Source: Actinomycetota bacterium | GTDB taxonomy: Bacteria > Actinomycetota > Geothermincolia > Geothermincolales > RBG-13-55-18 | Direction: 5' to 3' | Assembly: GCA_014360655.1 (NCBI GenBank) | Contig: JACIXC010000003.1 | Span: forward strand, 1-64,000 | Length of the DNA: 64,000 nt | In this document: positions 1-64,000 of the stretch, one piece after another | How the letters are laid out: each line of letters opens with the position of its first letter | Position numbering within the stretch: the first letter of the stretch is position 1 | Made by a program: the position numbers and the translations under genes | The notes under the pieces: generated by a model | Seen by the model: the letters and a program-made list of their open reading frames with translations, nothing else | Databases searched by the model: none | What the model was told of the DNA's origin: nothing

Positions 1-401
1 ACGCTGGAGGAAGAAAGGCGGATGCCGTAGTCCCTCTTGAGGATCACCGCTATCTTGTGCTTGGACCAGGCGGGGTGCTCTCTCCTTAAGTCGCAGATGA
101 GCTGGATCGTCTGCCAGGGGATCTCCGAGACCCTTTTCCTTTTCGGGGTGCGGGGGAGGTCCTCCAGTCCCCTGAGCCCCCGTTTCAGGTACCTCTTCAG
201 CCACTTGTAGAAGGTGGTGGGGGAGATGGCGAAGTGGCGGCAGGTCATCCTGGCATTTCCGCAGCTGCGAAAGTGCTCTATCCAGCGCAGCCTCCTTCTG
301 GCCTCCTTGGAGAGGACCTCGCCCATCATTCTCTCCAACTCCCATTGATGGGGAAGCCTGGTGTGGTAGATACTAGTAGTGGTTCCAACTGAACCCTTCA
401 T
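1..401 (-). CDS. IS481/IS3-type transposase, N-terminal part (cut by window edge)
   Basis: The first 133 residues of a transposase are readable leftward from an ATG at 401, preceded by a strong AAGGAGGT ribosome-binding site. The reading frame is open to the window edge. A helix-turn-helix region covers about residues 40-80 (ISPTTFYKWLKRYLKRG), followed by the proline and basic linker (LEDLPRTPKRKR) typical of IS481/IS3-group transposases. A second helical segment follows (IQLICDLRREHPAWSKHKIA). The catalytic DDE domain lies outside the window, so activity cannot be judged. Family placement comes from the N-terminal pattern only, and assignment to IS481 rather than IS3 is uncertain. Confidence 0.75.
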   Translation of the reverse strand, partial: MKGSVGTTTSIYHTRLPHQWELERMMGEVLSKEARRRLRWIEHFRSCGNARMTCRHFAISPTTFYKWLKRYLKRGLRGLEDLPRTPKRKRVSEIPWQTIQLICDLRREHPAWSKHKIAVILKRDYGIRLSSSS

Positions 402-988
402 TTGGACACCTCCTTGCTCTGCTTCGTTTATCACAAAGCAAGTATAGGGGGTGTCCACCATGTTTCTGAACCTGGGCACAACGTGTTTGCATGTTTAAGT
501 TTTCACAATATATGAGAATCGGCATCGAAACGACGGCTGTGCCGATGGGAACTATCATCCCCCGCCCTGACATCCGCCTTACCTCATCCTTCCAGGTCAA
601 CCCTCAAAGGGGGTAGCCGGGATAAGAAAAGGGGTAAGGGTAAGTCGATCACCCTCCTCGATCCTTGCTGGATAGGAGAAACAAGGTGTCAGGCCTCGAA
701 TCGGGATATCCCTGTGGGTATTTTTTTCTGTTACCCCCTTACTGGTGAGCGGTACATAACAAGAATGAGCCTCGTGAGTCACAGTGTTTAAGGGGTATTT
801 ACTCTTGCGATTCGCCGCTCGCCTGAGAGCAAGATTAAGGCCGTTTCTTATTCGAGCAATGGAAGCAATTCTTTTTCTCGTGCCCTATGTTCAGATATAG
901 ACAAGAATTCGGTTTAGCCGTCTTTTCCTGCACAGGTTATTCTTACCAATATCCACCAGGCCGAGAATCTTATCCTCGCGATGAGGGC
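402..988. other. Intergenic DNA between two insertion sequences
   Basis: About 590 bases without a supportable gene. It is visibly more AT-rich than the rest of the window. It probably contains the upstream end of the left-hand insertion sequence, but I could not identify a terminal inverted repeat because the partner end is outside the window. Confidence 0.5.
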
Positions 989-2255
989 GGTAATGTATAA
1001 AAATTTGTGTCTGGATTACTAGAGCCATAATAAATAGCCTTCCTCTTGCAAGGCAAGCAACCAAACAAGGAGAAAGGCTATGGCTAAACGTGAAGAACAT
1101 GCTTCAAGGGAAATGGTCACACAGGTAAGGGAAGAGGTCAAGCAGAGAGAGAAGGCCATCATGCAGCGTCTCATGGCCGAGGAAAGAGAGCTCTTCCTGG
1201 AAGAGCACTCAGAAGACAAGGGCAATGGTTTCTACGAGCGCTCCCTGCTCACCTCAAGCGGGCTCATCGAGGACTTGAGGGTGCCCAGAACGCGCTCGGG
1301 GGAATTCTACCCAGCCCTGCTTCCGGGAAGGAGAAGGGCCTCCATAGATATGGGAGACCTTGTGCTTCTGCTCTTCGAGTGCGGTGTCAGCACCCGCAAG
1401 GTCCAGCAGGTGCTGGAGCTCTACTACGGCACCTACTACTCCCACGCCAGCATCGCCAGGCTCGCCAGCGTGACCCTGGAGAAGATCGAGGTCTGGAGGA
1501 TGCGTCCCTTGAAGAGAAGGTATTTCTCCCTCCACATGGACGCCTGCTTCCTCTCCTTGAAGAGGGGATCCTACAAGAAGGAGCCCGTCTATATCGTCCA
1601 GGGCACCGACCACGAAGGCTCAAGGGAGATCCTGTGCTTCTTCCTCATGGGGAGTGAGGGGGAAAGCGCCCGCGCTTGGCGCGAGATCTTCGCCGAGCTC
1701 AAGGAGAGGGGCGTGGAGCACATAGATATCGTTGTTTCCGACGACCTTTCCGGGATAGAGGAGGCCGTGGCCTCGGTCTTCCCCTCCGCCGACCATCAGC
1801 TCTGCTTGGTACACGCCATTCGTGCCTCCCAGAGAAAGGCGAGAAGGCTGGACTGGGAGAAGGTCTCAGGTGGCCTCAAGGCCGTCTACGGGGCGAGCTG
1901 CAGGGCCGAGGCCGAAGCCGCCTTCGGCGCCTTCTCGGAGGCCTGGAAGAAGCGCTATCCGCACCTGGTGCGCTATTGGAGGGAGAACCTGCCTCACCTT
2001 CTCACCTTCCTCTCCTACCCGCAGCAACTCAGGCCCCATATATACACCACCAACCAGCTGGAGAGGATCAACAAGGAAGTGAAGAGGAGGTGTAAGGCCA
2101 TCGAGGTCTTCTCGTCGGAGGAGAGCCTCTTGACCGTACTCTATCTTGTGTTGAAATCGGAGAACGAAAAGCTCTCCCGAAGGAAGCTCAGGGGTTTTAA
2201 AGATCTGGTCTGGGAGGAAGGTTGACATGCGGACACAATAAACTTGACGCTATCC
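989..2255 (+). mobile_element. IS256-family insertion sequence (about 1.27 kb)
   Basis: The element encloses one transposase gene. Its right end, read inward from 2255, is GGATAGCGTCAAG followed by a TTGTGTCCG block, a form typical of IS256-family ends. At the left, 989-1013 aligns with it at about 15 of 25 positions, including the shared inner TTGTGTC block. The size fits the family (1.2-1.5 kb). I see no 8-bp target duplication outside these ends (981-988 and 2256-2263 differ), so either the left boundary is wrong or one end has decayed or recombined. Confidence 0.6.
1080..2225 (+). CDS. IS256-family (mutator-type) transposase
   Basis: Full-length 381-residue DDE transposase. Candidate catalytic residues are visible: D154 (LHMDACF), D221 in IVVSDDLSG, and E328 in TTNQLERINKEVKRR. 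The C242/H245 pair (CLVHAIR) that follows the second Asp in this family is also present. The frame is intact with no stops, so the enzyme is probably functional. The start is an ATG about 10 bases after AAGGAGAAAGG. It is the only gene in the element. Confidence 0.93.
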   Translation: MAKREEHASREMVTQVREEVKQREKAIMQRLMAEERELFLEEHSEDKGNGFYERSLLTSSGLIEDLRVPRTRSGEFYPALLPGRRRASIDMGDLVLLLFECGVSTRKVQQVLELYYGTYYSHASIARLASVTLEKIEVWRMRPLKRRYFSLHMDACFLSLKRGSYKKEPVYIVQGTDHEGSREILCFFLMGSEGESARAWREIFAELKERGVEHIDIVVSDDLSGIEEAVASVFPSADHQLCLVHAIRASQRKARRLDWEKVSGGLKAVYGASCRAEAEAAFGAFSEAWKKRYPHLVRYWRENLPHLLTFLSYPQQLRPHIYTTNQLERINKEVKRRCKAIEVFSSEESLLTVLYLVLKSENEKLSRRKLRGFKDLVWEEG

Positions 2256-2551
2256 ATGACCCCTCGAGGAAAATTAATAAGATTTAACACCAATAGGATT
2301 TTCAATAAGATTTGATATTATGGGCTGGGACAGAGCGGTAGCGCTATCAGGAATGCCCGCAGGCAAGAACGAGGGAGAGGCGGCCGCTGGGCTTCCGGAA
2401 GAGCTGCCACCACCGGCGCCAGAGCTGGCCCTCGGAATGGTCGGACCCTTTTCCGGGCGGGTTTTCCGGGCTGGGAACCTTGCAGCGGCTCTGACCGCCG
2501 AATCATATCCATGGTTGGAGAGTTGATCAGGGAACCCCCTGGAGCAGGCAA
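2256..2551. other. Intergenic region downstream of the IS256 element
   Basis: An AT-rich patch (about 2265-2320, AATTAATAAGATTT and a related copy) is followed by GC-rich DNA. A 68-codon frame at 2320-2526 lacks a ribosome-binding site and has no recognisable protein character, so I do not call it a gene. Confidence 0.4.
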
Positions 2552-3166
2552 ATGATTACAGCGAGGCAGTCCAAGAGCAGGATGGTCATAAGGTGCGACG
2601 CGAAACGGGTTAGGAGGATCACCATATACGGGCTTTTCCTTGTCATGTTCTTCATCGTCCCGGCCATCGTGTTCGCCATCAAGGACGGGGTCGACATCAA
2701 CAGCGCGTCCGATCTCTCCGCAAAACTGGTCTTCCCGGCGGTAGCCCTGGTGGGGACAGTCACCGTTCTCTATCGCGAGAGAAGCCTGATCATCATCGAT
2801 AAGGCAAAGGGCATCCTGGTGATCAGGCGCCCTGCCGATCGCGAAATGGCCGGCTCATATCCTCTCGATGCTGTAAGCGAAGTGAGGCTCCGCCATCACG
2901 GGAATCCTTACTACTTCCCGAAACTGAGCATACTCCTGAGCGGTGGCCAGGAGGTCATATTGAGCAGCGACGTTCTTCTCGCCATGCCCCTGGCGCCTGC
3001 GGTGCCTCTGCATGATCACGTGAAAAGAGAGCGAGCCCTGGGAAGGGACATCGCTGCCTTTATCGGTGTCCCCTTCCGGGAAATAAAGGGCGGGGACGTA
3101 GCCTTCGGCCTGGATCAGGCGGATAAAGAAGTGGGCGGGGCTGACGGTGACGAAAAAGAAACGTGA
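2552..3166 (+). CDS. Hypothetical membrane protein with two N-terminal TM segments
   Basis: A 204-residue protein of unknown function. Two hydrophobic segments (about residues 26-45 and 62-78) form a membrane hairpin. The rest looks like a small all-beta domain (SLIIIDKAKGILVIRRP, VSEVRLRHHG, LSILLSGGQEVILSS) that resembles the PH-like folds found after such hairpins. The C-terminus is acidic and ends just before the tRNA-Ser gene on the other strand. The PH-like assignment rests on strand pattern only. No operon partner is evident. Confidence 0.6.
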   Translation: MITARQSKSRMVIRCDAKRVRRITIYGLFLVMFFIVPAIVFAIKDGVDINSASDLSAKLVFPAVALVGTVTVLYRERSLIIIDKAKGILVIRRPADREMAGSYPLDAVSEVRLRHHGNPYYFPKLSILLSGGQEVILSSDVLLAMPLAPAVPLHDHVKRERALGRDIAAFIGVPFREIKGGDVAFGLDQADKEVGGADGDEKET

Positions 3167-3213
3167 AGGCGAGCACCGCCTGATCAACGCCTGGTATCTG
3201 GTCGTTTTTACGG

Positions 3214-3311
<98 letters not shown>

Positions 3312-3524
3312 GCGTATCCCTATTATAGGGCGGTGCGTCATTGCGGCAAATCCCGGCCGGCTCCCGGCCCCCCGCCGGACGCGGGTACACGCCGTCGGGG
3401 GCTCGCAGGGAGAAGGGCGCCCGCGGGAAGCAGCGCGGGAAGTAAAGGGCCGGCACGGAGGAACGACGTGCACGGGGCTCGCAGGGGGAGGGGTGTCCGC
3501 GGGATCGATCGGGCCTGTTTTCGC

Positions 3525-4361
3525 TCAGATTTCCTTCTCCGCCCGGATCATCCCGTATCCCATCAGCCCTTCGTTGAAGGCCTTCTCCAGGCCTGTGCAG
3601 GCACGGGCGAAGGCGTCCGCATACCTTGCGGCTTGCGCTTCCGTCGCCCTGTCCCGGAAGCGCAGGGCGTTCTCTCTCCAGCGGGGTAGGGTGGGAAGCA
3701 CTTTCTCCGTGATGTTCACCACCCGTATGCGCGCGAAGCCCGCCTCCACCAGGAGGTCGCAGAGAGAACCCATACTGAGCACCCGTGCGGGCCCCCAGAC
3801 GTCGGGAGCGAATAGGTTCGCCCTGGCCTCGGCGAGGAAGTGCCGCAGCCCCCGCAGGAAAGGCAGGGACCCCAACTGCGCCAGGTCGCAGAGCACCAGC
3901 CGGCCGCCGCCCCTCAATACCCTGTGACATTCGCGGAAAAGGGCCCTCTTGTCCTGAACGGGATGCACGGCCTCCATGATCCACACCAGGTCGAAAGAGC
4001 TGTCGGGAAAACCGTTGTCCATTCCGTCGGCCACCGTGAAGCGCACCTTGTCGATCCCCTTCTGTCGCGCGCTCTCGGCGGCAAGGCGCACCCCCCGCTC
4101 GCTGGTGGAGATGCCTTCCACGGCGCAGCCGTACTTCCCGTGGATGTAGAGGGCGGGTGCGCCCACGCCGCAGCCCACGTCAAGGACCCGGCTCTCCCCG
4201 GAAAGATCGCACAGGGCGAGCATCCTGTCGATCATGGCGCGGGCCGCCTCGGCAAGCTCCATGTCCGGGGTCGCGAAATAACCGAAGTGCAGGTTATCCC
4301 CCATGAATTCCAGCCACGCGTCGGTGACGCGGTCGTAATGGACGGCTGGATCCCGGGCCAT
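3525..4361 (-). CDS. SAM-dependent methyltransferase (small-molecule type)
   Basis: A 278-residue class I methyltransferase. Motif I is VLDVGCGVGAPALYI, followed by the acidic end of strand 2 (GISTSERG), the VADGMDNGFPDSSFD motif, WIMEAVH, and a LRGGGRLVLCDL strand. The pattern resembles the tocopherol/quinone C-methyltransferase and sterol methyltransferase group, but the substrate is unknown. I chose the ATG at 4361 because GGGGGTG lies 6 bases upstream and because its paralog at 32255 aligns from exactly this residue (MARDPAVHYDRVTDAW versus MRVDAKSHYDHVTDSW). A longer frame to 4409 has no support. Confidence 0.85.
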   Translation of the reverse strand: MARDPAVHYDRVTDAWLEFMGDNLHFGYFATPDMELAEAARAMIDRMLALCDLSGESRVLDVGCGVGAPALYIHGKYGCAVEGISTSERGVRLAAESARQKGIDKVRFTVADGMDNGFPDSSFDLVWIMEAVHPVQDKRALFRECHRVLRGGGRLVLCDLAQLGSLPFLRGLRHFLAEARANLFAPDVWGPARVLSMGSLCDLLVEAGFARIRVVNITEKVLPTLPRWRENALRFRDRATEAQAARYADAFARACTGLEKAFNEGLMGYGMIRAEKEI

Positions 4362-4466
4362 GCAAAGCACCCCCCTGCGCACCGTTCCGGCCTGCATCTT
4401 CCCTCGCAACCCGTATTATAAGCGACGGCTTGGGCAACCGGCAGGAAGCTGCGCCGGATACGGAGG

Positions 4467-5735
4467 TCAGTCCAGGACGAGCAGGTAAAGGGTGGAGGGC
4501 ACGTGTATGCCGCCCCTTTCTTCCTGGCTCACGTGGCCGAAGATCACCCTTTTCCCGTCGGGACTCCACGTCGCCTCGGTTATCTGCCGGGCATGCGGGT
4601 CGTATTCCTCGTGCTCCGGGTCCGTGAAGAAGGTCAGCCTCGTCTTGTTCCCGCCGTCCGCGTCCATCATCCACAGCTCCTCGCCGTCTCCCGGGTACCC
4701 CTGCGCCGCGCACCAGGCGATCTTCCCGCCGTCCGGCGAAAACTCCGGGTTTTCGTCGTGGACGAACGGCGTGTCCGTCAGGCGGCGCAGCAAGGATCCC
4801 CCGAGGTCGCATACGTAGATGTCGCCCCAGAATCCCTGTCCTCCATTTTCTTCCAGGTCGGTAAAACTGCCGGCGAGAGCGCCGTCTCCGGGGATGAAAC
4901 CCGTTCCCTCGATAAGGGTGAAACCCTCGGGCGGGTCCACGGCACGGATGTTGGATATCTTCGGCTCCCCGCCCTCGAAGGAGATGTCCGCCAGCTTCAC
5001 CCTCCAGGCTCCCAGCTCCTCTCCCTGCCGGTACCACACGTTCTCCCAGCCCCAGTAGGAACCCGGATGTCCCTGCAGGCCGGGCGCCCGCGGGTCCTCG
5101 TCGGGATCGGAGGGCTTGCCGTGCGGATATTTCTCCATGGAGAATTCCTCGTTCCAGTAGAGCGTCCTCCCGTCGTGTGAAAAGCTGGGCCTGATGACGC
5201 CCCAGTTCTCCGGGTAATCGGTGATGCGCCAGAAGCGGCTGCCGTCTCTGGTCATTATCCAGACATTGTGATTGCGTCCGATGCCCGGCCGCGCCGTGGC
5301 CCCCGTGCCCTTCCTGGGATACCCCGCGTTCTCGGCGGTGAAGACCAGGTACTCGCCGCAGGGGTGCCAGGAGGGCTGGCCTTTCCAGCCGGTACCGGCC
5401 AGGGCGGGATTTCCGGCGGTCAGGCACCTGGCACCCGACCCGTCCGGCCTGCTGACGTACACGTCGTAGGTGATGCCCTGCGGGTCGCCGGGGTCCTCCC
5501 TCTCCCTGGTGAAGGCGACGGCCTCTCCGTCCGGGGACCACTTCGGAAACGCCCCCTCCCCTATCGCCCGCAGGCTTTTCACCGTGATCGCTTCCGGTGA
5601 TCCGCCCCCGGCGTCGCCGGGGACCGCGGGCTCTTTCCTTACGCATGACGTCGCGTATGCGCCGGCCGCCAGGCCGAAGAGAAGGAGGGCGGACAGGAAA
5701 GCCGAGGCCTTCCTTCCCGCGGCGGATCCTGCCAT
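4467..5735 (-). CDS. Secreted TolB/WD40-like beta-propeller protein
   Basis: About 422 residues. An N-terminal hydrophobic segment (SAFLSALLLFGLAAGAYATSC) is a signal peptide or anchor. The TSC at its end is not a good lipobox. The body has repeated TolB-type blades, for example PKWSPDGEAVAFTRE, PSFSHDGRTLYWNEE, PEFSPDGGKIAWCAA and ATWSPDGKRVIFG. These match the PD40 repeat family, which forms extracytoplasmic propellers. Its role is unknown. The start at 5735 is chosen because upstream residues in the longer frame are not signal-like; the ribosome-binding site is weak, so the start is uncertain. Confidence 0.75.
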   Translation of the reverse strand: MAGSAAGRKASAFLSALLLFGLAAGAYATSCVRKEPAVPGDAGGGSPEAITVKSLRAIGEGAFPKWSPDGEAVAFTREREDPGDPQGITYDVYVSRPDGSGARCLTAGNPALAGTGWKGQPSWHPCGEYLVFTAENAGYPRKGTGATARPGIGRNHNVWIMTRDGSRFWRITDYPENWGVIRPSFSHDGRTLYWNEEFSMEKYPHGKPSDPDEDPRAPGLQGHPGSYWGWENVWYRQGEELGAWRVKLADISFEGGEPKISNIRAVDPPEGFTLIEGTGFIPGDGALAGSFTDLEENGGQGFWGDIYVCDLGGSLLRRLTDTPFVHDENPEFSPDGGKIAWCAAQGYPGDGEELWMMDADGGNKTRLTFFTDPEHEEYDPHARQITEATWSPDGKRVIFGHVSQEERGGIHVPSTLYLLVLD

Positions 5736-5907
5736 CCCGTCACCGTCCCCGTTGCCGTGATCCCGAAACCGGCTTCCCGCTCGGCATATGCAAGATCTCC
5801 ATGTGTTTATCATCAATCACCGCCGCTTTGCCCGCCGCTCATACCCTTAGTTTCTCCCTCTCCCGGACATGCGGCGAAAGCCGGTGGGCGTTCAACGCCG
5901 CCAAAGG

Positions 5908-5997
5908 GGCATCTCCCCGCACGGGGAGGATAACCTGCCCCTATAGGCCCAAAGGCGCGCCACAGAAGGCGTCTTCCCGCATGGGGAGGATAACCCG
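5908..5997. repeat. Two-copy palindromic 30-bp repeat, 60-bp period (CRISPR-like relic)
   Basis: A 30-bp sequence at 5908-5937 recurs at 5968-5997 with four mismatches and exactly 60 bases between starts. Each copy has a hairpin core: CTCCCC/GGGGAG in the first and CTTCCC/GGGGAG in the second, followed by GATAACC. The unit resembles type I-E CRISPR repeats (CTTCCCCGC then GGGGATGAT) with one unique 30-bp segment between. There are only two copies and no cas genes in the window, so this may be a relic, a REP-like pair or coincidence. The second copy ends directly at the tadA stop codon. Confidence 0.45.
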
Positions 5998-6456
5998 TCA
6001 ATCGTCCGAGGAACGCCGCGCCCGGAAGAAGTCCCGCAGGAGGGAGAGGCATTCCCGCTCCAGGATGCCGTCGATGACCACCAGGCGGTGGTGGACGGTC
6101 TCGTCACTCACCAGGTTGTAGCGGCTGCCCGCCGCCCCCAGCTTGAGGTCGCGGGCGCCGAAGACGAGCCTCGCCACCCGCGCCTGCACCATCGCCCCGG
6201 CGCACATGGGGCAGGGCTCCAGGGTCACGTACATGGTGGTCCCTTCCAGCCGCCATGCTCCCAGGTGAGCCGCCCCCTCCGACAGGGCAAGCATCTCCGC
6301 GTGGTCCAGGGGGTTTCCCGTGGCCTCGCGCCGGTTACGGGCGCGGGCGATCACCTCCCCGTCCTTCACCAGCACCGCGCCCACCGGCACCTCGCCCTCA
6401 CCCGCCGCCAGGCGGGCCTCCTCCAGGGCCATGAGCATGAAGTCCCTGTCGCGCAT
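5998..6456 (-). CDS. tadA: tRNA adenosine(34) deaminase TadA
   Basis: A 152-residue cytidine-deaminase-fold enzyme that converts A34 of tRNA-Arg(ACG) to inosine. The zinc site is complete: H52-A53-E54 (catalytic Glu) and P81-C82-P83-M84-C85. The surrounding VPVGAVLVKDGEVIARARNRRE, MYVTLEPCPMCAGAM and SRYNLVSDE segments are diagnostic of TadA. Length is normal for the family. Its substrate, tRNA-Arg(ACG), is encoded in this window at 27585-27661. Confidence 0.95.
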   Translation of the reverse strand: MRDRDFMLMALEEARLAAGEGEVPVGAVLVKDGEVIARARNRREATGNPLDHAEMLALSEGAAHLGAWRLEGTTMYVTLEPCPMCAGAMVQARVARLVFGARDLKLGAAGSRYNLVSDETVHHRLVVIDGILERECLSLLRDFFRARRSSDD

Positions 6457-6675
6457 CGTCCGCTCCGGCTATCTCCAACGCACTCCCGTTCCGGTTATCC
6501 CTGCCCCTGCCTTCCCTTGTCCCCGCCCCGGTCCTTCCGCTCGCGCGCCCTCCCGGCGTATTCTCGCCGCACCCTCTCCATGCCACGTCGGCAAACGCCG
6601 CTGCCGGTGCCGACCCGGATTCAGGATAATGCCCGGGCATCGGGTCACGGAGGCCGGCACCGCGGCACGGCGCGC

Positions 6676-8511
6676 CTAACGGCTCCTTTCATCGCGGTAG
6701 TCTTCCAGTAACTGGTAAACGTCCTCCCTGTCGAGAGTATTCCCGAAGTAGTCGTGCAGGCGTCCTCCCCTTCCCCACAGGGGCTCCTCGCCGAACCAGG
6801 CCTCGGGCGGGCGGTCCTCCTCCGGCCCCAAACCTTCGCGCGCGTTGAGGTCCAGGTAGAGCTCCCAGGCCGCTGCGGCCTTCCGCATCATCTCCTCCAC
6901 GGAGAGCTCCACCCCCGTCACCGCGGCCAGCAGGTCCCTCACCAGCCCGGCGTGGTAGAAGCGGTTTACCTGGTAGCGATTGCAGATCCCCAGGGAACTG
7001 AAGAGGCTGAACCAGTCCTCGGCGTAGCGGGTGAGCCGGCCTACGTTCAGCCCCCAGGGCGGCGAGAAGATGCGCTCCAGCGCCTCCTTCCCCACCCCCA
7101 TCCTCTCCGTGAGGCGGCGCAGCCTCTCCTCCGGGAGGCCCGGCACGTAGGTGGCCGAGCCGGCGCTGGCCGAGGTGGGACCGCGCGGCGAGACGAGCTG
7201 CTCGAACTCCATGGTGCCCAGGCCGCTCACCCGGGGGTCATACAGGCAGTCCTGGCCGCGAACCAGCACCGTGTAGCGCCGGGTGTCCTCGCCGAAGTAG
7301 TCCAGGGCTCCCCTCCAGCCGTCGGCCAGGGCCGCCCCGATATCTCCCCGGCGCTCCGTGACCCGCAGGGCCAGTTCGCGCAGGATGCCCGCTCCCCGCA
7401 CCAGGGGTATGCCCTCCGCGTCCTCCTCGCGCAGGATGCCGTGCTCGCGCAGCTCCAGGAGGTAGGCCGCCTGCCAGCTCAGGGTCATGAAGTCAAGGCC
7501 CAGGTCGTCCAGGAGAGCCAGCGCGGAAGCCGCCTCCTCCGCGTCCCGCATCCCCAGGGCGCAGCCGATGATGGCGGCGTTTAGGAAGGAGGTGGAATAG
7601 ACGGTCTCCCCCGTGGAGGGCAGGAACAGCTCGTCCTTGTCCGCCAGGAAACACGAGGGGCAGGATATGCGGCGCTTCTTCAGCTTGAGATAAGCGGCGG
7701 GGCCGAACCTCCCGGTCGCCTCCTCCAGGTCCTTTTCCGTGGCGCCGTGTGGCAGGAGTTGGGCGGCGTACATGGGCCAGGCGCCGATCATGCCCAGCTC
7801 GGCCGCCGCCTCCCTCATGTCATATTTTTCCAGGCGCTGGTAGAGGCCCGCAAGCAGTTCGCGCAGACGGGCGGGGTCCGCCACTTTTACCGACCCATTT
7901 CCCCTGACCAGCACCGCCTTGAGGTTCTTGGCTCCCAGCACCGCCGCCAGCCCGCCGCGCCCCAGGGTGGCGCAGGCGTCGACCATGGCCAGGGAGGAAT
8001 GCACGAGGTTCTCACCCGCGGGACCGATGGCCAGGACCGAAAAGCCGGGGTATCCTTCCCAGAGGGCCCGGGTGGTATCCAGGATTCCCTTTCCCCACAG
8101 GCCGGAGGCGGGCACCAGCTCCACTTTTTCGCCCTCTATCAACAGCACGGTGGGGGACGGCGCGGCGCCCCTTATCACCAGGTGATCCCATCCCGCCCAC
8201 TTCAGGTTGGCCCCCAGCCCCATGCTCCCCGAGGCGGAGGCCACGGCCCCGGTGAGGGGAAAGCGCGCGTTGGCCATCACCCGGGAGGCTCCCGGCACCG
8301 CCGTGCCCACCAGCGGCCCCGCCCCCAGGACCACCGGGTTGTCCGGCGAGAAGGGGTCCGTGCCGGGCCGGCAGAGCTCCATGCACAGCCGGTTGTTGAC
8401 CCCGAAGCCCCCCAGGTAGTCCTCCGCGAAGGAACGCGGGTATTCGACTGCGCTCGTCTCCCCGCTCTCCAGTTCGACGGCGAGCAGTCGCCCCGTGTAT
8501 CCGCCTTCCAC
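6676..8511 (-). CDS. Aldehyde:ferredoxin oxidoreductase family protein (W/Mo-pterin)
   Basis: A 611-residue enzyme of the tungsten/molybdenum-bispterin AOR family, which oxidises aldehydes with ferredoxin. The N-terminal domain carries the family signatures FAEDYLGGFGVNNRL, GASRVMANARFPLTG and SGSMGLGANLKWAGWDHLVIRG. The cubane site normally uses CxxCxxxC plus a distant Cys. Here C284, C287 and C510 are present, but the third position is D291 (CPSCFLAD). The start is a GTG at 8511 with an AGGAGGGG site, overlapping the ferredoxin stop codon by one base, so the two genes are translationally coupled. The substrate aldehyde cannot be read from sequence. Confidence 0.9.
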   Translation of the reverse strand: MEGGYTGRLLAVELESGETSAVEYPRSFAEDYLGGFGVNNRLCMELCRPGTDPFSPDNPVVLGAGPLVGTAVPGASRVMANARFPLTGAVASASGSMGLGANLKWAGWDHLVIRGAAPSPTVLLIEGEKVELVPASGLWGKGILDTTRALWEGYPGFSVLAIGPAGENLVHSSLAMVDACATLGRGGLAAVLGAKNLKAVLVRGNGSVKVADPARLRELLAGLYQRLEKYDMREAAAELGMIGAWPMYAAQLLPHGATEKDLEEATGRFGPAAYLKLKKRRISCPSCFLADKDELFLPSTGETVYSTSFLNAAIIGCALGMRDAEEAASALALLDDLGLDFMTLSWQAAYLLELREHGILREEDAEGIPLVRGAGILRELALRVTERRGDIGAALADGWRGALDYFGEDTRRYTVLVRGQDCLYDPRVSGLGTMEFEQLVSPRGPTSASAGSATYVPGLPEERLRRLTERMGVGKEALERIFSPPWGLNVGRLTRYAEDWFSLFSSLGICNRYQVNRFYHAGLVRDLLAAVTGVELSVEEMMRKAAAAWELYLDLNAREGLGPEEDRPPEAWFGEEPLWGRGGRLHDYFGNTLDREDVYQLLEDYRDERSR

Positions 8512-8741
8512 TATCCCCTCCTCCCCCGCTCCTCGCTCGAGTCCTCCAGTGCACCGTAGGGGCAGTAGGCGGCGCAGCGCGCGCACTCGTCGCACTCCGG
8601 GAGGAAGACGGCGCTCACCGCTACGCCCTTCACGTCGAGCCTTATCCGGCTCAGGGAAGGTCCGCATTCCCCCTCGTGGAAAAGGGAGCAGACCAGCTGG
8701 CAGTTCCTGCACCCCGCGCACGACTCCGCGTGATGGATCAT
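8511..8741 (-). CDS. 2[4Fe-4S] ferredoxin-like subunit
   Basis: A 76-residue protein with two four-cysteine motifs: C8-C11-C14-C18 and C50-C53-C56-C60 followed by Pro. This is a bacterial-type dicluster ferredoxin fold, with an insertion between the clusters carrying one extra Cys (C26). It lies directly upstream of the aldehyde oxidoreductase and overlaps its GTG start, so it is most likely the electron-transfer partner of that enzyme. HycB/CooF-type ferredoxin subunits near AORs have a similar arrangement. Confidence 0.88.
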   Translation of the reverse strand: MIHHAESCAGCRNCQLVCSLFHEGECGPSLSRIRLDVKGVAVSAVFLPECDECARCAAYCPYGALEDSSEERGRRG

Positions 8742-9150
8742 CTACCCTCCATGTCGCTGCCTCTTCTTCCTGCCCCTATTCTACTTCTTTTCCGCGACTG
8801 CGGTCTCCGGCGGGGCGGCCCTGTCCTCAATCGCAGGTCCGGTAACCCGTGAACCGTCTCCATTATGGCCACGGGCCGTCACGGCGACGGCTTTTTCCTA
8901 TCTTGCAACCCCTTGCTGTCGACTTTTCCTTTCTCATCGTCTGCCTGGCTCCACGGGAATGGAGGAGGGAAGACATGAGATCCCCTGGTCCGAGCGTGAA
9001 TTTCTTTTTCCAAACAAAAAGCGAGCCAGGACATGAGATATCTTATCTTCACGAAGCCTGGTCGAGTCACCCTTCCTTTAAAGGCAGGGTCATACCTTGT
9101 CGATAAAACGTGTGGTGTCTGCTTTGGTAAGAGGGTGAGAGGTAGGCAAG
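8742..9150. other. Divergent intergenic region (409 bp)
   Basis: Separates the leftward ferredoxin-AOR operon from the rightward HAMP-protein genes and should contain both promoters. I could not pick out a confident -35/-10 pair. The part near 9000-9140 is more AT-rich. No gene is supported here. Confidence 0.4.
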
Positions 9151-10014
9151 ATGAGACCTACAACCGGGCAAGAGATGCGCAGGCTGTTATGGGCCATTTC
9201 CCTGCTGGTGCTCCTCCTGGTGCTGGCCATCATCGCCTACTTCATCACCGACATCACCATCACCTACAACCGCAACATCGAGGACAACAGGGAGAAGGTC
9301 ATCCAGGAATCGGTGCGCGGCCTGCAGGAAACGCAATCATCGCTGATCACGGGCGGTTTTTCCCCGGAACTCATGGAGGTCTTCAACCAGGACCTCTTCA
9401 AGAAGATAGTAGGCGGCGACCTTGATACCCTGTACAGGGTCGGGGTGCTGATAACCCTCAACTTCTATCCCGTCGACTACGTGGGGTTCATCGCCGACGG
9501 CGAGCTGGTGGAGTACGGCTCCCGGAAGGGGCTCTCCGTCGACCCCGCGGAGCTGTCCACGGAGCCGCCCGAGGATGACTACCAGGTGCTGGACCGGCTG
9601 GGAGGAAGCGAGGGCTTCTTCATCTCCGTCTTCCTGCCTGCGGACTTCGGCGCGATGGGACTGGGGCAAGGCAAGATATACGCCAACATGATCATCGACC
9701 GCAGCGAGGAGATGGAGGAGATCGAGACCTACTTCCGCGACCAGCGCAACAGCCTGCTGGTGAGGCTCCTCATCGCCGCCGCCGTGGCGATCATCGCCTC
9801 CCTGCTGGTGACCACCTTCGGGCTGCGCCACTTCACGCGCAAGTACGTGGTGGACCCCATCGAGAAGATCAACCGCCAGGCCCGGGAGATCATGGAGGGG
9901 ACCTTCCGGGGCGAGGTGGAGGTGGACGAGAGAAGCGCCTACGCGCCCCTGCAGGGGCTGCTGCGCAGCGGCCACAAGGTGCTCGCCCGCATGGACGAGG
10001 AGCTCCGGGAGTGA
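9151..10014 (+). CDS. Two-TM sensor-like protein ending in a HAMP domain (copy 1)
   Basis: A 287-residue membrane protein with the layout of a chemoreceptor or sensor kinase but no output domain. TM1 is about residues 13-33 and TM2 about 204-225. Between them is a roughly 170-residue extracytoplasmic domain of Cache-like size. After TM2 comes a HAMP-like helix pair (HFTRKYVVDPIEKINRQAREIMEG, then DERSAYAPLQGLLRSGHKVLARMDEEL), where the protein stops. No kinase, cyclase or MCP domain follows. A second copy lies 230 bases downstream. A likely role is passing a signal to a separate cytoplasmic partner, which is inference. Confidence 0.8.
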   Translation: MRPTTGQEMRRLLWAISLLVLLLVLAIIAYFITDITITYNRNIEDNREKVIQESVRGLQETQSSLITGGFSPELMEVFNQDLFKKIVGGDLDTLYRVGVLITLNFYPVDYVGFIADGELVEYGSRKGLSVDPAELSTEPPEDDYQVLDRLGGSEGFFISVFLPADFGAMGLGQGKIYANMIIDRSEEMEEIETYFRDQRNSLLVRLLIAAAVAIIASLLVTTFGLRHFTRKYVVDPIEKINRQAREIMEGTFRGEVEVDERSAYAPLQGLLRSGHKVLARMDEELRE

Positions 10015-10245
10015 TGTCCGCGAGGGTCGACCCTCTGGAAACCAATGCGATCGACCCTCCATCGCATCGCTGCCGGCAAACCGGGGGTGATCGCAGCGTG
10101 AGGCGATACGTCCTAAACGGGATGCAGGAGGAAAAGGGTCCGTGCCTTGCGCACAACTATGCAAGCTACTAAAGGGGGAGGCGCGGGGTGACGATAAAGC
10201 AAACGCTTATTGTCTTATCAGGTCAGATCCGTGAAGGGGGCGGAG

Positions 10246-11112
10246 ATGAAAGCAGTTACAGGTCAAGAGATGCGCAGGCTGTTATGGGCCATCTCCCTGC
10301 TGGTGCTCCTACTGCTGCTGGCCATCGTCGCCTACTTCATCACCGACATCACCATCACCTACAACCGCAACATCGAGGACAACAGGGAGAAGGTCATCCA
10401 GGAATCGGTGCGCGGCCTGCAGGACATGAACTCCTTGATGGTCCTCAGCCGCGGAATCTCCCCGGAGCTCATGGAGGTCTTCAACAAGGACCTCTTAAAA
10501 GAGATGATGGGGGGTGACCTGGAGGCCCTTTACAGGGCCGGGGTAGCGGTGGGCCTCAACATGTATCCCATCGACTACGTGGGGTTCATCGCCGACGGCA
10601 AGTTGATGAGATACGGCACCCGGAAGGGGGTTTCCGTCGATACCACGGAGTTGCCCACGGAGCCGCCCGAGGGTGACTACCAGGTGCTGGACCGGCTGGG
10701 AGGGAGCGAGGGCTTCTTCATCTCCGTCTTCACGCCCTTGGACTTGAGCATATTGGGATTGGAAGAGGGCCCGATATACGTAAACATGATCGTCGACCGC
10801 AGCGAGGAGATGGAGGAGATCGAGTCCTACTTCCGCGACCAGCGCAACAGCCTGTTGGTAAGGCTGTTCATCGCCGCCGCCGTGGCGATCATCGCCTCCC
10901 TGCTTTTAACCACCTTCGGGCTGCGCCACTTCACGCGCAAGTACGTGGTGGACCCCATCGAGAAGATCAACCGCCAGGCCCGGGAGATCATGGAGGGGAC
11001 CTTCCGGGGCGAGGTGGAGGTGGACGAGAGAAGCGCCTACGCGCCCCTGCAGGGGCTGCTGCGCAGCGGCCACAAGGTGCTCAGCCGGATGGACGAGGAG
11101 TTGAAGGGATGA
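10246..11112 (+). CDS. Two-TM sensor-like protein ending in a HAMP domain (copy 2)
   Basis: A 288-residue tandem paralog of the preceding gene with the same TM1 - outer domain - TM2 - HAMP order and the same abrupt end after HAMP. The N-terminal 60 residues and everything after about residue 185 are almost identical to copy 1, while the outer domain differs more (for example MNSLMVLSRGISPELMEVF against TQSSLITGGFSPELMEVF). This pattern suggests duplication followed by divergence of the sensing region, with the ends kept alike by selection or gene conversion. The start at 10246 is chosen to match copy 1 and follows GGGGGCGGAG. Confidence 0.8.
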   Translation: MKAVTGQEMRRLLWAISLLVLLLLLAIVAYFITDITITYNRNIEDNREKVIQESVRGLQDMNSLMVLSRGISPELMEVFNKDLLKEMMGGDLEALYRAGVAVGLNMYPIDYVGFIADGKLMRYGTRKGVSVDTTELPTEPPEGDYQVLDRLGGSEGFFISVFTPLDLSILGLEEGPIYVNMIVDRSEEMEEIESYFRDQRNSLLVRLFIAAAVAIIASLLLTTFGLRHFTRKYVVDPIEKINRQAREIMEGTFRGEVEVDERSAYAPLQGLLRSGHKVLSRMDEELKG

Positions 11113-11238
11113 TCGCCTGCCAACCGGCAGCGACCGGACTAAGGCAATAAAGTTTGGCAGGATTTTAAACGATAATATGGTAAGAATCGCGCCCTCGCAG
11201 GCGCCCGGGCCGGGGCGAGGAGGGTAGAGGAGGGAACA

Positions 11239-11472
11239 TTGGCGAATAAGCTGGCGCAGGAGATAGAGAAGATACTCTCCGAGGCGGTGGGCGACTTCAT
11301 CGCCAAGGCCACGGTGAAGAAGAACTGCGAGCTCATCGGGTGCACCCCGGATACCGTATCCGTGGAGCATCTCCCCGAGCTGGCCGAAAAGATAAACAAG
11401 TCGGTCTCCTTTTTCTCCGGGAAGGACGTGGGAGGCTCCCTGGCGGAGAAGATCAAGGCCCTCAAGGCCTGA
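11239..11472 (+). CDS. Small helical cytoplasmic protein of unknown function
   Basis: A 77-residue protein starting with TTG, 7-8 bases after GAGGAGGG. It is mostly helical and charged (KLAQEIEKILSEAVGDFIAKATVKKNCELIGC, then ELAEKINKSVSFFSGKDVGGSLAEKIKALKA) with no membrane segment. It follows the two HAMP proteins on the same strand, 126 bases after the second, so it could be their cytoplasmic partner. I do not recognise the family. Confidence 0.6.
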   Translation: MANKLAQEIEKILSEAVGDFIAKATVKKNCELIGCTPDTVSVEHLPELAEKINKSVSFFSGKDVGGSLAEKIKALKA

Positions 11473-11482
11473 GGCTGCGGGC

Positions 11483-11645
11483 AACCCCTTTAAAGGTCAT
11501 CGCGAGCAACCCCCCCTAAACGTCATTGCGAGCAGTCCCCCCTAAACGTCATTGCGAGCAACCCCCCTAAACGTCATTGCGAGCAACCCCCCCTAAACGT
11601 CATTGCGAGCAAAGCGAAGCAATCTCACTGGAAGCGTCATGGCGA
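11483..11645. repeat. Tandem array of 25-26-bp AACGTCATTGCGAGC units
   Basis: Five to six near-identical units, each with a (C)CTAAACGTCATTGCGAGCA core followed by a run of five to seven Cs, are arranged head to tail directly after the small-protein gene. The last unit runs into a longer copy of the dispersed element described in the next entry. The array therefore looks like local amplification of one end of that element. Confidence 0.85.
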
Positions 11646-11818
11646 GGAGTCCCCTTAAACGTCATCGCGAGGAGCGGAGCGGCGAAGCGATCTCCTCCGG
11701 GCCTTGCCACCCCTCCCGGTACCCGTGCCTTTTGCCTTCTCCCGGGGAGATTGCTTCGTCGGCGCTGGCGCGCCTCCTCGCAATGACATTAAGAGAACGC
11801 GCCTCCTCGCAATGACGG
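11600..11818. repeat. Dispersed GTCATTGCGAG...GAAGCAATCTC repeats, direct and inverted
   Basis: Contains at least two rightward copies (11600-11631 and 11660-11700) and two inverted copies (about 11747-11788 and 11800-11818) of the short repeat with ends GTCATTGCGAGG and GCGAAGCAATCTC. The two ends are imperfectly complementary, so each copy can fold. Repeats of this form are widespread in bacterial genomes as REP/MITE-like elements. A further copy lies at 34072-34113. The rest of 11819-11962 holds no gene I can support. Confidence 0.75.
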
Positions 11819-11962
11819 GAACGGGGCGCAACGCCCTGGGGTCGCACCTCATCCGTTGCCTTCGTCAACACCTTTGTGCCTGACCCCACTTGTTGCCTTG
11901 GATGAACCATTCCCCGCGTGCCTGTGACCCCGTGCCCGGACCTCTTTGCCTTACCATTCGCG

Positions 11963-12496
11963 CTAGGAGAGGCCGAGGGCATCCAGTAAATCTCGCAAGC
12001 GGCCCAGCCTGTCCGCGTACCTCTCCTCGCGGTTAAGCGGGCCGCAATCCGAGAGTACGTGTTTCTCCTGCAGCAGCAGGAGGGCGAAGGCCAGGCATCC
12101 CCGCTCGCCGCACTCGCGGCAGTTGGTCCGGGGGAGCAGGCCGTATATGTCCAGGGGCTTGATCTTCACCTTCTTCTCGTAAACGGGCTCGATCTCCTCA
12201 CGGTGTTCTTGCACGTAGTTGAGCCGCTCCGCGAGCCAGGACAGCGTTTCCTCGGCGTCGGGGACATCGTCCGCCTTGGCGATGGTCACCTTGCGCGGGT
12301 AAACGGTCACCAAGCGCGGCCCCTTGGTGAAGGTCAGGGCGGGTCGCTCGGGCACGTAGGTGGCGTTGGCCAGCAGTGCGTTGAGGTAGGGAAGGAGCTC
12401 GCTCACGTCCACCGGGATGCGGGCGATGAGCCTTATCTTCGTCTCGTCGGCGAAGCATGGCTCCACGTGTTCTATGTCGATTCTTTCCAAGAACAT
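11963..12496 (-). CDS. Four-cysteine Fe-S domain protein (PF04060-like)
   Basis: A 177-residue protein. The N-terminal 110 residues form an alpha/beta domain (IRLIARIPVDVSELLPYLNALLANATYVPERPALTFTKG). The C-terminal part has the putative Fe-S motif C126-x2-C129-x4-C134-x16-C151 within LPRTNCRECGERGCLAFAL, as in the domain that opens acetyl-CoA synthase/CODH gamma-type subunits. A paralog with the same spacing is at 21748-22266 in the second arsenic operon. AGGAGG lies only one base before the ATG, so the TTG two codons later may be the true start. Role unknown; probably electron transfer or cluster-linked reduction. Confidence 0.8.
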   Translation of the reverse strand: MFLERIDIEHVEPCFADETKIRLIARIPVDVSELLPYLNALLANATYVPERPALTFTKGPRLVTVYPRKVTIAKADDVPDAEETLSWLAERLNYVQEHREEIEPVYEKKVKIKPLDIYGLLPRTNCRECGERGCLAFALLLLQEKHVLSDCGPLNREERYADRLGRLRDLLDALGLS

Positions 12497-12514
12497 GCCT
12501 CCTGCCTTTGCTGC

Positions 12515-12634
12515 CTTGTTCTCTTGTTATCTTGTTATCTTGTTATCTTGTTATCTTGCTCTCTTGCTCTCTTGCTCTCTTGCTCTCTTGTTGTCTTGCT
12601 CTCTTGCCGCCTTGCCGCCTTGCCGCCTTGACGT
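12515..12634. repeat. Fifteen tandem octamers of CTTGNNNN
   Basis: Continuous head-to-tail 8-bp units: CTTGTTCT once, CTTGTTAT four times, CTTGCTCT four times, CTTGTTGT, CTTGCTCT, CTTGCCGC three times, CTTGACGT. The CTTG half is invariant and the other half changes in blocks, as expected for slippage expansion followed by mutation. It lies between the DUF3343 gene and the start codon of the Fe-S gene downstream in the same operon, so it would be in the mRNA leader of the latter. Confidence 0.95.
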
Positions 12635-12672
12635 GACCGGCCGCGGATGCCGAGGTGCCGGGCCGCCCCCCG

Positions 12673-13773
12673 CTATTTCCTCCCTGCTCTCTTCAGGGTC
12701 CAGCCTCTCGGGGAGAGGACTCTTTCCGCCTCCCTCACCGACTCCTCCAGCCCGCCCGTGGTTCCTTCCAGGATAAGAAAATTACCCCCGCAGAGATCCC
12801 CGTCCCTCCACAACGCGCGCGGCAGGGGCAGGAAGGCGTCTCCCAGGACCAGCCGGAGGATGGCCACGGCCAGGCACAGGCGGTCCCGTTCCTCCTCCGT
12901 GACCTCCTCCCGGGGAAGCAGGGGAACCAGGTTCCCGCTGCCCACCGGGCCCGGACGGTTGTCCCGTAGGAAGACCATCTCGTCGGCCAGCTCCCCCAAA
13001 TCCAGCCGGAAAAGGTCGTCCCTCCGCAGGAGGACCTGGCGCACCCCGAAGTCCCTCACCAGCTCCCCCGCGAGACCGGGCAGCCGGTCGGCGTAGACCA
13101 CCACCACGATTCCCTCTCCCAGGACGCGGCGGAAATCCCCCGCCTCCCAGGGAAGGCCGTCCATCTCCCCCAGGTCCAGGACCAGGTGGACAAGCCCCAG
13201 GGAGGACATCTCCCTCACCGTCTCCTCCATGCGCCCGAGGTCCGCGTCAACATCCCCGTAATGCCCGACCGTATCCCCGTCCGGACCGGACCGGTCCCGG
13301 CGGCCGGCGATCCTCAGGACCGCCGCGGCGGTCATCCAGCCTCCGGAGAGGGTACGGGCCAGGTCCTCCGCCGCGCGCCGCACCAGCTCCTCCCCGGGGC
13401 CTGGCCGGACGAGAGCGGCGATGTCCTCGCGTTCCAGCTCGTTTTTTGTGGAAATCTTTACCAATACATTCCCGATGCCGGGGAACGCGGAAGCTTCCGA
13501 GGCGTAGGATCGCAGGATATCGGCAACGGCGTCCGTTTCCGCCTTCTCCGGGTGAAGCACGGCCTTGATCAGCACGCCTTTTTTCTCCAGGAATCCCGCC
13601 GCCGCCTCCCCTTCGTCGCCGGGAAGGGCGATGGCGGTCGTGCACAGCTCCCCCGCCTGCGGGGGCGCGGGAACCAGCCGCAAGCGGAATCCCTCCTCCT
13701 TGAGCAACGCCTCGGCGCGCAGCATGTGATGGGTGGAGGGAAAGACGATCACCGCCTCCCTGTCAACCGCCAA
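12673..13773 (-). CDS. DUF3343 domain fused to a radical-SAM-like barrel lacking its Cys motif
   Basis: A 366-residue protein starting at a TTG (13773), four bases after the previous stop codon and with AAGGTG upstream. Residues 1-75 match the DUF3343 "putative Se/S carrier" pattern (AVIVFPSTHHMLRAEALLKEEG, then LCTTAIALP). The remainder resembles the later strands of BioB-type radical SAM barrels (LVHLVLDLGEMDGLPW, GSGNLVPLLPREEVTEEERDRLCLAVAILRLVLGDAFLPLPR, GGNFLILEG), but there is no CxxxCxxC motif. The barrel call is a weak, pattern-based inference. Position in an arsenic/thiol operon suggests sulfur or selenium handling. Confidence 0.65.
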   Translation of the reverse strand: MAVDREAVIVFPSTHHMLRAEALLKEEGFRLRLVPAPPQAGELCTTAIALPGDEGEAAAGFLEKKGVLIKAVLHPEKAETDAVADILRSYASEASAFPGIGNVLVKISTKNELEREDIAALVRPGPGEELVRRAAEDLARTLSGGWMTAAAVLRIAGRRDRSGPDGDTVGHYGDVDADLGRMEETVREMSSLGLVHLVLDLGEMDGLPWEAGDFRRVLGEGIVVVVYADRLPGLAGELVRDFGVRQVLLRRDDLFRLDLGELADEMVFLRDNRPGPVGSGNLVPLLPREEVTEEERDRLCLAVAILRLVLGDAFLPLPRALWRDGDLCGGNFLILEGTTGGLEESVREAERVLSPRGWTLKRAGRK

Positions 13774-13777
13774 GTCT

Positions 13778-14158
13778 TCACCTTTCCGGTCCGACCTCTC
13801 CCGCCTGCAGGGCCTGTACCACATCCTCCATGTCGGGCACCCTGCCGTTGGCCACCAGCTTCCCGTCCACGGCCACGGCGGGGAGAACATAACGCAGGGA
13901 GAAGGCGATGCGCGAGGCGAAATCCTCCTCGCCCGCCTCGCGCAGGTAAGCGGCCAGCCTGCGCAGGCCTTCGGCGTAGGCTTCATACTGCTCCATGGCA
14001 TAGCGGATTATCTCCGCCGATGGATATTTCTCCGTTACCGCGTCCATGAACATCTCCAGCCGGGAGAGCTTCTCCGTGTCCCGCAGGAAGGCGGCCCCGG
14101 AACAGGCACAGGCCGGAGCGGGGATGAAGAACTCGATCCTCTTGACCTCCCCGGACAT
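13778..14158 (-). CDS. Thioredoxin-like / ArsD-like small protein
   Basis: A 126-residue protein. The N-terminus (VKRIEFFIPAPACACSGAAFL) gives a beta strand followed by a CxC pair instead of CxxC. The C-terminal half has the thioredoxin-fold cis-Pro region and glutaredoxin-like tail (YVLPAVAVDGKLVANGRVPDMEDVVQAL). The order of elements recalls ArsD metallochaperones, where cysteines near the N-terminus bind As(III), but the Cys arrangement differs. The start is placed at 14158 because GGAAGGAGG lies 7-8 bases upstream. It sits in the arsenic operon, between the ArsF/ArsG-like fusion and the DUF3343 gene. Confidence 0.7.
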   Translation of the reverse strand: MSGEVKRIEFFIPAPACACSGAAFLRDTEKLSRLEMFMDAVTEKYPSAEIIRYAMEQYEAYAEGLRRLAAYLREAGEEDFASRIAFSLRYVLPAVAVDGKLVANGRVPDMEDVVQALQAGEVGPER

Positions 14159-14349
14159 ATCCACGCCTCCTTCCATGGTAAGCCTCCCCGTTGATCATCC
14201 GCTCCTGAAACGCGCGGTTCAACCCTCCCGCCTGCGCTCCCGCCCGCACGAACCCAACGCCTACCACCCGTTCCACGACGCAAGGAACCTATAACCGCCC
14301 GCGCAACCTTGTACGACACCCCAGCTTTTGGTCCCCATCTCAACCCCCG

Positions 14350-15513
14350 TCACCATACCGTCTTCACCAGCAACACCAGGTAATACAGGCCCACTCCCAG
14401 GAAGACAAGCCCGGCTCCCTTGCGGAAATACCTTTCCCACCTCTGCACCTTCTCCGCATGCTCCGCCCACGCTCCCGCCCCGAAGGCGATGGCCAGGGCG
14501 AAAACGAATACCGGGAGGCCCGTGCCCAGGGCAAAGACGGCCGGGAGAAACACGCCCCCTCCCGGCGTTCCCAGGGCCAGCGGGATGAGCATGCCGAAGA
14601 AGAGCACCGCGCTGTAGGGGCAGAAGGAGAGCGCGAACAGCGCCCCCAGGGGCAAGGCCCCCAGCGCCCCCCGCCCGGATATCCTTTCCCCCAGGCCGGC
14701 TATGCGCCCTCCCCTGAAAAAGGAGAGGTTTATCACGTCCAGCATGACCAGCGAGACGAGGATTAGAAGCGGCCCCAGGTAATAGACGGAGGAGTTGCGC
14801 AGAAACCCCGATATGCGCACTACGTTGGCCCCCAGGTACACCAGCAGGACTCCCAGGGCCACGTAAGTGAAGGCCCTGCCCATGGTGTAGAGCGCACCTG
14901 CCACCGCTGCCCTCCCGCGATGCTCCAGATCCCTGGCGATATAGGCGACGGCGGCCAGGTTGGTGGCCAGGGGGCAGGGAGAGACGGCGGTGAGGAGCCC
15001 CAGCACCAGGGCGGCCAGGAGGGGGATCCCCGCCAGCGGGATGCCGGAATCCTCGGCGGGCTGGCTTCCCTCCAATGCCCGGTCCAGCTGGGCATGGATA
15101 TAGGCGATACAGCCCTCCCGGTCCTCCCACTTGAACCAGACCTCCTTGAGCTCCCGGAATTCTTCCCGGCCTCCCTCCCGGAGCACCAGGAAAAGCGATG
15201 AGCCCACGACCCCGTACTCGTCCACCCGCTCCCGGTTGGCGGGATCGTCGATGGCCAGCCTGGTATAGGGGACGCCCTCCAGGCCATGCCCGCGGTAGCT
15301 GGAAGCCGCCTCCTCGGCAAAGGAATCCACCTGCTCGCAGGAGACGCAGCGGAAACGGGGGTAGAAATAGACCAGCTCCACCGCACCTTTGTCCCCGCCA
15401 TCGTCCGCCGAGGAAATGTCCGAATGGTATCCCGGGAAGGCGGGGAGCATGACCAGCAATACGGCGATCGCGGCCGCAGCCACGCAGTAAGTCGACCTTT
15501 TCATGTTTATCAT
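14350..15513 (-). CDS. Fusion of an ArsF-like thiol domain with an ArsG/CcdA-like permease
   Basis: About 387 residues. After a signal/TM segment (to about residue 25), an outer thioredoxin-like domain has C56-V-S-C59 (VYFYPRFRCVSCEQVDSFAEEA), matching the ArsF-type proteins of organoarsenical efflux loci. From about residue 155 there are six or more membrane segments of the CcdA/DsbD family (LLTAVSPCPLATNLAAVAYIAR and LGALFALSFCPYSAVLFFGMLIPLAL), each half carrying a Cys-Pro. In known arsEFG loci, ArsF and ArsG are separate proteins, so here they appear fused. The ATG at 15513 shares its A with the stop codon of the upstream thioredoxin gene. Confidence 0.8.
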   Translation of the reverse strand: MINMKRSTYCVAAAAIAVLLVMLPAFPGYHSDISSADDGGDKGAVELVYFYPRFRCVSCEQVDSFAEEAASSYRGHGLEGVPYTRLAIDDPANRERVDEYGVVGSSLFLVLREGGREEFRELKEVWFKWEDREGCIAYIHAQLDRALEGSQPAEDSGIPLAGIPLLAALVLGLLTAVSPCPLATNLAAVAYIARDLEHRGRAAVAGALYTMGRAFTYVALGVLLVYLGANVVRISGFLRNSSVYYLGPLLILVSLVMLDVINLSFFRGGRIAGLGERISGRGALGALPLGALFALSFCPYSAVLFFGMLIPLALGTPGGGVFLPAVFALGTGLPVFVFALAIAFGAGAWAEHAEKVQRWERYFRKGAGLVFLGVGLYYLVLLVKTVW

Positions 15514-16073
15514 CACGACGGTGGAGAGGCTTGGCCTTCTCCCGAGATCAGCTTGTCAAGCAACGTCCTCATCTGGTCGGACCCTATAAGCCCCTCGTAC
15601 GCGTCCACCACCACGCCGTCGGTCTGGATAAAGAAACTGGTGGGGATGACCCTCACCTGGAAATAATCGCAGAGGGGAAGCTCGGCTTCGTCGTAGACGT
15701 CCACCACCACGAAGGATACGCGTCCCGCGTAATCCGGCTGCACTTCTGCGATGACCTTTTCCATCTCGATACAGGGGATGCACTGGTTGGAGTGGAAGTT
15801 CAGGAAAACGGGTTTTCCCTGCCGCAGAGACTCCTCGATAAGTTCCTGGGAGGGGGTCTTGCCGGCGGCCGAAAAACCGGCATCCGTCGTCTCCGCATCC
15901 TCCGACTTCTCCGCCGCCTGCGCCGGCGCGTTCTCCTTTACCTCGACATCCTCCCCGCACCCGCAGTCGGCCAGGGTTACCAGAAAAATACAGGTCACGA
16001 AGACCAGGGAAGCTATCAGTAATCTCTTCCCCGCCTTCCAGGCCTTTCTCCGCTTGCGCTTCTTCTCGGCCAT
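15513..16073 (-). CDS. Membrane-anchored thioredoxin
   Basis: A 186-residue protein. A basic N-terminus and one hydrophobic segment (residues 18-36) anchor it, followed by a flexible acidic linker. The thioredoxin domain starts near residue 75 with the active site C98-I-P-C101 (FHSNQCIPCIEMEKVIAEV) and the cis-Pro loop VRVIPTSFFIQTDG. It is probably an extracytoplasmic disulfide reductant fed by the CcdA-like permease encoded directly downstream, whose start overlaps its stop. A CGCG cluster (C37, C39) sits just outside the membrane. Confidence 0.88.
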   Translation of the reverse strand: MAEKKRKRRKAWKAGKRLLIASLVFVTCIFLVTLADCGCGEDVEVKENAPAQAAEKSEDAETTDAGFSAAGKTPSQELIEESLRQGKPVFLNFHSNQCIPCIEMEKVIAEVQPDYAGRVSFVVVDVYDEAELPLCDYFQVRVIPTSFFIQTDGVVVDAYEGLIGSDQMRTLLDKLISGEGQASPPS

Positions 16074-16128
16074 GCTTATAAGGCCCTCTCATACCGCGAA
16101 ACGTTCCGCCGCCCGGCGCGTACTCACT

Positions 16129-17307
16129 TCATTCCCTCACCGTCGCCGTTCCTTCCGCGGCCGCGGGCTCCGCGGCGGCGGGAGCCTCTTCCGGCCGGAA
16201 CCAGTGCTGCGTACGCAGGCATATCTTGACCAGCAGGAGCATCACCGGCACCTCGATGAGCACCCCCACCACCGTTGCCAGCGCCGCTCCGGAGGCAATG
16301 CCGTAGAGCACGGTGGCGGTGGCGATGGCCACCTCGAAGTGGTTGGAGGCGCCGATCATGGCCGAGGGCGCCGCGTCCCGGTAGTCCAACTTTATGAGCT
16401 TGGCCAGCCCGTAGCCGATCCAGAAGATGAGGTTGGTCTGGATGAAGAGGGGAACGGCGATGTAGACGATGGACATGGGCTGGTCGATGATGAGCTGCCC
16501 CTTGAGGCTGAAGAGGATGACCAGGGTCACCAGGAGGGCGATGATGGTGACGGGGGTCAGGTAGTGGATGAACCTTTCCTGGAACCACTCCATGCCCTTG
16601 CGCTTCAATATCCATTTTCTGGAATAATACCCCGCTACCAGCGGCAGGGCCACGTAGATGCCCACGGAGAGCACGATGGTCAGCCAGGGCACGGGCATGC
16701 TGTTCACTCCCAGCAACCAGCCTCCCAGCGGCGCGTAGAGCACCAGCATGGTGAGGGAGTTGATGGCCACCATCACCAGGGTGTGCCCGTCGTTCCCTTT
16801 CGCCAGGTAGGACCAGACCAGCACCATGGCCGTGCAGGGAGCGATGCCCAGCAGGATACAGCCGGAGATATAGGAGCGGTAGAGTTCCGGGCGCAGGACT
16901 CCGTCCACCATGATGCCGCCGGTGGTGGGCACGTAGTGGGTGCCGAGGTCGGCTCCCGGGATCCACCTCTTGAACACGAAGGCCAGGAAGAAGGTGGCGA
17001 TAGCCACCATGGTGAAGGGCTTGATGCACCAGTTGACGAAAAGGGTGAGGAGCACCGGCTTGGGGGTCTTGCCCGCCTTTATGACCTCGGCGAAATCGAT
17101 CTTCACCATGATGGGGTACATCATGAAGAAGAGGCAGACGGCGATGGGGATGGAGACCTGCGCCACCGACACCTTGTCCAGCGCCTCACCCATACCGGGG
17201 AAGGCCTTGCCCAGGAGTATGCCCGCGCCTATGCAGGCGATGACCCATATGGTGAGATACTTCTCGAAGAAACCCAGCCGCCTGGCTACCCTCGGCTGCT
17301 CCTCCAA
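16129..17307 (-). CDS. acr3: ACR3-family arsenite efflux permease
   Basis: A 392-residue, roughly ten-TM exporter that expels As(III). Family hallmarks are [24 protein letters not shown] (with the essential Cys), [11 protein letters not shown], and the [18 protein letters not shown] motif. I place the start at the TTG at 17307 because AAAGGAGGA lies about 8 bases upstream; residues further upstream in the open frame are not conserved-looking. The gene follows arsR, as is typical. The C-terminal tail is Ala/Glu-rich. Confidence 0.93.
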
Positions 17308-17510
17308 CCTCGCTCCTCCTTTGCTGCTTTTCTCTTGCGGGCTGCGCGGCAAGCTCCCCAGTGCGGCTCGCTGCGCCCGCCCTCCCGAGCAAGTTCTACC
17401 ATGCTCGCTTGCGGTCCGTGCCTTTCCTCCCAGCCATCACGTACTTCTACGCGTCCCCGACGCTCGCCGGCATCGCGTTTACGCCTCCGGGAGCAGGGAA
17501 CAGGGGCGTC

Positions 17511-17879
17511 TCATGTCCGGGCCGGCCTTTTCTCGCATTCCTCCCTGCGGGGATACGGCCGGTCTATCTTGTGGGTTCCGAGTATTTCCAGAAAAAGCCG
17601 GTTCAGCCTCTCCACCGCCTCCGGCACCAGCGAGTGATAACACCAGGTGCCGCTCTTGCGTGCCCTCACCAGGCCCACCTCCCGCAGCACGGAAAGGTGG
17701 TGCGAGGCCAGCGGCTGCGATATGCCCAGTTGCTCCTCGATATCGCAGACGCACTTCTCGCCCTGGAAGAGAAGGCACATTATTTTCAAGCGGTTCACAT
17801 CGCTGATGATCTTCAGCATGTCATGAAGCTCGTTGATCTCGCTCTTGCTCACGCACTCCGCCAGCTTCTTCGCGCTCAT
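17511..17879 (-). CDS. arsR: ArsR-family As(III)-responsive repressor
   Basis: A 122-residue winged-helix repressor. The metalloid site C43-V-C45 lies at the start of the recognition helix region (EKCVCDIEEQLGISQPLASHHLSVLREVGLV), matching the ELCVC-type As(III) site. ATG at 17879 has GGAGG upstream. It heads the operon leading to acr3 and the thiol proteins. A palindrome lies in its own promoter (17902-17923), so autorepression released by arsenite is likely. A third possible ligand, C80, is present (GTWCYHSL). Confidence 0.93.
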   Translation of the reverse strand: MSAKKLAECVSKSEINELHDMLKIISDVNRLKIMCLLFQGEKCVCDIEEQLGISQPLASHHLSVLREVGLVRARKSGTWCYHSLVPEAVERLNRLFLEILGTHKIDRPYPRREECEKRPART

Positions 17880-17899
17880 CTCCGACCTCCATATAGTCG

Positions 17900-17928
17900 C
17901 ATATATAAACCCAGGTTAATATAAACAA
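17900..17928 (-). promoter_or_regulatory. arsR promoter with embedded ArsR operator
   Basis: On the minus strand, TTGTTT (17928-17923) and TATATG (17905-17900) are separated by exactly 17 bases, a plausible sigma-70-type promoter 21 bases before the arsR ATG. Most of the spacer is an imperfect palindrome with 10-base arms TATATTAACC and GGTTTATATA around TG (17902-17923; 9 of 10 pairs match). Repressor bound there would block polymerase directly. Confidence 0.7.
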
Positions 17929-17995
17929 TAATTTATCATTCATCAAGGAGCGATCTTTATCGCACCGAACCCCGCGCGCTTGTTCTCCCCGGGTA

Positions 17996-18583
17996 TCAGC
18001 CCTCGACCTCGCCGAGGGCTTCGTCCGGCGCCTCGTAGCCCTGCTTGAAAAAAACCCTCCCGATGACCTCGCTCAGGGCCACTACCACCACCAGGGTGGC
18101 CAGGTATCGCACCAGGGTGAACTTCCAGCCCAGGAATTGGAACTCCATCAACTCCGCCGGGAGTTTTATGCACGCCCAGGCGGAGAGGAAGATGATGATA
18201 TTGGCGACCTTGGCGCCCTTTTTCAGCAATACCGCCGCCAGCGGGAACGCCACGTAGAGGGGCCCCATGGGAATGCTTCCCAGGATGAACGAGAGGACGA
18301 CTCCTTTGACCCCGGATTCCTCGCCGAGAAACCTGACGATGAACTCCCTTTCCACCCACACGCTAACCAAGCCCATGATGATGAACACCGCGGGAAGGAT
18401 CATGGCCATCTCCTTGAAGTATTCCCAGGCCACATGGCGCGCCGTACCGCCTTTCTCGGGGAACACGACGACCAGGACGATGAAGACGGGAATAAGAAGG
18501 AAGAGGATGGCGTAATCCCACCGTATTCTCTCCCTTATGCTTCTCTTCCTGCCGTTTGCCACGGCATCGGCCTTTTCGTTCAC
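17996..18583 (-). CDS. Split permease, second half (ArsP-like)
   Basis: A 195-residue membrane protein with four to five TM segments. The core motif is SFILGSIPMGPLYVAFPLAAVLLKKGAKVANIIIFLSAWACIKLPAELMEFQFLG. The gene starts at a GTG (18583) that overlaps the stop of the preceding half-gene by four bases (GTGA), so both are made together. Both halves share a G..xP...AFPLA..LL..GA signature, as though each were one repeat of an ArsP_1/DUF318-type permease. A paralogous pair is at 36531-37638. The substrate is unknown; a metalloid or an organoarsenical is inferred from context. Confidence 0.8.
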   Translation of the reverse strand: MNEKADAVANGRKRSIRERIRWDYAILFLLIPVFIVLVVVFPEKGGTARHVAWEYFKEMAMILPAVFIIMGLVSVWVEREFIVRFLGEESGVKGVVLSFILGSIPMGPLYVAFPLAAVLLKKGAKVANIIIFLSAWACIKLPAELMEFQFLGWKFTLVRYLATLVVVVALSEVIGRVFFKQGYEAPDEALGEVEG

Positions 18584-19065
18584 CTTATGATCACCCCTAT
18601 CACCACGGCGATGGCCACGGCGGCGAGGAAGCTCAAGGCGTTCCTGGCGACGGCGAACCTCTTTCCCAGTTCCTTGATCTCCAGGGGCAGGAACACGAAG
18701 CCGACCATGGTCAGGGTGGTGATGAACGCCGCCGTGGCCATGATCCCGGCCCCCATGTCCAGCATGGACTTGGCCAGGGGGAAGGCGATGATGACCGGGA
18801 TGAAGAGCACCGCACCCAACAGGGAAGCGATGGCCACCCCCAGGGCACCGCTGTTCTTGCCGATCACCTGGGCGATCCACTTGGCGGGAACGAAACCGAT
18901 CATCAGGCCCACCACCAGGATGATGGCCAGGATGCCGGGGAGCAGCCGCATGAAGCCCTTGTAGGCGACGCGCAACGCGGCCAGCGTTTTCTTCCGGTCC
19001 TTGATCACGCTCAGGAGCAGCAGTACGCCCGTCAGGACGAGGATGACGAGGGTTGTGAGATCCAC
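18580..19065 (-). CDS. Split permease, first half (ArsP-like)
   Basis: A 161-residue membrane protein of four to five TM segments. Motifs: LLPGILAIILVVGLMIGFVPAKWIAQVIGKNSG and GAVLFIPVIIAFPLAKSMLDMGAGIMATAAFITTLTMVGFVFLPLEIKELGKR. It is read first and is coupled to the second half through a GTGA overlap. It ends cleanly, with no sign of a recent frameshift: the paralogous pair elsewhere in the window has the same break point, so the split is ancestral. Confidence 0.8.
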   Translation of the reverse strand: MDLTTLVILVLTGVLLLLSVIKDRKKTLAALRVAYKGFMRLLPGILAIILVVGLMIGFVPAKWIAQVIGKNSGALGVAIASLLGAVLFIPVIIAFPLAKSMLDMGAGIMATAAFITTLTMVGFVFLPLEIKELGKRFAVARNALSFLAAVAIAVVIGVIIR

Positions 19066-19106
19066 TCAGTCCACCCCTTTCCTTCCTTTCCCGCCGCCCG
19101 GATCGT

Positions 19107-19430
19107 TCACAGCGCGTCTTCCAGGAAGTTGACGCAGGCGTCCTCGGGCGGGAAGATGCTCGCGGCCACTTCCACCGCCTTGAGCGTCGCCGCCGGCACG
19201 ATGCAGGAGTTGCGGCAGCAGTGCTCGGATGCGGCGCGGTACACCGCCGTGTCCCGCATGGGGAGGGTCATCTCGCTCCCCGCGTTGACTTCCTTGAGCT
19301 CCTCCGCCATCTCCGCGATGTGCTCGCAGGAGGTCTCGAAGGAAAGGGACACGGTGGTGAGGGTGTTCTTCCGCGCCGTGATCACCGTCTCCTTGCCGCA
19401 CTGCCCTCCTTTTACGAATACGATGGCCAT
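19107..19430 (-). CDS. Small cysteine-rich protein (DUF6951-like)
   Basis: A 107-residue soluble protein beginning AIVFVKGGQCGKETVITA. Cysteines at about positions 11, 35, 70, 71, 75 and 98 (SFETSCEHIAEMAEEL, EHCCRNSCIVPAATLKAVEVA) could bind a metal or metalloid. The opening and the later Cys block resemble the DUF6951 family, from memory rather than a search. It lies between the split-permease pair and the DGC protein, 41 bases from the former. Confidence 0.6.
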   Translation of the reverse strand: MAIVFVKGGQCGKETVITARKNTLTTVSLSFETSCEHIAEMAEELKEVNAGSEMTLPMRDTAVYRAASEHCCRNSCIVPAATLKAVEVAASIFPPEDACVNFLEDAL

Positions 19431-19457
19431 CCTTTTCCCTTCCCGCCCTGCCGCGCG

Positions 19458-19844
19458 CTATTCATGCCTCGCCGCCAGGGCCTCCTCGATGCGCCGCTTG
19501 ACGTCCGCCTTGATCCTCTCCTTCTCCGCCTCATCGTAATCGAGCACCGGTGCCTTCTTAACCCCGTAGTCCTCCACCATCTCCACCCGGATGTCCGGCT
19601 TGCGGCCGGAGTGCTCCTCCACGATCTTGGAGCAGCACATCACCGGGCAACCCTCGATGATCACGAAGAGCTCCGCCCCCGCGATCTTGTTCAAGCCGGT
19701 GTCCTTGTCGATGGCCACCGCGGGCAGGCATACCAGGTGGTAGTCCTCGTTCTCCTTCACCAGCTCCGTGGCCACCGCCCCCGCCAGCTGCCCGGTATTG
19801 GCGGCCCCGTAGCAGGTGGCTATGACTACCCTGAACTCGGCCAT
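19458..19844 (-). CDS. DGC-domain putative zinc-binding protein
   Basis: A 128-residue protein. C10 in VIATCYGAANTGQLAGAVATELV and the later FVIIEGCPVMCCSKIVEEHSG match the DGC family, whose name comes from a conserved Asp-Gly-Cys (here EGC). Four cysteines near C73-C79 could form a metal site. The start at 19844 follows AAAGGAGGAG. DGC proteins are commonly found beside ArsP-type permeases and ArsR regulators, as here. The biochemical function is unknown. Confidence 0.75.
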   Translation of the reverse strand: MAEFRVVIATCYGAANTGQLAGAVATELVKENEDYHLVCLPAVAIDKDTGLNKIAGAELFVIIEGCPVMCCSKIVEEHSGRKPDIRVEMVEDYGVKKAPVLDYDEAEKERIKADVKRRIEEALAARHE

Positions 19845-19877
19845 CGCGAATCTCCTCCTTTCAGGTCCCAAACGGCC

Positions 19878-20957
19878 TTACTTCGCGAACATCCCGAAGA
19901 TGTACCCCGTGCCCATGGCGAAGAGGCACACCAGCAGGATATACGTCCCGGCCTTCTTGAATCCCATGATGCGGATGAGCACGATCATGCTGGGCAGGGA
20001 GAGCGCGGGCCCCGCCAGCATCAGGGCCAGGGCCGGCCCCTTGCCCATTCCCAGCTCCAGGAGTCCCTTGACGATGGGCACCTCGGTGAGGGTGGCGAAG
20101 TACATCAGGGCCCCGGATACCGAGGCGATGGCGTTGCCTCCGATGGTGTTTCCGCCCACGTAGCGGGCGATGACGTCGGAGGGGATGAGCTCCTTGACCA
20201 CGCCCACCAGGAAGACCCCGACGAGCAGCACGGGAAGGATCAACTTCACCATGCGCCAGGTCTCAAGGAACCAGGTCTTTACCTCCTCGCGCGTGAACCA
20301 GCGCTTCACCAGGTAGATGAGCAGGGCCACCAGGAGCACCTCGCCCGCGTACTTGACGATGGTGGGCATCTTCGCCGTGCCGTAGACCAGGATGGCGATG
20401 AGGACACCGAAATAGATGAGGTTCTGGTAGCCCGGCCTTACCCGGCTCCCGTCGTCGTAGGCGAAGGCCTCCGCGTCCTCCGCCGCCCGCACGCGCCTCT
20501 CCTCCTCCTTGTGGAAGACGGCGGCCATGATGAGCCCGATGAAGAAGGCGAAGCCCACCGCCCCGATGATGCGCGCCACCCCCAGGTCGTACCCCAGGAG
20601 GTTCATGGAATAGGTCATGGCCAGGATGTTGATGGCCGGCGAGGAGTAGAGGAAGGCGACGGCCGGCCCCAGGCCCGCCCCCTTCTCGCGTATGCCCGTG
20701 AACAGTGGGAGCACGGTGCAGGAGCACACGGCCAGGATGGCCCCGGAGACCGAGGCCACGGAGTAGGAAAGGAACTTGTTCGTCCTGGGGCCGAAGTAAC
20801 GCATGACCGCGGCGGTATTCAGGAAGGCGATGATGGCCCCTGCGATGAAGAAAGCCGGGATAAGGCAGAAGAGGGTGTGCTCGGCCACGTACTCGACGAG
20901 CGTCCGCAGGCCCTCCATCATCAAGCCGCCGAAGGTTATCGCTGCCAATTCCACCAC
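19878..20957 (-). CDS. ArsP_1/DUF318-family permease
   Basis: A 359-residue permease with about eight to ten TM segments in two halves. The first half has the Cys-rich motif GAILAVCSCTVLPLFTGIREKGAGLGPAVAFLYSSPAINILA. The second has VSGALMYFATLTEVPIVKGLLELGMGKGPALALMLAGPALSLPSM. ArsP members export trivalent organoarsenicals; others in the family have unknown substrates. The start is a GTG (20957, with a second GTG at 20954) and no strong ribosome-binding site, so the N-terminus could be shorter (Met-Met at residue 14). Confidence 0.85.
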   Translation of the reverse strand: MVELAAITFGGLMMEGLRTLVEYVAEHTLFCLIPAFFIAGAIIAFLNTAAVMRYFGPRTNKFLSYSVASVSGAILAVCSCTVLPLFTGIREKGAGLGPAVAFLYSSPAINILAMTYSMNLLGYDLGVARIIGAVGFAFFIGLIMAAVFHKEEERRVRAAEDAEAFAYDDGSRVRPGYQNLIYFGVLIAILVYGTAKMPTIVKYAGEVLLVALLIYLVKRWFTREEVKTWFLETWRMVKLILPVLLVGVFLVGVVKELIPSDVIARYVGGNTIGGNAIASVSGALMYFATLTEVPIVKGLLELGMGKGPALALMLAGPALSLPSMIVLIRIMGFKKAGTYILLVCLFAMGTGYIFGMFAK

Positions 20958-21319
20958 TTCCTTACTTCCTCACCTAACGCACTTCCATGTAAAACCATGG
21001 TATTCGTACCGGGCTGCCGGCTCGCGCCTTCCGATTCCGGCATCCCTCCACGCTCCTTCCCGCGGGCCTTCCCGCCGGCGCACCGGCTGCCCCCTCGACC
21101 GCCACGGGTCACCCACGTCTCTCCCTGCGACCTCCCGGATCCGGCGACGAAAACTCCCCTTCCCCGCCGCTGACCCTTTAGGTCTTTAGGGGATTCCGAG
21201 TCCCGGGCTCGGCTCCCGCTTCGCTTTCCCCGGGGCCCTTCGCCAGATGCCCCCGCCCTGGAGAACCTGGGCGGCGGACCGCAGGGCTTACGGAATAGGA
21301 GTGGGAGTGCCTGCGGCCC
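20958..21319. other. Intergenic stretch (362 bp) inside operon B
   Basis: GC-rich, with several short inverted repeats (for example around 21190-21240, CCGAGTCCCGGGCTCGG) but no T-rich tail in the operon direction. No coding frame is convincing. It separates the CxxC mini-thioredoxin gene from the permease gene and might hold an internal promoter or processing site. Confidence 0.4.
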
Positions 21320-21553
21320 TCAGGCCTTGAGCCAGCCCTCGATCTCCTTCTTGGAGGGTACCTTTCCCTTGCAGACCACCTTGCCGTCTACGACCACCCC
21401 TGGCGTGGTGAGGACGTTGTACTTCATGATCTCGCTCATCTCCGTGACCTCGTCCACCCGGGCGTCCAGGCCCAGCTCCTCCACCACCTCGCGGATGGCC
21501 TCCTTGGTGGCCTTGCACTTCTTGCATCCCGGTCCCAGTACCTTGATCTCCAT
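21320..21553 (-). CDS. Mini-thioredoxin / redox-active disulfide protein
   Basis: A 77-residue thioredoxin-fold protein with active site C10-K-K-C13 (MEIKVLGPGCKKCKATKEAIREVV) and the cis-Pro TTPGVVVDGKVVCKGKVPSKKEIEGWL. Such small CxxC proteins are regular neighbours of DUF318/ArsP permeases. The start at 21553 follows GGAGGTGAAAGAC; the Met five codons earlier is poorly placed. It probably works as a thiol reductant or metalloid carrier for the permease. Confidence 0.88.
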   Translation of the reverse strand: MEIKVLGPGCKKCKATKEAIREVVEELGLDARVDEVTEMSEIMKYNVLTTPGVVVDGKVVCKGKVPSKKEIEGWLKA

Positions 21554-21747
21554 GTCTTTCACCTCCATCGTCTGCAGGTAATCTCCGTTCTTGGTCCCCG
21601 ATGACTTCCATGTCGCCGGCTCCCATCAACCGGCAGCATAACCGGCCTGTTTACCGCGGTCGATCATCACGTCAACCCCCGCCGCTCGTTGACGCCGCCT
21701 CCTTATCTCCTTCCCTTGGGATCTCCTTCCCTCCGTGCCTTCTTCTC

Positions 21748-22266
21748 CTACAATCCGAGTTCGCGCAGCTTGTCCAGTCTCTCCTCCATGCCCGCCTCCA
21801 GGAGGGGAGGGCAGTCCTCCACGCACCTTTCCCCTTCGATCAACCGGGCGGCGAAGGCCATGCACGAGGGCAGTCCGCACTTTCCGCAGTTGGTGCGGGG
21901 CAGGCAGCGTAGGACGTCCAGCAGCTTGGGAGGGACCCGCGTGGTATGGTCGGGCTCTATACCCTCTCTTCGCTCCCATATGTCGTTGAGCCGCTCCACG
22001 GCCTTCTTCGCGATCCTCTCGGCGTGAGCGCGATCCTTGAGGTTGTTGATACTGACGACGTTCTCCCGCAGGGCGTACTTGTGAGCGCCCTCCCGCCACA
22101 CGATGGTGGGCACCTTGGGGTCGTAGAAGGCGTTCCTCACCTCCGCGTTGACGTAGGGCATCACCGGCCCCAGGTCGGCATCCGTCTTCACCCTGGCCAC
22201 CCAGATCGGCGACCCGGGGTCGCAGGGCGGCGAGAACATCTCCAGCTCCCAGTCGCTTATCAGCAT
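21748..22266 (-). CDS. Four-cysteine Fe-S domain protein (PF04060-like), paralog
   Basis: A 172-residue paralog of the protein at 11963-12496. An alpha/beta N-terminal domain is followed by C127-x2-C130-x4-C135-x16-C152 in CLPRTNCGKCGLPSCMAFAARLIEGERCVEDC. The identical spacing and LPRTNC lead-in show common ancestry. Each of the two arsenic operons carries one copy. AAAGGA lies upstream of the ATG. An electron-transfer role for organoarsenical or thiol chemistry is a guess. Confidence 0.8.
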   Translation of the reverse strand: MLISDWELEMFSPPCDPGSPIWVARVKTDADLGPVMPYVNAEVRNAFYDPKVPTIVWREGAHKYALRENVVSINNLKDRAHAERIAKKAVERLNDIWERREGIEPDHTTRVPPKLLDVLRCLPRTNCGKCGLPSCMAFAARLIEGERCVEDCPPLLEAGMEERLDKLRELGL

Positions 22267-22482
22267 CTCCGGCTTCCTTTCGCTCCTTCGTCTTTATCCG
22301 CCTTGATACGCCGCTCAAATGCGCGCCCGCCCATGACCCGCGCCGTCCTCGGCAGGTCCGTCAGCACCGTACCGGGGGACAGTCCGTCTACCCTCGCCAT
22401 GGGCTCCATATCAAGTCGGGAAAGCAGGGTCCCCGCTCCGCTTCTCCCGCCGTCACGGGCATTCGCCCCGCGCACCAACCGG

Positions 22483-22701
22483 TCACTCCCCGTCACCTTT
22501 CTTCCCTGTGACCATCTCACCCTGGTTGGGATGGTAGGACTCCTCGAAAACCGGCACGCAGTGAGGCAGATCGGCCTCCTTGACCCTCTTTTCCAGCACC
22601 TCGCGGATGAACTTCAAGGCCTCGTCCCGGTCGTCGTCGGCCAGGATGCGCTTTATCCAGATGAGCTCCTCCTCCCCCAGGGACACGGCTATCCTTCTCA
22701 T
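22483..22701 (-). CDS. Small RHH-like protein, co-transcribed with arsR
   Basis: A 72-residue protein whose ATG (22701) overlaps the arsR stop (ATGA) and is preceded by GGAGGAGCGAGGAG. An N-terminal strand (RRIAVSLGEEEL) is followed by helices (IWIKRILADDDRDEALKFIREVLEKRVKEA), as in ribbon-helix-helix proteins, but no family is certain. A paralog (MKRISLILDDDALIWLKRVI) is encoded divergently at 23348. It ends in a hydrophilic tail with one Cys (LPHCVPVFEES). Confidence 0.65.
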   Translation of the reverse strand: MRRIAVSLGEEELIWIKRILADDDRDEALKFIREVLEKRVKEADLPHCVPVFEESYHPNQGEMVTGKKGDGE

Positions 22702-23111
22702 CTCCTCGCTCCTCCCTTGCCCGAAACGCTCTTCGCCCCTCGCGAAAGAGCAGCCGGAGCCGGTGTACAGCACGCATCGCCATTCTCCCCTTCACGCCTC
22801 CCGCGATGGCCGAGGTAGCGCAGGAACGCTTCCACGACCCGGTCCAGCTTATCCTCCGCCACCGCGTAGTAGGAGGAGGTGCCCTCCTTGCGCACCCGCA
22901 GCAACCCGTCCTCCCTGAGCACGTTCAGGTGGTGGGACGCGAGCTGCTGGGAGATGCCCAGCTCCTTTTCCACCTCGCAAACGCATCTCTCTCCCCGCAG
23001 GAGCAGGCACATGATGCGCAGCCGGTTGGGGTCGGAGAGGATCTTCAGCTCCTCCGCCAGCTCGATTATCTCCGGATCGGCCACGCACCTCAGGGTTTCC
23101 CTTCCAACCAT
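22698..23111 (-). CDS. arsR: ArsR-family repressor (second copy)
   Basis: A 137-residue winged-helix repressor with the metalloid site C43-V-C45 (ERCVCEVEKELGISQQLASHHLNVLREDGLLRV). A C-terminal tail adds a vicinal C114-C115 pair (GDACCTPAP), which may supply further ligands, as in ArsR types that use C-terminal cysteines. It is clearly related to the arsR at 17511. Start at 23111 with GGTGGAG upstream. It heads operon B and overlaps the next gene by four bases. Confidence 0.9.
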   Translation of the reverse strand: MVGRETLRCVADPEIIELAEELKILSDPNRLRIMCLLLRGERCVCEVEKELGISQQLASHHLNVLREDGLLRVRKEGTSSYYAVAEDKLDRVVEAFLRYLGHRGRREGENGDACCTPAPAALSRGAKSVSGKGGARR

Positions 23112-23124
23112 GGCCTCCACCTTC

Positions 23125-23165
23125 ACCAACAATGGTTTGTACTTATAACTATTTGTATTTTATCC
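23125..23165. promoter_or_regulatory. AT-rich divergent control region of arsR (second copy)
   Basis: The only AT-rich stretch in the 236-bp gap between arsR and the divergent small gene at 23348. On the minus strand it contains TACAAATAGTTATAAGTACAAA, with a direct TACAAA repeat around a TTATAA core. Its position just before arsR suits an ArsR operator and promoter, but no good palindrome or clean -35/-10 pair is visible. Confidence 0.4.
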
Positions 23166-23347
23166 CGCCTCACCCCCATGTCAATGACCAAGCCCATTCC
23201 TGATGACCTGCCCGCCGGGGAAGGCTCTTCGGCATGTCGCAATGTGGATGTTCTCCGTTCCCCTCCGCGCCCTTTCCCGCGTGATCGCCCTCTCCCGCGT
23301 GATATTACGGTCAAGTACTCGCGCCTGATGGTCGAGGAGGAAGCGGC

Positions 23348-23551
23348 ATGAAAAGGATCTCCCTGATCCTTGACGATGACGCATTGATATGGCTCAAGCG
23401 CGTGATCACCGACCAGGATGGCGAGGAAGCGTCGAGATTCTTGAACGACGAGGTCCTGAAGCCCAGAACAAGGGAAGCGGAATGGCCTTCCGGACTGCGG
23501 AGGACCTTCGACGCGGGAGGGCCTCCGGGACAGCTGGGCGCCCCATGTTGA
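23348..23551 (+). CDS. Small RHH-like protein, divergent paralog
   Basis: A 67-residue protein starting after GAGGAGGAAGCGGC. It aligns with the small protein at 22483 over its first 45 residues (MKRISLILDDDALIWLKRVITDQDGEEASRFLNDEVLKPRTREAEWP against MRRIAVSLGEEELIWIKRILADDDRDEALKFIREVLEKRVKEADLP), then ends differently. The unrelated C-terminus may reflect an old frameshift, so it could be decaying. It is transcribed away from arsR. Confidence 0.5.
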   Translation: MKRISLILDDDALIWLKRVITDQDGEEASRFLNDEVLKPRTREAEWPSGLRRTFDAGGPPGQLGAPC

Positions 23552-23729
23552 CCCGGTTCATCGCGGCCTCGGCGACCGGACCGGCTTTTACCCCCTACCG
23601 GTGAGGCGGGTTCATCCTACGACCTCCAACACGGTAATGCCGGCCCGGCCATATCCGGCCCCGGTCGGGAACCACTTCCCCCGGTTCGCTTTGCCCGTAC
23701 GGCACCTGGATACCGAGGACCCTCGCGCC

Positions 23730-23915
23730 TTACTCGCTGCGCATGGAAAGGACCGCGGGCCCGGTGGTAAGGCACCATCCCTCCTCGAGCAACGCCTCCT
23801 CGCCGTTCACCTCCACCGCAACCTTGCCCGAGATGACGGCGAAGATGACATGCGACGCCATTTCGCAGGGGGGTATCCCGCCCCCGGGAGGGAGCGGGAT
23901 GATCCTCACCGCGAG
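23730..23915 (-). pseudogene. Cupin domain fragment (5' end missing)
   Basis: On the minus strand the frame ending at the stop at 23730 encodes VRIIPLPPGGGIPPCEMASHVIFAVISGKVAVEVNGEEALLEEGWCLTTGPAVL, a clear second half of a cupin barrel (HVIFAVISGKVAVEVNGEE strands). Upstream of about 23915 the similarity stops because the DNA there belongs to an ABC-2 permease remnant on the other strand. The gene lacks its N-terminal part, so it is probably non-functional. Only the last 43 codons have an ATG. Confidence 0.55.
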
Positions 23916-23918
23916 AGG

Positions 23919-24427
23919 TTGGGCAAGGAGCTGCGCCGTGCCCTGGTGATAGCCGGAAAGGACATGAGGATCTACTGCCTGAAGCCGCCGGTGCTCCTCT
24001 TCGGGCTGGTGTTCCCCTTCTTCCTCTTCCTGGCCTTCTTCGTGGGGAAAAGGGGCCACATCGAGGAAGGGATTCCCGGGCTGGTCTGCATCTCCGTCTT
24101 CTTCGCCTCCTCGAACATCGCCCCCGCGGGCATGCCCTTCGAGAGGATGACCAAGACCTTCAACCGCCACCTCTCGGCCCCCGTTTCCCTCACCTGGATG
24201 GTCTTCGGCAAGACCCTGGCCGGTTTCGCCTTCGGGGTGGCGGTCTACGCCCTCCCGTTGTGCGCCTGCCGCTGTTCTTCATGAGCGGCATCTTCGTCCC
24301 CCTGGCGGACATGCCCGCCTGGGCGCGGGGCCTGGCGGCCGTCTCCCCCCTGACCTACGCCAACGACCTCCTGCGGCGCGGCACGGGATTTCCCGGATAT
24401 CACCATTGGTGGCTGGACCTGGTGGCG
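23919..24427 (+). pseudogene. Broken ABC-2 type transporter permease
   Basis: The first part reads GKELRRALVIAGKDMRIYCLKPPVLLFGLVFPFFLFLAFFVGKRGHIEEG...MPFERMTKTFNRHLSAPVSLTWMVFGKTLAGFAFGVAVYAL, the N-terminal half of an ABC-2 permease. Near 24245-24262 the sense shifts to another frame, which gives RLPLFFMSGIFVPLADMPAWARGLAAVSPLTYANDLLRRG, the family's C-terminal signature. The roughly 60 residues normally between these blocks are missing, and the 3' end is cut at the next gene. An internal deletion with frameshift explains this. No ATPase partner is present. Confidence 0.75.
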
Positions 24428-24433
24428 CTCGCC

Positions 24434-26317
24434 TCAGTCCCCGCCGTTAACGTTCTCCATCACGAAGTCGATGAGCGGCTCGATGACCTCGTTCCTGCGC
24501 CTCTCCGGCGCGTTGGCGCAGGCGGTGAGCACGTCCATGTGGTTGTACCCCTTGATGAGCTCCCGCTCGCCCGGGAGGGGGAAGAACATGAAGGTGCCGC
24601 TGGAAAGCACCCCCTGCTCGGCGATGAACTCGATCTTGGGAAGTTCTTCCACCCGGTCGCCATGCAGGAAGTTGATCCCGTAATCCCGCGAGAAGGGGAA
24701 GAGGGCGGCGGCGATGTCCGCGATGAGCCGCGTGGTGAAGTACCACTCGGTGAGGTTGAGGGGGCCCTTGAAGATGACCCGGGCCACGTCGTGGATGTCG
24801 CTGACCTCGTTCTCCGCGTAGGTGTAGGTCGTCTTGCCTCCCTTGTCCTGGAAGAGCGGGTCGGCCTCGTCACCCACCTCGTCGAAGTTCACCCAGCGGT
24901 AGAGGGGCCCCTTGCCCAGCTTCAGGGCGTTGGGGCCGGCGTCGTTGGCGATGAAGTAAGGGCCCTCGCCCAGCATGGATCCCACCAGGTCGCCGACCAG
25001 GGGTATGCCCGTTATCAGGTCCGACACCGGGAACTGCTTCTGCACCACCGTGCCCCCGGCGAGAAAGCCCATGCTGTTCTGGATCATCCCCAGGGGGACG
25101 AAGGAATCGTCGAAGACCACCCCCAGCATGGCCTCGTTGGTGAAGCGGAAGTCGGTGATCTTGGGCACGCCGTCCATGAAGGTCTGCAGGTCCCGGGAGT
25201 GCAGGAAGCGCAGGAGCATCTGCGCCGACCCGGAGTAGGGCACCTCGCGCATCACGCGGCACTCGGCATCGGGATCGTAATAGGCCATCATCCCCACCGC
25301 CTCCAGCAGCGCCATGGCCTCGGCGTCGATCAGGGGGAAGGGGAGGATGCGGTTGGAATGCGGGTCGCTGCGCAGCGAGTCCACCAGGGTCTTGTAGGTG
25401 CCCGCGCCGATGTCCTTGACCACCTTGTACAGGCTCTCCGGCAGCAGCCGCAGGATGGGATCCACGACCTCGCTTACCGGGGTGACGGTGGTGTCGAACC
25501 CGAAGAGCCCGGCGCAGTTGTTGAAGCCGGCGTCCTCCAGGGTGGCCGGGTCGCCGTCCAGGTCCCAGCCGGCGAACATGGAGGTCATGACGCCGCCCAG
25601 GGAGTGCCCGCCCACGAAGACCTTCTCCCTGCGCACCACGGGGTCGGGCACCATGGTCTCGATGACCTTGAAGACGTCCTCGGTGTCCAGCTTGAGCCCG
25701 AACTCGGAGAGGAAGGGGACGTCGGGGTCCTTGAGCCATCCCCGGAAGGTGCGCCCGTTGACCTCCTTGCCCAGGTAGTAGTAGTCGATGGCCCTGCGGG
25801 CGCCTTCTTCCACCGTCATCCTGCCCGCGTCGACCTCTCCCTCCAGGTAGTTGGCCACCGAGAGGTCCTCCAGGGTGTTGGGCCTGCGCTCCACCGCCCA
25901 GACCTCCAGGTTGAGGCTCCGCTGCGACTTGGCAATATATACCATCTGGCGGCCCAGGTACTCGAAGCCGTTGGCCCCCTCCAGGATGCCCGGCAGCATG
26001 ACCAGCATGGCGTCGGTGTTCTCGGGGTCGACCCTGCTCGTATCGTCCGGGTGCAGCGTGGACCCGTCCGCCGGGCGGAAGCGCAGGAAGTGTATGTAGT
26101 CGCATTCCGGCGGCGGCGTGCCGTTGTCCCGCGGCGCGGGAGAGTACACCGTCTGCTCCTCCACCACCACCGCGGCGTCGACGTCCTCCTCCGTCCAGGC
26201 CCGCGCTGCGCCGGGGTGCGCGTCTTCCGGCACCGGGCCCCCTGGCCGGTAGCATCCCGCGCAGACGAGCAGCACGGCGAAGGACAGGGTGAAGAGAATC
26301 TTGAGCGCCCCTTTCAT
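24434..26317 (-). CDS. Secreted alpha/beta-hydrolase lipoprotein
   Basis: A 627-residue exported protein. The signal peptide ends in a lipobox, LLVCAGC (Cys about 22), so it is membrane-anchored outside. A hydrolase core has AMLVMLPGILEGANGFEYLGRQMV near the oxyanion region and the nucleophile elbow VFVGGHSLGGVM. A candidate catalytic His lies near the end (IKGYNHMDVLTACANAP), with an Asp before it. A large central insertion (about residues 290-520) is unusual for the fold. The start at 26317 follows AAAGGGGGAAAC. Substrate unknown; an esterase or lipase role is likely. Confidence 0.8.
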   Translation of the reverse strand: MKGALKILFTLSFAVLLVCAGCYRPGGPVPEDAHPGAARAWTEEDVDAAVVVEEQTVYSPAPRDNGTPPPECDYIHFLRFRPADGSTLHPDDTSRVDPENTDAMLVMLPGILEGANGFEYLGRQMVYIAKSQRSLNLEVWAVERRPNTLEDLSVANYLEGEVDAGRMTVEEGARRAIDYYYLGKEVNGRTFRGWLKDPDVPFLSEFGLKLDTEDVFKVIETMVPDPVVRREKVFVGGHSLGGVMTSMFAGWDLDGDPATLEDAGFNNCAGLFGFDTTVTPVSEVVDPILRLLPESLYKVVKDIGAGTYKTLVDSLRSDPHSNRILPFPLIDAEAMALLEAVGMMAYYDPDAECRVMREVPYSGSAQMLLRFLHSRDLQTFMDGVPKITDFRFTNEAMLGVVFDDSFVPLGMIQNSMGFLAGGTVVQKQFPVSDLITGIPLVGDLVGSMLGEGPYFIANDAGPNALKLGKGPLYRWVNFDEVGDEADPLFQDKGGKTTYTYAENEVSDIHDVARVIFKGPLNLTEWYFTTRLIADIAAALFPFSRDYGINFLHGDRVEELPKIEFIAEQGVLSSGTFMFFPLPGERELIKGYNHMDVLTACANAPERRRNEVIEPLIDFVMENVNGGD

Positions 26318-26532
26318 GTTTCCCCCTTTCGTGTCATTCCCCCAACCGGCACTTCGCAAGGAAGTTACTATAAAATAGCACTCGTGTCACATTTTTGCAA
26401 GCGCCGTTTGTCCTACCCGTCTCTTCCGGCTCACACCCGTCCCCACCCGTTCTTACCCGCTCTGTTTGGCATCATCCCCAAAAGGATATATTATTGAATA
26501 ACAGGTCAATCGGGTTTGTAGAGAAGCATCTT

Positions 26533-26565
26533 CGAGGACCCAAGCCTCTTCGGCCTGGGTCCTCG
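26533..26565 (+). promoter_or_regulatory. Stable hairpin in the leader of the FKBP gene
   Basis: A near-perfect inverted repeat: CGAGGACCCA pairs with TGGGTCCTCG around an inner GCC/GGC stem and a TCTTC loop. It lies 32 bases before the ATG of the SlyD-like gene. No T-run follows, so it is not a standard terminator in the forward direction; it may be a 5'-leader structure or a protein-binding site. Confidence 0.55.
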
Positions 26566-26596
26566 TTGCTTCGGTACAGGAGAAAGGAGATTGCTC

Positions 26597-27025
26597 ATGA
26601 AGGTCGGACCCTTCAAGACGGTGGTCCTCCACTACCAGCTCTTCGACGAGACGGGGGAACTCATCGATTCCTCGAGCGAGGGGCACCCCTTCAGTTTCGT
26701 CTTCGGGGAGGGAAGCATCATCCCGGGCCTGGAAAGGGAGCTGGAGGGCATGGAGCCCGGCGAGGAGAAGGAGATCGTGGTGCAGCCGGAGGACGGTTAC
26801 GGACCGAGGAACCCCAACCTCATTCAGCAGGTCCCCAAGGGGGTCTTCGCCGGCGGCGCCGAGCTCGAGGTCGGGATGTCCTACACGGGCAGGACGGAAG
26901 CCGGCAACGTGGTCAACTTCACGGTGACGGGCATGGACGAACAGACGGTGGAGATCGACCTCAACCATCCCCTGGCGGGGAAGACCCTGCGCTTCAACGT
27001 CACCATCGAGGAAGTCCTGGACTGA
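26597..27025 (+). CDS. FKBP-type peptidyl-prolyl isomerase (SlyD-like)
   Basis: A 142-residue cytosolic prolyl isomerase. The FKBP half-domain VVLHYQLFDETGELIDSSSEGHPFSFVFGEGSIIPGLERELEGMEPGEEKEIVVQPEDGYG is followed by the inserted IF-type domain and the return strand EIDLNHPLAGKTLRFNVTIEEVLD (NHPLAGKxLxF is the SlyD/FkpA signature). The His/Cys-rich tail of enterobacterial SlyD is absent. AAAGGAG precedes the ATG at 26597; the TTG at 26591 is too close to it. Confidence 0.93.
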   Translation: MKVGPFKTVVLHYQLFDETGELIDSSSEGHPFSFVFGEGSIIPGLERELEGMEPGEEKEIVVQPEDGYGPRNPNLIQQVPKGVFAGGAELEVGMSYTGRTEAGNVVNFTVTGMDEQTVEIDLNHPLAGKTLRFNVTIEEVLD

Positions 27026-27036
27026 AGCAGGGCGCC

Positions 27037-27234
27037 ATGAGAGAAGGAACGGGACAGGAAAGGGACGAGGGACGCCGGACGAGAAAACAGGACCCGCCCG
27101 GCTCGGAATACAGGGGTGCGAGGGGCGGCCGCCAGAAGGATCCCCGCCTCGAGAGCCTCATCTCGGACTGGAAGAAGGGCGAGAAGGACCGCTGGCGTGG
27201 GCACGGCAAATCGGACGGCAAGAGGAAGCGCTGA
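27037..27234 (+). CDS. Possible small basic protein downstream of the FKBP gene
   Basis: A 65-codon frame starting 11 bases after the FKBP stop. It is extremely hydrophilic and rich in Arg, Lys, Asp and Gly (ARGGRQKDPRLESLISDWKKGEKDRWRGHGKSDGKRKR), with one plausible helix. There is only a weak ribosome-binding site (GAAGCAGGGCG). The composition could also arise by chance in GC-rich DNA. I do not recognise it. Confidence 0.3.
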   Translation: MREGTGQERDEGRRTRKQDPPGSEYRGARGGRQKDPRLESLISDWKKGEKDRWRGHGKSDGKRKR

Positions 27235-27545
27235 GGCGCCCGGGTAGGAGAACATACCACCTGGCGGGTTCCTCGCAAGCGTGGGATCGGACCGGGATCC
27301 ATCGCCGGCGGCGAAAAGCGCCGCGCCAAAGGCGAGCAAGCCTTGCACTTTCTACCCTGTTCAACTTCCCGGATGACCTCACTTCGCAGTGAAGATGAGG
27401 ATCAACGGGCAAGCCTGGGCGAGGGGACGATGCGGGAGGGAAGCCGCGCCGGTGTGTGCGGGTATCCTCCCCTTCATCGACTGCCCCGCTTTCTGGAGAA
27501 CGTGGTCCCGTGCGGGTTCCTGGCTCCCCACCCAGCAGGTGAAGC

Positions 27546-27577
27546 AAAACCGGGCGGGGGATGTCCCCCGGCCCGGT
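27546..27577 (-). terminator. Rho-independent terminator of tRNA-Arg
   Basis: Read leftward just after the tRNA-Arg CCA end: a GC stem (CCGGG and CGGGGG pairing with CCCCCG and CCCGG around ACAT, with one bulged C) is followed immediately by TTTTG. Placement eight bases after the tRNA is ideal for a tRNA terminator. Confidence 0.85.
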
Positions 27578-27584
27578 CTTCTGC

Positions 27585-27661
27585 TGGCACGCCCGGAGGG
27601 AGTCGAACCCCCAACCTACGGATCCGTAGTCCGTCGCTCTATCCAGTTGAGCTACGGGCGC
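27585..27661 (-). tRNA. tRNA-Arg (anticodon ACG)
   Basis: A 77-nt tRNA including CCA, on the minus strand. The acceptor is GCGCCCG/CGGGCGT (closing G-U pair), the D-arm GCTC/GAGC, and the anticodon stem ACGGA/TCCGT holds loop CTACGGA, giving anticodon ACG. The TPsiC loop is TTCGACT. A34 must be converted to inosine to read CGC and CGA codons, the job of TadA encoded at 5998-6456. Confidence 0.97.
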
Positions 27662-27864
27662 ACACAAGATATTTTAACACAACCCGCCGAGCGGGTTTCG
27701 TCGGCAACGGCAAGGGGATTCGGCGCCGCTCGCAGATCCTAACGCGTCCAGCATCACGCTTCATGCATTCTTCCTGCGCCGGTAGCGCGGCAGGGCAACG
27801 CCGCAATACATGCGGCCCCGGGCATGCTCCTCGATGCCCCGTGCCGTGGGGCCGCGGCCATGTC

Positions 27865-28125
27865 CTACAGGCCGAGCTCGCCGTCGCTCAACTGGTCAGC
27901 GGAGAAATCTTCGGCGTCCACCGAGTCCATGGTGGCGTCGAGGTCCTTCAGCAGGGCGTCGACGTCGCCCCGGTCTTCGATCCTGACCTCCTCTTTACTT
28001 CCGCCACTCCCGCCGCTACCGCCGCCGCCCTTGCCGCACGAGGCAAGAAGGGATGCGGCGCCGGCCAGGAGTACGCACGCTGCGAGTAATGCGAGCACAC
28101 GTCGCATGACGTATCTTCCGCTCAT
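27865..28125 (-). CDS. Small lipoprotein of unknown function
   Basis: An 86-residue protein. The signal peptide MRRVLALLAACVLLAGAASLLASC ends in a lipobox (LLASC), followed by a Gly/Ser linker (GKGGGGSGGSGGS) and a short acidic helical tail (EEVRIEDRGDVDALLKDLDATMDSVDAEDFS). The start at 28125 follows GGGGGGAGAG. No homology is recognisable. It is adjacent to another exported helical protein gene on the same strand. Confidence 0.7.
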   Translation of the reverse strand: MSGRYVMRRVLALLAACVLLAGAASLLASCGKGGGGSGGSGGSKEEVRIEDRGDVDALLKDLDATMDSVDAEDFSADQLSDGELGL

Positions 28126-28315
28126 CAGGCTCTCCCCCCGTTCTCTCCGTTTAATTCCTCGGACGTCTTTACCGTGAAGGGCGCTCATGCCTTGCACGTT
28201 GCGCGGGAATCCTCCGCTCCACCCCGGACATCCTCCCCGGCCGACGGGACCCCGCGAGCGATAGTGTCCACCCAGGCATGCAAGCCGCAGTGGGTGCCCG
28301 TGCCGCCACCGTCGA

Positions 28316-28849
28316 TCAGGTCGCCTCGGGGAGCTGGCTCCTCAATTCCTGGATGTTCGCCCTTATGGTCTGCTGGTAGAAGAGCCTGATGTCCAGGGCG
28401 TCCTGGCGCACCGCCCTGAGCAGCTCCCGGGCTTCCCGTATAAGCGACATGAACTGCCCCCGTGCCTGCTCGGGCGTGAGCCCGGAGATCTCCTCCAGCT
28501 TTTCGATGAAGGCGGCGTAGTCGCGCGCGAATTCCTGGAACATCCCGTCCCAGGTGGCCAGGTCCTGCGAGAGCTTGGAGACGTCGTAACCCTTGGTGCC
28601 CAGCTCCTCGACCAGTTTCTGAACCTTTTCCTTGGCCTTGTTGTACGCCTCCTCATGCCTCTCATGATTGTTCTCGAAGCGGGTGATGATGAGCTCTATG
28701 CGCTTCCGGACCGTTTCCCAGCGCTGCTGCAGCCTCTGCTGCAGCGGACCTTCCTCCTGGCTGGTCTGCCCCTCCTGGGCCCACGCGGCGCCGGTCATGA
28801 ACACAAGGACCAGGACCAGCGCGCCCGCGACCATGCATGCTCTCCTCAT
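28316..28849 (-). CDS. Exported helical protein
   Basis: A 177-residue protein with a signal peptide (MRRACMVAGALVLVLVFMTGAAWA, cleavage likely before QEG). The mature part is nearly all helix and coiled coil (RLQQRWETVRKRIELIITRFENNHERHEEAYNKAKEKVQKLVEEL). It contains no Cys. The start at 28849 follows GGGGAGGTG at good spacing; longer in-frame options are not signal-like. Function unknown; it might be a periplasmic adaptor or surface-layer-associated protein. Confidence 0.7.
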   Translation of the reverse strand: MRRACMVAGALVLVLVFMTGAAWAQEGQTSQEEGPLQQRLQQRWETVRKRIELIITRFENNHERHEEAYNKAKEKVQKLVEELGTKGYDVSKLSQDLATWDGMFQEFARDYAAFIEKLEEISGLTPEQARGQFMSLIREARELLRAVRQDALDIRLFYQQTIRANIQELRSQLPEAT

Positions 28850-29099
28850 GCGCCGACACCTCCCCATCTTTTCCGCTCTTCGCGTGTCATGCCGCGAAAC
28901 GTCCGTCTCTGACCATAAGCTTAGCGGCACGGTTTTAAGCAATTGTTAATTTTCCTTTAGGAAGAATTAACGGGCCGGGCCGGTTTTCCGCCTGGCCTGG
29001 CATCATCTTGTTTCCCTTCCACCCGGCACCAGGCATCTCCGTTTTTCCCGTTCATCCTGAACCACTCCTCCCGGCTCCCGCGCCAACCTGGCTCCCTCG

Positions 29100-29963
29100 T
29101 CAACCGCCGCCGGTCAAGCGAATCACCTCCCGCCTTTCCCGGAACCCGCTGTAGATGGCGCCCTGCGGGCACGCCCGCTTGCACTCCAGGCAGCGGATGC
29201 AGTCCGGCGAGTCCGGGTCCTCGAATATGTCGATGTCCACGGGGCATACCTCACGGCACACGCCGCATTCCGTGCACATCGTATCGTCCACGGTCACGCG
29301 GTAGAGGCTGAAGCGGTTGCAGAGGCCCAGCATGGCGCCCAGCGGGCAGACGGCCCGGCAGAAGGGCCGCTTGGAGACGGTGAACCAGAAAAGGAACCCG
29401 ACGAGAATCGCTATCTTCAGCCAGAAGAACCATGCGCCCGGAGGCAGGGGATCAAGGGGAGGTACCAGCTTGAGGAACACGCCTCCCTCCAGGGCGCCCA
29501 TGGGGCAGAGGCGCGAGAACCAGCTCCTCGCGGTGAGGAAGGGCACCAGCACGGCGAGGAGGCCGAGGAAAGCGTACCTGCCCCACCTAATCCTTCGGGG
29601 TAGGCGCAACTTGGGGACGGGGATCTTATAAAGCAGGTCCTGCAGGAAGCCGAAAGGGCAGATCCAACCGCAGGGCATCCTGCCCACCAGCGCGCCCACC
29701 AGTCCCACCGAGCCCAGCACGTAGAGCAGCGCACCCAGGCCCTCCGCGATAAACCCCTTCACCCGGGGAGAGAGCAGCGCGAAGGAGTGCTGCAGGCTTC
29801 CTATGGGGCACGAGAAGACGGTGAGGGGGCAGGCATAGCAGTTCAAGCCGGGTATGCAGACGCCCTTGAGGCCGCCGTCGTATACCACGCGAGAGGAGAA
29901 ATAGGCGAAGTAGGGATTCAGCGCCAGAAGGGCTACGAACTGTGATATCATCCTCTTGCGCAT
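29100..29963 (-). CDS. NapH/CcoG-type membrane polyferredoxin
   Basis: A 287-residue membrane protein with four to five TM segments. Outer and inner Cys motifs include GLNCYACPLTVFSCPIGSLQ, GRMPCGWICPFGFLQDLLYKI, SRLCPMGALEGG and KRPFCRAVCPLGAMLGLCNR, all typical of NapH-type proteins. Two C-terminal [4Fe-4S] motifs follow (CTECGVCREVCPVDIDI and CIRCLECKRACPQGAIY). Such proteins move electrons between the quinone pool and periplasmic or membrane redox partners. It is co-transcribed with the tiny CxxC membrane protein ending four bases upstream. Confidence 0.9.
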   Translation of the reverse strand: MRKRMISQFVALLALNPYFAYFSSRVVYDGGLKGVCIPGLNCYACPLTVFSCPIGSLQHSFALLSPRVKGFIAEGLGALLYVLGSVGLVGALVGRMPCGWICPFGFLQDLLYKIPVPKLRLPRRIRWGRYAFLGLLAVLVPFLTARSWFSRLCPMGALEGGVFLKLVPPLDPLPPGAWFFWLKIAILVGFLFWFTVSKRPFCRAVCPLGAMLGLCNRFSLYRVTVDDTMCTECGVCREVCPVDIDIFEDPDSPDCIRCLECKRACPQGAIYSGFRERREVIRLTGGG

Positions 29964-29966
29964 CGC

Positions 29967-30125
29967 TCAGACCAGCCCGAGGCAGTCCAGGCAGACGATC
30001 ACTGCATGGGAATAAACGGTACGCGGCCCTTCCCAGAGGAGGGAAAGGCCCACGGCCAGGACGAATATCCCCAGCGCCAGCAGTCCCTTCCTCGCCCTTC
30101 CGTCAAGGTTGCGCCACTTCTCCAT
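29967..30125 (-). CDS. Tiny CxxC membrane protein (CD1871A-like)
   Basis: A 52-residue protein with one TM segment (KGLLALGIFVLAVGLSLLWEG) and a C-terminal CLDCLGLV. This is the layout of the CD1871A family (one TM, then a NICLECIGIG-type end), typically encoded directly before a NapH-like 4Fe-4S protein, as here with a three-base gap. AGAGGGGCGGAG precedes the ATG. The cysteines may relay electrons or hold a cluster with the polyferredoxin. Confidence 0.7.
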   Translation of the reverse strand: MEKWRNLDGRARKGLLALGIFVLAVGLSLLWEGPRTVYSHAVIVCLDCLGLV

Positions 30126-30302
30126 CTCCCCGCCCCTCTCCCGCCTGATCGGTCCACCGGCTCCAGGTCGCGTAAGGTGGCCACCGGGATCCCCTCTGGA
30201 GGCAAAGCCGGGCACTCCGCCCCATCCCGCCGGCGGCGGAGAGGCGCCCCGCGGCCCGGCCAACCGATCCGCCGGCCGTCCCGGGATGCCCTATGCATAA
30301 AC

Positions 30303-31640
30303 CTATGCATACAGGCGCCAGTAACGGTTGAACATGTCGAGCCAGCTCTTCACCACCCTCGCGTCCCTGCGTATCTCCCGGTACACCGCCCTCATCACGG
30401 GGGGCGCCAGGTGTCCCATGAGGCGTATTCCCCAACCCCTGTTCACCCTGCGTCGCATCTCAGCCTCGTCACCGCTCTTCGCCGCCTGCGCCAGGTCCCT
30501 GCGGTGCGGATCGCTTATGAGGGCGGTGATGAGGGGGTGTTCGCGCAATCTCCTGTCATAGCGGCTGAGGAAGGACGCGCTGGTGTCGCCCGCCCTCAGG
30601 GATTCGATGGCGGTCTGCGCGGCGATCTGGGCGGAGAACCACGCCGTGGGCACCCCGTCCGCTATGGCCGCTGCCTCCAGGCCCGCCGCGTCCCCCAGCA
30701 GCAGGATCCCCTCGCCGAAGGTGGGCATGTTCCTCTGGTCCGGGTAAAGCCCCGCATATATGGGACAGGTGTCCCATATGCGGGCCCTCAGCTTGACGCG
30801 CGGCTCGTAAAGGTCCCTCCAGCGATCCGTCTGGAAGAATTTCTCGTAGTACCGGTCGAGGAGCTTCACGTTGAGCACCTCCCCGTCGTCGGCCTTGAGG
30901 AACTGCCCGATGGTCATGTGGATGCTCTCCCGGTAAGGGAAGATGTACACCGCCGATCCCCGGCCGAGGGGGGCTATCATGCCCTCTTCCGGCATGGCCC
31001 AGAAATACTCCAGGTTGTAGCCGCAAACCCGGTCGATGTCCTCCTTGCCCATCTCGAAATCGTAGAGCAGGCAGAGCTCGATGACCTCGGGGCGATAGGG
31101 CTTGCGGATCCCCGCCCTGGTGGCCACGAGGTTCTGCACGCCCTCCGCGTCGATGAGTATCCTGCAGCGCAGCTCCTCCCCGCCATCGGTGATCACGCCC
31201 CTAACCGCGCCGCCTTCCTTGATGACGTCCACCGCCGCCGTCGAGGTCCTGAGCTCGGCGCCTGCCTCCACGGCCCTCTCCGCCAGCCAGGTGCAGAAAG
31301 GGCGGCAGTACACCGTGTACCCGATGGCGATGCGGGGCCCCAGGGGTGCGGGCACCCTGAACGAATTGTCCACCCTGTAGGTCTTCCCGTCCCTTATGAA
31401 GATGTTGCGTATCCCGGAAATGGGCCTCTCGATCGGTGGTTCACCGTTCCTGATCCACTCGGGCCCGAAGAGGAAGCCGTAGAAGGGGATGGTGCAGCTC
31501 GATATCACCTTCTGTCCCGGGGTGGAAGCCCTTTCCAGCAACAGCGTGGAAAGGCCCGCCTGCGCGCATTCCCTGGCGGCGACGGGTCCCCCGAAGCCCG
31601 CCCCCACCACGATCACGTCGTATTCCGCGCCGGCCATCAT
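30303..31640 (-). CDS. FAD-dependent oxidoreductase (geranylgeranyl reductase / FixC-like)
   Basis: A 445-residue flavoprotein. It has the N-terminal dinucleotide motif VIVVGAGFGGPVAARECAQAGLSTLLLE and the later FAD-binding GEGILLLGDAAGLEAAAIADGVPTAWFSAQIAA, diagnostic of the geranylgeranyl reductase/FixC group. A ferredoxin gene ends one base before its ATG. In FixC/ETF-quinone reductases and in isoprenoid reductases, a FixX-like ferredoxin supplies or accepts electrons. Candidate roles are saturation of isoprenoid or menaquinone side chains or electron bifurcation. No FixA/B genes are nearby, which favours the reductase role. Confidence 0.85.
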   Translation of the reverse strand: MMAGAEYDVIVVGAGFGGPVAARECAQAGLSTLLLERASTPGQKVISSCTIPFYGFLFGPEWIRNGEPPIERPISGIRNIFIRDGKTYRVDNSFRVPAPLGPRIAIGYTVYCRPFCTWLAERAVEAGAELRTSTAAVDVIKEGGAVRGVITDGGEELRCRILIDAEGVQNLVATRAGIRKPYRPEVIELCLLYDFEMGKEDIDRVCGYNLEYFWAMPEEGMIAPLGRGSAVYIFPYRESIHMTIGQFLKADDGEVLNVKLLDRYYEKFFQTDRWRDLYEPRVKLRARIWDTCPIYAGLYPDQRNMPTFGEGILLLGDAAGLEAAAIADGVPTAWFSAQIAAQTAIESLRAGDTSASFLSRYDRRLREHPLITALISDPHRRDLAQAAKSGDEAEMRRRVNRGWGIRLMGHLAPPVMRAVYREIRRDARVVKSWLDMFNRYWRLYA

Positions 31641-31641
31641 C

Positions 31642-31917
31642 TCACCCCCACTCGCTCCGGTAGCCGCTGCCCCGCGCGGGCCAGGAAAAATGGATGGCCC
31701 CCGCCTCGCAGATGAAGAGGCAGGCGGCGCACTCCATGCAGCGATCCAGGCTTGCGACCTCCGCCTTCTCGTTCCTCAACCTGAAGACGTCGCCGAGACA
31801 TACCCTGACGCAGTCGCCGCACCCGGTGCACCTGGAAGCGTCCACGGAGATGAAGGGCTCGGGCACCGGTATCCAGGTGACCCCCGGGATCTCCTCGAAG
31901 GAATATGGATGTCCCAT
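31642..31917 (-). CDS. FixX-like dicluster ferredoxin
   Basis: A 91-residue protein with two cluster motifs: CTGCGDCVRVCLGDVFRL and CMECAACLFICEAGAIHF. The tail after the clusters resembles FixX. The second motif ends C-E instead of C-P. The start at 31917 follows AAAGGAG; a longer frame reaches 31980 without a good site. It is the first gene of a two-gene operon with the FAD reductase and is the likely direct electron partner. Confidence 0.88.
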   Translation of the reverse strand: MGHPYSFEEIPGVTWIPVPEPFISVDASRCTGCGDCVRVCLGDVFRLRNEKAEVASLDRCMECAACLFICEAGAIHFSWPARGSGYRSEWG

Positions 31918-32254
31918 GCGCAGCTCCTTTCCGCCAAGCCGGCCGTCGGCCCGTGAAGCGCCGGGCACCCGCATCGACATCGTGTCCTTCCTGCCCGGCC
32001 TTTATTATCCACGTTATGTCCCCCGGGGTGTCAACACGCCGCGGCACGGGAGCCTTCTTCCTCTTAAACCGCCCCGCGCCATCGTAAGGCGAAAGCGACT
32101 GGTACCCACATAGTGCCGTGGGATGCCGGTTGAGCGGCGGCGACGAAGGTGGTAGATTTACATGAACGATTATGGTGTTGGGGGCGTTTACATCGCAAAC
32201 GGCGCCGAACCTGGGGGCTTCCACCGAGAAACGGCCAGAAAGGGAGTGACGAGC

Positions 32255-33085
32255 ATGCGCGTCGACGCTAAAAGCCACTACGACCACGTTACCGATTCCT
32301 GGAAGGAATTCATGGGGGACAACTTCCACTTCGGCTATTTCCCCACCGAGGACACGGAGCTGTCCCGGGCTACCGACATCATGATAGAGAAGATGGCCGG
32401 CCTTTGCGACATAAGCAGGGACACCAGGATACTGGACGTGGGATGCGGCATCGGCACTCCCGCCTTCTACCTGCACGAGAAGTACGGATGCCCCATAGAG
32501 GGCATCTCAACCAGTGAAAGGGGCATCAAGCTCGCGAATGAGGGCGCGGAGCAGAAGGGTTTCCAGGACGTGCGCTTCCGGGTGGCAGACGGCATGGACA
32601 ACGGCTTCCCCGACCGGTCCTTCGACCTGGTGTGGATCATGGAGGCCGCGCACCTCATCCTGGACAAGAAGAAGCTCTTCCGGGAATGTCACCGCGTGCT
32701 GAAGGACGAGGGGACGCTGGTCATGTGCGACCTGGTACAGCACAAGCTGCTCTCGCTCCCCCGCGGCCTTGCCTTCTTCTTCACCCACATGAAGAAGTAC
32801 TACCGGCTCCTGCGGGCTTTCGGCCCCGGGCAGTTGCCCACCATGGGCAATTACGCGGACGCCATGGTCCACGCCGGCTTCCGCGATATCAACATCCTGG
32901 ACATAACGCCCCATGTCCTTCCCACCGCCAGGCGCTGGCGCGAGAACGCCGTCCGCGTGCGCGACGAAGGGGAAGGCGCCTTTCCCCGCGAGGACGTGGA
33001 AACCTTCATCGCGGGCTGCGAGATCCTGGACGAGTTCTTCCGCATGGGGCTCTTCGGCTACACCATCATCAGGGCGAAGAAATAG
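32255..33085 (+). CDS. SAM-dependent methyltransferase (paralog of 3525-4361)
   Basis: A 276-residue class I methyltransferase with ILDVGCGIGTPAFYLHEKYGCPIEGISTSERG, VADGMDNGFPDRSFDLVWIMEAAH and LKDEGTLVMCDLVQH. It is highly similar along its length to the protein at 3525 (same MDNGFPD and ISTSERG words). The start at 32255 follows AAAGGGAGTG and matches the paralog; the 31 codons before it lack support. It is divergent from the FAD reductase/ferredoxin operon, so a shared lipid or quinone substrate is possible but unproven. Confidence 0.87.
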   Translation: MRVDAKSHYDHVTDSWKEFMGDNFHFGYFPTEDTELSRATDIMIEKMAGLCDISRDTRILDVGCGIGTPAFYLHEKYGCPIEGISTSERGIKLANEGAEQKGFQDVRFRVADGMDNGFPDRSFDLVWIMEAAHLILDKKKLFRECHRVLKDEGTLVMCDLVQHKLLSLPRGLAFFFTHMKKYYRLLRAFGPGQLPTMGNYADAMVHAGFRDINILDITPHVLPTARRWRENAVRVRDEGEGAFPREDVETFIAGCEILDEFFRMGLFGYTIIRAKK

Positions 33086-33355
33086 CCGCGACCTTCGTGG
33101 TCATTCACCCACCTCGAGCGGAGGCAGCGTCCTCCGAGGGTGGAAACAGCCACCCGCGGAAGAATGTCACGCCGCTTGCCAAAGAGGTCGATGTGCGGCG
33201 GTGCCGCGGGTCCAAGCCGTCCCTGCTTTCAGAACGGGCACCTGCGTGTTGCCCGGACCAACACGAGGTCCGCGTGCCGCCGTTTTGACCAGGAAAGGTC
33301 TCAAGGCCCGACCTCGAGGTGTTGACCTCAGCGGTGCAGCGGCCTATCCATGCGA

Positions 33356-33375
33356 GCGGCTGACGGCCGCCTTTT
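33356..33375 (+). terminator. Candidate rho-independent terminator (rightward)
   Basis: GCGGC (33356-33360), loop TGACG and GCCGC are followed by CTTTTG. The stem is only 5 bp but all G-C. It lies between two convergent genes, about 270 bases after the methyltransferase stop and directly before the end of the MGMT-like gene. The rest of 33086-33355 shows no gene. Confidence 0.45.
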
Positions 33376-33376
33376 G

Positions 33377-33877
33377 CTATAACCTGGCCAGATACCTCTC
33401 AAAATCGGCTACCTGGTATCTGCTGCCGCGCCGGATCACCCTGAAACCCTCTTTTTCGAGGAGCTCCCTGTGGGCTTCGAGCCCTCCCGGGAACTTCCCG
33501 TTCAGGAACCCGTCCGCTTTCAGCGTGCGCCAGTAGGGCACCTCCGCGATGGCGGTTCTTTCACCCCTCGATTTCGCTTCTTCCGCGGCATTCGCGATGG
33601 ACATGATGAATATCCCCGTGGTGAGGGAACAGCAGCCCTTGACCTTGTGATCCCGTGCGATGCGGCCGCAGATCTCGCGGATGGTCACCAGCTTCCCCCT
33701 GGGAACCCCCGCCATGTGGGGGATTATCTCGGAGGGGTTCACCAGGACGATGGGATCGCCGTCCCCGGCTCCCATCCTGCGCACGGCGTTATAGCAGGGA
33801 AGGCCTCTCTCGAGTTTCTGGATCTTTGGAAAGTCGTCCCTGTCCTCGATCTTCTGCGCCCACGTCTTCTTCGCCAT
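33377..33877 (-). CDS. MGMT-family (alkyltransferase-like) protein
   Basis: A 166-residue protein. The C-terminal half carries the O6-alkylguanine transferase-like DNA-binding fold: VPRGKLVTIREICGRIARDHKVKGCCSLTTGIFIMSIANAA, then EVPYWRTLKADGFLNGKFPGGLEAHRELLEKEGFRVI. The PCHR active-site motif of true MGMT is not seen. The CC pair at GCCSLTTG lies elsewhere, so the role is probably DNA or nucleotide binding and not suicide repair. The start at 33877 has a GGTGAAGGG site; the longer frame to 34018 has little support. Confidence 0.7.
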   Translation of the reverse strand: MAKKTWAQKIEDRDDFPKIQKLERGLPCYNAVRRMGAGDGDPIVLVNPSEIIPHMAGVPRGKLVTIREICGRIARDHKVKGCCSLTTGIFIMSIANAAEEAKSRGERTAIAEVPYWRTLKADGFLNGKFPGGLEAHRELLEKEGFRVIRRGSRYQVADFERYLARL

Positions 33878-34071
33878 TCCCTTCACCCCCCGCTGGAACG
33901 GGTGGCGCCCTTTCCGCCGCTTCCCCTTTTCGCCTGCGCTTCCGCATCCGGGGCAGGACACGAACCGCGCCGTGAAGCCCCTGCCCGCGGAAACGGGGCC
34001 GACGAATGGGCCGATCACCGCAGTGCCGTCGAGGGCGCGCTCTTAAACCCGGCCCCGGGTCGCTGCTCCCA

Positions 34072-34113
34072 ACGTCATCGCGAGGAGGGGAGCGACGGAG
34101 CGATCCCGTCCGG
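34072..34113. repeat. Dispersed repeat copy (GTCATCGCGAGGAG...GCGATC)
   Basis: Same element as the copies at 11600-11818: AACGTCATCGCGAGGAGGGGAGCGACGGAGCGATC. The close match over 35 bases in a distant intergenic region shows it is dispersed in the genome. Confidence 0.75.
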
Positions 34114-34236
34114 GTTGAGCCGGTACCATCAACCCGGTCCTGTGGTTTCAGGCGATGTCCGAAGATCGACCCCTTGTGTCGGCCATCCACATGTCACCCG
34201 GACACGAACACGGCCTGATCCCCAGACCCGTTTGTG

Positions 34237-34261
34237 GCCCCGGGGAGTTGACCCCGGGGTG
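34237..34261. other. GC hairpin next to tRNA-Ser(GGA)
   Basis: CCCCGGGG, loop AGTTGA, CCCCGGGG: an 8-bp perfect stem a few bases after the tRNA 3' end, in the tRNA's transcription direction. It lacks a T-run, so its use as a terminator is uncertain; it may instead aid 3' processing or pausing. Confidence 0.4.
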
Positions 34262-34268
34262 GCTATCG

Positions 34269-34362
34269 TGGCGGAAGGGGAGGGATTCGAACCCTCGAGG
34301 CGGGTTTCCCCACCCACACGATTTCCAGTCGTGCTCCTTAGGCCAGACTCGGACACCCTTCC
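34269..34362 (-). tRNA. tRNA-Ser (anticodon GGA)
   Basis: A 94-nt class II tRNA on the minus strand. The acceptor is GGAAGGG/CCCTTCC with discriminator G and encoded CCA. The anticodon stem CACGA/TCGTG holds loop CTGGAAA, giving anticodon GGA (decodes UCC/UCU). The long variable arm GTGGGTGGGGAAACCCGCCTC and TPsiC GGTTCGAATCC are clear. Confidence 0.97.
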
Positions 34363-34506
34363 GTAACAGGCGCCACTCGCGAGCGCAAGGATATTCGCGA
34401 GCGCAAAGATATTATAGAGGGGTCGTCCGCCGCTTACCACCAGGCTCATGTTCATGGACGGCATCTTCCCCGGCCGACCAGGTCAAGCCAGCGCAGGGCC
34501 CTTCCC

Positions 34507-35019
34507 CTAGCCCTCCTTCGCGCGCTCCCTGGCGATGATCTCCGCCGTCCTGCGCGCGGCCTGCCCCACCAGCTCCGAGCAGTGCTCGAGCATGCCCGAC
34601 TCGAAGGCCTCCCGCAGCTGCTGGGGATCGTACATGTCGTAGGTGCGTCCCATGAGCTTCACCTGGATATCGTGGCAACGGCAGCTCCCGTAGCGCGCGA
34701 CGAAATCCCCGTGCAGTTCCTTGCACAGGAGGTAGGACTTCATGGGCTTCATCATGTCCCGGTGGTCCTCTCGCCCCCGACCGAAGAGCAGCCCCAGCAC
34801 CATGCAGCCTCCCGTCAGGGCGCCGCAGGTCCCGTCCGTGGTGAGTCCGATGCCGTCGGCCAGCCCGCTGGCCGCCCTGAACACGCCCTCCTCCTCCACG
34901 CCCAGGGCATCCAGCAGCCCTGCCACCACGGACTGCGCGCATCCCGTACACGTGCGCTCGTAATCCCTGGCCAGGCGGTAAGCCTCCTCCACCATGTCAG
35001 TTCCGCCGCCGTGCGCCAT
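34507..35019 (-). CDS. C_GCAxxG_C_C family redox protein
   Basis: A 170-residue protein. The signature C24-x-x-C27-A (RTCTGCAQSVVAGLLDALG) is followed by DGTCGALTGGCMVLGLLFGR, SYLLCKELHGDF and SCRCHDIQVKL, matching the cysteine spacing that names this family. Members are found in anaerobes and are thought to bind metal or carry redox-active thiols; the function is not established. AAAGGAGG lies 8 bases upstream of the ATG. It is monocistronic here, with a tRNA on one side and the ROK gene divergent. Confidence 0.85.
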   Translation of the reverse strand: MAHGGGTDMVEEAYRLARDYERTCTGCAQSVVAGLLDALGVEEEGVFRAASGLADGIGLTTDGTCGALTGGCMVLGLLFGRGREDHRDMMKPMKSYLLCKELHGDFVARYGSCRCHDIQVKLMGRTYDMYDPQQLREAFESGMLEHCSELVGQAARRTAEIIARERAKEG

Positions 35020-35360
35020 CTCCGCAACCTCCTTTCAAGGCGAGCCTCCTGGGCCATTTTAGACCCCCGACGACAACCGGTCACCTTCGCGCATCCCTTG
35101 AAGGCAACCGCCAGGCGACCTCCGGTATCCCTCGCGCCGCGGGACCTATGCTGCTCCCGTCGCCCATCCTGTTTGCCCCGCTCCGGGAAGGTCTCCCCTC
35201 CGCGGGGGCGCCTTCCGTGCGTCCCGCCCGCCAGGCCCCCGCGAAGTTGTTTCCCTCGCCGTGGTGATGATATAAAAAGGGTGTTCCGCGTAAGCGCCCT
35301 TCAACGTAAAGGATCTCGTCGGCGCGCCACGAAAGCAAGCAAGGGAAGGAAGGTCGGGCC
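35020..35360. other. Divergent intergenic region (341 bp)
   Basis: Separates the leftward C_GCAxxG_C_C gene and the rightward ROK kinase gene. GTTGTTTCCCTCG...GATGATATAAAAAGG (about 35246-35280) is AT-richer and could hold the ROK promoter with TATAAA as -10. No gene seen. Confidence 0.35.
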
Positions 35361-36305
35361 TTGGCGGTAGTGGGCATAGACCTGGGGGGCACCAAGACCG
35401 CCGGTATCGTCTACCACGCCGGAGAGGTGGTGGAGAGGTACCGGGCGACCACGGACATCACCTCCTCCGAGACGGTCATGGCGGGCATCGTCGAGGCGTG
35501 TTCGCGCCTCCTGGAAGCGGCGAGCTCCCGGGGGTTGGAAGTATCATCCATAGGGCTGGGCATCGCCGGGTTCATAGACTTCGAGCGCGGGGTGGTCACC
35601 GACGCTCCCAACCACCCCCTGCACGACGCGCCGGTGCGGGACGTGCTCCAGGACGCCTTCCACCTCCCGACCATCGTGGATAACGACGCCAACGTGGCCG
35701 CCCTGGCGGAAGCCCGCCTGGGCGCGGGGAAAGGCTGTCGTTACCTCGTCCACCTCACCCTGGGGACGGGCATCGGCGGCGGCATCATCGTGGACGGAAA
35801 GGTATACAGGGGGGCGCAGGGCGCCGGTGCCGAGCTGGGCCACATGATCATCGACGAGAACGGCCCCATCTGCAACTGCGGGGCGCGCGGCTGCCTGGAG
35901 GCGCTGGTCTCCGGGGTGGCCATCTACAAGCGCGTGGAGGAGCTCTCCTGGACCAAGAAGCGCTCGCCCATGCTGGACGAGTTCCGCGCCGACCCGTTGG
36001 CCTTCCGGGCCGAGGCGGTGGAGAGGCACGCTTCCGACGGCGACGAGTTCGCCCTCTCCATCCTGCGCGCCGCCGGAAAGCACCTGGGGGTGGGGATAGC
36101 CTCCCTCATCAACATCTTTAACCCGGACGCCGTGACCCTGAGCGGGGGGCTGCTTGGATGTTTCCAATTTATGGAAGATGAGATGCGCATGACCGTTGAC
36201 GGCATGGCCATCCCCATCAGCAGGAAACACGCTCGCATCCTCACCAGCACCCTGGGGGAGGACGGGGGGACGCTGGGCGCCGCCCTCCTCGCCTCCTCCG
36301 CCTGA
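35361..36305 (+). CDS. ROK-family sugar kinase (glucokinase-like)
   Basis: A 314-residue ATP-dependent hexose kinase. The ATPase phosphate-1 motif is VVGIDLGGTKTAGIVY. The sugar site includes DNDANVAALAEARLGAG and GTGIGGGIIVDGKVYRGAQGAGAELGH. The ROK zinc motif is GPICNCGARGCLEALVSG. The C-terminal FNPDAVTLSGGLLG completes the adenosine site. The start is a TTG at 35361 with GGAAGGAAGG upstream; the GTG nine bases on is an alternative. Lack of an HTH excludes a NagC-type repressor. Glucose or N-acetylmannosamine are the usual substrates. Confidence 0.9.
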   Translation: MAVVGIDLGGTKTAGIVYHAGEVVERYRATTDITSSETVMAGIVEACSRLLEAASSRGLEVSSIGLGIAGFIDFERGVVTDAPNHPLHDAPVRDVLQDAFHLPTIVDNDANVAALAEARLGAGKGCRYLVHLTLGTGIGGGIIVDGKVYRGAQGAGAELGHMIIDENGPICNCGARGCLEALVSGVAIYKRVEELSWTKKRSPMLDEFRADPLAFRAEAVERHASDGDEFALSILRAAGKHLGVGIASLINIFNPDAVTLSGGLLGCFQFMEDEMRMTVDGMAIPISRKHARILTSTLGEDGGTLGAALLASSA

Positions 36306-36530
36306 TGACTGCAAGCAGCGAACGGAGGTGCGTGAGAACCCCACCATGCTCATCCCCTCCGTGCGGGTGCTCGCAAGTCAGCCGTCATCCCGTTCCTGAG
36401 ACCTGCGCTGATAAAGCCGCCGTTCTTCCGCCAATGCCGAGGATTGCCGACCCGTGGCGGATATCCGTCTTTCCGGCGAACAGGAAAACCTCGCCCTCAA
36501 TGCCGTGTTTCCGGTATCCCGGCCCGTGAC

Positions 36531-37118
36531 TCAAGCCAGCTCCTGCGACTCGTGCGCCATCCCCTCGCCCTTTCGGTTATACAAGACCTCCGCCAGCAAG
36601 CTCATCGGTATCACCAGTGCCACCGTGAGCCCCAGCCGCAGCAGGGTGAACTTCCAGCCCAGGAACTGCAGCTCCACGAGTTCCAAGGGAAGCTTTATGC
36701 AGGCCCAAGCGGAGAGAAAGACCATGACGACGGCCACCCTGGCCCCCTTCCCGAGAAGCATGGCCGCGAGGGGAAAGGCCACGTACAGGGGTCCCGTGGG
36801 AAGGGTGCCCAGGAGGATGGCCAGGAGCAGGCCGGTCAACCCCGACCCCTGGCCGAGGTACCTCACCACCGACTCGCGGCGGACCCATACGGCGAAGAGG
36901 CCCATCATGATCATCACCGCGGGAAGTATGAACACCATCTCCTGGAAATACTCCCAGGAGACGCGGAGGGCCCGCGATCCCTTGTCCCGGTAGGCGAGGG
37001 ACAGCGCTGCGAAGGCCGCGACTGACAACACGAGGAAGAACAAGTCCCACTTGATCCGTTTGCGCAGGGGTGGCTTCGGGGCCGCCTCATCCTTGCGTTT
37101 CCCTTTACCCGACATCAT
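36531..37118 (-). CDS. Split permease, second half (paralog of 17996-18583)
   Basis: A 195-residue membrane protein with ILLGTLPTGPLYVAFPLAAMLLGKGARVAVVMVFLSAWACIKLPLELVELQFLGWKFTLLR, matching its paralog word for word in places. AAGGAG lies 9 bases before the ATG at 37118, so the ATGs at 37127 and 37124 are too near the site. It is downstream of the first half-gene with a 34-base gap instead of an overlap. Control here is by a PadR regulator and not ArsR. Confidence 0.82.
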   Translation of the reverse strand: MMSGKGKRKDEAAPKPPLRKRIKWDLFFLVLSVAAFAALSLAYRDKGSRALRVSWEYFQEMVFILPAVMIMMGLFAVWVRRESVVRYLGQGSGLTGLLLAILLGTLPTGPLYVAFPLAAMLLGKGARVAVVMVFLSAWACIKLPLELVELQFLGWKFTLLRLGLTVALVIPMSLLAEVLYNRKGEGMAHESQELA

Positions 37119-37152
37119 GTTCATCATCTCCTTCCCCTCGGGGTCGCGTAGC

Positions 37153-37638
37153 TCAGTTCAGGATCAGGCCCATGAGGACGGCGATCACCAAGGCCGCCAG
37201 GAAACTCAATCCGTTGCGCAGCAGGGCGAACCGACGGTCCAGCTCCCTGATCTCCAGGGGAAGGAAAACGAACCCGATCATGGTCAGGGTGGTGATGAAG
37301 GCAGCCATGGACATAACCCCGGCCCCCATCTCCAGGAGGGACTTGGCCAGAGGAAAGGCGATGATGGCCGGGATGAAGAGCACCGCGCCCAAGAGGGCGG
37401 CGACGGCGAGGCCCAGCAAGCCCTTGTCGCCGCCGATGCTGGAGGCGATCCAGCGGGGCGGGATAAACCCCACGATGAGGCCGATCGCCGCGATGATGGC
37501 CAGGACGCTCGGACCCATGCGCTTCACGGCATTCCAGGCTATCAGGAGCGCCTGCTTCGTTTTCCCCCTGTCCTTCAGAAACGAGGCCAGCAGACACGCT
37601 GCCACCAGCGAGTCTATGGCTATTGCCGTCGGAGACAT
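37153..37638 (-). CDS. Split permease, first half (paralog of 18580-19065)
   Basis: A 161-residue membrane protein: GPSVLAIIAAIGLIVGFIPPRWIASSIGGDKGLLGLAVAALLGAVLFIPAIIAFPLAKSLLEMGAGVMSMAAFITTLTMIGFVFLPLEIRELDRR. It is very close to the copy in operon B and ends at the same point, which confirms that the two-gene form is inherited. AGGGAGG is nine bases before the ATG at 37638; a GTG at 37647 overlaps the PadR stop and is an alternative coupled start. Confidence 0.82.
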   Translation of the reverse strand: MSPTAIAIDSLVAACLLASFLKDRGKTKQALLIAWNAVKRMGPSVLAIIAAIGLIVGFIPPRWIASSIGGDKGLLGLAVAALLGAVLFIPAIIAFPLAKSLLEMGAGVMSMAAFITTLTMIGFVFLPLEIRELDRRFALLRNGLSFLAALVIAVLMGLILN

Positions 37639-37643
37639 GGCCG

Positions 37644-38078
37644 TCACCCTCCCTTCCTTCTTCCCTTGCGCCCACCGCCAGCACTATCGCAGAGAGAGAT
37701 GAAGCCGCTGAGCATGTCCACTCTCTCCCTGAGCGCGTCCAGCCAGGCTTCCAGGCGCTCCTCGCCCCGCGGCGTGATGGAATAGATGCGCCTGGCGGGG
37801 CCCTCCTCCCCCTCCTCCCACCGCGAGCGAAGCAGTTGCGACCTCTCCATCTCCCGCAGCGCGCGGTAAACGGCCGCCGCGTCCGGAGAAGGTCCGGGAA
37901 AGGGTATGCGGCCTATCTCCTCGCTGAGCCGGTACCCGTAGCTCTCCCGCCCCTTGATGAGATAGAGCAGGCGCGGTTCCACGAAACCCTTCCGGGGTCC
38001 CTCGCGCACGAACCGCTCGTGGTCGCGGAGATCTGCCCCGCCTTGCCGTCCCGCGACAGGGACATCCTTTTCCTTCAT
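37644..38078 (-). CDS. PadR-family transcriptional regulator
   Basis: A 144-residue PadR-type winged helix. Core: PRLLYLIKGRESYGYRLSEEIGRIPFPGPSPDAAAVYRALREMERSQLLRSRWEEGEEGPARRIYSITPRGEERLEAWLDALRERVDML, with the family's YxITxxGxxxL signature. A helical dimer tail follows. The stop overlaps the possible GTG of the permease gene. It is the first gene of the operon and has a palindrome in its promoter (38111-38130), so autoregulation is likely. Inducer unknown. Confidence 0.88.
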   Translation of the reverse strand: MKEKDVPVAGRQGGADLRDHERFVREGPRKGFVEPRLLYLIKGRESYGYRLSEEIGRIPFPGPSPDAAAVYRALREMERSQLLRSRWEEGEEGPARRIYSITPRGEERLEAWLDALRERVDMLSGFISLCDSAGGGRKGRRKGG

Positions 38079-38108
38079 GGCTCTCTCCCGCATAAACCGA
38101 ATGAACTT

Positions 38109-38138
38109 ACTATATGTATATTAACATATATATGTAAA
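38109..38138 (-). promoter_or_regulatory. PadR promoter and operator
   Basis: On the minus strand, TTTACA (38138-38133) and TATAGT (38114-38109) are 18 bases apart. Inside lies a perfect inverted repeat with 7-base arms TATATGT and ACATATA separated by 6 bases (38111-38130). PadR operators often contain ATGT-N-ACAT, matching this core. A second, overlapping ACATATATATGT palindrome is at 38124-38135. Confidence 0.7.
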
Positions 38139-38216
38139 TTGTAAATAGTTAAAAAGGTTGGCTGCCCCTTGCCGGACAGGATGCTGTTCTTGTGTGCGCC
38201 GGCCTTCCGACCGGCT

Positions 38217-38603
38217 TCAGGCATTGCCCGTGGAATATGCGCGGTCGAGGCGGCGGGAGGCGACTATATCCGCGCCAGTACCCAGGATATCTGCATGTAT
38301 CAACTGGCCGTCCTCGACCGGCGCTTCCACCGTCACTCCCGCAAGTATCCTCACCGCTTCCTTTACCAGGGCCTTGGGGATAGGCCCCGTCGACACCACG
38401 GGGAGCAAGGGTAGGATGCCGTTACGCACCCTGACCGTGGTGGTCACCATGCGGCGCGGGTCGCGGAACTCCTCCTCCGCGTAACGCCTCCCTATCTCGC
38501 AGTCGTTCCCCCTTACCTCGAGGATCTCCCCGTCCTCCTCGACCAGCTCCAGGGAGCAGCTCAGGGGGCAGTTGATGCACGTAAACTTGTGCGTTTTCCT
38601 CAT
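38217..38603 (-). CDS. DUF1667-domain iron-sulfur-type small protein
   Basis: A 128-residue protein beginning HKFTCINCPLSCSLELVEEDGEILEVRGNDCEIGRRYAEEE: four cysteines (9, 12, 16, 35) as in the DUF1667 family. The rest is a small beta domain (VTTTVRVRNGILPLLPVVSTGPIPKALVKEAVRIL). DUF1667 genes regularly follow GlpA-like and NAD(P)/FAD oxidoreductase genes, as here, and the ATGA overlap with the upstream stop shows coupling. It is probably the small electron-transfer subunit. Confidence 0.87.
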   Translation of the reverse strand: MRKTHKFTCINCPLSCSLELVEEDGEILEVRGNDCEIGRRYAEEEFRDPRRMVTTTVRVRNGILPLLPVVSTGPIPKALVKEAVRILAGVTVEAPVEDGQLIHADILGTGADIVASRRLDRAYSTGNA

Positions 38604-39916
38604 GCCACATCGTCTCCGGTCTCCTCGCCGGCACCGTTGCCGCCGGCCCCGGCTTCGGGCAGGACCTCTATCCTCACCTCTCCCATCTCCCGTACGGACT
38701 TGAGCTCCTCCGGACCTGCCTTCACCCTGACCATCTCCGGAGGGCGCACCATCTTCGCCCTGCGCCCCGCCAGGACCTCTCCCCCCGCCACCAGGCGCGA
38801 ACGCACGGCTTTTTCCGGGTGCTGTACCCGGAAATAGAAGGAGACCTCGCGCTCGAAACCCCGCAGCAGCTGCGGGACCACGAACTTCACGTTGCGCCCG
38901 GGCTCCACCCGCAGGGGGGCCTCCCTCCTTCTCCTCCCCTTTGCGAGCACGTACTCCGCCGCCGCCCTGCCCGCAACCTCCGCGGTATGCGTCACGTAAT
39001 CCACGAGGTCGAAGACGTTCATCACGTTGCCGCAGGCGAAGATACCCTCCACCGTGGTCTCCATGCGCTCGTCCACCAGCGGCCCGCCCGTGGCGGGATC
39101 AAGGACCACCCCCGCCTTCTTGGAGAGCTCGTTCTCGGGGATGAGGCCCACGGACAGCACAAGGGTGTCGCAGGGCACCAGCCGTTCCGTGCCCGGCAGG
39201 GGTTTCAGGTCATCGCCCACCCGCGAGACGGTGACCGCCTCCACCCTCTTCCTGCCGTGGATGAAGGTCACCGTGTGTGAAAGGTGCAGGGGGATGTCGT
39301 AATCGTGCAGGCATTGCACCACGTTGCGCGTGAGTCCCCCGGGGTGGTCCATGATCTCGTAGACCCCCTCCACCTCAGCCCCCTCCAGGGTGAAGCGACG
39401 CGCCATGATGAGGCCGATGTCCCCCGAGCCCAGGATGACCACTCGCCTTCCGGGCAGGAGCCCCTCGATGTTGATGTCCCGCTGCGCCGCCCCCGCGCAG
39501 ATGACCCCCGCCGGTCGGTAGCCGGGGATGAGGATCTGGTGCCGCGTCCTCTCCCGGCAGCCCATGGCCAGGACCAGCGACCTGGGCCTTATCTCCATGA
39601 TGCCCTCCCGGGCGTTGACGGCCGTGATGGTGCGGTCGGGTTTCAGGTCGAGCACCATGGTGTTCAGCTTCACCTCGATGTCCGTCTTCTCCACCCTGTC
39701 GATGAAGCGCTGCGCGTACTGCGGACCCGTGAGGGTTTCCTTGAAGATGATGGAACCGAAGCCGTCGTGGATGCACTGGGGCAGGATCCCTCCCAGCTCC
39801 ACGTCGCGCTCGATGAGCAGGACGTCCTTGAGGCCGGCCTCGTGCGCTGCCAGCGCCGCCCCCAGCCCCGCGGGGCCCGCCCCTATGACCACGCAATCCG
39901 GTTTCCTGGCCTTCAT
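38600..39916 (-). CDS. NAD(P)/FAD-dependent oxidoreductase (GlpB-like subunit)
   Basis: A 438-residue two-dinucleotide-domain flavoprotein. FAD motif: CVVIGAGPAGLGAALAAHEAGLKDVLLIERD. NAD(P) motif: RRVVILGSGDIGLIMARRFTLEGAEVEGVYE. The later TTVEGIFACGNVMNVFDLVDYVTHTAEVAGRAAAEYV is the conserved FAD-binding ATG-like box. An extra C-terminal domain (about 95 residues) carries no clear motif. It lies between the GlpA-like and DUF1667 genes (six-base gap and four-base overlap), which makes a three-subunit complex likely. Confidence 0.88.
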   Translation of the reverse strand: MKARKPDCVVIGAGPAGLGAALAAHEAGLKDVLLIERDVELGGILPQCIHDGFGSIIFKETLTGPQYAQRFIDRVEKTDIEVKLNTMVLDLKPDRTITAVNAREGIMEIRPRSLVLAMGCRERTRHQILIPGYRPAGVICAGAAQRDINIEGLLPGRRVVILGSGDIGLIMARRFTLEGAEVEGVYEIMDHPGGLTRNVVQCLHDYDIPLHLSHTVTFIHGRKRVEAVTVSRVGDDLKPLPGTERLVPCDTLVLSVGLIPENELSKKAGVVLDPATGGPLVDERMETTVEGIFACGNVMNVFDLVDYVTHTAEVAGRAAAEYVLAKGRRRREAPLRVEPGRNVKFVVPQLLRGFEREVSFYFRVQHPEKAVRSRLVAGGEVLAGRRAKMVRPPEMVRVKAGPEELKSVREMGEVRIEVLPEAGAGGNGAGEETGDDVA

Positions 39917-39922
39917 CGTGCC

Positions 39923-41482
39923 TCAGCTCCGGTCTGCCTCGCCTCGGCCCCGCGCCAGGATATCCTTGGTCTCACCCATGAAAACCGCCGAACCCTCCCC
40001 GCTCTTGGTCACCTCTGTCACGGGTATGCCCAGCTCGCGCGCCAGGATGGCGGCCACGCGGTGGGTGCAGAACCCACCCTGGCAGCGCCCCATCCCCACG
40101 CGCGTGCGGCGCTTCACGGCATCCAGGTCACGGGCGGGGATGAGGGAATGGATGGCCCTCACCACCTCCGCCTCGCTCACGTACTCGCAGCGGCACACGA
40201 TGTGACCCCAGCGCGGATCCTCCCTTATCAGGCGGTCGCGCTCGTCGTCGCTCAACTCTGCGAAACGCGGCACCGCCGGGCGCACGGGGTCGAAGTCCGG
40301 CCGCGGATTGCGCGGTATCCCCATTTCATGCAGGAAGCCCATGACCATCTCCACGATGGCCGGCGCCGAGGCCAGCCCTGGGGATTGGATCCCGGCCACG
40401 TTGATAAAACCGTGAACCCTGTCCGAGGCCTCTATGACGAAGTCCTCCTCCAGGGTGGGTGCGCGCACGCCGCTGAAGGCGGAGATCACCGCTTCCCTGG
40501 GAAATTCCGGCAGCAAGTAATGGAAACGCTCGAAGATCTCCTCGATCTCCTCCGCCGAGATGGAGGTGTCGTACTTGTCCTCCACCTCCACCGCCGTGGG
40601 CCCCAGCTGCAGGTTCCCCTCGATGGTGGGCATGGCGCCTCCGCCCTTGGAGTGCTCCTTCTTCATGCCCGGCATCCTGAAGAGCGCCACGCTGGAACGC
40701 ACGTACTCGGAGGTCACCTCGCGGTCGAAGAGGAGCGTGGCCCCCTTGCGCGGATGGATCCTGAAGCCGCCGGCGCCGGCCATTTCGGCCACCTCGTCGG
40801 CGAAGACACCCGCCGCGTTGACCACCAGGCCGGTGGAGATCTCCCCGCGTCCGGTGACCACCCCCCTTACCCGGCCGTCCTCCACCCGTATCCCCGTCAC
40901 CTCCGTATTCGTGAAAACCCTTGCACCGTTTATCACCGCGCTCTCCGCCAGGGCGATGGTCAGCTTGTAGGGACATACCAGGCCGTAATTGGGATCGAAG
41001 ACCCCCGCAACCGCCTCGGGGGTCACGTTGGGCTCCCTCTGCAGGACCTCCGAGCGGGAGAGAACGCGTAACCCCTTGATACCGGCTTTCTCCCCATAGG
41101 CGACGATGCCCTCGGGTATCTTCCTCTCGAGGAGCTCCCGCAGCTCCTCATCGGACAGCTGCCTGGCCGCCTCCTCCGGCACCGAGCGCGGGGTGACCAC
41201 TATGATCAGTCCCTGCCTCTTGAAGTCAACCCCCAGGCCCCTCACGAACTCGTCGTACAGGTAGTTGCCGCGCACGTTCAGCTTCTGCTTGAGGGTGCCG
41301 GCGTCCTCGCCGATTCCGGAATGGACCTCCGCGTTGTTGGCCTTGCTCGCCCCGCAGGCCACGTCGGATTCCTTCTCCAGGACCACCACGTCGGGGGTAT
41401 AGCGGGTGATTTCCCGCGCGATGGCGCAGCCGGTGATCCCGCCTCCCACGATAACCACCTGTGCGGACGCGGGAAGTTCCAT
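39923..41482 (-). CDS. GlpA-like FAD dehydrogenase with [2Fe-2S] BFD domain
   Basis: A 519-residue enzyme: VVIVGGGITGCAIAREITRYTPDVVVLEKESDVACGASKANNAEVHSGIG at the N-terminus is the glycerol-3-phosphate-dehydrogenase/DAO fold. A C-terminal BFD-like domain has IVCRCEYVSEAEVVRAIH and GMGRCQGGFCTHRVAAIL (four Cys for a [2Fe-2S] cluster). In anaerobic GlpABC-type systems this subunit oxidises glycerol 3-phosphate or a related hydroxy acid. The start at 41482 has a weak GGGAGC site; a GTG 14 codons earlier, behind GGTGAGGGAG, is an alternative. Confidence 0.87.
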   Translation of the reverse strand: MELPASAQVVIVGGGITGCAIAREITRYTPDVVVLEKESDVACGASKANNAEVHSGIGEDAGTLKQKLNVRGNYLYDEFVRGLGVDFKRQGLIIVVTPRSVPEEAARQLSDEELRELLERKIPEGIVAYGEKAGIKGLRVLSRSEVLQREPNVTPEAVAGVFDPNYGLVCPYKLTIALAESAVINGARVFTNTEVTGIRVEDGRVRGVVTGRGEISTGLVVNAAGVFADEVAEMAGAGGFRIHPRKGATLLFDREVTSEYVRSSVALFRMPGMKKEHSKGGGAMPTIEGNLQLGPTAVEVEDKYDTSISAEEIEEIFERFHYLLPEFPREAVISAFSGVRAPTLEEDFVIEASDRVHGFINVAGIQSPGLASAPAIVEMVMGFLHEMGIPRNPRPDFDPVRPAVPRFAELSDDERDRLIREDPRWGHIVCRCEYVSEAEVVRAIHSLIPARDLDAVKRRTRVGMGRCQGGFCTHRVAAILARELGIPVTEVTKSGEGSAVFMGETKDILARGRGEADRS

Positions 41483-42141
41483 GCTCCCGCGCTTGCTTGC
41501 TGCCGTCCGCGCGCTTCTCCTCACTGCGGCTCCCTCACCTTGCGCCACCCGCACGAATGCCGGGTTTCGAGCATATAAAGGCAATGCCTTTTCAATTCTA
41601 ACGGTAGCGCCCAGATCCCGCCACAACTTCATGGAAGCGGGCGTAGAGCTCGAGCATGTGCCGTCGCAGGCGGCTTTCTTCGGCGATGAAAAGCTCTCCC
41701 CGGTAAGCCGGCACCAACAACCAACCGACCGCCGACATCGTCAACAGGCCTGTGGTTTTTACGGGATCTTTTTTTGCGGCACGGCTTTCCATTTTGCAAA
41801 ATCGCGCTGTCTCTCCGGAACCTCGTTTCCGGCGGTCGGAACCCGGAGCTTCCTCGCGGTTTTCGCTTACCGCCGCCGCTACATGCCCAAATCTCGTTAC
41901 CACATCATCATGACGGCAACAGCCTCGGGTACCGCGCGCGGTTGACCCCCGACATGGCGCGATGCGCGGGAAAGCAATACTCTGACCTCGTGATGCCGGC
42001 GGCAACAGTACATCGCCTAACGCACGATCGCCACCCGGGTAGCAGAGCGGGACACGTCCATGAGGCGCGAAAACACCGGCTCTTAGCCCTTGATCGTGAC
42101 CGGGCGGGACCCGTTTTCGCGGGGAAGGGAGTGTTGACTCG
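41483..42141. other. Long divergent intergenic region (659 bp)
   Basis: Lies between the GlpA-like operon and msrB. It includes T-runs (41755-41780) and an ATTTTGCAAAAT palindrome near 41793-41804. A 64-codon minus-strand frame (41598-41792) has some protein-like character (YRGELFIAEESRLRRHMLELYARFHEVVAG) and could be a gene remnant, but has no ribosome-binding site or family. Nothing else is supported. Confidence 0.35.
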
Positions 42142-42537
42142 ATGGAGTGGAGAAAGCTAACGCCTGAGGAAGAGAGGGTGATCGTCCACGGGGGGACGGA
42201 GCCGCCGTTCACCGGAGAATACGCCGACCATTTCGATCCCGGCACCTACGCTTGCCGCAGGTGCGGGGCGCCCCTCTACCGCTCCGGGGACAAGTTCCAT
42301 TCCGGCTGCGGCTGGCCCTCCTTCGACGACGAGATCGAGGGGGCGGTGAGGAGGAGGCCCGACGCCGACGGGAGGCGGACGGAGATAGTATGCGCCTCCT
42401 GCGGCGCCCACCTGGGACACGTCTTTCACGGCGAGGGCTTCACTCCCAGGAACGTCCGACACTGCGTGAATTCCATCTCCCTCTCCTTCATCCCCGGGGA
42501 TGACGGAGAGGGCGACCGGGGCGGGTTTCAGCCGTGA
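42142..42537 (+). CDS. msrB: Peptide-methionine (R)-S-oxide reductase MsrB
   Basis: A 131-residue enzyme repairing Met-R-sulfoxide. Zinc ligands are in YACRRCGAPLY and IVCASCGAHLGH. Active-site surroundings are SGCGWPSFDDEI and the catalytic Cys in RHCVNSISLSF. Length is that of the stand-alone form. AAGGGAG lies upstream. The stop overlaps the GTG of msrA (GTGA), so the two are co-translated. Confidence 0.95.
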   Translation: MEWRKLTPEEERVIVHGGTEPPFTGEYADHFDPGTYACRRCGAPLYRSGDKFHSGCGWPSFDDEIEGAVRRRPDADGRRTEIVCASCGAHLGHVFHGEGFTPRNVRHCVNSISLSFIPGDDGEGDRGGFQP

Positions 42538-43067
42538 AAACCGGGGCCATAGCCTTCGGGGGCGGCTGCTTCTGGTGCACGGAGGCGGTCTTCCGGCGCG
42601 TTCCCGGGGTGGTCGACGTGACTCCCGGTTACGCAGGCGGCCACGTGCACGACCCCACCTACCGCGACGTATGCGAGGGGACCACCGGCCATGCCGAGGT
42701 GGTGCTGGTCGCCTACGACCCCGACCGGATCTCCCTGCGCGACCTGCTGGAGGTGTTCCTGTCCTGCCACGACCCCACCTCCCTCAACCGGCAGGGGGCC
42801 GACGTGGGTACCCAGTACCGCTCCATCGTGCTTTACACCACGGAGGAACAGGGGCAGGAGGTGAAAGAACTCCTTCGGGAAGCCGCCCCACGTCACCGAA
42901 AGCCTATCGTCACCGAGGTGAAAAAGCTCGAGCGTTTCTATCCCGCGGAGGATCATCACCACCGCTATTTCGAGAGGAACCCGTCGCAACCCTACTGCAG
43001 GCTGGTCATCGCTCCCAAGCTGGATAAGCTCCACGGGGAAACGCGTCAACCCACCGATACCGCGTGA
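42534..43067 (+). CDS. msrA: Peptide-methionine (S)-S-oxide reductase MsrA
   Basis: A 177-residue enzyme repairing Met-S-sulfoxide. The catalytic site is AFGGGCFWCTEAVFRRVPGV, followed by YAGGHVHDPTYRDVCEGTTGHAEVV and DVGTQYRSIVLY, all family hallmarks. The GTG start at 42534 overlaps the msrB stop by four bases. C-terminal resolving cysteines of some MsrA types are absent, but C15 in the GCFWC motif could serve. Confidence 0.95.
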   Translation: MKTGAIAFGGGCFWCTEAVFRRVPGVVDVTPGYAGGHVHDPTYRDVCEGTTGHAEVVLVAYDPDRISLRDLLEVFLSCHDPTSLNRQGADVGTQYRSIVLYTTEEQGQEVKELLREAAPRHRKPIVTEVKKLERFYPAEDHHHRYFERNPSQPYCRLVIAPKLDKLHGETRQPTDTA

Positions 43068-43301
43068 TCGTCGATCCTTCAGCGCGTCAGAGGGGCTTCT
43101 TTCGATGCCGGATGTCGTGCAACAAGGGATCCCACGCCCAAACCCCCTGCTTTCCCGACGAACGGGCCCTCCCATCCTGCCGTGACATGCCGGCAGCCTT
43201 ACATGTTACCCTACCCGTGGGCACGGCCCATTGACATCCCCTCGCGAGGTTGAGAACCGGTCGCGCGGCAAGGCTCGCGGGCACCCGCGAGGGGAACCCG
43301 C

Positions 43302-43679
43302 TCATGCGCCTTGCTCCTCCCTGGAGAACAGCACCAGGCCTTCTTTGAGCGCGGAGGCCAGGAAGTGGTTGCCGTCTTCGAGCATCTTGCCTATCTCTTC
43401 GGAGGTATAAGGGAACACCTCCATGGCTACCGGGAAAGAGGAAGGCAGGTAGTCCTGTATACGATGGAGAAAGGGTTTATCCGATCCCGCGAGCACGAGA
43501 AGCAGGTCGATGTCGCTACCCGGCACGGCATCGCCTCTCACGAAGGAGCCGAAGAGTATCGCCTTTTCCAGTTCAGGGAATCTCCGGGCGAGGTACGCGA
43601 TGTGTTCCTTCAGGGCGTTTTTCACGCCTTCACGATCCAGGTACGTGATCCTCACAGAAGCCGATGATCTTTCCCGCAT
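43302..43679 (-). CDS. MNT-type nucleotidyltransferase (antitoxin-like)
   Basis: A 125-residue minimal nucleotidyltransferase with ILFGSFVRGDAVPGSDIDLLLVL (GSxxRG...SDxDL), the catalytic core of MntA-type antitoxins that AMPylate a HEPN partner. Its 5' end overlaps the HEPN gene by 50 bases, and AAAGGG precedes the ATG at 43679. A GTG at 43655 is an alternative start. It forms a HEPN/MNT toxin-antitoxin pair with the neighbouring gene. Confidence 0.85.
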   Translation of the reverse strand: MRERSSASVRITYLDREGVKNALKEHIAYLARRFPELEKAILFGSFVRGDAVPGSDIDLLLVLAGSDKPFLHRIQDYLPSSFPVAMEVFPYTSEEIGKMLEDGNHFLASALKEGLVLFSREEQGA

Positions 43680-44031
43680 TCTCAATCGCCCTTTCTGCCT
43701 CCGGTCTCGTGTAATAGTCGAGAGGCGCTCCCTGGGGATGAGAGTTCGGATAGCGAGGGGGAATATAATGCTTGTCCAGTTCCTTGCCTCTTTCTATTAA
43801 CTCCTCGGATACCTTCATCTCGCCGGGAAGTTGCGACAGCAAAGCACTCACCGAATGCCCCCAGGCGTCCGCGCCCAGCTTCATGAACAGTGCCTTCACC
43901 GCCTTTTCCGCGGCCTGCTGCGAAGCGAAACACGCCCACTCGTATTCGCCGTCCCGCAACGCGTGACGCGCATGCTCCAGATCCCGCTCCGCCTGCCGCA
44001 ACCAGTCCCGGTGTCTCGAAGGCACGGCCAT
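43630..44031 (-). CDS. HEPN-domain protein (toxin-like)
   Basis: A 133-residue HEPN protein: RHRDWLRQAERDLEHARHALRDGEYEWACFASQQAAEKAVKALFMKLG, the classical HEPN helical core. The RNase-type R-x4-H motif appears as RYPNSH. The start at 44031 follows GAAGGGGGTG. As the first gene of a HEPN/MNT pair, it is expected to be an RNase toxin neutralised by AMPylation. Confidence 0.87.
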   Translation of the reverse strand: MAVPSRHRDWLRQAERDLEHARHALRDGEYEWACFASQQAAEKAVKALFMKLGADAWGHSVSALLSQLPGEMKVSEELIERGKELDKHYIPPRYPNSHPQGAPLDYYTRPEAERAIENAGKIIGFCEDHVPGS

Positions 44032-44381
44032 CACCCCCTTCACCGTATGATAGCACGTCCAAGCCGGTAAGCGCGCTTGTCCTTGTGGCAACGTCGTCGC
44101 CCACCGGAAATCCCGCATGCCATACGCAACAAGTGGTGCATGACCCCGGGGTGTTGCCGCCAACAAACGAGAACCGACCCCCAGGGTATTGACGGTTGTC
44201 CACCTTACAATCTCCGTATGTTATACTCATCTGCGAGGAGGCGCTTCGAAGCCGACTCGGTGATGAAGCTCACCAGGCGCCGTGAAGTGGCTGATAGCTT
44301 CTACCGTGAACGCGGTGGAAGCTTTTTCCTTGTCGCGGGGACTTTTCCGTCTTCCGGGAAGGCCCCGGAAAGGACATGAAG
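44032..44381. other. Divergent intergenic region (350 bp)
   Basis: Separates the leftward HEPN/MNT pair and the rightward dynamin-like gene. GTATGTTATACTCATC (44216-44231) contains a good TATACT -10 for the rightward gene, but I see no -35 at standard spacing. No gene supported. Confidence 0.35.
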
Positions 44382-46157
44382 ATGGAGACCTTCAAGGAGA
44401 TCACGCAGGAGATACTGGAAAGCATCGCCCTCCTCGCCCGCAGCGCCGGGGAGAGGGGATCGCAATCCATGGTGCTCCGGCTGGAGGACCTGGAGAGGAA
44501 GCTGCGCGCGGACCACTTCCACATAGTGGTAATGGGCCAGTTCAAGCGGGGGAAGACCACCTTCATCAACAGCCTGCTGGGAGAGGAGATCCTTCCCAGT
44601 TCAGTGATACCCCTCACCTCCGTCAACACCCTGCTGCGTTACGGCGAAGCGCCCATGGCGGAGATCCACTACCTCGACGGCAGGAGCGAGCGCATCCAGG
44701 TGCGGGACATCGCCTCCTTCGTCACGGAGAAGGAGAACCCTGAAAACCGCCTGGGCGTGAAGGCGGCCGAGGTGCTCGTTCCCTCCCCTTACCTCAGGGA
44801 CGGCGTGTGTTTCGTGGATACCCCCGGCGTCGGGTCCACCTTCCTGCACAACGACCAGACGGCCTACTCTTACCTGGCACACGCCGACGCGGTCATCTTC
44901 ATGATCTCGGCCGACCCTCCCGTCAGCCGTTCCGAGCTCGACTTCCTCCACGATATAAGGGCTTTCGTGGGCAAGGTCTTCTTCGTGCAGAACAAGATCG
45001 ACTACCTCGACCCGGAGGAGAGGGAGGAGTCCCTGGCCTTCAACGCGTCCGTTATCTCGGAGGCCCTGGGAGGAAAGGGGGTCGAGATCTTCCCCCTCTC
45101 GGCCAAGACGGCCCTCAGGGCCGCCCTGGAGAACGACCCGTCTTCCCTGGAGAAGAGCGGGCTGCCCGCCTTCACGCGCCGACTCGAAGATTTCCTGCTG
45201 CGGGAGAAAGGCGCCGTCCTGCTGCAATCCGCCCTCCGTAACCTGCTCAAGCTGGTGAACGACGAGGTTTCCGGCCAGGAACTGGAGAAGAGCCTTCTCA
45301 CCCGCCCTTGGGAGGACTTGGAATCCCGCCTGGCCGCCTTCGAGGGCGAGATGGCGCTCCTGCGCAGGGAGAGGGACGAGATGATGTACCTCGTCGACGG
45401 GGATTTCAAGGCCATGGTGCAGGACATGCTGGACCTCCACGTGGAGGAGTTCAAGAGGGAGGTCGCCCCCGCACTGCTGCAGCGCTACAACGACTTCTGC
45501 GCGCGGAACGCGCACCTGGACGGGTCCTCCTTCCAGAAAGCGCTGAAAGACTTCGTGCAGGACCTCATCCTCGATTCCTTCACGGAATGGAGGCTGGAAG
45601 AGGAGGAGGCCCTCTCCTCGCGGTTCAACGAGCTGAAGGACATCTACCGCGACAAGGCCAACGCCATCGCCCGCCGCGTCCTGGAAAAGGCCGGGGACAT
45701 CTTCGAGATAGAACTGTCCGCCATGGAGGCGGACCTGGCCCTCGAGGAGGAAGGCGAGTTCTGGTTCAAGCTCGAGGACCGCCCCACGGACATCGAGATG
45801 TTTTTCGGCGCCATCACCAGGACCCTTCCCCGCAGGCTGTCCCACCATATCCTGGCCAGGCAGAACCGCGAAAGGCTCCTCGAGCTCTTTGACCGGCACT
45901 GCGGGCGCGTGAGGTACGACTTCTTCCTGCGCCTGCAGAAGAGCTTCAACGCGCTGCGCGTGCGCGTTTTCGACATGGTGGAGGAGACCATCGGCGCCGT
46001 GGAGGGCAGCATAGAGCGGGCCGTGGAAAAAAGGCGGCAGGGCGAGGAGGACATACGTCCTGAGCTGCAGGCCCTGGACCTTTACCTGGAAAGACTGCGC
46101 GAGGTCGACTTAAAACTGCAGAACCTCGCCGCGAGGATTCCCGGCGGTGTATCCTAG
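44382..46157 (+). CDS. Bacterial dynamin-like GTPase
   Basis: A 591-residue large GTPase. G1 GQFKRGKTTFINSLLG, G2 around PLTSVNTLLRYG, G3 CFVDTPGVGST and G4 FVQNKIDYLDP are all intact. After the GTPase domain comes a long helical region (about residues 275-590) of BDLP type, rich in charged heptads. A hydrophobic paddle is not obvious. Such proteins remodel or repair membranes. The ATG at 44382 is better spaced from GGAAAGG than that at 44376. The gene appears to be monocistronic. Confidence 0.85.
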   Translation: METFKEITQEILESIALLARSAGERGSQSMVLRLEDLERKLRADHFHIVVMGQFKRGKTTFINSLLGEEILPSSVIPLTSVNTLLRYGEAPMAEIHYLDGRSERIQVRDIASFVTEKENPENRLGVKAAEVLVPSPYLRDGVCFVDTPGVGSTFLHNDQTAYSYLAHADAVIFMISADPPVSRSELDFLHDIRAFVGKVFFVQNKIDYLDPEEREESLAFNASVISEALGGKGVEIFPLSAKTALRAALENDPSSLEKSGLPAFTRRLEDFLLREKGAVLLQSALRNLLKLVNDEVSGQELEKSLLTRPWEDLESRLAAFEGEMALLRRERDEMMYLVDGDFKAMVQDMLDLHVEEFKREVAPALLQRYNDFCARNAHLDGSSFQKALKDFVQDLILDSFTEWRLEEEEALSSRFNELKDIYRDKANAIARRVLEKAGDIFEIELSAMEADLALEEEGEFWFKLEDRPTDIEMFFGAITRTLPRRLSHHILARQNRERLLELFDRHCGRVRYDFFLRLQKSFNALRVRVFDMVEETIGAVEGSIERAVEKRRQGEEDIRPELQALDLYLERLREVDLKLQNLAARIPGGVS

Positions 46158-46492
46158 CGGCTTGCACCATGATCGCTCGTGCAAGCCCCGGAAGCGTGCC
46201 GGCTGGCCCGCGACGTGCCGTGACGGTGAAAAGCCTGCAACACCGCCCGGGGTTAACCGGCACCCGGGACCGCCCACGGCACCCGGGTACGTGGTGAGTT
46301 TGCGGCACGGCCCTGGCGGGACCGTTCCGCAAGGCGGTGCAGCGAACCATGCGGGCGGTGATATCATGGCGGCAACAAGGCGAGATCCGCCCGGGGGCGG
46401 GCGGGAAAGGGAGGGTGCGCCCGCGCGTGCTCCCTTGCCACGTTGCCCGCGGACGGAAATGCAGATCGATCGCAGCAAGGAGGCTACAGGAG
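46158..46492. other. Intergenic region with a strong hairpin
   Basis: Two bases after the GTPase stop, GGCTTGCAC and GTGCAAGCC (46159-46187) form a perfect 9-bp stem with an 11-base loop; there is no T-run, but it may still mark the mRNA 3' end. The rest is GC-rich with many short repeats of GCACGG/CCGGCA type. I looked for a fluoride riboswitch ahead of crcB and did not find one. Confidence 0.5.
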
Positions 46493-46873
46493 ATGAAAAA
46501 CCTCGTCCTGGTGGGAGCGGGAGGGATGATAGGGGCGATCACGCGCTATCTCGTCGGGGGATGGATCTCCAACCTGACGTCGGGTCGTTTCCCCTACGCC
46601 ACTCTCGCGATAAACGTCAGTGGCTCTTTCGCCCTCGGTTTCTTTCTCTCCCTTGCCCTGGAGAAAATGGCCTGGGGCCCTTCGCCGCGCCTTTTCCTAG
46701 CCGTGGGTTTTCTGGGCGCCTATACGACGTTTTCCACCTTCAGTTATGAGACGGTGATGCTCATGCAGGAGGGTTCCTGGTTGTTGGCGTCGCTCAACGC
46801 GGCCGGCAACCTCTTCGGGTGCCTGGCCGCCGCGATGATCGGTGTCGCGACGGCCAGGGCGGTCTTCGGCTAA
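46493..46873 (+). CDS. crcB: Fluoride channel/exporter FluC (CrcB)
   Basis: A 126-residue four-TM protein that relieves fluoride toxicity. Signatures: GAGGMIGAITRYLVGGW, FPYATLAINVSGSFALGFF (the N in the pore) and GFLGAYTTFSTFSYETVMLMQEG (the FTTFSTF phenylalanine track, here AYTTFSTF). AAGGAGGCTACAGGAG precedes the ATG. Only one crcB gene is visible, so it would act as a homodimer. It is co-transcribed with a DUF190 gene. Confidence 0.95.
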   Translation: MKNLVLVGAGGMIGAITRYLVGGWISNLTSGRFPYATLAINVSGSFALGFFLSLALEKMAWGPSPRLFLAVGFLGAYTTFSTFSYETVMLMQEGSWLLASLNAAGNLFGCLAAAMIGVATARAVFG

Positions 46874-46908
46874 AGGAACGCCCGCTAGCGATGATGGGAG
46901 GCTGGGCA

Positions 46909-47253
46909 ATGAAAATCCAGGGTAAGGCGAAATCCCTGACCATCTACGTCGGGGAAAGCGACCACTACCACCACCGGCCGCTGTACCAGGTGCTGGTGGA
47001 GACGTTAAGGGAAAGGGGCCTCGCCGGGGCCACCGCTCTCCGCGGCATCGAGGGCTTCGGGAAGGCGAGCCGCATCCATACCGCCTCCATTCTCCGCCTC
47101 TCAGAGGACCTCCCCGTGGTCATCAACGTGGTGGACAGCGAGGAGAGGATCAGATCCGTTCTTCCCCTCATCGAGGAGATGGTGAGTGACGGCCTGGTCA
47201 CCCTTGCCGACGTGGAAGTGATCATATACCGGGCTGACGGGCCTCAAGGGTAA
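46909..47253 (+). CDS. DUF190-domain protein
   Basis: A 114-residue cytoplasmic protein with a PII-like ferredoxin-type fold pattern: LTIYVGESDHYHHRPLYQVLVETLRERGLAGATALRGIEGFG, then LPVVINVVDSEERIRSVLPLIEEMVSDGLVTLADVEVI. DUF190 genes are frequent partners of crcB and are thought to modulate fluoride export. The start at 46909 follows GGGAGG. It lies 35 bases after crcB. Confidence 0.92.
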   Translation: MKIQGKAKSLTIYVGESDHYHHRPLYQVLVETLRERGLAGATALRGIEGFGKASRIHTASILRLSEDLPVVINVVDSEERIRSVLPLIEEMVSDGLVTLADVEVIIYRADGPQG

Positions 47254-47435
47254 GACCGCTTACCGGGCAGCGGATAGCTTGCGGTTGAACCTCGCCGACA
47301 CAACGATTACATTTATCTGGGATGCGGCGGCGGGCTTGCTATGGACAGGCGAGCCGTCACCGTCGGCCTTACATGCATGCATTACTACGCGAGATCTCGC
47401 GCGGTCGCAGGATTCTATCAACGGCAGGTAGAAGT

Positions 47436-48656
47436 ATGAACGACCGGCTTGTTGTTCCGCTCAAGGTCCTTGTCTTTCTATTCTTCCTCGCCGTCGCCCT
47501 CTTCTTCACCGTCATGACCGTATCCGGGTTCCGGCAGCCGCCGGTCACGGCGGAGGAAAACGGGGGAGGCAACGGTGATGCCGGCGGCGTGAACCAACGA
47601 GCATGGCTGGACGCCCTCAAGGAGCTGGATGGTTTCAGCGTGCGCCACCTCAGGCAGGTGTGGGAACTCGGCGTCCCCGGCAAGGTCTACCTGGCGGCGG
47701 ACGACGGCACCCTCTACGCTTCCTCCTCTTCGGGCTCGCTTTACTGCATCGACGCGACAACGGGGTCGGTCAGGTGGAGTTACAACCTGGGGAGCTGGAT
47801 CTCGACCCGCCCCCTGGTGAGCAAGGGAGTCGTGTACGTGGGGTCGGCGAACCGTTTCCTCTACGCCCTGGACGCGCAGACCGGGGCGCTGCTCTGGTTC
47901 TTCCAGGCGCAGGGGGAGATAATCTCCACGCCCGTGGAGAGCGAGGGCGTCGTCTTTTTCTTCGCCGATAACGACTCGGTGTTCGACCTCGTCAACCGCC
48001 TCTACGCCCTGGACGCGCGCGGCGGGACGCTGCTCTGGTCCTACGACACCAAGAGCTGGACCCCTTCGCCTCCCGCCGTGGGCGGCAACGCCGTCTTCAT
48101 CGGCGGCTCCAAGTCGGAGGCCATGGCCCTGGAAAAATATACCGGGAAAGTCATCTGGTCACGCCAGCTGGACAGCGTGGTCTTCTCCTCCCCGTGCATC
48201 AACGGCACCGGCGTGCTCTTTTCCACGGCCAACGGTTGGCTTTATTCCCTGGACGAGGCGACGGGCGAGCCGCTCTGGCAGCGCAACATCTCCGCTTTCA
48301 CCCCCACTTCACCCCTGGCAGTAGGCGACAGCCTGTACATCAATTCCTACCAGGACAAGCTCACCGCGCTCGCCCTGGAAGACGGCAACCTGCGGTGGAC
48401 CCTGCCCGATGCCGGGATGCTGGTCGACGCCACGACCCCGCCGAAAGGGTCCCTTTTCGCCTTCTCCGCGAAAGGCGTCATATACTGGATCGAACCGTCG
48501 AGCGGAAAGCGACGGGGGGTTCTCCTCGCCCCCTTCCCTTTCGCGGGCGCACCCCTCATCCACGACGGCCGGGTCTTCGCCGTCTCCCCGGACGGCATGA
48601 TCAGGGCTTACAAAACGGAGGACGGCGTGCCGTTCATCCCCGTTTCCACCCCGTGA
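47436..48656 (+). CDS. Membrane-anchored PQQ-type beta-propeller
   Basis: A 406-residue protein. One TM anchor (about residues 8-28, LKVLVFLFFLAVALFFTVMTV) is followed by an outer domain of at least seven PQQ-like blades, such as KVYLAADDGTLYASSSSGSLYCIDATTGSVRWSYN, VVYVGSANRFLYALDAQTGALLWFF and GVLFSTANGWLYSLDEATGEPLWQR. PQQ cofactor ligands of dehydrogenases are not evident, so it is likely a structural or BamB-like propeller. It lies 14 bases before a GT-C gene, so a role in envelope glycan assembly is plausible. Confidence 0.8.
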   Translation: MNDRLVVPLKVLVFLFFLAVALFFTVMTVSGFRQPPVTAEENGGGNGDAGGVNQRAWLDALKELDGFSVRHLRQVWELGVPGKVYLAADDGTLYASSSSGSLYCIDATTGSVRWSYNLGSWISTRPLVSKGVVYVGSANRFLYALDAQTGALLWFFQAQGEIISTPVESEGVVFFFADNDSVFDLVNRLYALDARGGTLLWSYDTKSWTPSPPAVGGNAVFIGGSKSEAMALEKYTGKVIWSRQLDSVVFSSPCINGTGVLFSTANGWLYSLDEATGEPLWQRNISAFTPTSPLAVGDSLYINSYQDKLTALALEDGNLRWTLPDAGMLVDATTPPKGSLFAFSAKGVIYWIEPSSGKRRGVLLAPFPFAGAPLIHDGRVFAVSPDGMIRAYKTEDGVPFIPVSTP

Positions 48657-48670
48657 GCGCGAGGAAGGCG

Positions 48671-50110
48671 ATGAAATCCCGCGGGGGTCCCCAAAAGAAG
48701 GCGGAGAGATCCTGGCGGGAAACCATGTCCTCCGAGCTCGCCTACCTGGGGATGCTCAGCGCCACCCTCTTCCTCTACATCATGCTGGCCTTCATCTCCC
48801 TTGCGCCGAGCGGCGTGGTGGGGAAGATGTGCACCATCCATTTCTCGGTGCAGAACAACCAGTTTCTCAGGAAACTGCTGGAAAGCTTCGGGTTCTACGC
48901 CGCGAGCCCCATGAAGCTGAGGATCCTGCTCTACCTGATCATCGTCCTCACCTGGCTGTGTTACCTGTGGGCCATCCTCATCTTCTCCCGGCGCAGGGAC
49001 AAGGGCCTTTTCTCCATCCTCTCCATCACGGTCGTCCTGAGCCTGTTGCTGCTCTTCACCCCGCCCCTCCTCAGCCGTGACCTGTTCTCCTACATCTACT
49101 ACGGCAGGATCGCGGTGGTTTACCAGAACAACCCCTACCTGGTGACCCCCCAGAAGTTCCTCTCGGACCCCCTCTTCTCGTTCACCAGCCTCTTCTGGAA
49201 GAACACGCCTGCGGTATACGGCCCCTTCTTCACCCTGCTCTCCATGCTGCTGACCTGGCTGGCCGGGGAGAACATCACCTTGAACATCTACCTCTTCAAG
49301 TTCGTGCTCATCCTCTGCAACCTGGCCTGCGTCCTTCTCATCTGGCGCCTGCTGGGGCAGTACGCGCCGCGGCGGCAGCGCTTCGGCACCATGCTCTATG
49401 CGTGGAATCCCCTGGTCCTAATACATACCGCCGGGGGCGCGCACAACGACATCGTCATGGCCCTGCTTGCCCTGGCGGCCCTGGCCCTCGTGATGAAGGG
49501 GCGGAAGTATTCGGGGTTCGCCTTCCTCTCCCTCTCCTTCCTGGTCAAGTACGTGACGGTGATATTCATGCTCTCCTACGCCATCTACCTATACGTGAAC
49601 CGCGAGAGCACGCGGGAGTGGATCAGGGACATGCTCGCCTTCGCGCTTATCTTCCTGGTGCTCTTTTTCGCTTTCTACCTTCCCTTCTGGAGCGGCATGA
49701 GCACCTTCTCGCCGCTCCTGAACAACCTGAAACTGAGGAACGTCACCCTGCCCGCCGGGTGGCTGTTCGCGGGGGTCATCTGGTTCCTGCACGCGGCCCT
49801 GCGCCTGCCATCCGGAGCGGCATCCACCGTGGGCAACGCCCTGTGTTCCCTGGTGCTTTCGGGAGGGTTCCTCATCTTTCTCGCCCGCCGCTCCCTGAAG
49901 TGCCGCCGCGTCTCCGACATGCCCGACACCTGGTTCCTGCTGGCCCTGGTGTTCCTCCTGACGCGGCCCTATTACCTCTCCTGGTACCTGCTCTGGGTCT
50001 TCCCCTTCCTCTGCCTGCGGAAATGGGACCGCCTGTCACAGGGGGTTCTCCTCGTGGGCACCCTGACCCTGGTCTTCGCGGACGTCATACCCTACGCCGC
50101 CGGCGGCTGA
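48671..50110 (+). CDS. GT-C-type polyprenol-linked glycosyltransferase (GT87-like)
   Basis: A 479-residue membrane enzyme with about eleven TM segments. SRDLFSYIYYGRIAVVYQNNPYLVTP holds the conserved D in the first outer loop of GT87-like and related mannosyltransferases (D-x-x-x-Y). The later LVKYVTVIFML and TRPYYLSWYLLWVFPFLCL are typical of that group. Such enzymes add sugars from polyprenol-phosphate donors at the outer face. GAGGAAGG precedes the ATG. It overlaps the end of the convergent gene by 19 bases. Confidence 0.82.
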   Translation: MKSRGGPQKKAERSWRETMSSELAYLGMLSATLFLYIMLAFISLAPSGVVGKMCTIHFSVQNNQFLRKLLESFGFYAASPMKLRILLYLIIVLTWLCYLWAILIFSRRRDKGLFSILSITVVLSLLLLFTPPLLSRDLFSYIYYGRIAVVYQNNPYLVTPQKFLSDPLFSFTSLFWKNTPAVYGPFFTLLSMLLTWLAGENITLNIYLFKFVLILCNLACVLLIWRLLGQYAPRRQRFGTMLYAWNPLVLIHTAGGAHNDIVMALLALAALALVMKGRKYSGFAFLSLSFLVKYVTVIFMLSYAIYLYVNRESTREWIRDMLAFALIFLVLFFAFYLPFWSGMSTFSPLLNNLKLRNVTLPAGWLFAGVIWFLHAALRLPSGAASTVGNALCSLVLSGGFLIFLARRSLKCRRVSDMPDTWFLLALVFLLTRPYYLSWYLLWVFPFLCLRKWDRLSQGVLLVGTLTLVFADVIPYAAGG

Positions 50111-51984
50111 AGCGCCGCCGGCCATACCTCTTCCCCGAGGGCGCCGGCGGGCGACTTTTCCCGGCGTAAAACGCTCTCCGCGTCCTCTTTCTCGCGCCTG
50201 GTGCAGTATTCGAGGAAGGTGGGCTTGTCCACCCTGTACAGGAAGCGGCCGTTCTCCCTGATAACCGTCGTCGCGAGTTCCAGAAGCCCCCCGATGCCGC
50301 CTTCTTCTTCCCGCGCCCCGTCGAAGGAAAGGACGTCCACGAGATAATCCCCCTCGATGCCGCTCACCTTCTCGTATATCTCGGAAAGCGACGCCACCCT
50401 GTACACCCTTTTCATCGCGTAGGACAATTGCTGCGGCGGGTTATCCGGGATCTCGAATTCCGTCGAGAAAACGACGTCGTAATAGCCCGTGTTCTTGGCG
50501 ACGAACATCTCCGTCGCATAGTCTCCCGGTTCCGGAAAGAACTCCCTGTGTCTCGGAAACTCCAACCCCGCGTATACCGCCACGACGACCAGCAGGGTGA
50601 CGGCGGCCAAGATCTGCAGGGGCTGCGCGGGTGATTCTTCGCTCCACCGACCGCTTCTCCTGCCGCCCGTTTCCTTGCTTTTCCTTCCCCTCGCGCGGAT
50701 AACCTTTTCCAGGTATAAAAGCAGCGCGCAGGGCAGGAGGACGAAGGGCACCACGGCCAGCGTCAGGGAGAATTTCAGCGCGGAGAAATCGTGAATCGTC
50801 GCATGGTTCCTGAACGCATAGACCTGGACAAAGAAAGGCAGGGTAAAGACGGCCGCCATGTACATGATCTTCCTGTTGCGCTCATCATCTCCCTTTTTCG
50901 AAAAATACCCGTAAAGGGAACGCATCAACAAGAGTACGCAAACGCCGCAGGAGAACCAGAGCAGGTATACCGCCGGGCGTCCATACCCTTCGGCCACGTG
51001 TCCATTCCAGAAGGTGCGGAAAAAACCGGCGGCGTACGAAGAGCCCTCGGTCGATATGCCGGAGCGGAAGAGAAACTTGCCCACTATATCGTAGTGGAAA
51101 AAGCTCAGTTGCAGCGCGAACACGGACATCGCCGCCGCCGCGGGCAACCAGAAGACCGCGGTCCGTGCAAGCAAGCCCTTTACCCTTTTGCCGTATTCCC
51201 CGCAAAATACCCTCTTGATGAAAACGGCAGCCGCGATGAAGAGGAAAAGCCAGTCGGTGAGGACACCGTAGAAGAAAACCAGGACCTGCAAGGCGTTGAC
51301 GGAACGCCTTGCGCAACCTTTCAAGAACACCTTTTCCCCGGGCGAAGAATCCCTCAAGGCCTCGCAGAACAGGAAGAGCACGATGGGCAGTATGACCGCC
51401 TGGTCGGAAAAGAAGACGTTCTGGTGCCAGTAAAGGGGTGCGGGCATCAACAATTCCAGGGTGATGGGAATGAGGGCGAAGACGAAGGAGCACGGAACGC
51501 CGAATCCCGCGTCGAGAAGGACGACAAGAACTATAAGGCCGAGAAAAAGAGCTATGAGGAAATGGTTCAGCAGGTTGTAGGACATGACCAGTGATGGGCC
51601 GGGCTCCCTCCCGGCGAGTTTGGCGGCTATGTATATGGGGATGATGGTCCCGGGCGGGTAGGAGATATAGGCATCTCGGCTCTCCAGGGTGGGGAACTCG
51701 GCCGACGCGGGGTTCTCGAACATGGTGAACTTCAGCTTCAGGGCGCCTTCGCGCCACCAGTTCTTCGCGAACTTCACGGTGCTTCCGGTGAGCCACTGGT
51801 GATGTCCGGGGGAGAGCTTCCCGAACCAGGGACGCCTTGCCTCCAGGGTGTAGGAAAAGACGGTGAAGGTGAAGGTGAAGAGCAGGAAGACGGCCACGAG
51901 TATGCTTATCGCCCGCCTTCTCCGGACCAATCCTCTTCTCGCTCCGGCACCCGCCGTCGCGCGAGCGCCAGCAGAATCGCACAC
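50092..51984 (-). CDS. Large GT-C-type membrane glycosyltransferase-like protein
   Basis: A 630-residue integral membrane protein with about eleven TM segments. The outer loop after TM1 contains HHQWLTGSTVKFAKNWWREGALKLKF, then SYPPGTIIPIYIAAKLAGREPGPSLVMSYNLLNHF, resembling the ArnT/PMT-type arrangement. A C-terminal outer domain (about residues 480-600) follows. The donor is probably polyprenol-linked. The start is a GTG at 51984 after AGGAAGAGG, poorly spaced; a TTG near residue 19 is an alternative. It is convergent with the preceding gene. Confidence 0.72.
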   Translation of the reverse strand: MCDSAGARATAGAGARRGLVRRRRAISILVAVFLLFTFTFTVFSYTLEARRPWFGKLSPGHHQWLTGSTVKFAKNWWREGALKLKFTMFENPASAEFPTLESRDAYISYPPGTIIPIYIAAKLAGREPGPSLVMSYNLLNHFLIALFLGLIVLVVLLDAGFGVPCSFVFALIPITLELLMPAPLYWHQNVFFSDQAVILPIVLFLFCEALRDSSPGEKVFLKGCARRSVNALQVLVFFYGVLTDWLFLFIAAAVFIKRVFCGEYGKRVKGLLARTAVFWLPAAAAMSVFALQLSFFHYDIVGKFLFRSGISTEGSSYAAGFFRTFWNGHVAEGYGRPAVYLLWFSCGVCVLLLMRSLYGYFSKKGDDERNRKIMYMAAVFTLPFFVQVYAFRNHATIHDFSALKFSLTLAVVPFVLLPCALLLYLEKVIRARGRKSKETGGRRSGRWSEESPAQPLQILAAVTLLVVVAVYAGLEFPRHREFFPEPGDYATEMFVAKNTGYYDVVFSTEFEIPDNPPQQLSYAMKRVYRVASLSEIYEKVSGIEGDYLVDVLSFDGAREEEGGIGGLLELATTVIRENGRFLYRVDKPTFLEYCTRREKEDAESVLRREKSPAGALGEEVWPAALQPPAA

Positions 51985-52138
51985 CCTCTTCCTACCTGCC
52001 TTTCTGCAATGATCGACTGACCCGACATGGGGCTATTACACGATGACATCAACCGAACATACTCATGCCCGGCACCGGACAGGGCTACGCGTTCCCGACA
52101 GCCCATCCCGCCTTAACATTACGACCGCTTCCCGGGAT

Positions 52139-55100
52139 CTATCCCGCCTTTCCCCGGAGCCTTTCCATGTGAGTCTCCGCCCACTTGAGGCCGCCCCGCA
52201 CGCGGCGCTCCACGATGCACAGGTCCTGCAGGGCGGGGGTATACGAGGGATCGGCGAACAGCGCTCCGTCCAGGAAATCCAGGGCCATGATGAACTCCCC
52301 GGCCTCAACAGCCGCCCGGGCCGCGTAATGATAGAGAGGCGCGTTCACCGGTTTTCCGAGCATACCGCGCCTGAGGTGGCTCAGCGCCCGACCGTAGATG
52401 TCCCCGTCCCGCAAGTGCGCCTCGTAGGATTCAACCAACCGCCTTTCCCAGGCCTCCACGAGTTGGCGCTTTATGTCCTCCGTGTCCTCGCCGCGCAGGG
52501 GAGGCAACCCGTCCCGGTAAAGCTGCGCCGTAAGACATTTCCGGGCTTCCGCCACCCGCCCCCCGTGCTTGCGGTCGATCCTCTCCACCACCGCCGGGAA
52601 CTCATCCCAGCGGTAGGAACGCATGTTGCTCAGGTCGTTCCTGTGGCGGAACTCGGCGGTTATCCTCTCCACGTGAAGGAAATCGCAGGCGGAGGAGAGG
52701 CGGAGAAAGAATTCCCAGTCCTCGAGGACGGTAAGGCTCTCGTCGAAGCCCTCCGTGCCCTCCAGGAGTTTGCGGGAATGCATGAAGGTGACTCCATGAA
52801 TGAAGTTGTTGGCGTGGAGGAGTTCACGCTGGAAATCGAAGTCGAAGAGGACTTTCTTGAGCGCGCGCACCCACTGTCGTCCCTTCCTCTCCATCACCGC
52901 GAGGTGGCTGTCCGTGTAGCCCGCCGGTGCCCCCTCTCCCTCCAGGGCATCGACAAGCACCTCGACGTGACAGGGGTAAAAGATGTCGTCATCATCCAGG
53001 TAACAGATGTAATCTCCGTGCGCCAGGGAGAGCCCCACGTTCCTCGCCCCCGCCAGGCCGCGGTTCTCCTCGTTGCGGTGGTGGGTTATCCTGGAGTCGC
53101 GGAAACCCTCGAGGACCCGGGCCACGTCTTCCCCCGCGTCGTTGACCACGATGACCTCCAGGTTTTCGTATGTCTGGTCGAGCACGCTCCGCACGGCCTC
53201 CCCGAGCATGTGAGGGCGGTCCTTGGTGGGGATGATCACGCTCACCAGCGGTTCCTTCTCCCGCGAGCGGAGGTAATGGAGGAATTCCGGGCGCGGCCGG
53301 GTGCGGTTCTTGCGGTACGAGATCTCGACCGGCGAACGGGGGTGGAGGCCGCACGCCTCCATGATCCCGGACGTAGCTTTCTCCCACGTGAGGCGGTCCC
53401 GCCAGTGGCGGTATGCCTCCTCCCCCAGCGCCTGCCTGCGGGGAGCGTCATCAAGGAGCGCGGCAAGCGCGCGGGCAAGGGGGCCGTCTTTCCCGGCACG
53501 GTGAGGGGGGGATCCCTCGCCGTTTTCCCGCGCGGCTTCTCCAGAGGGGATTTCACGGCAGGAAACGCCTCTTCCGCCGGGCTTGCCCAGGATCTTCCAT
53601 AGGGGAGCGAGGAAATGCGGGCCCTGCGCCTTGCTCCCCTCTCCTGCACATATAGAGAGATCGCCAGAGGCGGACCACTCCACGCCTACGCCGCCGGGAG
53701 GAAGGTCCTCCGCTCCCGGCCCTGCGTAGAGGTAGGGCAGGCGGTGCGCCGCAGCTTCGGCCATCCTCACGTAGGCCCGCTCCAGGTCCTGGTAGACGAG
53801 GAGGAGGTCCGCGGCCTCCAGGGCCGCTTTCTCCACCGCCTCGTCGGCCCACGGCAGCACCAGCATGCGCCCTTCTTCCCCGCACAAGGAAACGAGCTCC
53901 TCGCGGTGCTTCCCGTCCATCCCCCACCCCAGGACCAGGAGAGCCCAGTCGCCGGGCACGGAAAGGATGGCGCGCACGGCATCCGCGAGCCGCTCGTACT
54001 CCTCCCGTTCGTAGAAGGAAAGGATGAGCGTCCTGGTCCAGGGGATCATGAGCCGCCGCCGCAGGTCACAGGCGGCGGGGACGTAATCCACGCCCGGGGG
54101 AAGCGGCAGGAAGGGCACCCCGCTCTCCCGGAGGAATTCCTTCGCGTAAGGCCGTCCACGCATGTAGAGCACCTTGCCCGCGCATGCCAGGGAGGTCTCG
54201 GCCTCCTTTTTCAGGACAGCGTTCCGGGAGAGTGCACGGTACTGTTTCCCGTCCAGGAAAGGGAGAAAGACGGCCTTCTGCGGGGAAAGACTGCCCGCGG
54301 CGCGCAGGGCCCATCCCCCGATCCTCCCGCAGACCAGGACGGCCCTGTAATCGGACAACGACATGAGTCTTGCGAGCTTCTCCTCATAGTCCGCGAGCTT
54401 AATGGCCCCCTCCACCTGCCCCCCCAGCTCGTGGAGGTAGGCTCCGTTCCAGTAATCGTATTCCCTGAAACGGAAGGGGACCGCCACCTCCACGAAGAAC
54501 CCGCGCAGGGCCAACTCCTGCGAGAGCCGCGCCGGGAAGCGCGCCCCCTCCCCCTCCTCGGGGAAGAAGGCATCTGCTATGATGAGCACCTCGTCCACCC
54601 CCGCGAGGCGCGGCTGCTCCTCGCCCAGCACCTTCCTCGCCCACTCCAGGTCGTAGGGGTCGTAGGACTCGCGGTTCGCGAACCACACGGGAGCGGCGTT
54701 CTCACCATGGGACCTCGCCCTCGCCGTGATACTTGCCACGTGCCTGCGGTAGAGCATGTAGGCGCCGGTGAGTCTCTTGAAGGAGAAGCCGTGGCGCGCC
54801 GCCCTGAGCCAGAAGTACCAGTCGTCGTATACCGTTTTTCCGACCAGGTAGCCTCCCAGGATATGGAACATCTTCTTTCTGTACAACGACTGGTTGAGCA
54901 CGAAATTCCAGTACTTCAGCATGTCGGGGTCGAATTCCGGCGGCATGAAGAAAGAGGTGTCGCCCTCGAAGTTCTGGTAGGGGAAGTAGACGACGTCCGT
55001 TTCGGGGTGCTCGTCGAGGTAGGTCGCGCCGATTTCCAGGAACCTCTCCGAGAGCATATCGTCGGAGTCGAAGTTCAGGTAGTAGTCTCCCCTGGCGATG

Positions 55101-55378
55101 TTGAACCCGGCGTTGCGCGAGGCGGGTATACCCTGGTGCGGCAGGTCCAGAAGGGAGATGCGCATCTCGCCCCGGTACCGTTCCATCATCTCCCTCGCTA
55201 CCTGGGGGGTATCGTCCTCGCTGCCGTCGTTCACCAGTATGACCTCGAAGTCCCGGTAGGTCTGCCTCGCCAGGGATCCCAGGCTTTCGTGGAGATATTT
55301 GCCGTAGCCGGTGTACAGCAATATGGTGACCGACACGCGCGGCCTCTTATCTTCCTCGAAGTTCCTCGTGAGCTCCAT
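52139..55378 (-). CDS. Giant three-domain glycosyltransferase (GT2-GT4-GT2)
   Basis: A 1079-residue cytoplasmic protein. Domain 1 (about residues 15-230) is GT2: VSVTILLYTGYGKYLHESL, VNDGSEDD, and DSDD at 104-107. Domain 2 (about 260-670) resembles a GT4/GT-B fold (FLREsGVPFLPLPPGVDYVP region, then DADLLLVY-like). Domain 3 (about 708-900) is a second GT2: PLVSVIIPTKDRPHMLGEAV, VIVVNDAGED and YLDDDDIFYP at 793-801, intact. The C-terminal helical part resembles TPR. The start at 55378 follows GGAAAG and avoids overlap with the upstream gene. It is a tandem paralog of the next gene. Confidence 0.85.
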   Translation of the reverse strand: MELTRNFEEDKRPRVSVTILLYTGYGKYLHESLGSLARQTYRDFEVILVNDGSEDDTPQVAREMMERYRGEMRISLLDLPHQGIPASRNAGFNIARGDYYLNFDSDDMLSERFLEIGATYLDEHPETDVVYFPYQNFEGDTSFFMPPEFDPDMLKYWNFVLNQSLYRKKMFHILGGYLVGKTVYDDWYFWLRAARHGFSFKRLTGAYMLYRRHVASITARARSHGENAAPVWFANRESYDPYDLEWARKVLGEEQPRLAGVDEVLIIADAFFPEEGEGARFPARLSQELALRGFFVEVAVPFRFREYDYWNGAYLHELGGQVEGAIKLADYEEKLARLMSLSDYRAVLVCGRIGGWALRAAGSLSPQKAVFLPFLDGKQYRALSRNAVLKKEAETSLACAGKVLYMRGRPYAKEFLRESGVPFLPLPPGVDYVPAACDLRRRLMIPWTRTLILSFYEREEYERLADAVRAILSVPGDWALLVLGWGMDGKHREELVSLCGEEGRMLVLPWADEAVEKAALEAADLLLVYQDLERAYVRMAEAAAHRLPYLYAGPGAEDLPPGGVGVEWSASGDLSICAGEGSKAQGPHFLAPLWKILGKPGGRGVSCREIPSGEAARENGEGSPPHRAGKDGPLARALAALLDDAPRRQALGEEAYRHWRDRLTWEKATSGIMEACGLHPRSPVEISYRKNRTRPRPEFLHYLRSREKEPLVSVIIPTKDRPHMLGEAVRSVLDQTYENLEVIVVNDAGEDVARVLEGFRDSRITHHRNEENRGLAGARNVGLSLAHGDYICYLDDDDIFYPCHVEVLVDALEGEGAPAGYTDSHLAVMERKGRQWVRALKKVLFDFDFQRELLHANNFIHGVTFMHSRKLLEGTEGFDESLTVLEDWEFFLRLSSACDFLHVERITAEFRHRNDLSNMRSYRWDEFPAVVERIDRKHGGRVAEARKCLTAQLYRDGLPPLRGEDTEDIKRQLVEAWERRLVESYEAHLRDGDIYGRALSHLRRGMLGKPVNAPLYHYAARAAVEAGEFIMALDFLDGALFADPSYTPALQDLCIVERRVRGGLKWAETHMERLRGKAG

Positions 55379-55463
55379 GGCCGACTTTCCGAAATGCAGG
55401 GCGCCTCTCGGGGAAATCATACGGTATACAAACGGGGAAATAAAGCGTCGGACGTACTTGCAG

Positions 55464-58400
55464 TCATGGCATACCGGCTCGTTCACGCCCCAAACGATGC
55501 GCTTTCTCAAGAAGGATCTCCCGGAGTTCCAACGCCCTCCCGTGGCCGGGCGACAAGGCCAGCGCCTTCTCGACGTAGGCGGCCGCCATCTCGTCGTCTC
55601 CGGACAGGCGGCGCACGACAACGGCCAGGTCGATCAGGGTACCCGCTTCGGCCCCGCCCAGCTCGAGGCACCTTTCAAGAAGCGATTTGCAGGTCAGTAT
55701 TTCCCCCGCCTCCGCGTAGGCCATGGAGAGGAGGCGGCACCGCTCGGCGGACGTGCCGCAATCCTCCAGCAACGCGTCCAGCTTTTCCAGGGAAGCAAGG
55801 ATCTGTCCGCTTCCGGCGGCGTCGCCTATTTCTCCGCGTATCCCGGCGAGATCCGGGAACCGCGCCAGGAGCTCCCGCGCGTTCTCGCCCTCAAGCCCGG
55901 AAAAGCCCGCTTCGAGGAGCTCGTCCTTGAGCCTTTTCCGGGCTTCCGCTACGCGCCCCCCGTGCTTCGCGTCAACGGCCGCGTAACAACCGCGGAAGTC
56001 CCCTCGTTCCCGCAGGAAATCTCTTCCATCAGGCGCCTGCCCGTATTCCCCCGTCACGACCTCCGTCCATGAGAGGACCGCCGTATCCACCCAGCGCAGC
56101 ACCCATTCCCAGTCGTAGAGGGCGGGCAGGCTTTCATCGAAAAGGCCGTGTTCGTCCACGAGGCCCCTCTCGTGCAGCAGCGCCTGCAGGGGGGCCATGC
56201 GATCGGAAAACGCCAGGGTGGCATCGAAGCGCGGCGGGTATTCGAGTCTTTTCGCCCCTCTCACAGGCGACACCCCGCGTGTCGACCCGTCCACGCGGTA
56301 CGCCCTGGAGAAGACCGCCTGCGACGAAGAGCTGAGAGCCCTCTCGAGGAGGATCTCGCAGTGCGTGGGAAAGAGCCTCTGTCCCTCGAAAAGGTAAGCC
56401 AGGTACGCCCCGCGGGAAGACGCTATCCCCCGGTTCAGGCATGCGGCGTCGCCGGAGAGCGGGCCCTCGTCCACGCACGTCACGCGCGGGTCGGGGTAAG
56501 CGGCCAGGAAGTCCGAGATGCTTTCCCCCGAACCGTTGACCACGATCACCTCCAGATTCCCGTAGGTCTGCGCCAGGACGCTTTCCAGCGTCCCGGCGAG
56601 CCTCTCCGTATCCTGGCGGAAAACCACTATCACGCTGACCAGGGGGGCCTGCTTCACGGCGAAGGGGAAGTACTTTATGAATTCTGGGGCATCCTTGACG
56701 GGGTTCGCCGACATGAACACGTGCCCCGCGTCATCCCCGGGCTTGAGGTCAAAGAGCCTTACGTACCTTTCCCCCACCTTTTCCCAGTTATAATCGCGCA
56801 ACCAGGCCGCGTAGCCCTCCTCGCCGAGCCTTTCCCGCAGGTCGCGATCCCCCGCGAGCAGGAAGGCCTCCCGCATGAAGGGAGAAAGGGTCAGGACGCG
56901 CCTGTAGAGCAGGTCCCTCGCGGCCTTGATGCGCCCGGAAAGCCTGCCCCCGGCGATCCCCTCGTCGATCCTGCGGAAGGCATCGACCAGGAAAGGGCGC
57001 AGGACGTTCTTGAAGTGTACCGCGTGCAGGATTCCCTTCGTCGCGTACGACTTGGCCAGGTGATACGGCTTCGCGGCCTTCCCCATGAAGCCGGCTTTCC
57101 CTTTTTCCGCACCGGACACATCTACCCCTTCGCTTCCGCTTTCCCGTTCCTCGGGTATACCCTCCCACGCGGCGATTCCCCCGGCCCCCGCGGCGCCTTC
57201 CTCCTTTTCCGCGCGCACCGGGTCTCCGCTCGCCCGGGAGCGGGTTTCCTCTTCCCCGAATTCCTCCTCGACGTGCTCTTCCAGGTAGCCGCCCTCTTTT
57301 TCCTCTTCTTTCCGTGCGAGGATGCGGGAGACACGCCGCAAACCCGCAAGCGGCCGTATCCTCCCTCCCGGAACATCCTGGAGCCCACTGCAGTTGTCCG
57401 AGGCCACCCAGGGCAAGCGGTGGCTCATGGCTTCGAGGACCACCAGGGGGAACGATTCGGCCACGGAAGGCAGGAGGAGCAGGTCCGCTTCCTCCATCGC
57501 CGCCGCCACCGTCTCGCGGGGAAGGGGTCCCAGGATCATGAACCTCTCGTCACCCTTTACGGCCTTCACCATCTCCCTGTAATACGCCTCGTCGTCCACC
57601 CTTCCTATCATGGCCAGCACCCAGTTGCCGGGCATCCGCGAGATGTGCTTGATCAGCCACAGCTGGTTCTTGATGTGGTAATAGGTGGCGACGTGGAGCA
57701 GGAGGACCTTGTCCTCGGGGATGGAAAACCTCTCCCTGAAGCAACCGTCCGGCGGCACGAAGCCGACCGCGTTGGGGATGACTTCCGGCCGCAGCCCCAG
57801 TTCCTCGGCGAGGCGATGATCGTAACCGTGCCCGGAAAGGCAGACCACCTTCTTCGCCCTGCGCAGCCGTTTCGCGAACTCCCTGAAAAGCAGGGCGTTT
57901 TCCTTCCGGCGCAGGAATTCGTAATTCTCCTTGTTGATTATGGGCATCATGGCGACGGGGAGCGAGAAATCGTTCACGCACCAGGTAACCCATATCCTCG
58001 GGTCACCGGCCATGACGATCATCCCGTAGTCCCCGCTCCCGGCGAGTCTCTCCAGCTCGGAATAATCCTTGGCCTTTCCATCGCAATACGAGCACACGTC
58101 GTAATCGAACTCGTAGATGTTGATGCCGCGGTAATACCGGAAGGAGCGCCCCGCGAGCATGCGCGTGGCCACGTCGAACCGCAGGCCTTTCCTGACGAAA
58201 TAGGTGCCCAGCTCCGCGGCGAAGGTCTCCATCCCACCGATGGAGGGCGAAAAATAATCCACGATGAAGAGGGCGCCGTCATTCCTTCCCGCCTGCCCGC
58301 TTTTCCCGCCCAGGACCTTCTCCGCCCAGTCCAGGTCCCGTTCGCCGAAGAGGCCGGCGTTCTTCAGGGCCAGATGGGCATGCGTCTCGCGCTCCAGCCT

Positions 58401-59084
58401 CTTCTTTTTCCTGTCGTACGCAAGGTCCAGCATGCTTTCGCCGTGCCTCCTGTACAGGAGGAAGGTGTCACGGCAAGGCCTGAAGGAAAATCCTTCCGCG
58501 CACGCGCGCAACCAGAAGTCCCAGTCTTCGTACAGGCGGTATTCCGGGTCGTATCCGCCGAGGGCTTCGAAGACGCACCTCCTGTAGGCGGAGGAATATG
58601 GCAAATAATTCCAATAGAGGAGATTGCGGCGATCGAAATCAGGGGCCTCGTGCAGCCTCTCGACCTGGCCGAAGAACCTGATGCTCGGGTAGACGATATC
58701 CGCTGCACCGTCGTTTCGGAAGAATCTCAGCAGGGCCTCGAGGTAATTTTCCGGGAAGAGGTCGTCGGCATCAAGGCAGCAGAGCAATTCCCCCCGGGCT
58801 AATCCCATTCCGCTGTTGCGGGCGCGCGAGAGCCCGCCGTTCTCCTGGTCCACCAGGGTTATTCTCAGGAGGCCCTGGAAGTCCTCGAGGATGCCCATGG
58901 CGGCTTGCAGGGAATCGTCGGTGCTCCCGTCGTTCACGATGATGACCTCGAAATCCCGCATGGTCTGTGCGTGAAGGGAAGATACGCATTCCCCCAGGTA
59001 CTTCCCGTAATTGTAGCAGGGGATTATCACCGAGAAGGTCACTTCACCCGTTTCCGCGTGGTTGCGATATATCCTTCTTACCAT
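55464..59084 (-). CDS. Giant three-domain glycosyltransferase, degenerate third domain
   Basis: A 1206-residue paralog with the same order. GT2 domain 1: FSVIIPCYNYGKYLGECVSSL, VNDGSTDD, and DADD at 105-108. GT4-like domain 2: IVDYFSPSIGGMETFAAEL, VIPNAVGFVPPDG and PSVAESFPLVVLEAMSHRLPWVAS. An 80-residue acidic, Gly-rich insert (about 590-670) follows. Domain 3 keeps LVSVIVVFRQDTERLAGTLESVLAQTYGNLEVIVVN, but the metal-binding block is YLFEGQRLF (899-902) where its paralog has YLDDDDIF, so it has probably lost activity. The C-terminus has TPR-like helices. ATG at 59084 follows AAGGTG. Confidence 0.85.
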   Translation of the reverse strand: MVRRIYRNHAETGEVTFSVIIPCYNYGKYLGECVSSLHAQTMRDFEVIIVNDGSTDDSLQAAMGILEDFQGLLRITLVDQENGGLSRARNSGMGLARGELLCCLDADDLFPENYLEALLRFFRNDGAADIVYPSIRFFGQVERLHEAPDFDRRNLLYWNYLPYSSAYRRCVFEALGGYDPEYRLYEDWDFWLRACAEGFSFRPCRDTFLLYRRHGESMLDLAYDRKKKRLERETHAHLALKNAGLFGERDLDWAEKVLGGKSGQAGRNDGALFIVDYFSPSIGGMETFAAELGTYFVRKGLRFDVATRMLAGRSFRYYRGINIYEFDYDVCSYCDGKAKDYSELERLAGSGDYGMIVMAGDPRIWVTWCVNDFSLPVAMMPIINKENYEFLRRKENALLFREFAKRLRRAKKVVCLSGHGYDHRLAEELGLRPEVIPNAVGFVPPDGCFRERFSIPEDKVLLLHVATYYHIKNQLWLIKHISRMPGNWVLAMIGRVDDEAYYREMVKAVKGDERFMILGPLPRETVAAAMEEADLLLLPSVAESFPLVVLEAMSHRLPWVASDNCSGLQDVPGGRIRPLAGLRRVSRILARKEEEKEGGYLEEHVEEEFGEEETRSRASGDPVRAEKEEGAAGAGGIAAWEGIPEERESGSEGVDVSGAEKGKAGFMGKAAKPYHLAKSYATKGILHAVHFKNVLRPFLVDAFRRIDEGIAGGRLSGRIKAARDLLYRRVLTLSPFMREAFLLAGDRDLRERLGEEGYAAWLRDYNWEKVGERYVRLFDLKPGDDAGHVFMSANPVKDAPEFIKYFPFAVKQAPLVSVIVVFRQDTERLAGTLESVLAQTYGNLEVIVVNGSGESISDFLAAYPDPRVTCVDEGPLSGDAACLNRGIASSRGAYLAYLFEGQRLFPTHCEILLERALSSSSQAVFSRAYRVDGSTRGVSPVRGAKRLEYPPRFDATLAFSDRMAPLQALLHERGLVDEHGLFDESLPALYDWEWVLRWVDTAVLSWTEVVTGEYGQAPDGRDFLRERGDFRGCYAAVDAKHGGRVAEARKRLKDELLEAGFSGLEGENARELLARFPDLAGIRGEIGDAAGSGQILASLEKLDALLEDCGTSAERCRLLSMAYAEAGEILTCKSLLERCLELGGAEAGTLIDLAVVVRRLSGDDEMAAAYVEKALALSPGHGRALELREILLEKAHRLGRERAGMP

Positions 59085-59352
59085 CACTTGCACCTTGATC
59101 GGCCACCTAAGTAAGCCGGAAAATAAGGCTCCTTGCAGTGTCCTCCTTTAATACGCGCCGGTATATTTTACATGGGAGGCAGGGAATCAGGTCAAGAAGA
59201 GCAGGTTAATAACGGCATCCAGAAACCCCGCAGGCGATCCGGCTTGCGCGAAGAACGCGTCCCGTTGCCGCAGCGGAACGGCGCGAACTTCCTTGACGTG
59301 TGGAGACAACCGGGTTATCTAATTGAATAAATGATCGGTGATCTCAACGTCG
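59085..59352. other. Intergenic region upstream of the giant glycosyltransferases
   Basis: An AT-rich stretch near 59140-59175 (TTAATACGCGCCGGTATATTTTACATG) could hold the leftward promoter of the glycosyltransferase genes. A 50-codon plus-strand frame (59170-59330, ending LPQRNGANFLDVWRQPGYLIE) looks partly protein-like, but I cannot assign it. Confidence 0.35.
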
Positions 59353-59600
59353 ATGGTGGTGGTGCGCATGGAGGCACGTAAGCTGGCGCGGGGGGGATGC
59401 AAGCTGCAAATCAATCACGTGGGCTCCTACACCACCCTCATCGAGCAAGGCTTGGAGAGGGGCCTCACCCAACAAGATCGCTTCACGCGTGGGCGTCAAC
59501 CCCGACCTTATATATGATGGCAGGAGCTGCTTCGTTTCCAACTCCAGCCACCAGCCGGCAGGACAGGGAACGGTTTTAGCATGCACGTTCTTGATGAGGA
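59353..59600 (+). pseudogene. Frameshifted gene remnant before the C45 hydrolase gene
   Basis: Starting with the ATG at 59353, the frame reads KLARGGCKLQINHVGSYTTLIEQGLERGLTQQD, then runs into a stop near 59515. The overlapping second frame (from about 59470) reads NKIASRVGVNPDLIYDGRSCFVSNSSHQPAGQGTVLACTFLM, up to just before the next gene. The two look like parts of one protein broken by a +1 frameshift. I do not recognise the family. The second piece is in frame with the hydrolase gene, so an annotator could wrongly fuse them. Confidence 0.4.
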
Positions 59601-59611
59601 GGGAGGTAGCC

Positions 59612-61003
59612 ATGCTCTGGGTCATCGAGGCCAAGGATGATTTCTCTTTCGGTTACCGGGCGGGGAGGGCCCGCGAGGTACTTTTCCGCGCGGCGCTCGC
59701 GCGGGCCGGGGCTTTCCTCAACAGCCGCGGCGCCGATCCTGCCGTGACCGCGCGCAGGGCCGAACGCCACCTCGCCCTGCTCGCCGAGCGATATCCTGCC
59801 CAGCGGGACCGTGTGCAGGGCCTCGCACGCGCCCTGGGCAAGGACGAGCGCGAGGTGACGGCGGCCGCGCTGGCCCTGGCCTCCCTGCCGGGGACGGGGT
59901 GCACCAACTTCGCCGCCGTCCCTCCCGCCACCTCCGACGGGAAGGTCTACGTCTCCTGGAACTTCGACCTCTCCCCCTTCATCCGCCTGCTCATCGGTCG
60001 CATGCCCCTCTACGTGCGCGACATCGCGGGCAGCAAGCCCTACCTCTGCCTGGGCATGCCGGTCCTCTTCGGCATCGGGGTGATGAACGGGGACGGGCTG
60101 TGCTCCTGCGTCAACTCCGTGGGGGCCATGGACGCCGGCGAGGGCCTCACCTTCTTCGAGCTCAACAACCTGGCCATGGAGACGCAGTCCACGGTGGACG
60201 GGGCGGTGGGCGTCTGGAGGGACAACCCGCGCGAGGTGGTGCCCGGCCTGGCCATGGCCATCATCATGAACTCCAACAACATCTTCGCGGACATGAAGGG
60301 CGACGCGGCGGTGATAGAGCACTCCCATAACCACATGGCGGTGGAGAAGGCCGCCGACCACGGCGGGGTGCTGGCCTCGGCCAACCACCACCAGTTCCTG
60401 GACCGGAGCCTTTCCGGCGGCGCCGATCCCTCCGTCGAGCCCCTTATAGCCGGGTCCTTCGCCCGCCTGGCGCGCATGTGGGAACTCCTGGAATTCTTCA
60501 AGGGGAACATCGACCGGCGCACCATCAGGATGATCACCACCGACCACGGCCTCAACTACTCCACCCTGGCCGAGTTCGGCATCGAGCCCGACCCGTACGG
60601 GGAGCGCGTTGACGACGCCACCATCTGCTGCCATCCCTGGAACTTCTTCCGCCACCTGCGCAGGATGGAACTGCTGGAGGCGCTGGTGGAGATGAACATC
60701 GCGCGCACCCTCAACTCCATACTCATGGACCCCGCCCGCTGCACCGTCTACATCACACCCGGCAACCCCTGCCGGAAGCAGTACGTGCCGGTATGGGTGG
60801 GAGACGCCCTGCGCATGGAATGGGCGGACCGCGCCCGGGAGGAGATCGACTACCGGCCCGACTGGCGGCCGCGCACGCGCACGCGCCGCATCGACGTCTT
60901 CCGCAGGCCCAACGCCACGGCTGCCAGCGACCGGCTGCGATCGCTCTGGTTGAGGTTCTTCGCGGCTGCGGACCGCCTCATGGCCTCCAGCGTGGTCAAA
61001 TAA
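59612..61003 (+). CDS. C45-family autoproteolytic acyltransferase/hydrolase
   Basis: A 463-residue Ntn-hydrolase. The self-cleavage site and nucleophile are C104 within LPGTGCTNFAAVPPATSDGKVYVSWNFDLSP, the pattern of acyl-CoA:6-APA acyltransferase-like proteins, which cleave just before the Cys. Further signatures are GIGVMNGDGLCSCVNSVGAMDAGEGLTFFELNNLAME and VVPGLAMAIIMNSNNIFADMKGDAAVIEHSH. No signal peptide is evident. The start at 59612 follows GAGGGAGG; the longer frame to 59489 includes remnant DNA. Substrate unknown; an amide or acyl-amino acid is likely. Confidence 0.78.
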   Translation: MLWVIEAKDDFSFGYRAGRAREVLFRAALARAGAFLNSRGADPAVTARRAERHLALLAERYPAQRDRVQGLARALGKDEREVTAAALALASLPGTGCTNFAAVPPATSDGKVYVSWNFDLSPFIRLLIGRMPLYVRDIAGSKPYLCLGMPVLFGIGVMNGDGLCSCVNSVGAMDAGEGLTFFELNNLAMETQSTVDGAVGVWRDNPREVVPGLAMAIIMNSNNIFADMKGDAAVIEHSHNHMAVEKAADHGGVLASANHHQFLDRSLSGGADPSVEPLIAGSFARLARMWELLEFFKGNIDRRTIRMITTDHGLNYSTLAEFGIEPDPYGERVDDATICCHPWNFFRHLRRMELLEALVEMNIARTLNSILMDPARCTVYITPGNPCRKQYVPVWVGDALRMEWADRAREEIDYRPDWRPRTRTRRIDVFRRPNATAASDRLRSLWLRFFAAADRLMASSVVK

Positions 61004-61228
61004 CGCGGCAACGCCACGGGGCCGGTATAAAGGGCTTTAAAAGATAGAGGGGCGGCATCGGGGAACACCGCGTGGCCGGTATTAGAGGTTCCCTTTGGGA
61101 AGGAAACCGCATAAAAGGGGCCTTGCGGGGGAAGGCATGAGCGGCGCACCGACTAGTCTGCATGAACCTGTGCCCCGAGGGGACGAGGCGCGCGGCGTCC
61201 CGCGGAACGCGGGAAGGGAGGGGACGAG
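61004..61228. other. Intergenic region before the E1 genes
   Basis: 225 bases with GC-rich short repeats (GGGGCCGGTATAAAGGG and a second GGCCGGTATTAGAGG). TATAAA at 61025 might be a -10. No gene supported. Confidence 0.35.
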
Positions 61229-62254
61229 ATGAAAGTGAACGGCGAGCCGTTATACAGGCAGATGGCGCGCATGCGCTTCTTCGAGGAGGCCCTGGCGGAC
61301 CTCTGGGAGCGGGGCCTCATCTCGGGCGAGATGCACCTGGGCGTGGGAGAGGAGGCGGTGGTGGCAGGGGTGACGGCGCACCTGGAAGAGGGCGATGCCA
61401 TGGCCCTGGACCACCGTTCCACCCCACCCCTGGTGGCCAGGGGCGTGGACCTGGTTTCCCTTTTCCTGGAGATGCTGGGAGACGCGCAGGGTCTCTGCGG
61501 GGGGTGGGGAGGCCACATGCACCTCTTCTCGCGGGAGCACCTGGCCTGCTCTTCGGGCATCGTGGGCTCCTCCGCCCCCCTGGGAGCGGGCTTCGCCCTA
61601 GCCGCCCAGCACCTCGGCCGGGGGAAGGTGGCGGTCTCCTTCTTCGGGGAGGGGGCCGCCAACCAGGGCATGCTTCTGGAAAGCCTCAACCTGGCCGCGG
61701 CCTGGAAGCTGCCCCAGGTCTTCGTGTGCAAGGACAACCGCTGGGCCATCACCACCCGCTCGCGCGCGGTGACGGGTGGAGACCTGGTGCGCAGGGCGCG
61801 CTCCTTCGGCATGCCGGCCTGCCGCGTTGACGGGACGTGCGTGGAGGCGGTGTGGGAGGCGGCGGGCAGGGCCGTGAGGAGGGCGCGTGCGGGCAGGGGG
61901 CCGAGCTTTCTCCTGGCCACCTGTCCCCGCCCGGAGGGCCATTTCCTGGGCGATCCCCTCCTCAGGGTCTACCGGGAACCGCTCAAGCAGACGCTGGAGA
62001 TCGGCCCGCCGCTCTTGCGCTCTCTCTTCTCCAAACCCCTGCAGGCCTTCGCCCTGCGCCCTCTCTATTTGGGAATTATTGGCAAGACGCTGGCCGTGCT
62101 GGGGACGGAGAAATACCTCCTGTGCCGGGATCCCCTGTGCCGTGCCGCGCGGCTCGTCCCGGAGGATACACGCCGCAGGATAGAGGAGGAAGCGCGGGAA
62201 GAGGTGGCGCGGGCGGTGGCGGAAGCGATGGAAAGGAGGGAGCGCCATGCCTAG
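61229..62254 (+). CDS. Thiamine-diphosphate dehydrogenase E1, alpha subunit
   Basis: A 341-residue ThDP enzyme subunit of the 2-oxo acid/acetoin dehydrogenase family. EMHLGVGEEAVVAGV, GGWGGHMHLF and the ThDP motif GEGAANQGMLLESLNLAAAWKLPQVFVCKDNRWAITT are diagnostic. AAGGGAGGGGACGAG precedes the ATG. It overlaps the beta-subunit gene by eight bases. No E2 or E3 gene follows. AcoA-, PdhA- and BkdA-type subunits share these motifs, so the substrate is not settled. Confidence 0.9.
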   Translation: MKVNGEPLYRQMARMRFFEEALADLWERGLISGEMHLGVGEEAVVAGVTAHLEEGDAMALDHRSTPPLVARGVDLVSLFLEMLGDAQGLCGGWGGHMHLFSREHLACSSGIVGSSAPLGAGFALAAQHLGRGKVAVSFFGEGAANQGMLLESLNLAAAWKLPQVFVCKDNRWAITTRSRAVTGGDLVRRARSFGMPACRVDGTCVEAVWEAAGRAVRRARAGRGPSFLLATCPRPEGHFLGDPLLRVYREPLKQTLEIGPPLLRSLFSKPLQAFALRPLYLGIIGKTLAVLGTEKYLLCRDPLCRAARLVPEDTRRRIEEEAREEVARAVAEAMERRERHA

Positions 62255-63257
62255 GATGACTTTCGCCCAGGCCATCGACTACGCGCTGGGGGAGGCCATG
62301 GCGCGGGACGAGCGGGTGGTCACCTTCGGGGAGGACGTGACCATGCTGCGGCGCGACCTACACGTGCGCTTCGGGCCGCGGCGGGTGCGCCAGGCCCCCA
62401 TTAGCGAGGCCGCCTTCCTGGCCGCCGGCGTGGGCGCCGCCATGGCGGGGCTGCGCCCGGTGGTGGAGATCATGATGGTGGACTTCATCGCCGTGGCCTT
62501 CGACGCCCTGCTCAACGAGGCCACCAAGGTGAGGGCCTTCTCGGGGGGGAAATGGAGCGTCCCCCTGGTGGTGCGCGCGGCCTGCGGCGGGGGATACGGC
62601 GACGGCGGCCAGCACGAGCAGTGCCTGTGGGGGCTGCTCTCCGGCATGCCGGGCATCGCGGTGGTGGTCCCATCCAACCCGGCGGACGCCGCCGGCCTCA
62701 TGCTCTCCGCCATCGAGCACGAGGACCCCGTGGTCTTCCTGGAGCACAAGCTGCTCTCCGACTACTGGCTCGACTACCTGGGGCGCGGCGGGCGGAAAAC
62801 GGTGGATTTCGACGTGCCCCGGGAAGGGGCCGAGGGCGAGGTGGCGTCTCCGCCGGAGGCGGTACCCATCGGCAGGGCGCGCCTGGTCAGGGAGGGGCGG
62901 GACCTCTCCCTGGTCAGCCTGGGCGTGAGCCTGCACCGCTGCGTAGAGGCGGCTCGCTCGCTGGCGGAGCGGGGTATCAGCGCCGAGATCATCGACCTGA
63001 GGAGCGCCTGTCCCCTGGACGTGGAGGCCCTAGCCGCCACCGCCCGCAGAACGGGACGGGTGCTGGTGGTGGACGAGGATTACTTCGCCTATGGCCTTTC
63101 CGGGGAGGTGGCGGCGCTGCTGGCCGAGGCGGGGGTGAAGGCCGACTTCGCCCGCCTCTGCACGCGGGAGGTTGTCCCCTACGACCGCCGCCGGGAGGAC
63201 GAAACCCTACCGGGCGTCCGCGGCATAGAGGAAGCCGCCCTGCGCCTCTGCGGATGA
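62247..63257 (+). CDS. Thiamine-diphosphate dehydrogenase E1, beta subunit
   Basis: A 336-residue transketolase-type partner: MTFAQAIDYALGEAMARDERVVTFGEDVTMLRRDL (E at the ThDP cofactor-activating position), ISEAAFLAAGVGAAMAGLRPVVEIMMVDFIAVAFDALLNEATKVRAFSGGKWSVPLVVR, and the C-terminal VLVVDEDYFAYGLSGEVAALL. It overlaps the alpha gene by eight bases (ATGCCTAG). Together they form the alpha2-beta2 E1. The convergent gene begins 149 bases downstream. Confidence 0.9.
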   Translation: MPRMTFAQAIDYALGEAMARDERVVTFGEDVTMLRRDLHVRFGPRRVRQAPISEAAFLAAGVGAAMAGLRPVVEIMMVDFIAVAFDALLNEATKVRAFSGGKWSVPLVVRAACGGGYGDGGQHEQCLWGLLSGMPGIAVVVPSNPADAAGLMLSAIEHEDPVVFLEHKLLSDYWLDYLGRGGRKTVDFDVPREGAEGEVASPPEAVPIGRARLVREGRDLSLVSLGVSLHRCVEAARSLAERGISAEIIDLRSACPLDVEALAATARRTGRVLVVDEDYFAYGLSGEVAALLAEAGVKADFARLCTREVVPYDRRREDETLPGVRGIEEAALRLCG

Positions 63258-63406
63258 TCCCCCTTGGAGGACGCGGCCCTGCCTTCCAGCAAGGCGGATC
63301 GTGCGGGAGGGCAGGCATGCACGCGCCTCGCCCTTTTCCTGCCCTTCACGTCGCCATCGACCGCGCAGGCCGATGACGTCCCGTAGCGGGCTCTGGCCGG
63401 GCCGGC

Positions 63407-64000
63407 TCAAACCGTTTCCACGTCCAGGATCACCCGCAACGGATTCGTTTCGTAATGCAGGTAATGCCTGAGCGGCCTGACGAGGTCCAGGACGAAGGTG
63501 GTCTCAAGGCTGCTGGGGCCTGTCGTGTGCGTGATGCGGGAAACCGGAAGGTGCCCGAGGAAGACATCGTCTCCCTCGTTCCGGAAACGGCTGTCGGTCA
63601 CGCCAACGCCGGTGACGAAGACGAAGAGGCGCTTCCGGTCCGAAGAATAGTAGCTCTGGGAAAAGGGCAGGCGATCCGCGTTCGTCCCGTCCGTCCTGCG
63701 TATCTCGAAAACGAAACGGTAATAGCTGCCCCGGTCAGACCAGCTGATCCCGGAGATGACCAGGCTCTGGTAAGACTCGCCCCCCATGCTCTGGACATCG
63801 AAGCTGAAGGGCAACTCCTCCGTCCCCGAAGGCGCTTTCTCGCCGGTAGTCTCGGTCTCCCCGGCCTCCCCGGCCTCCCCGGCCTTCCCGCCGGCCGTCT
63901 CCCCGGCTGTCTCCCCGGCCGCCTCTCCGGCCTCGGCCCCGGTGACCTCCTCCGCCACCTCCTCCTCAGCCTTTTCCGCCGGTTGCGACTTGCCGCAACC
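63407..64000 (-). CDS. Probable lipoprotein with C-terminal beta domain (cut by right edge)
   Basis: The frame is open to the window edge. Its first visible codons read GCGKSQPAEKAEEEVAEEV, which is what follows a lipobox, so the signal peptide lies beyond 64000. A low-complexity Gly/Glu/Ala/Thr segment (GEAAGETAGETAGGKAGEAGEAGETET, built from short DNA repeats at 63855-63935) links to a roughly 130-residue beta-rich domain (FSFDVQSMGGESYQSLVISGISWSDRGSYYRFVFEI, VRPLRHYLHYETNPLRVILDVETV) that may be AMIN-like. A shorter in-frame GTG at 63958 is not a credible start. Confidence 0.7.
   Translation of the reverse strand, partial: GCGKSQPAEKAEEEVAEEVTGAEAGEAAGETAGETAGGKAGEAGEAGETETTGEKAPSGTEELPFSFDVQSMGGESYQSLVISGISWSDRGSYYRFVFEIRRTDGTNADRLPFSQSYYSSDRKRLFVFVTGVGVTDSRFRNEGDDVFLGHLPVSRITHTTGPSSLETTFVLDLVRPLRHYLHYETNPLRVILDVETV

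What the first reader, a model, noticed from the sequence alone, without database searches (positions are those of the whole stretch)
11963..23551. A two-operon arsenic/thiol-redox island with several unassigned parts
Two leftward operons, each headed by an ArsR with a CVC metalloid site, carry an ACR3 exporter, a full ArsP-type permease, a split permease, three CxxC/CxC thioredoxin-like proteins, a CcdA-like electron carrier, two paralogous four-Cys Fe-S proteins, a DGC protein, a DUF6951-like Cys-rich protein and a DUF3343/barrel protein. ACR3, ArsP and ArsR are known arsenic functions. The combination with Fe-S and Se/S-carrier-like proteins suggests a system that reduces, thiolates or otherwise converts arsenic species before export. 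That conversion step is inference.
Basis: partly seen in the sequence, partly recalled or inferred. Interest (0 to 1): 0.75.

Follow-up and report, generated by a model that had tools for sequence, protein, structure and literature searches.

The report
Arsenic-export island with sulfur-redox module
Two neighbouring arsenic-resistance operons in an uncultured actinobacterium carry, besides ordinary arsenic pumps, a conserved set of unstudied proteins (including a disabled relative of a radical enzyme and a cross between an archaeal DNA-binding fold and an iron-sulfur protein) that probably handle sulfur or electrons for arsenic detoxification.

Summary
In detail: two leftward operons, each behind its own ArsR, lie at 11963-23132. 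The full-length permease belongs to a broad family and is not proven ArsP. Gene order is conserved among relatives of the same class: FeS1 with ArsE in 14 of 14 loci, CxC with DUF3343-barrel in 9 of 9.

Three unassigned parts now have likely identities. (1) The "barrel" is a HydE-like radical-SAM fold without the CxxxCxxC motif, fused to a DUF3343 Se/S-carrier-like domain. (2) The four-Cys proteins join a TATA-binding-protein-like domain to the [4Fe-4S] domain of corrinoid/iron-sulfur protein. (3) The CxC protein is a divergent ArsD relative. Outside the class, the same four-Cys family lies beside a cysteine desulfurase in 3 of 3 loci found; in one class genome it shares a reading frame with DUF3343.

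Best reading: arsenic export plus a persulfide/electron-handling module. Arsenic thiolation is possible but unproven; electron supply to ArsE/ArsF is the main rival. New variant of a known kind.

The parts
23136..23184 (-). promoter-like site (TTGACA-16-TAAAAT) followed by ACAAAT...GTACAAA operator-like half-sites upstream of arsR1
   Evidence: a like promoter stands before arsR1 in 11 of 11 aligned loci, of 13 with an arsR1 match
22698..23132 (-). ArsR1 (CVC); start uncertain, ATG at about 23111 likely because the TTG at 23132 adjoins the operator-like site
   Evidence: PF01022 E 2.6e-16; NF033788 over cut-off
22483..22701 (-). SMALL1, conserved 72-aa protein with a single HCVPVFE cysteine motif; no Pfam family
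   Evidence: beside FeS1 in 12 of 14 loci; also in L134 outside the class
21748..22266 (-). FeS1: TBP-like domain (about 6-96) plus CFeSP-type [4Fe-4S] domain (about 115-172)
   Evidence: PF04060 53.3 bits
21320..21568 (-). ArsE/MTH895-family thioredoxin-like protein (CKKC)
   Evidence: TIGR00412 108.8 bits, cut-off 62; beside FeS1 in 14 of 14 loci
19878..20957 (-). PF03773 (ArsP_1) superfamily permease
   Evidence: 265.5 bits, cut-off 32.3
19458..19844 (-). DGC-domain protein
   Evidence: PF08859 70.6 bits, cut-off 27
19107..19430 (-). DUF6951 Cys-rich protein
   Evidence: PF22263 84.5 bits, cut-off 27; beside DGC in 5 of 5 loci
18580..19065 (-). half permease A (PF03773-like)
   Evidence: 25.3 bits, under the 32.3 cut-off; 33.4 bits, over it, in the genome search
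17996..18583 (-). half permease B (PF03773-like), overlaps half A by 4 bases
   Evidence: 41.3 bits
17511..17879 (-). ArsR2 (CVC)
   Evidence: PF01022 E 3.6e-19; NF033788 over cut-off
16129..17352 (-). ACR3 arsenite exporter (start codon uncertain)
   Evidence: TIGR00832 402.4 bits, cut-off 282.8
15513..16073 (-). TrxL, thioredoxin with an N-terminal membrane/signal segment (by eye) and CIPC
   Evidence: PF13098 E 1.9e-10
14350..15516 (-). ArsF-like domain (CVSC) fused to ArsG-family membrane domain with SPCPL and SFCPYSA cysteines
13778..14176 (-). CxC protein, divergent ArsD relative with CAC in place of the vicinal CC
   Evidence: hhalign against ArsD, probability 96.9 over 102 columns; unrelated alignments 0.1-1.4
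12673..13773 (-). DUF3343 (Se/S-carrier-like, Cys44) fused to a HydE-like barrel without CxxxCxxC
   Evidence: PF11823 62.1 bits
11963..12496 (-). FeS2, paralogue of FeS1
   Evidence: PF04060 38.8 bits

Best explanation
This is an arsenic-resistance island of two ArsR regulons. SHOWN by sequence: operon A carries ArsR, a small conserved protein, FeS1, ArsE, a PF03773 permease, DGC, DUF6951 and a split permease; operon B carries ArsR, ACR3, a thioredoxin with a membrane segment, an ArsF-ArsG fusion, an ArsD-like CxC protein, a DUF3343-HydE-like fusion and FeS2. INFERRED mechanism: the ArsD-like and ArsE proteins bind trivalent arsenic on cysteine pairs. The thioredoxin-ArsF-ArsG set carries reducing equivalents at the membrane and/or exports arylarsenicals. 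The DUF3343 cysteine carries a persulfide sulfur, handed on with the help of the low-potential [4Fe-4S] protein FeS2, with the dead HydE barrel as docking or binding scaffold. The sulfur goes either to arsenic (thiolation before export) or to keep the thiol and Fe-S partners of the pumps working under arsenic stress. Which of these two the sulfur serves is not decided.
For: Arsenic families over curated cut-offs. Conserved pairs: FeS1-ArsE 14 of 14, barrel-CxC 9 of 9, barrel-FeS2 8 of 9, the miss at a contig end. Full-length relatives of the FeS family found outside the class lie beside a cysteine desulfurase in 3 of 3 loci, of two different types: NifS/IscS-like in L134 and L135; TIGR01977, over cut-off, in L122. 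L134 also holds ACR3 (54% identity, cut by the contig end), DGC and SMALL1. DUF3343 and FeS2 share one reading frame in L069, where the barrel is lost. Published comparative genomics ties DUF3343 to Sec lyase and YedF and proposes a Se/S chaperone (passages of PMC5322559). A distant family member sits with ArsE-family and ArsC-like genes in L091.
Against: No desulfurase was found in the 64-kb window or in the other arsenic loci by tblastn with three desulfurases, and no sulfurtransferase family appears among the island proteins. Many class members have FeS-family genes without island genes beside them (neighbours read by eye in 8 such loci), so the family is wider than arsenic. The three outside-class loci are few, two of them on short contigs of fragmented genomes. 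The barrel is dispensable in L069. No chemistry was measured.
Confidence: 0.4

Rival explanations
1. Electron-supply reading: FeS1 and FeS2 are dedicated low-potential electron donors for the thioredoxin-like ArsE/ArsF/TrxL proteins, which reduce pentavalent (methyl or nitroaryl) arsenicals; the permeases and ACR3 export the trivalent products. DUF3343-HydE is an accessory binding protein.
For: The C-terminal domain matches the CFeSP [4Fe-4S] domain (E 1.5e-12; Z 9.3 over 54 residues), whose role in reductive activation is recalled. FeS1 is beside ArsE in 14 of 14 loci. ArsE and ArsG families are over cut-off. ArsF keeps CxxC in 3 of 3 rows that reach it; the paired membrane cysteines of ArsG are kept in the rows that reach them, 3 of 3 and 4 of 4. 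An arsenate-reductase-like gene adjoins an FeS gene in L091.
Against: Does not explain the cysteine-desulfurase neighbours and the DUF3343 in-frame fusion. No flavin, nicotinamide or ferredoxin-reductase family appears among the island proteins. ArsF scores just under its cut-off.
Confidence: 0.3
2. Repair reading: the Fe-S, DUF3343 and DGC genes restore or protect iron-sulfur and thiol proteins damaged by arsenite and do not touch arsenic.
For: Beside desulfurases outside the class; FeS-family members without island neighbours are common in the class.
Against: Does not explain the strict pairing with ArsE and with the ArsD-like CxC protein.
Confidence: 0.2
3. Selenium or another metalloid (Sb, Te, Hg organometals) is the true substrate, as in the selenocysteine-assisted organometallic (SAO) system.
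For: selD is over cut-off in 27 of 31 class genomes, 25 of them with an in-frame TGA. NCBIfam's SaoE and SO_0444 Cu/Zn models hit the permeases here, under cut-off.
Against: The island genes read through without in-frame TGA. G017 has the CxC-barrel-FeS2 module but no selD over cut-off, although that genome is only 82% complete. ACR3 and ArsG are arsenic families over cut-off.
Confidence: 0.1

Closest known systems
ArsEFG organoarsenical system (Chen, Zhang and Rosen 2019; seen only as a reference title, details recalled)
   Same: ArsE family and ArsG family proteins over NCBIfam cut-offs, ArsF-like domain just under
   Different: ArsF and ArsG are one protein; ArsE is in the other operon; Fe-S, DUF3343 and ArsD-like genes are added
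HydE, radical-SAM maturase of [FeFe]-hydrogenase
   Same: residues 95-363 align with HydE at Z 15.6, rmsd 3.5, 246 residues, tied within 1 Z with ThiH (15.4) and biotin synthase (15.3); HydE leads the profile search and Foldseek
   Different: no CxxxCxxC in any of 8 copies; DUF3343 fused in front; HydE itself is not over cut-off in any of 31 class genomes
Corrinoid/iron-sulfur protein large subunit
   Same: [4Fe-4S] domain, E 1.5e-12
   Different: no corrinoid or barrel domain; a TBP-like domain in front instead
TATA-binding protein (archaeal)
   Same: profile match to the second half of M. jannaschii TBP, E 3e-5; model Z 11.7, rmsd 2.0 over 88 residues
   Different: about 90 residues, half the size of TBP; near-neutral to acidic charge; in a bacterial Fe-S protein; DNA binding unknown
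ArsD arsenic metallochaperone
   Same: full-length profile match, probability 96.9; best PDB chain by profile is 3ktb, an ArsD, but only at E 0.052
   Different: CAC instead of vicinal CC, an insert before the last strand, under Pfam cut-off
DUF3343-Sec lyase-YedF selenium/sulfur clusters (Lin et al. 2015, PMC5322559; passages seen)
   Same: DUF3343 with its conserved Cys; a desulfurase next to the FeS partner outside the class
   Different: in an arsenic operon; fused to a dead HydE-like barrel; no desulfurase in the island

Membership tests
ACR3 arsenite exporter | NCBIfam TIGR00832 over cut-off | tested here: met
   402.4 bits, cut-off 282.8
ArsEFG | ArsE-family protein (TIGR00412) | tested here: met
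   108.8 bits, cut-off 62; the model also covers MTH895-type proteins
ArsEFG | ArsG-family permease (NF040495) | tested here: met
   252.9 bits, cut-off 200
ArsEFG | ArsF over NF040494 cut-off | tested here: not met
   56.4 bits, cut-off 60
ArsEFG | three separate contiguous genes arsE-arsF-arsG (recalled) | tested here: not met
   ArsF-ArsG fused at 14350-15516, ArsE at 21320-21568
ArsEFG | reduction and export of nitroaryl arsenicals | not testable with these tools
   needs a bench assay
ArsP | PF03773 over cut-off | tested here: met
   265.5 bits, cut-off 32.3
ArsP | ArsP-specific subfamily or methylarsenite export | not tested
   no ArsP-specific model appeared in the NCBIfam scan; SaoE and SO_0444 models were under cut-off
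SAO system (SaoE) | NF040736 over cut-off | tested here: not met
   100.9 bits, cut-off 325
Radical SAM / HydE | CxxxCxxC cluster motif | tested here: not met
   absent from 8 of 8 barrel-bearing copies
Radical SAM / HydE | HydE-type radical-SAM fold | tested here: met
   Foldseek HydE ranks 1-5; Z 15.6 for HydE, tied with ThiH 15.4 and biotin synthase 15.3, unrelated TIM barrels from 9.4 down; model confidence only moderate (mean pLDDT 63, pTM 0.53)
Radical SAM / HydE | NCBIfam HydE model TIGR03956 | tested here: not met
   no NCBIfam family for the barrel protein at E 0.01; no match in G000 at E 0.001
DUF3343 / PF11823 | Pfam cut-off and conserved Cys | tested here: met
   62.1 bits, cut-off 25; Cys44 in 9 of 9 rows
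PF04060 Fe-S proteins | four cluster cysteines and cut-off | tested here: met
   53.3 and 38.8 bits, cut-off 23; four Cys invariant in 23 of 23 rows
CFeSP large subunit | corrinoid-binding and TIM-barrel domains (recalled) | tested here: not met
   172-aa protein, only the [4Fe-4S] domain matches
TBP | two tandem repeats of about 90 residues | tested here: not met
   the model spans only residues 6-96 in TBP matches
TBP | TBP repeat fold | tested here: met
   Z 11.7, 88 residues, but the aligned TBP residues run from 3 to 177, over both halves; profile E 3e-5 to residues 109-187; a second profile gave only E 0.054
ArsD | Pfam PF06953 cut-off | tested here: not met
   16 bits, cut-off 27; weak hits in 6 of 9 members, best E 0.0082
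ArsD | vicinal cysteine pair CC | tested here: not met
   CxC in 9 of 9 rows

The most novel reading that the evidence does not exclude
A persulfide relay (DUF3343 cysteine, dead HydE scaffold, TBP-fold [4Fe-4S] protein) that places sulfur on arsenic held by an ArsD-like CxC chaperone, so that a thiolated arsenical is exported: an enzymatic arsenic-thiolation pathway, with the TBP-fold/Fe-S family as a general partner of cysteine desulfurases.
Probability: 0.15. Interest if true: 0.85.

Novelty: new variant of a known kind. Interest (0 to 1): 0.55.

Why it matters
Thioarsenicals are important arsenic species in sulfidic waters, and I know of no dedicated enzyme that makes them in cells (both recalled; not searched exhaustively). 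The island names a small conserved gene set with which to test this. Separately, it points to a bacterial protein family that joins a TATA-binding-protein-like domain to a [4Fe-4S] domain and keeps company with cysteine desulfurases, and to a radical-SAM-type barrel conserved without its cluster. Both are concrete structural targets. If the electron-supply rival is right, it still gives a ferredoxin-like donor for ArsE/ArsF, whose source of electrons is, as far as I recall, unclear.

Tried and rejected
Selenocysteine: the in-frame TGA in the FeS1 copy of L017/L080 is at an Arg position, not a Cys, and the ACR3 match beside it is in two short pieces, so it looks like a decaying copy. Selenium specificity: selD is nearly universal in the class, so it discriminates poorly. 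Barrel as HydE maturase: HydE is not over cut-off in any of 31 class genomes. Plasmid collection: six protein searches found only distant hits or none; one record, Acetoanaerobium, was useful. Archaeal hits of the search for related loci (L018-L020) are CFeSP- and ferredoxin-like proteins without the TBP-like part, by eye. A shared operator for both operons: the sites before arsR1 and arsR2 look different (the L083 row of the arsR2 set was turned over by the aligner and is not used). TBP-like DNA binding: the domain is near-neutral or acidic (15 K+R to 17 D+E in FeS1, 12 to 19 in FeS2), a weak argument against it. Literature: full-text searches for these combinations gave no paper, or none that looked on point from title and abstract. 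One search was badly set (the word arsenic alone matched) and tests nothing.


Full report
WHERE. The window lies in a 2.97-Mb, 99.96% complete genome. The nearest named records found with FeS1 are unnamed Actinomycetota MAGs and MAGs of Candidatus Solincola and Candidatus Geothermincola. The class name Geothermincolia is recalled.

WHAT IS THERE. Sixteen genes run leftward from 23132 to 11963. Operon A: ArsR1, a 72-aa protein (SMALL1), FeS1, ArsE, PF03773 permease, DGC, DUF6951 and two half permeases. Operon B: ArsR2, ACR3, TrxL, ArsF-ArsG, CxC, DUF3343-barrel, FeS2. Gaps range from -4 to 362 bases. The only two promoter-like sites in 11800-23700 lie before the two arsR genes. As a count this is what shuffles give, but a like site stands before arsR1 in all 11 loci aligned, of 13 with an arsR1 match (L081 and L085 were not aligned).

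ARSENIC FAMILIES. ACR3, ArsE and ArsG are over curated cut-offs; ArsF is just under. Its membrane part keeps the SPCPL (3 of 3 rows) and SFCPYSA (4 of 4 rows) cysteines and its ArsF part a CxxC (3 of 3 rows), so electron transfer across the membrane, as in CcdA/DsbD, remains possible beside export. The full permease is placed in the broad PF03773 family only.

CONSERVATION. Relatives of FeS1 that cover nearly its whole length are in 24 of 31 class genomes (my count; G006 has only an FeS2-type copy). I fetched 35 stretches around FeS and barrel matches and located the window's genes by tblastn. With the window included, and counting loci where the first gene is present: FeS1 (at least 60% identity) with ArsE 14 of 14 (ArsE identity 76% or more in 13, 41% in L085); with SMALL1 12 of 14; with ArsR1 12 of 14; ArsE with ArsP 11 of 13; ArsP with DGC 8 of 11; barrel with CxC 9 of 9; barrel with FeS2 8 of 9; FeS2 with CxC 8 of 11; CxC with ACR3 6 of 10; DUF6951 with DGC 5 of 5, with half permease A 4 of 5. 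L069, where only the DUF3343 part matches, is counted as a barrel locus. Misses at contig ends: L071, L072, L074, L081, L092, L101-L103; the other misses are real absences or rearrangements. The DUF3343-barrel protein at near full length is in 8 of 31 class genomes; no other of the 396 Actinomycetota genomes sampled, the 31 included, has a match over more than about 115 of its 360 model positions. DUF3343 alone is widespread there.

THE BARREL. A profile of nine relatives finds HydE first among PDB sequences, best E 0.0034; the eight HydE sequences listed are variants that look like one protein, so they are not independent, and PylB follows at 0.63. The AlphaFold2 model is of moderate confidence (mean pLDDT 63, three-row alignment), yet Foldseek puts HydE at ranks 1-5, then biotin synthase and HydG. 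VIA-align gives HydE Z 15.6 (246 residues, rmsd 3.5), tied with ThiH 15.4 and biotin synthase 15.3, with unrelated TIM barrels from 9.4 down. So the radical-SAM fold is firm; HydE as nearest kin rests on the profile. None of the 8 barrel-bearing copies has CxxxCxxC. The DUF3343 part is better conserved (51-76% identity to the window) than the barrel (35-52%; 7 pairs). In L069 the barrel is lost and DUF3343 is in one open frame with FeS2; FeS2's own ATG is kept, so separate translation is also possible there.

THE FOUR-CYS PROTEINS. The FeS1 model is good (mean pLDDT 88). Residues 6-96 match TBP (Z 11.7, rmsd 2.0, 88 residues to M. jannaschii TBP; the aligned TBP residues span both of its halves), and 115-172 match the CFeSP [4Fe-4S] domain (Z 9.3). 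Foldseek alone gave no hit under E 0.001 but listed CFeSP first and TBP next. By sequence, a 23-row profile finds CFeSP (E 1.5e-12) and the second half of TBP (E 3e-5); a second, 12-row profile finds TBP only at 0.054 over 32 positions; Pfam lists no TBP family for FeS1. The TBP relationship is thus well supported as a fold and only moderately as homology.

THE CxC PROTEIN. hhalign against six ArsD sequences from the phylum (of eight loci fetched; the other two were not picked up by my motif filter): probability 96.9 over 102 columns. Seven other alignments from this study give 0.1-1.4, and 20 column shuffles 0.1-0.6; ArsE gives 94.1 but over 27 columns only, as true ArsD does with ArsE (93.0 over 31).

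OUTSIDE THE CLASS. Three full-length FeS-family loci were found: L134 and L135 (two genomes of another class of the phylum) and L122 (Acetoanaerobium noterae, Bacillota). All three have a cysteine desulfurase directly upstream on the same strand: NifS/IscS-like in L134 and L135 (best model TIGR03402, under its cut-off; NF002806 just over its cut-off), and TIGR01977 over cut-off in L122. All three FeS proteins are nearer to FeS2 (33-39%) than to FeS1 (27-30%). L134 also has SMALL1 directly downstream, DGC, a glycosidase-family gene and a truncated ACR3 (54% identity) on its 5.5-kb contig. Inside the class no desulfurase lies near the arsenic loci; the one in L095 belongs to a YedE-TusA-desulfurase set about 5 kb from a standalone FeS gene (YedE and TusA named by eye). 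Lin et al. 2015 (PMC5322559, passages read) link DUF3343 to Sec lyase and YedF and suggest a Se/S chaperone, while noting that DUF3343 also occurs in organisms without selD.

READING. The links FeS-desulfurase, FeS-DUF3343 and DUF3343-Sec lyase point to sulfur (or selenium) handling; the links FeS-ArsE and CxC-barrel tie that module to arsenic. I therefore prefer a persulfide/electron module serving arsenic detoxification (0.4), with pure electron supply (0.3), repair (0.2) and another metalloid (0.1) as rivals. Thiolation of arsenic is the bold form of the first (0.15). Nothing here shows chemistry.

LIMITS. Genome sampling outside Actinomycetota was not possible beyond the one genome-contig scan, the plasmid collection and three archaeal genomes searched for PF04060 only. 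The two outside-class genomes are fragmented. Standalone FeS genes in the class (L087-L090, L093-L100) have none of the window's other island genes beside them by tblastn, apart from a weak ArsR match in L097; neighbours were read by eye in eight of these twelve loci (L087, L089, L093, L095, L096, L098, L099, L100) and are mixed. So arsenic is not the family's only context. The original ArsEFG paper was seen only as a title, and the two selenoprotein-operon papers were not held; a review's passages were read instead.

Noticed in passing
window 36531-37647: A second pair of PF03773 half permeases, with a probable PadR-type regulator gene (by eye) just beyond at 37644-38093.
   Followed up: no
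window 23348-23551 (+) and L075, L077, L082: A divergent paralogue of SMALL1 without its cysteine lies across from arsR1 in several genomes.
   Followed up: partly
L080 (G001) and L017: A decaying copy of the island: FeS1 has an in-frame stop and ACR3 matches only in two short pieces.
   Followed up: partly
L091 2269-3556: ArsE-family, arsenate-reductase-like and FeS-family genes in a row in another family of the order: a different arsenic layout with the same Fe-S family.
   Followed up: partly
L018 4333-4803, L019 9983-10456, L020 2234-2704: Archaeal 156-157-aa proteins that, by eye, join a CFeSP-type Fe-S domain to a ferredoxin-like part; no TBP-like part.
   Followed up: no
G000:C9:47753-48019 (L136): The genome's own standalone DUF3343 gene lies beside a 2-hydroxyglutaryl-CoA dehydratase D-component gene.
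   Followed up: no
31 class genomes: selD is over cut-off in 27 of 31 genomes, 25 of them with one in-frame TGA, so the class probably uses selenocysteine.
   Followed up: no
window 9151-11112: Two tandem paralogous proteins (287 and 300 aa) with very similar N-terminal membrane segments, by eye.
   Followed up: no

Follow-up and report, generated by a model that had tools for sequence, protein, structure and literature searches.

The window, a 64,000-nucleotide stretch of an Actinomycetota genome (contig JACIXC010000003.1), contains two pairs of adjacent half-size permease genes, designated here A and B. The products of A and B are probably (with a probability of roughly 0.7) two subunits of one antiparallel heterodimeric secondary transporter with an elevator-like fold. 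The half size of the genes, their kept pairing and order, their own duplication, the opposite charge bias of the two proteins and a confident joint fold of an artificially fused chain were computed directly. The pair is best read as an antiparallel-pair kind of transporter, new within the ArsP_1 family, and is most likely a living example of a two-fold symmetric pump built from half-size parts. Existing public annotation calls the genes 'permease' and nothing more; under the reading preferred here, such adjacent 'permease' genes would be annotated as intact two-gene transporters and not as a broken arsenic pump. No paper on half-size ArsP pairs was found in the literature search, outside which most subscription journals lay.

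Half-size permease genes in the window

The window contains pair 1 (A1 and B1) and pair 2 (A2 and B2), as well as one fused full-length ArsP gene (Table 1). In pair 1, the stop of A1 and the start of B1 share four nucleotides, GTGA; this overlap and the sizes of 161 and 195 residues, both noted in the preliminary description, agree with the gene coordinates. That description had overlapping half-genes twice in the window, which holds for pair 1 but not for pair 2, where a 25-nt gap separates A2 and B2. A second paralogous pair does exist, but A2 reaches to 37647, and the boundary first proposed, 37638, corresponds to an ATG in the same frame three codons into the gene. Each of the four proteins carries one P...AFPLA..LL..GA repeat, as first described.

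Table 1. Half-size permease genes, their motifs and selected neighbouring genes in the window
Feature	Coordinates	Strand	Remarks
A1, half-size permease, 161 aa, N-terminus predicted outside	18580..19065	(-)	ArsP_1 E 1e-5, 25.3 bits; charge bias -8
B1, half-size permease, 195 aa, N-terminus predicted inside	17996..18583	(-)	ArsP_1 E 1.4e-10; charge bias +7
A2, A1 paralogue, 164 aa	37153..37647	(-)	60% identity to A1; charge bias -7
B2, B1 paralogue, 198 aa	36531..37127	(-)	ArsP_1 E 1.7e-13; 52% identity to B1; charge bias +4
A1 motif PVIIAFPLAKSMLDMGA, residues 90-106	18748..18798	(-)	predicted hairpin tip and second arm, aligned to the A2 model
B1 motif PLYVAFPLAAVLLKKGA, residues 108-124	18212..18262	(-)	predicted hairpin tip and second arm, aligned to the B2 model
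PadR-family regulator	37644..38093	(-)	directly upstream of A2
Fused full-length ArsP, 359 aa	19878..20957	(-)	E 7e-79; in the pair 1 gene cluster; comparison protein, outside the pair
ArsR-family regulator (HTH_5)	17511..17879	(-)	downstream of B1

The identities in Table 1 are Blast values; A1 and B1 share 29% identity in the same comparison (E about 1e-13). The A and B sequences, with about 30% identity, are themselves paralogous. All four half-size proteins match Pfam family ArsP_1 (PF03773), with E-values of 1e-5 to 2e-13. The gathering cut-off of this family is 32.3 bits; in a protein scan, B1 (41.3 bits) and B2 (50.9 bits) exceeded it and A1 and A2 (25 bits) fell under it, while in a genome scan A1 (33.4 bits) and A2 (34.6 bits) were also over the cut-off, so the membership of A is borderline. 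For A as for B, the matched part of the ArsP_1 model is its first repeat, at positions of about 15–144. The genome from which the window is taken has five ArsP_1 matches, namely the two pairs and the one fused ArsP. The dN/dS ratio, calculated against two relatives, is about 0.12–0.13 for A1 and for B1, indicating that both genes are under purifying selection.

Conservation of the A–B pair

The A–B pair is real and widespread. Thirty-eight distinct A–B loci with adjacent genes were collected, including those of the window, and the pair is present in 18/18 genomes of the order to which the window belongs. The two genes lie side by side, A first, in the archaeon Thermococcus peptonophilus, in Peptoclostridium, Acetoanaerobium and Niallia, in many Actinomycetota and in Marinimicrobia; with this range of one archaeon and several bacterial phyla, the pair is apparently ancient. 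Most of the 38 pairs share a four-nucleotide overlap of the ATGA, GTGA or TTGA type, and the remainder mostly have short gaps. In the order-wide search and at the 38 loci, every strong A has an adjoining B in the same order, and A without B was not found in the loci examined apart from contig ends or duplicate loci. Using the A profile at an E-value of 1e-6, matches were obtained in 35 of 198 genomes of the phylum, some of them solely through fused ArsP.

A fused pair in close relatives, which the preliminary description considered a sign of a recent split, was looked for, and no A–B fusion was seen in the 18 genomes of the order, the 198 genomes of the phylum, 199 genomes of a second phylum or plasmids. 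The branching of the A subtree closely mirrors that of the B subtree, the pattern that co-inherited partners should show. The second pair of one relative (G203:C1:53180-54152) has an intact A and two stops within the B match, the probable cause being degeneration of this copy or an error in the sequence. No viral relatives were confirmed in viral contigs, and a phage search found only a YraQ-family protein.

Charge bias and membrane orientation

The K+R bias was calculated as the number of lysine and arginine residues in the N-terminus and loops L2 and L3 minus that in loops L1 and L4, for 19 A, 19 B and 14 single half-size proteins (S, described below). The mean bias under this loop scheme, in which loop boundaries were placed by eye on the alignment and the choice of same-side loops followed the charge pattern itself, is -7.2 for A, +6.1 for B and +2.8 for S. 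Individual sequences range from -11 to -2 in A and from +3 to +8 in B, with no overlap. The positive residues of A are concentrated in L1 (mean 6.3) and L4 (4.0), the N-terminus, L2 and L3 containing few; in B, the N-terminus (6.0), L2 (3.3) and L3 (2.7) stand against L1 (2.9) and L4 (1.8). With the flanks of the first transmembrane segment alone (N-terminus versus L1), the contrast between A and B holds in 17/19 A and 18/19 B. L2 and L3 behave as same-side loops, which would fit a re-entrant hairpin between them.

The opposite bias of A and B predicts opposite orientations in the membrane. Antiparallel paired proteins have reported biases of +7, +6, -6 and -7, and dual-topology single proteins of -2 to +1 (PMC3962082); the comparison of A, B and S with these values is qualitative, since the loop definitions differ.

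Predicted fold and proposed mechanism

For structure prediction, A2 and B2 were joined by a linker into one artificial chain, a fusion not proposed as biology, in which the two frames were connected by treating TGAG as a single four-letter code word. The chain was modelled with AlphaFold from a 42-row alignment, the rows being chosen by checking their placement and those from plasmid records left out. The model has a mean pLDDT of 86.5 and a pTM of 0.80, a value that the linker itself can raise; linker residues 172–196 are disordered. The order of helices is identical in the two halves (6–25, 27–61, 64–70, 77–90/94–106, 111–123/126–136 and 138–167 in A2; 200–218, 220–254, 257–264, 269–281/287–299, 304–316/319–329 and 331–370 in B2), and each half combines scaffold helices with one hairpin and one broken helix. 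The fused ArsP of the window, folded independently, gave a pTM of 0.86; its C half has the same helix order as the A2 and B2 halves, and its N half is modelled without the first helix that A and B carry. The CSC motif of this ArsP (residues 78–80) is at the hairpin tip of the model.

A Foldseek search of the PDB with the A2–B2 model returned the TRAP transporter IseQM (probability 1.00, TM-score 0.53), YdaH (0.94, 0.51), Pho90 (0.89, 0.32) and NaDC1 (0.84, 0.37); with the ArsP model, it returned ArsB (1.00, 0.38), TRAP SiaQM (1.00, 0.46) and NaS1 (1.00, 0.53). For both models, no match had an E-value below 0.001, the best TM-scores were near 0.5 and the others 0.3–0.4. The high-probability matches of both models are members of the Ion Transporter superfamily, a consistent lead, though not proof, towards a fold of this kind for A–B and ArsP. 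Hairpins and discontinuous helices are described for the repeats of ArsB and of DASS proteins (PMC13381914), and the secondary structures predicted in the two models agree with such an arrangement. Sequence searches of the PDB found no solved structure with sequence similarity, and a fold search of BFVD with the fusion model found nothing. The predicted likeness of the window ArsP (19878-20957) to ArsB, TRAP and NaS1 conflicts with TCDB work that assigns ArsP, with 4+4 repeats, to the TOG superfamily (PMC7176098).

In the proposed mechanism, each chain would cross the membrane about four times, by the first helix, the long second helix, the broken helix and the last helix, and would contain one re-entrant hairpin bearing the P...AFPLA motif. 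The N-terminus of A would be outside and that of B inside, with the two chains antiparallel and paired face to face. Together they would form a two-fold pseudo-symmetric core, in which two hairpins and two broken helices meet in the membrane, arranged as in the single-chain elevators of the Ion Transporter superfamily (DASS, TRAP, AbgT, ArsB). Transport may be ion-coupled and is probably in the direction of efflux, and the hairpin domain would move in an elevator-like way to give alternating access. With an even number of crossings, the C-terminus of A and the N-terminus of B would lie on opposite sides of the membrane, which may explain the absence of fusions.

Alternatively, A and B might be separate homo-oligomers with different or redundant roles, linked solely by co-transcription. 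The occurrence of S, with neither A nor B, in about ten Marinimicrobia genomes implies that a half-size protein can stand alone. This explanation is nevertheless unlikely: A lacks B solely at contig ends or duplicate loci, the genes have a four-nucleotide overlap and mirrored trees, and the proteins have complementary, strongly opposite charge biases and a confident joint fold.

Genomic context and possible substrates

The neighbours of pair 1 include genes for ArsR, an SBF-family (ACR3-like) permease, the fused ArsP, a DGC-domain protein, DUF6951 and a thioredoxin-like protein. The DUF6951 gene (19107-19430) and the DGC-domain gene (19458-19871) lie between the fused ArsP and pair 1. In about ten other pairs, including that of Niallia (Bacillota), a PadR-like gene is found upstream of A; the Pfam PadR assignment was confirmed at loci L009, L016 and L020. 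At L021 (6024-6339), L041, L044, L045 and L047 (several Marinimicrobia), and also at L031, the gene immediately after B encodes a small cupin-like protein, and in some Actinomycetota B is followed by an ABC ATPase gene (L014, identified by Pfam; L017 and L018, by sequence). Since the neighbouring genes differ between lineages, the substrates of the A–B pairs are likely to vary as well.

The cupin-like protein and the ABC ATPase could also mean that A and B are no transporter by themselves and serve as the membrane part of a larger assembly. Such neighbours, however, vary by lineage, the pairs in the window have neither, and PadR- or ArsR-type regulators are the commoner link, making this explanation distinctly improbable beside a two-subunit secondary transporter.

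The C(S/T)C motif, reported as conserved in every ArsP surveyed (PMC4435449), was found in 46 of 56 N-halves of fused ArsP and in none of the 19 A, 19 B or 14 S proteins. Lacking this motif, A and B are unlikely to bind trivalent arsenic through thiols in the way proposed for ArsP, and an ArsP-type arsenical chemistry is likewise unlikely for the A–B pair. The missing cysteine motif is also a warning against labelling A and B genes as arsenic pumps.

Relationship to fused ArsP proteins

To represent ArsP in profiles and trees, a set of fused proteins was gathered and aligned, and each was divided into an N half and a C half. In profile–profile comparisons, A matched B with an E-value of 7.6e-20, B matched S with 2e-24 and the N halves matched the C halves with 3.4e-23; the values for A or B against the N or C halves of ArsP were 4e-10 to 1e-14. 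In a tree of 46 halves, support values were obtained for A (100/98), B (99/98), S (99/98), A+B+S (99/96) and A+B (94/84), and topology tests rejected the grouping of A with the N-halves (p 0.005) and with the C-halves (p 0.023). Without four divergent ArsPs, the support for A+B+S was 100/99 and the same groupings were again rejected (p 0.017 and p 0.022, respectively). The N halves as one clade were not rejected (p 0.15–0.23), and the tests did not discriminate between S as sister to A+B and S closer to one of the two (p 0.14–0.18).

A, B and S are thus recovered as one clade (bootstrap 99–100), separate from both halves of fused ArsP, and this clade, together with the rejected groupings, indicates that the A–B pair arose through its own duplication. 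The preliminary description had viewed the pair as a permease split in two, with halves expected to align to the N- and C-terminal repeats, respectively; in fact, the N-half profile gives higher scores than the C-half profile for single sequences of A as well as of B, and the two match the same Pfam region. Its suggestion that the pair possibly resembles an ancestor of fused ArsP is not supported either; as the root of the tree is not fixed, the trees give neither the half-size lineage nor fused ArsP precedence. What survives is a probable working heteromer, indirectly favoured by the constant adjacency and order, selection on both genes, the opposite bias and the joint fold. The trees and profiles argue strongly against fission of an ArsP gene as the origin of the pair.

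The corresponding functional scenario, in which the two products of a broken, formerly fused ArsP-type gene still cooperate, could draw on the A–B order of half-size genes near a fused ArsP in the window and on the shared helix architecture of A, B and the ArsP halves, but is very improbable given the placement of A with neither set of halves, the single A+B+S clade with its common preference for the N profile, the first helix that the N-half of the window ArsP lacks, and a range of the pair that takes in several bacterial phyla as well as an archaeon.

Comparison with other transporters

As with ArsP_1 organo-arsenical exporters (PF03773, TCDB 2.A.119), to which they are homologous, A and B have the helix order of the window ArsP halves, and pair 1 is located within a metalloid-type gene cluster. 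Unlike ArsP, which is one chain with two repeats, A and B are two half-size chains; they do not have the C(S/T)C motif and belong to their own clade with its own duplication. A half-size topology ('4') is mentioned just in a table note of the TCDB study (PMC7176098).

The repeat predicted for A and B, with its scaffold helices, hairpin, discontinuous helix and final helix, would resemble that of the elevators of the Ion Transporter superfamily: ArsB, DASS (NaS1, NaDC1 and INDY), TRAP (SiaQM and IseQM) and AbgT (YdaH). Unlike A and B, these elevators have both inverted repeats in a single chain and possess additional scaffold helices, and PDB searches found no sequence similarity between them and A or B.

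The half-size pair SpmA/SpmB of spore maturation (Gate domain) may be another system that A–B resembles; a Pfam match to that type is absent.

As in the SMR-type pair YdgE/YdgF, DUF606 and UPF0016, A and B are half-size paralogues encoded next to each other, and their charge biases differ in sign; unlike these, they come from an unrelated family and have larger halves with a predicted re-entrant hairpin and broken helix. UPF0016 occurs in single, paired and fused forms (PMC4067407), and the same three forms coexist among the relatives of A and B.

Single half-size relatives

A single half-size gene, S, encoding a protein of about 173–185 aa that also matches ArsP_1, was found in about ten Marinimicrobia genomes and in G059, a genome from the phylum of the window. 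In genomes with S only, neither A nor B was detected elsewhere at the search threshold, an absence that is provisional, since genome completeness is not stated for this group, and no recognisable partner adjoins S. A few genomes carry A/B and S together. The S bias is +1 to +5, or -3 to +1 when the N-terminus is left out. With this weak bias and with no partner found in the genome, the S proteins of loci L052–L067 (Marinimicrobia and G059) are candidates for dual-topology homodimers.

Inverted-repeat transporters are thought to derive from half-size proteins inserting both ways into the membrane, followed by duplication and fusion. To our knowledge, living single, paired and fused forms have been described for few small families (e.g. 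SMR, DUF606 and UPF0016). A tentative suggestion is that S dual-topology homodimers, obligate antiparallel A/B and, in a sister lineage, fused inverted-repeat ArsP form another such living series. If true, half-size members with a hairpin fold would allow a direct test of duplication and fusion in an elevator-type carrier, and this ArsP-like series would offer a predicted hairpin-elevator fold, widespread pairs and feasible cloning.

At one S locus, L058, S is immediately preceded by an SBF-family permease gene (L058:1358-2491) that is similar to the SBF gene of the window (16129-17352).
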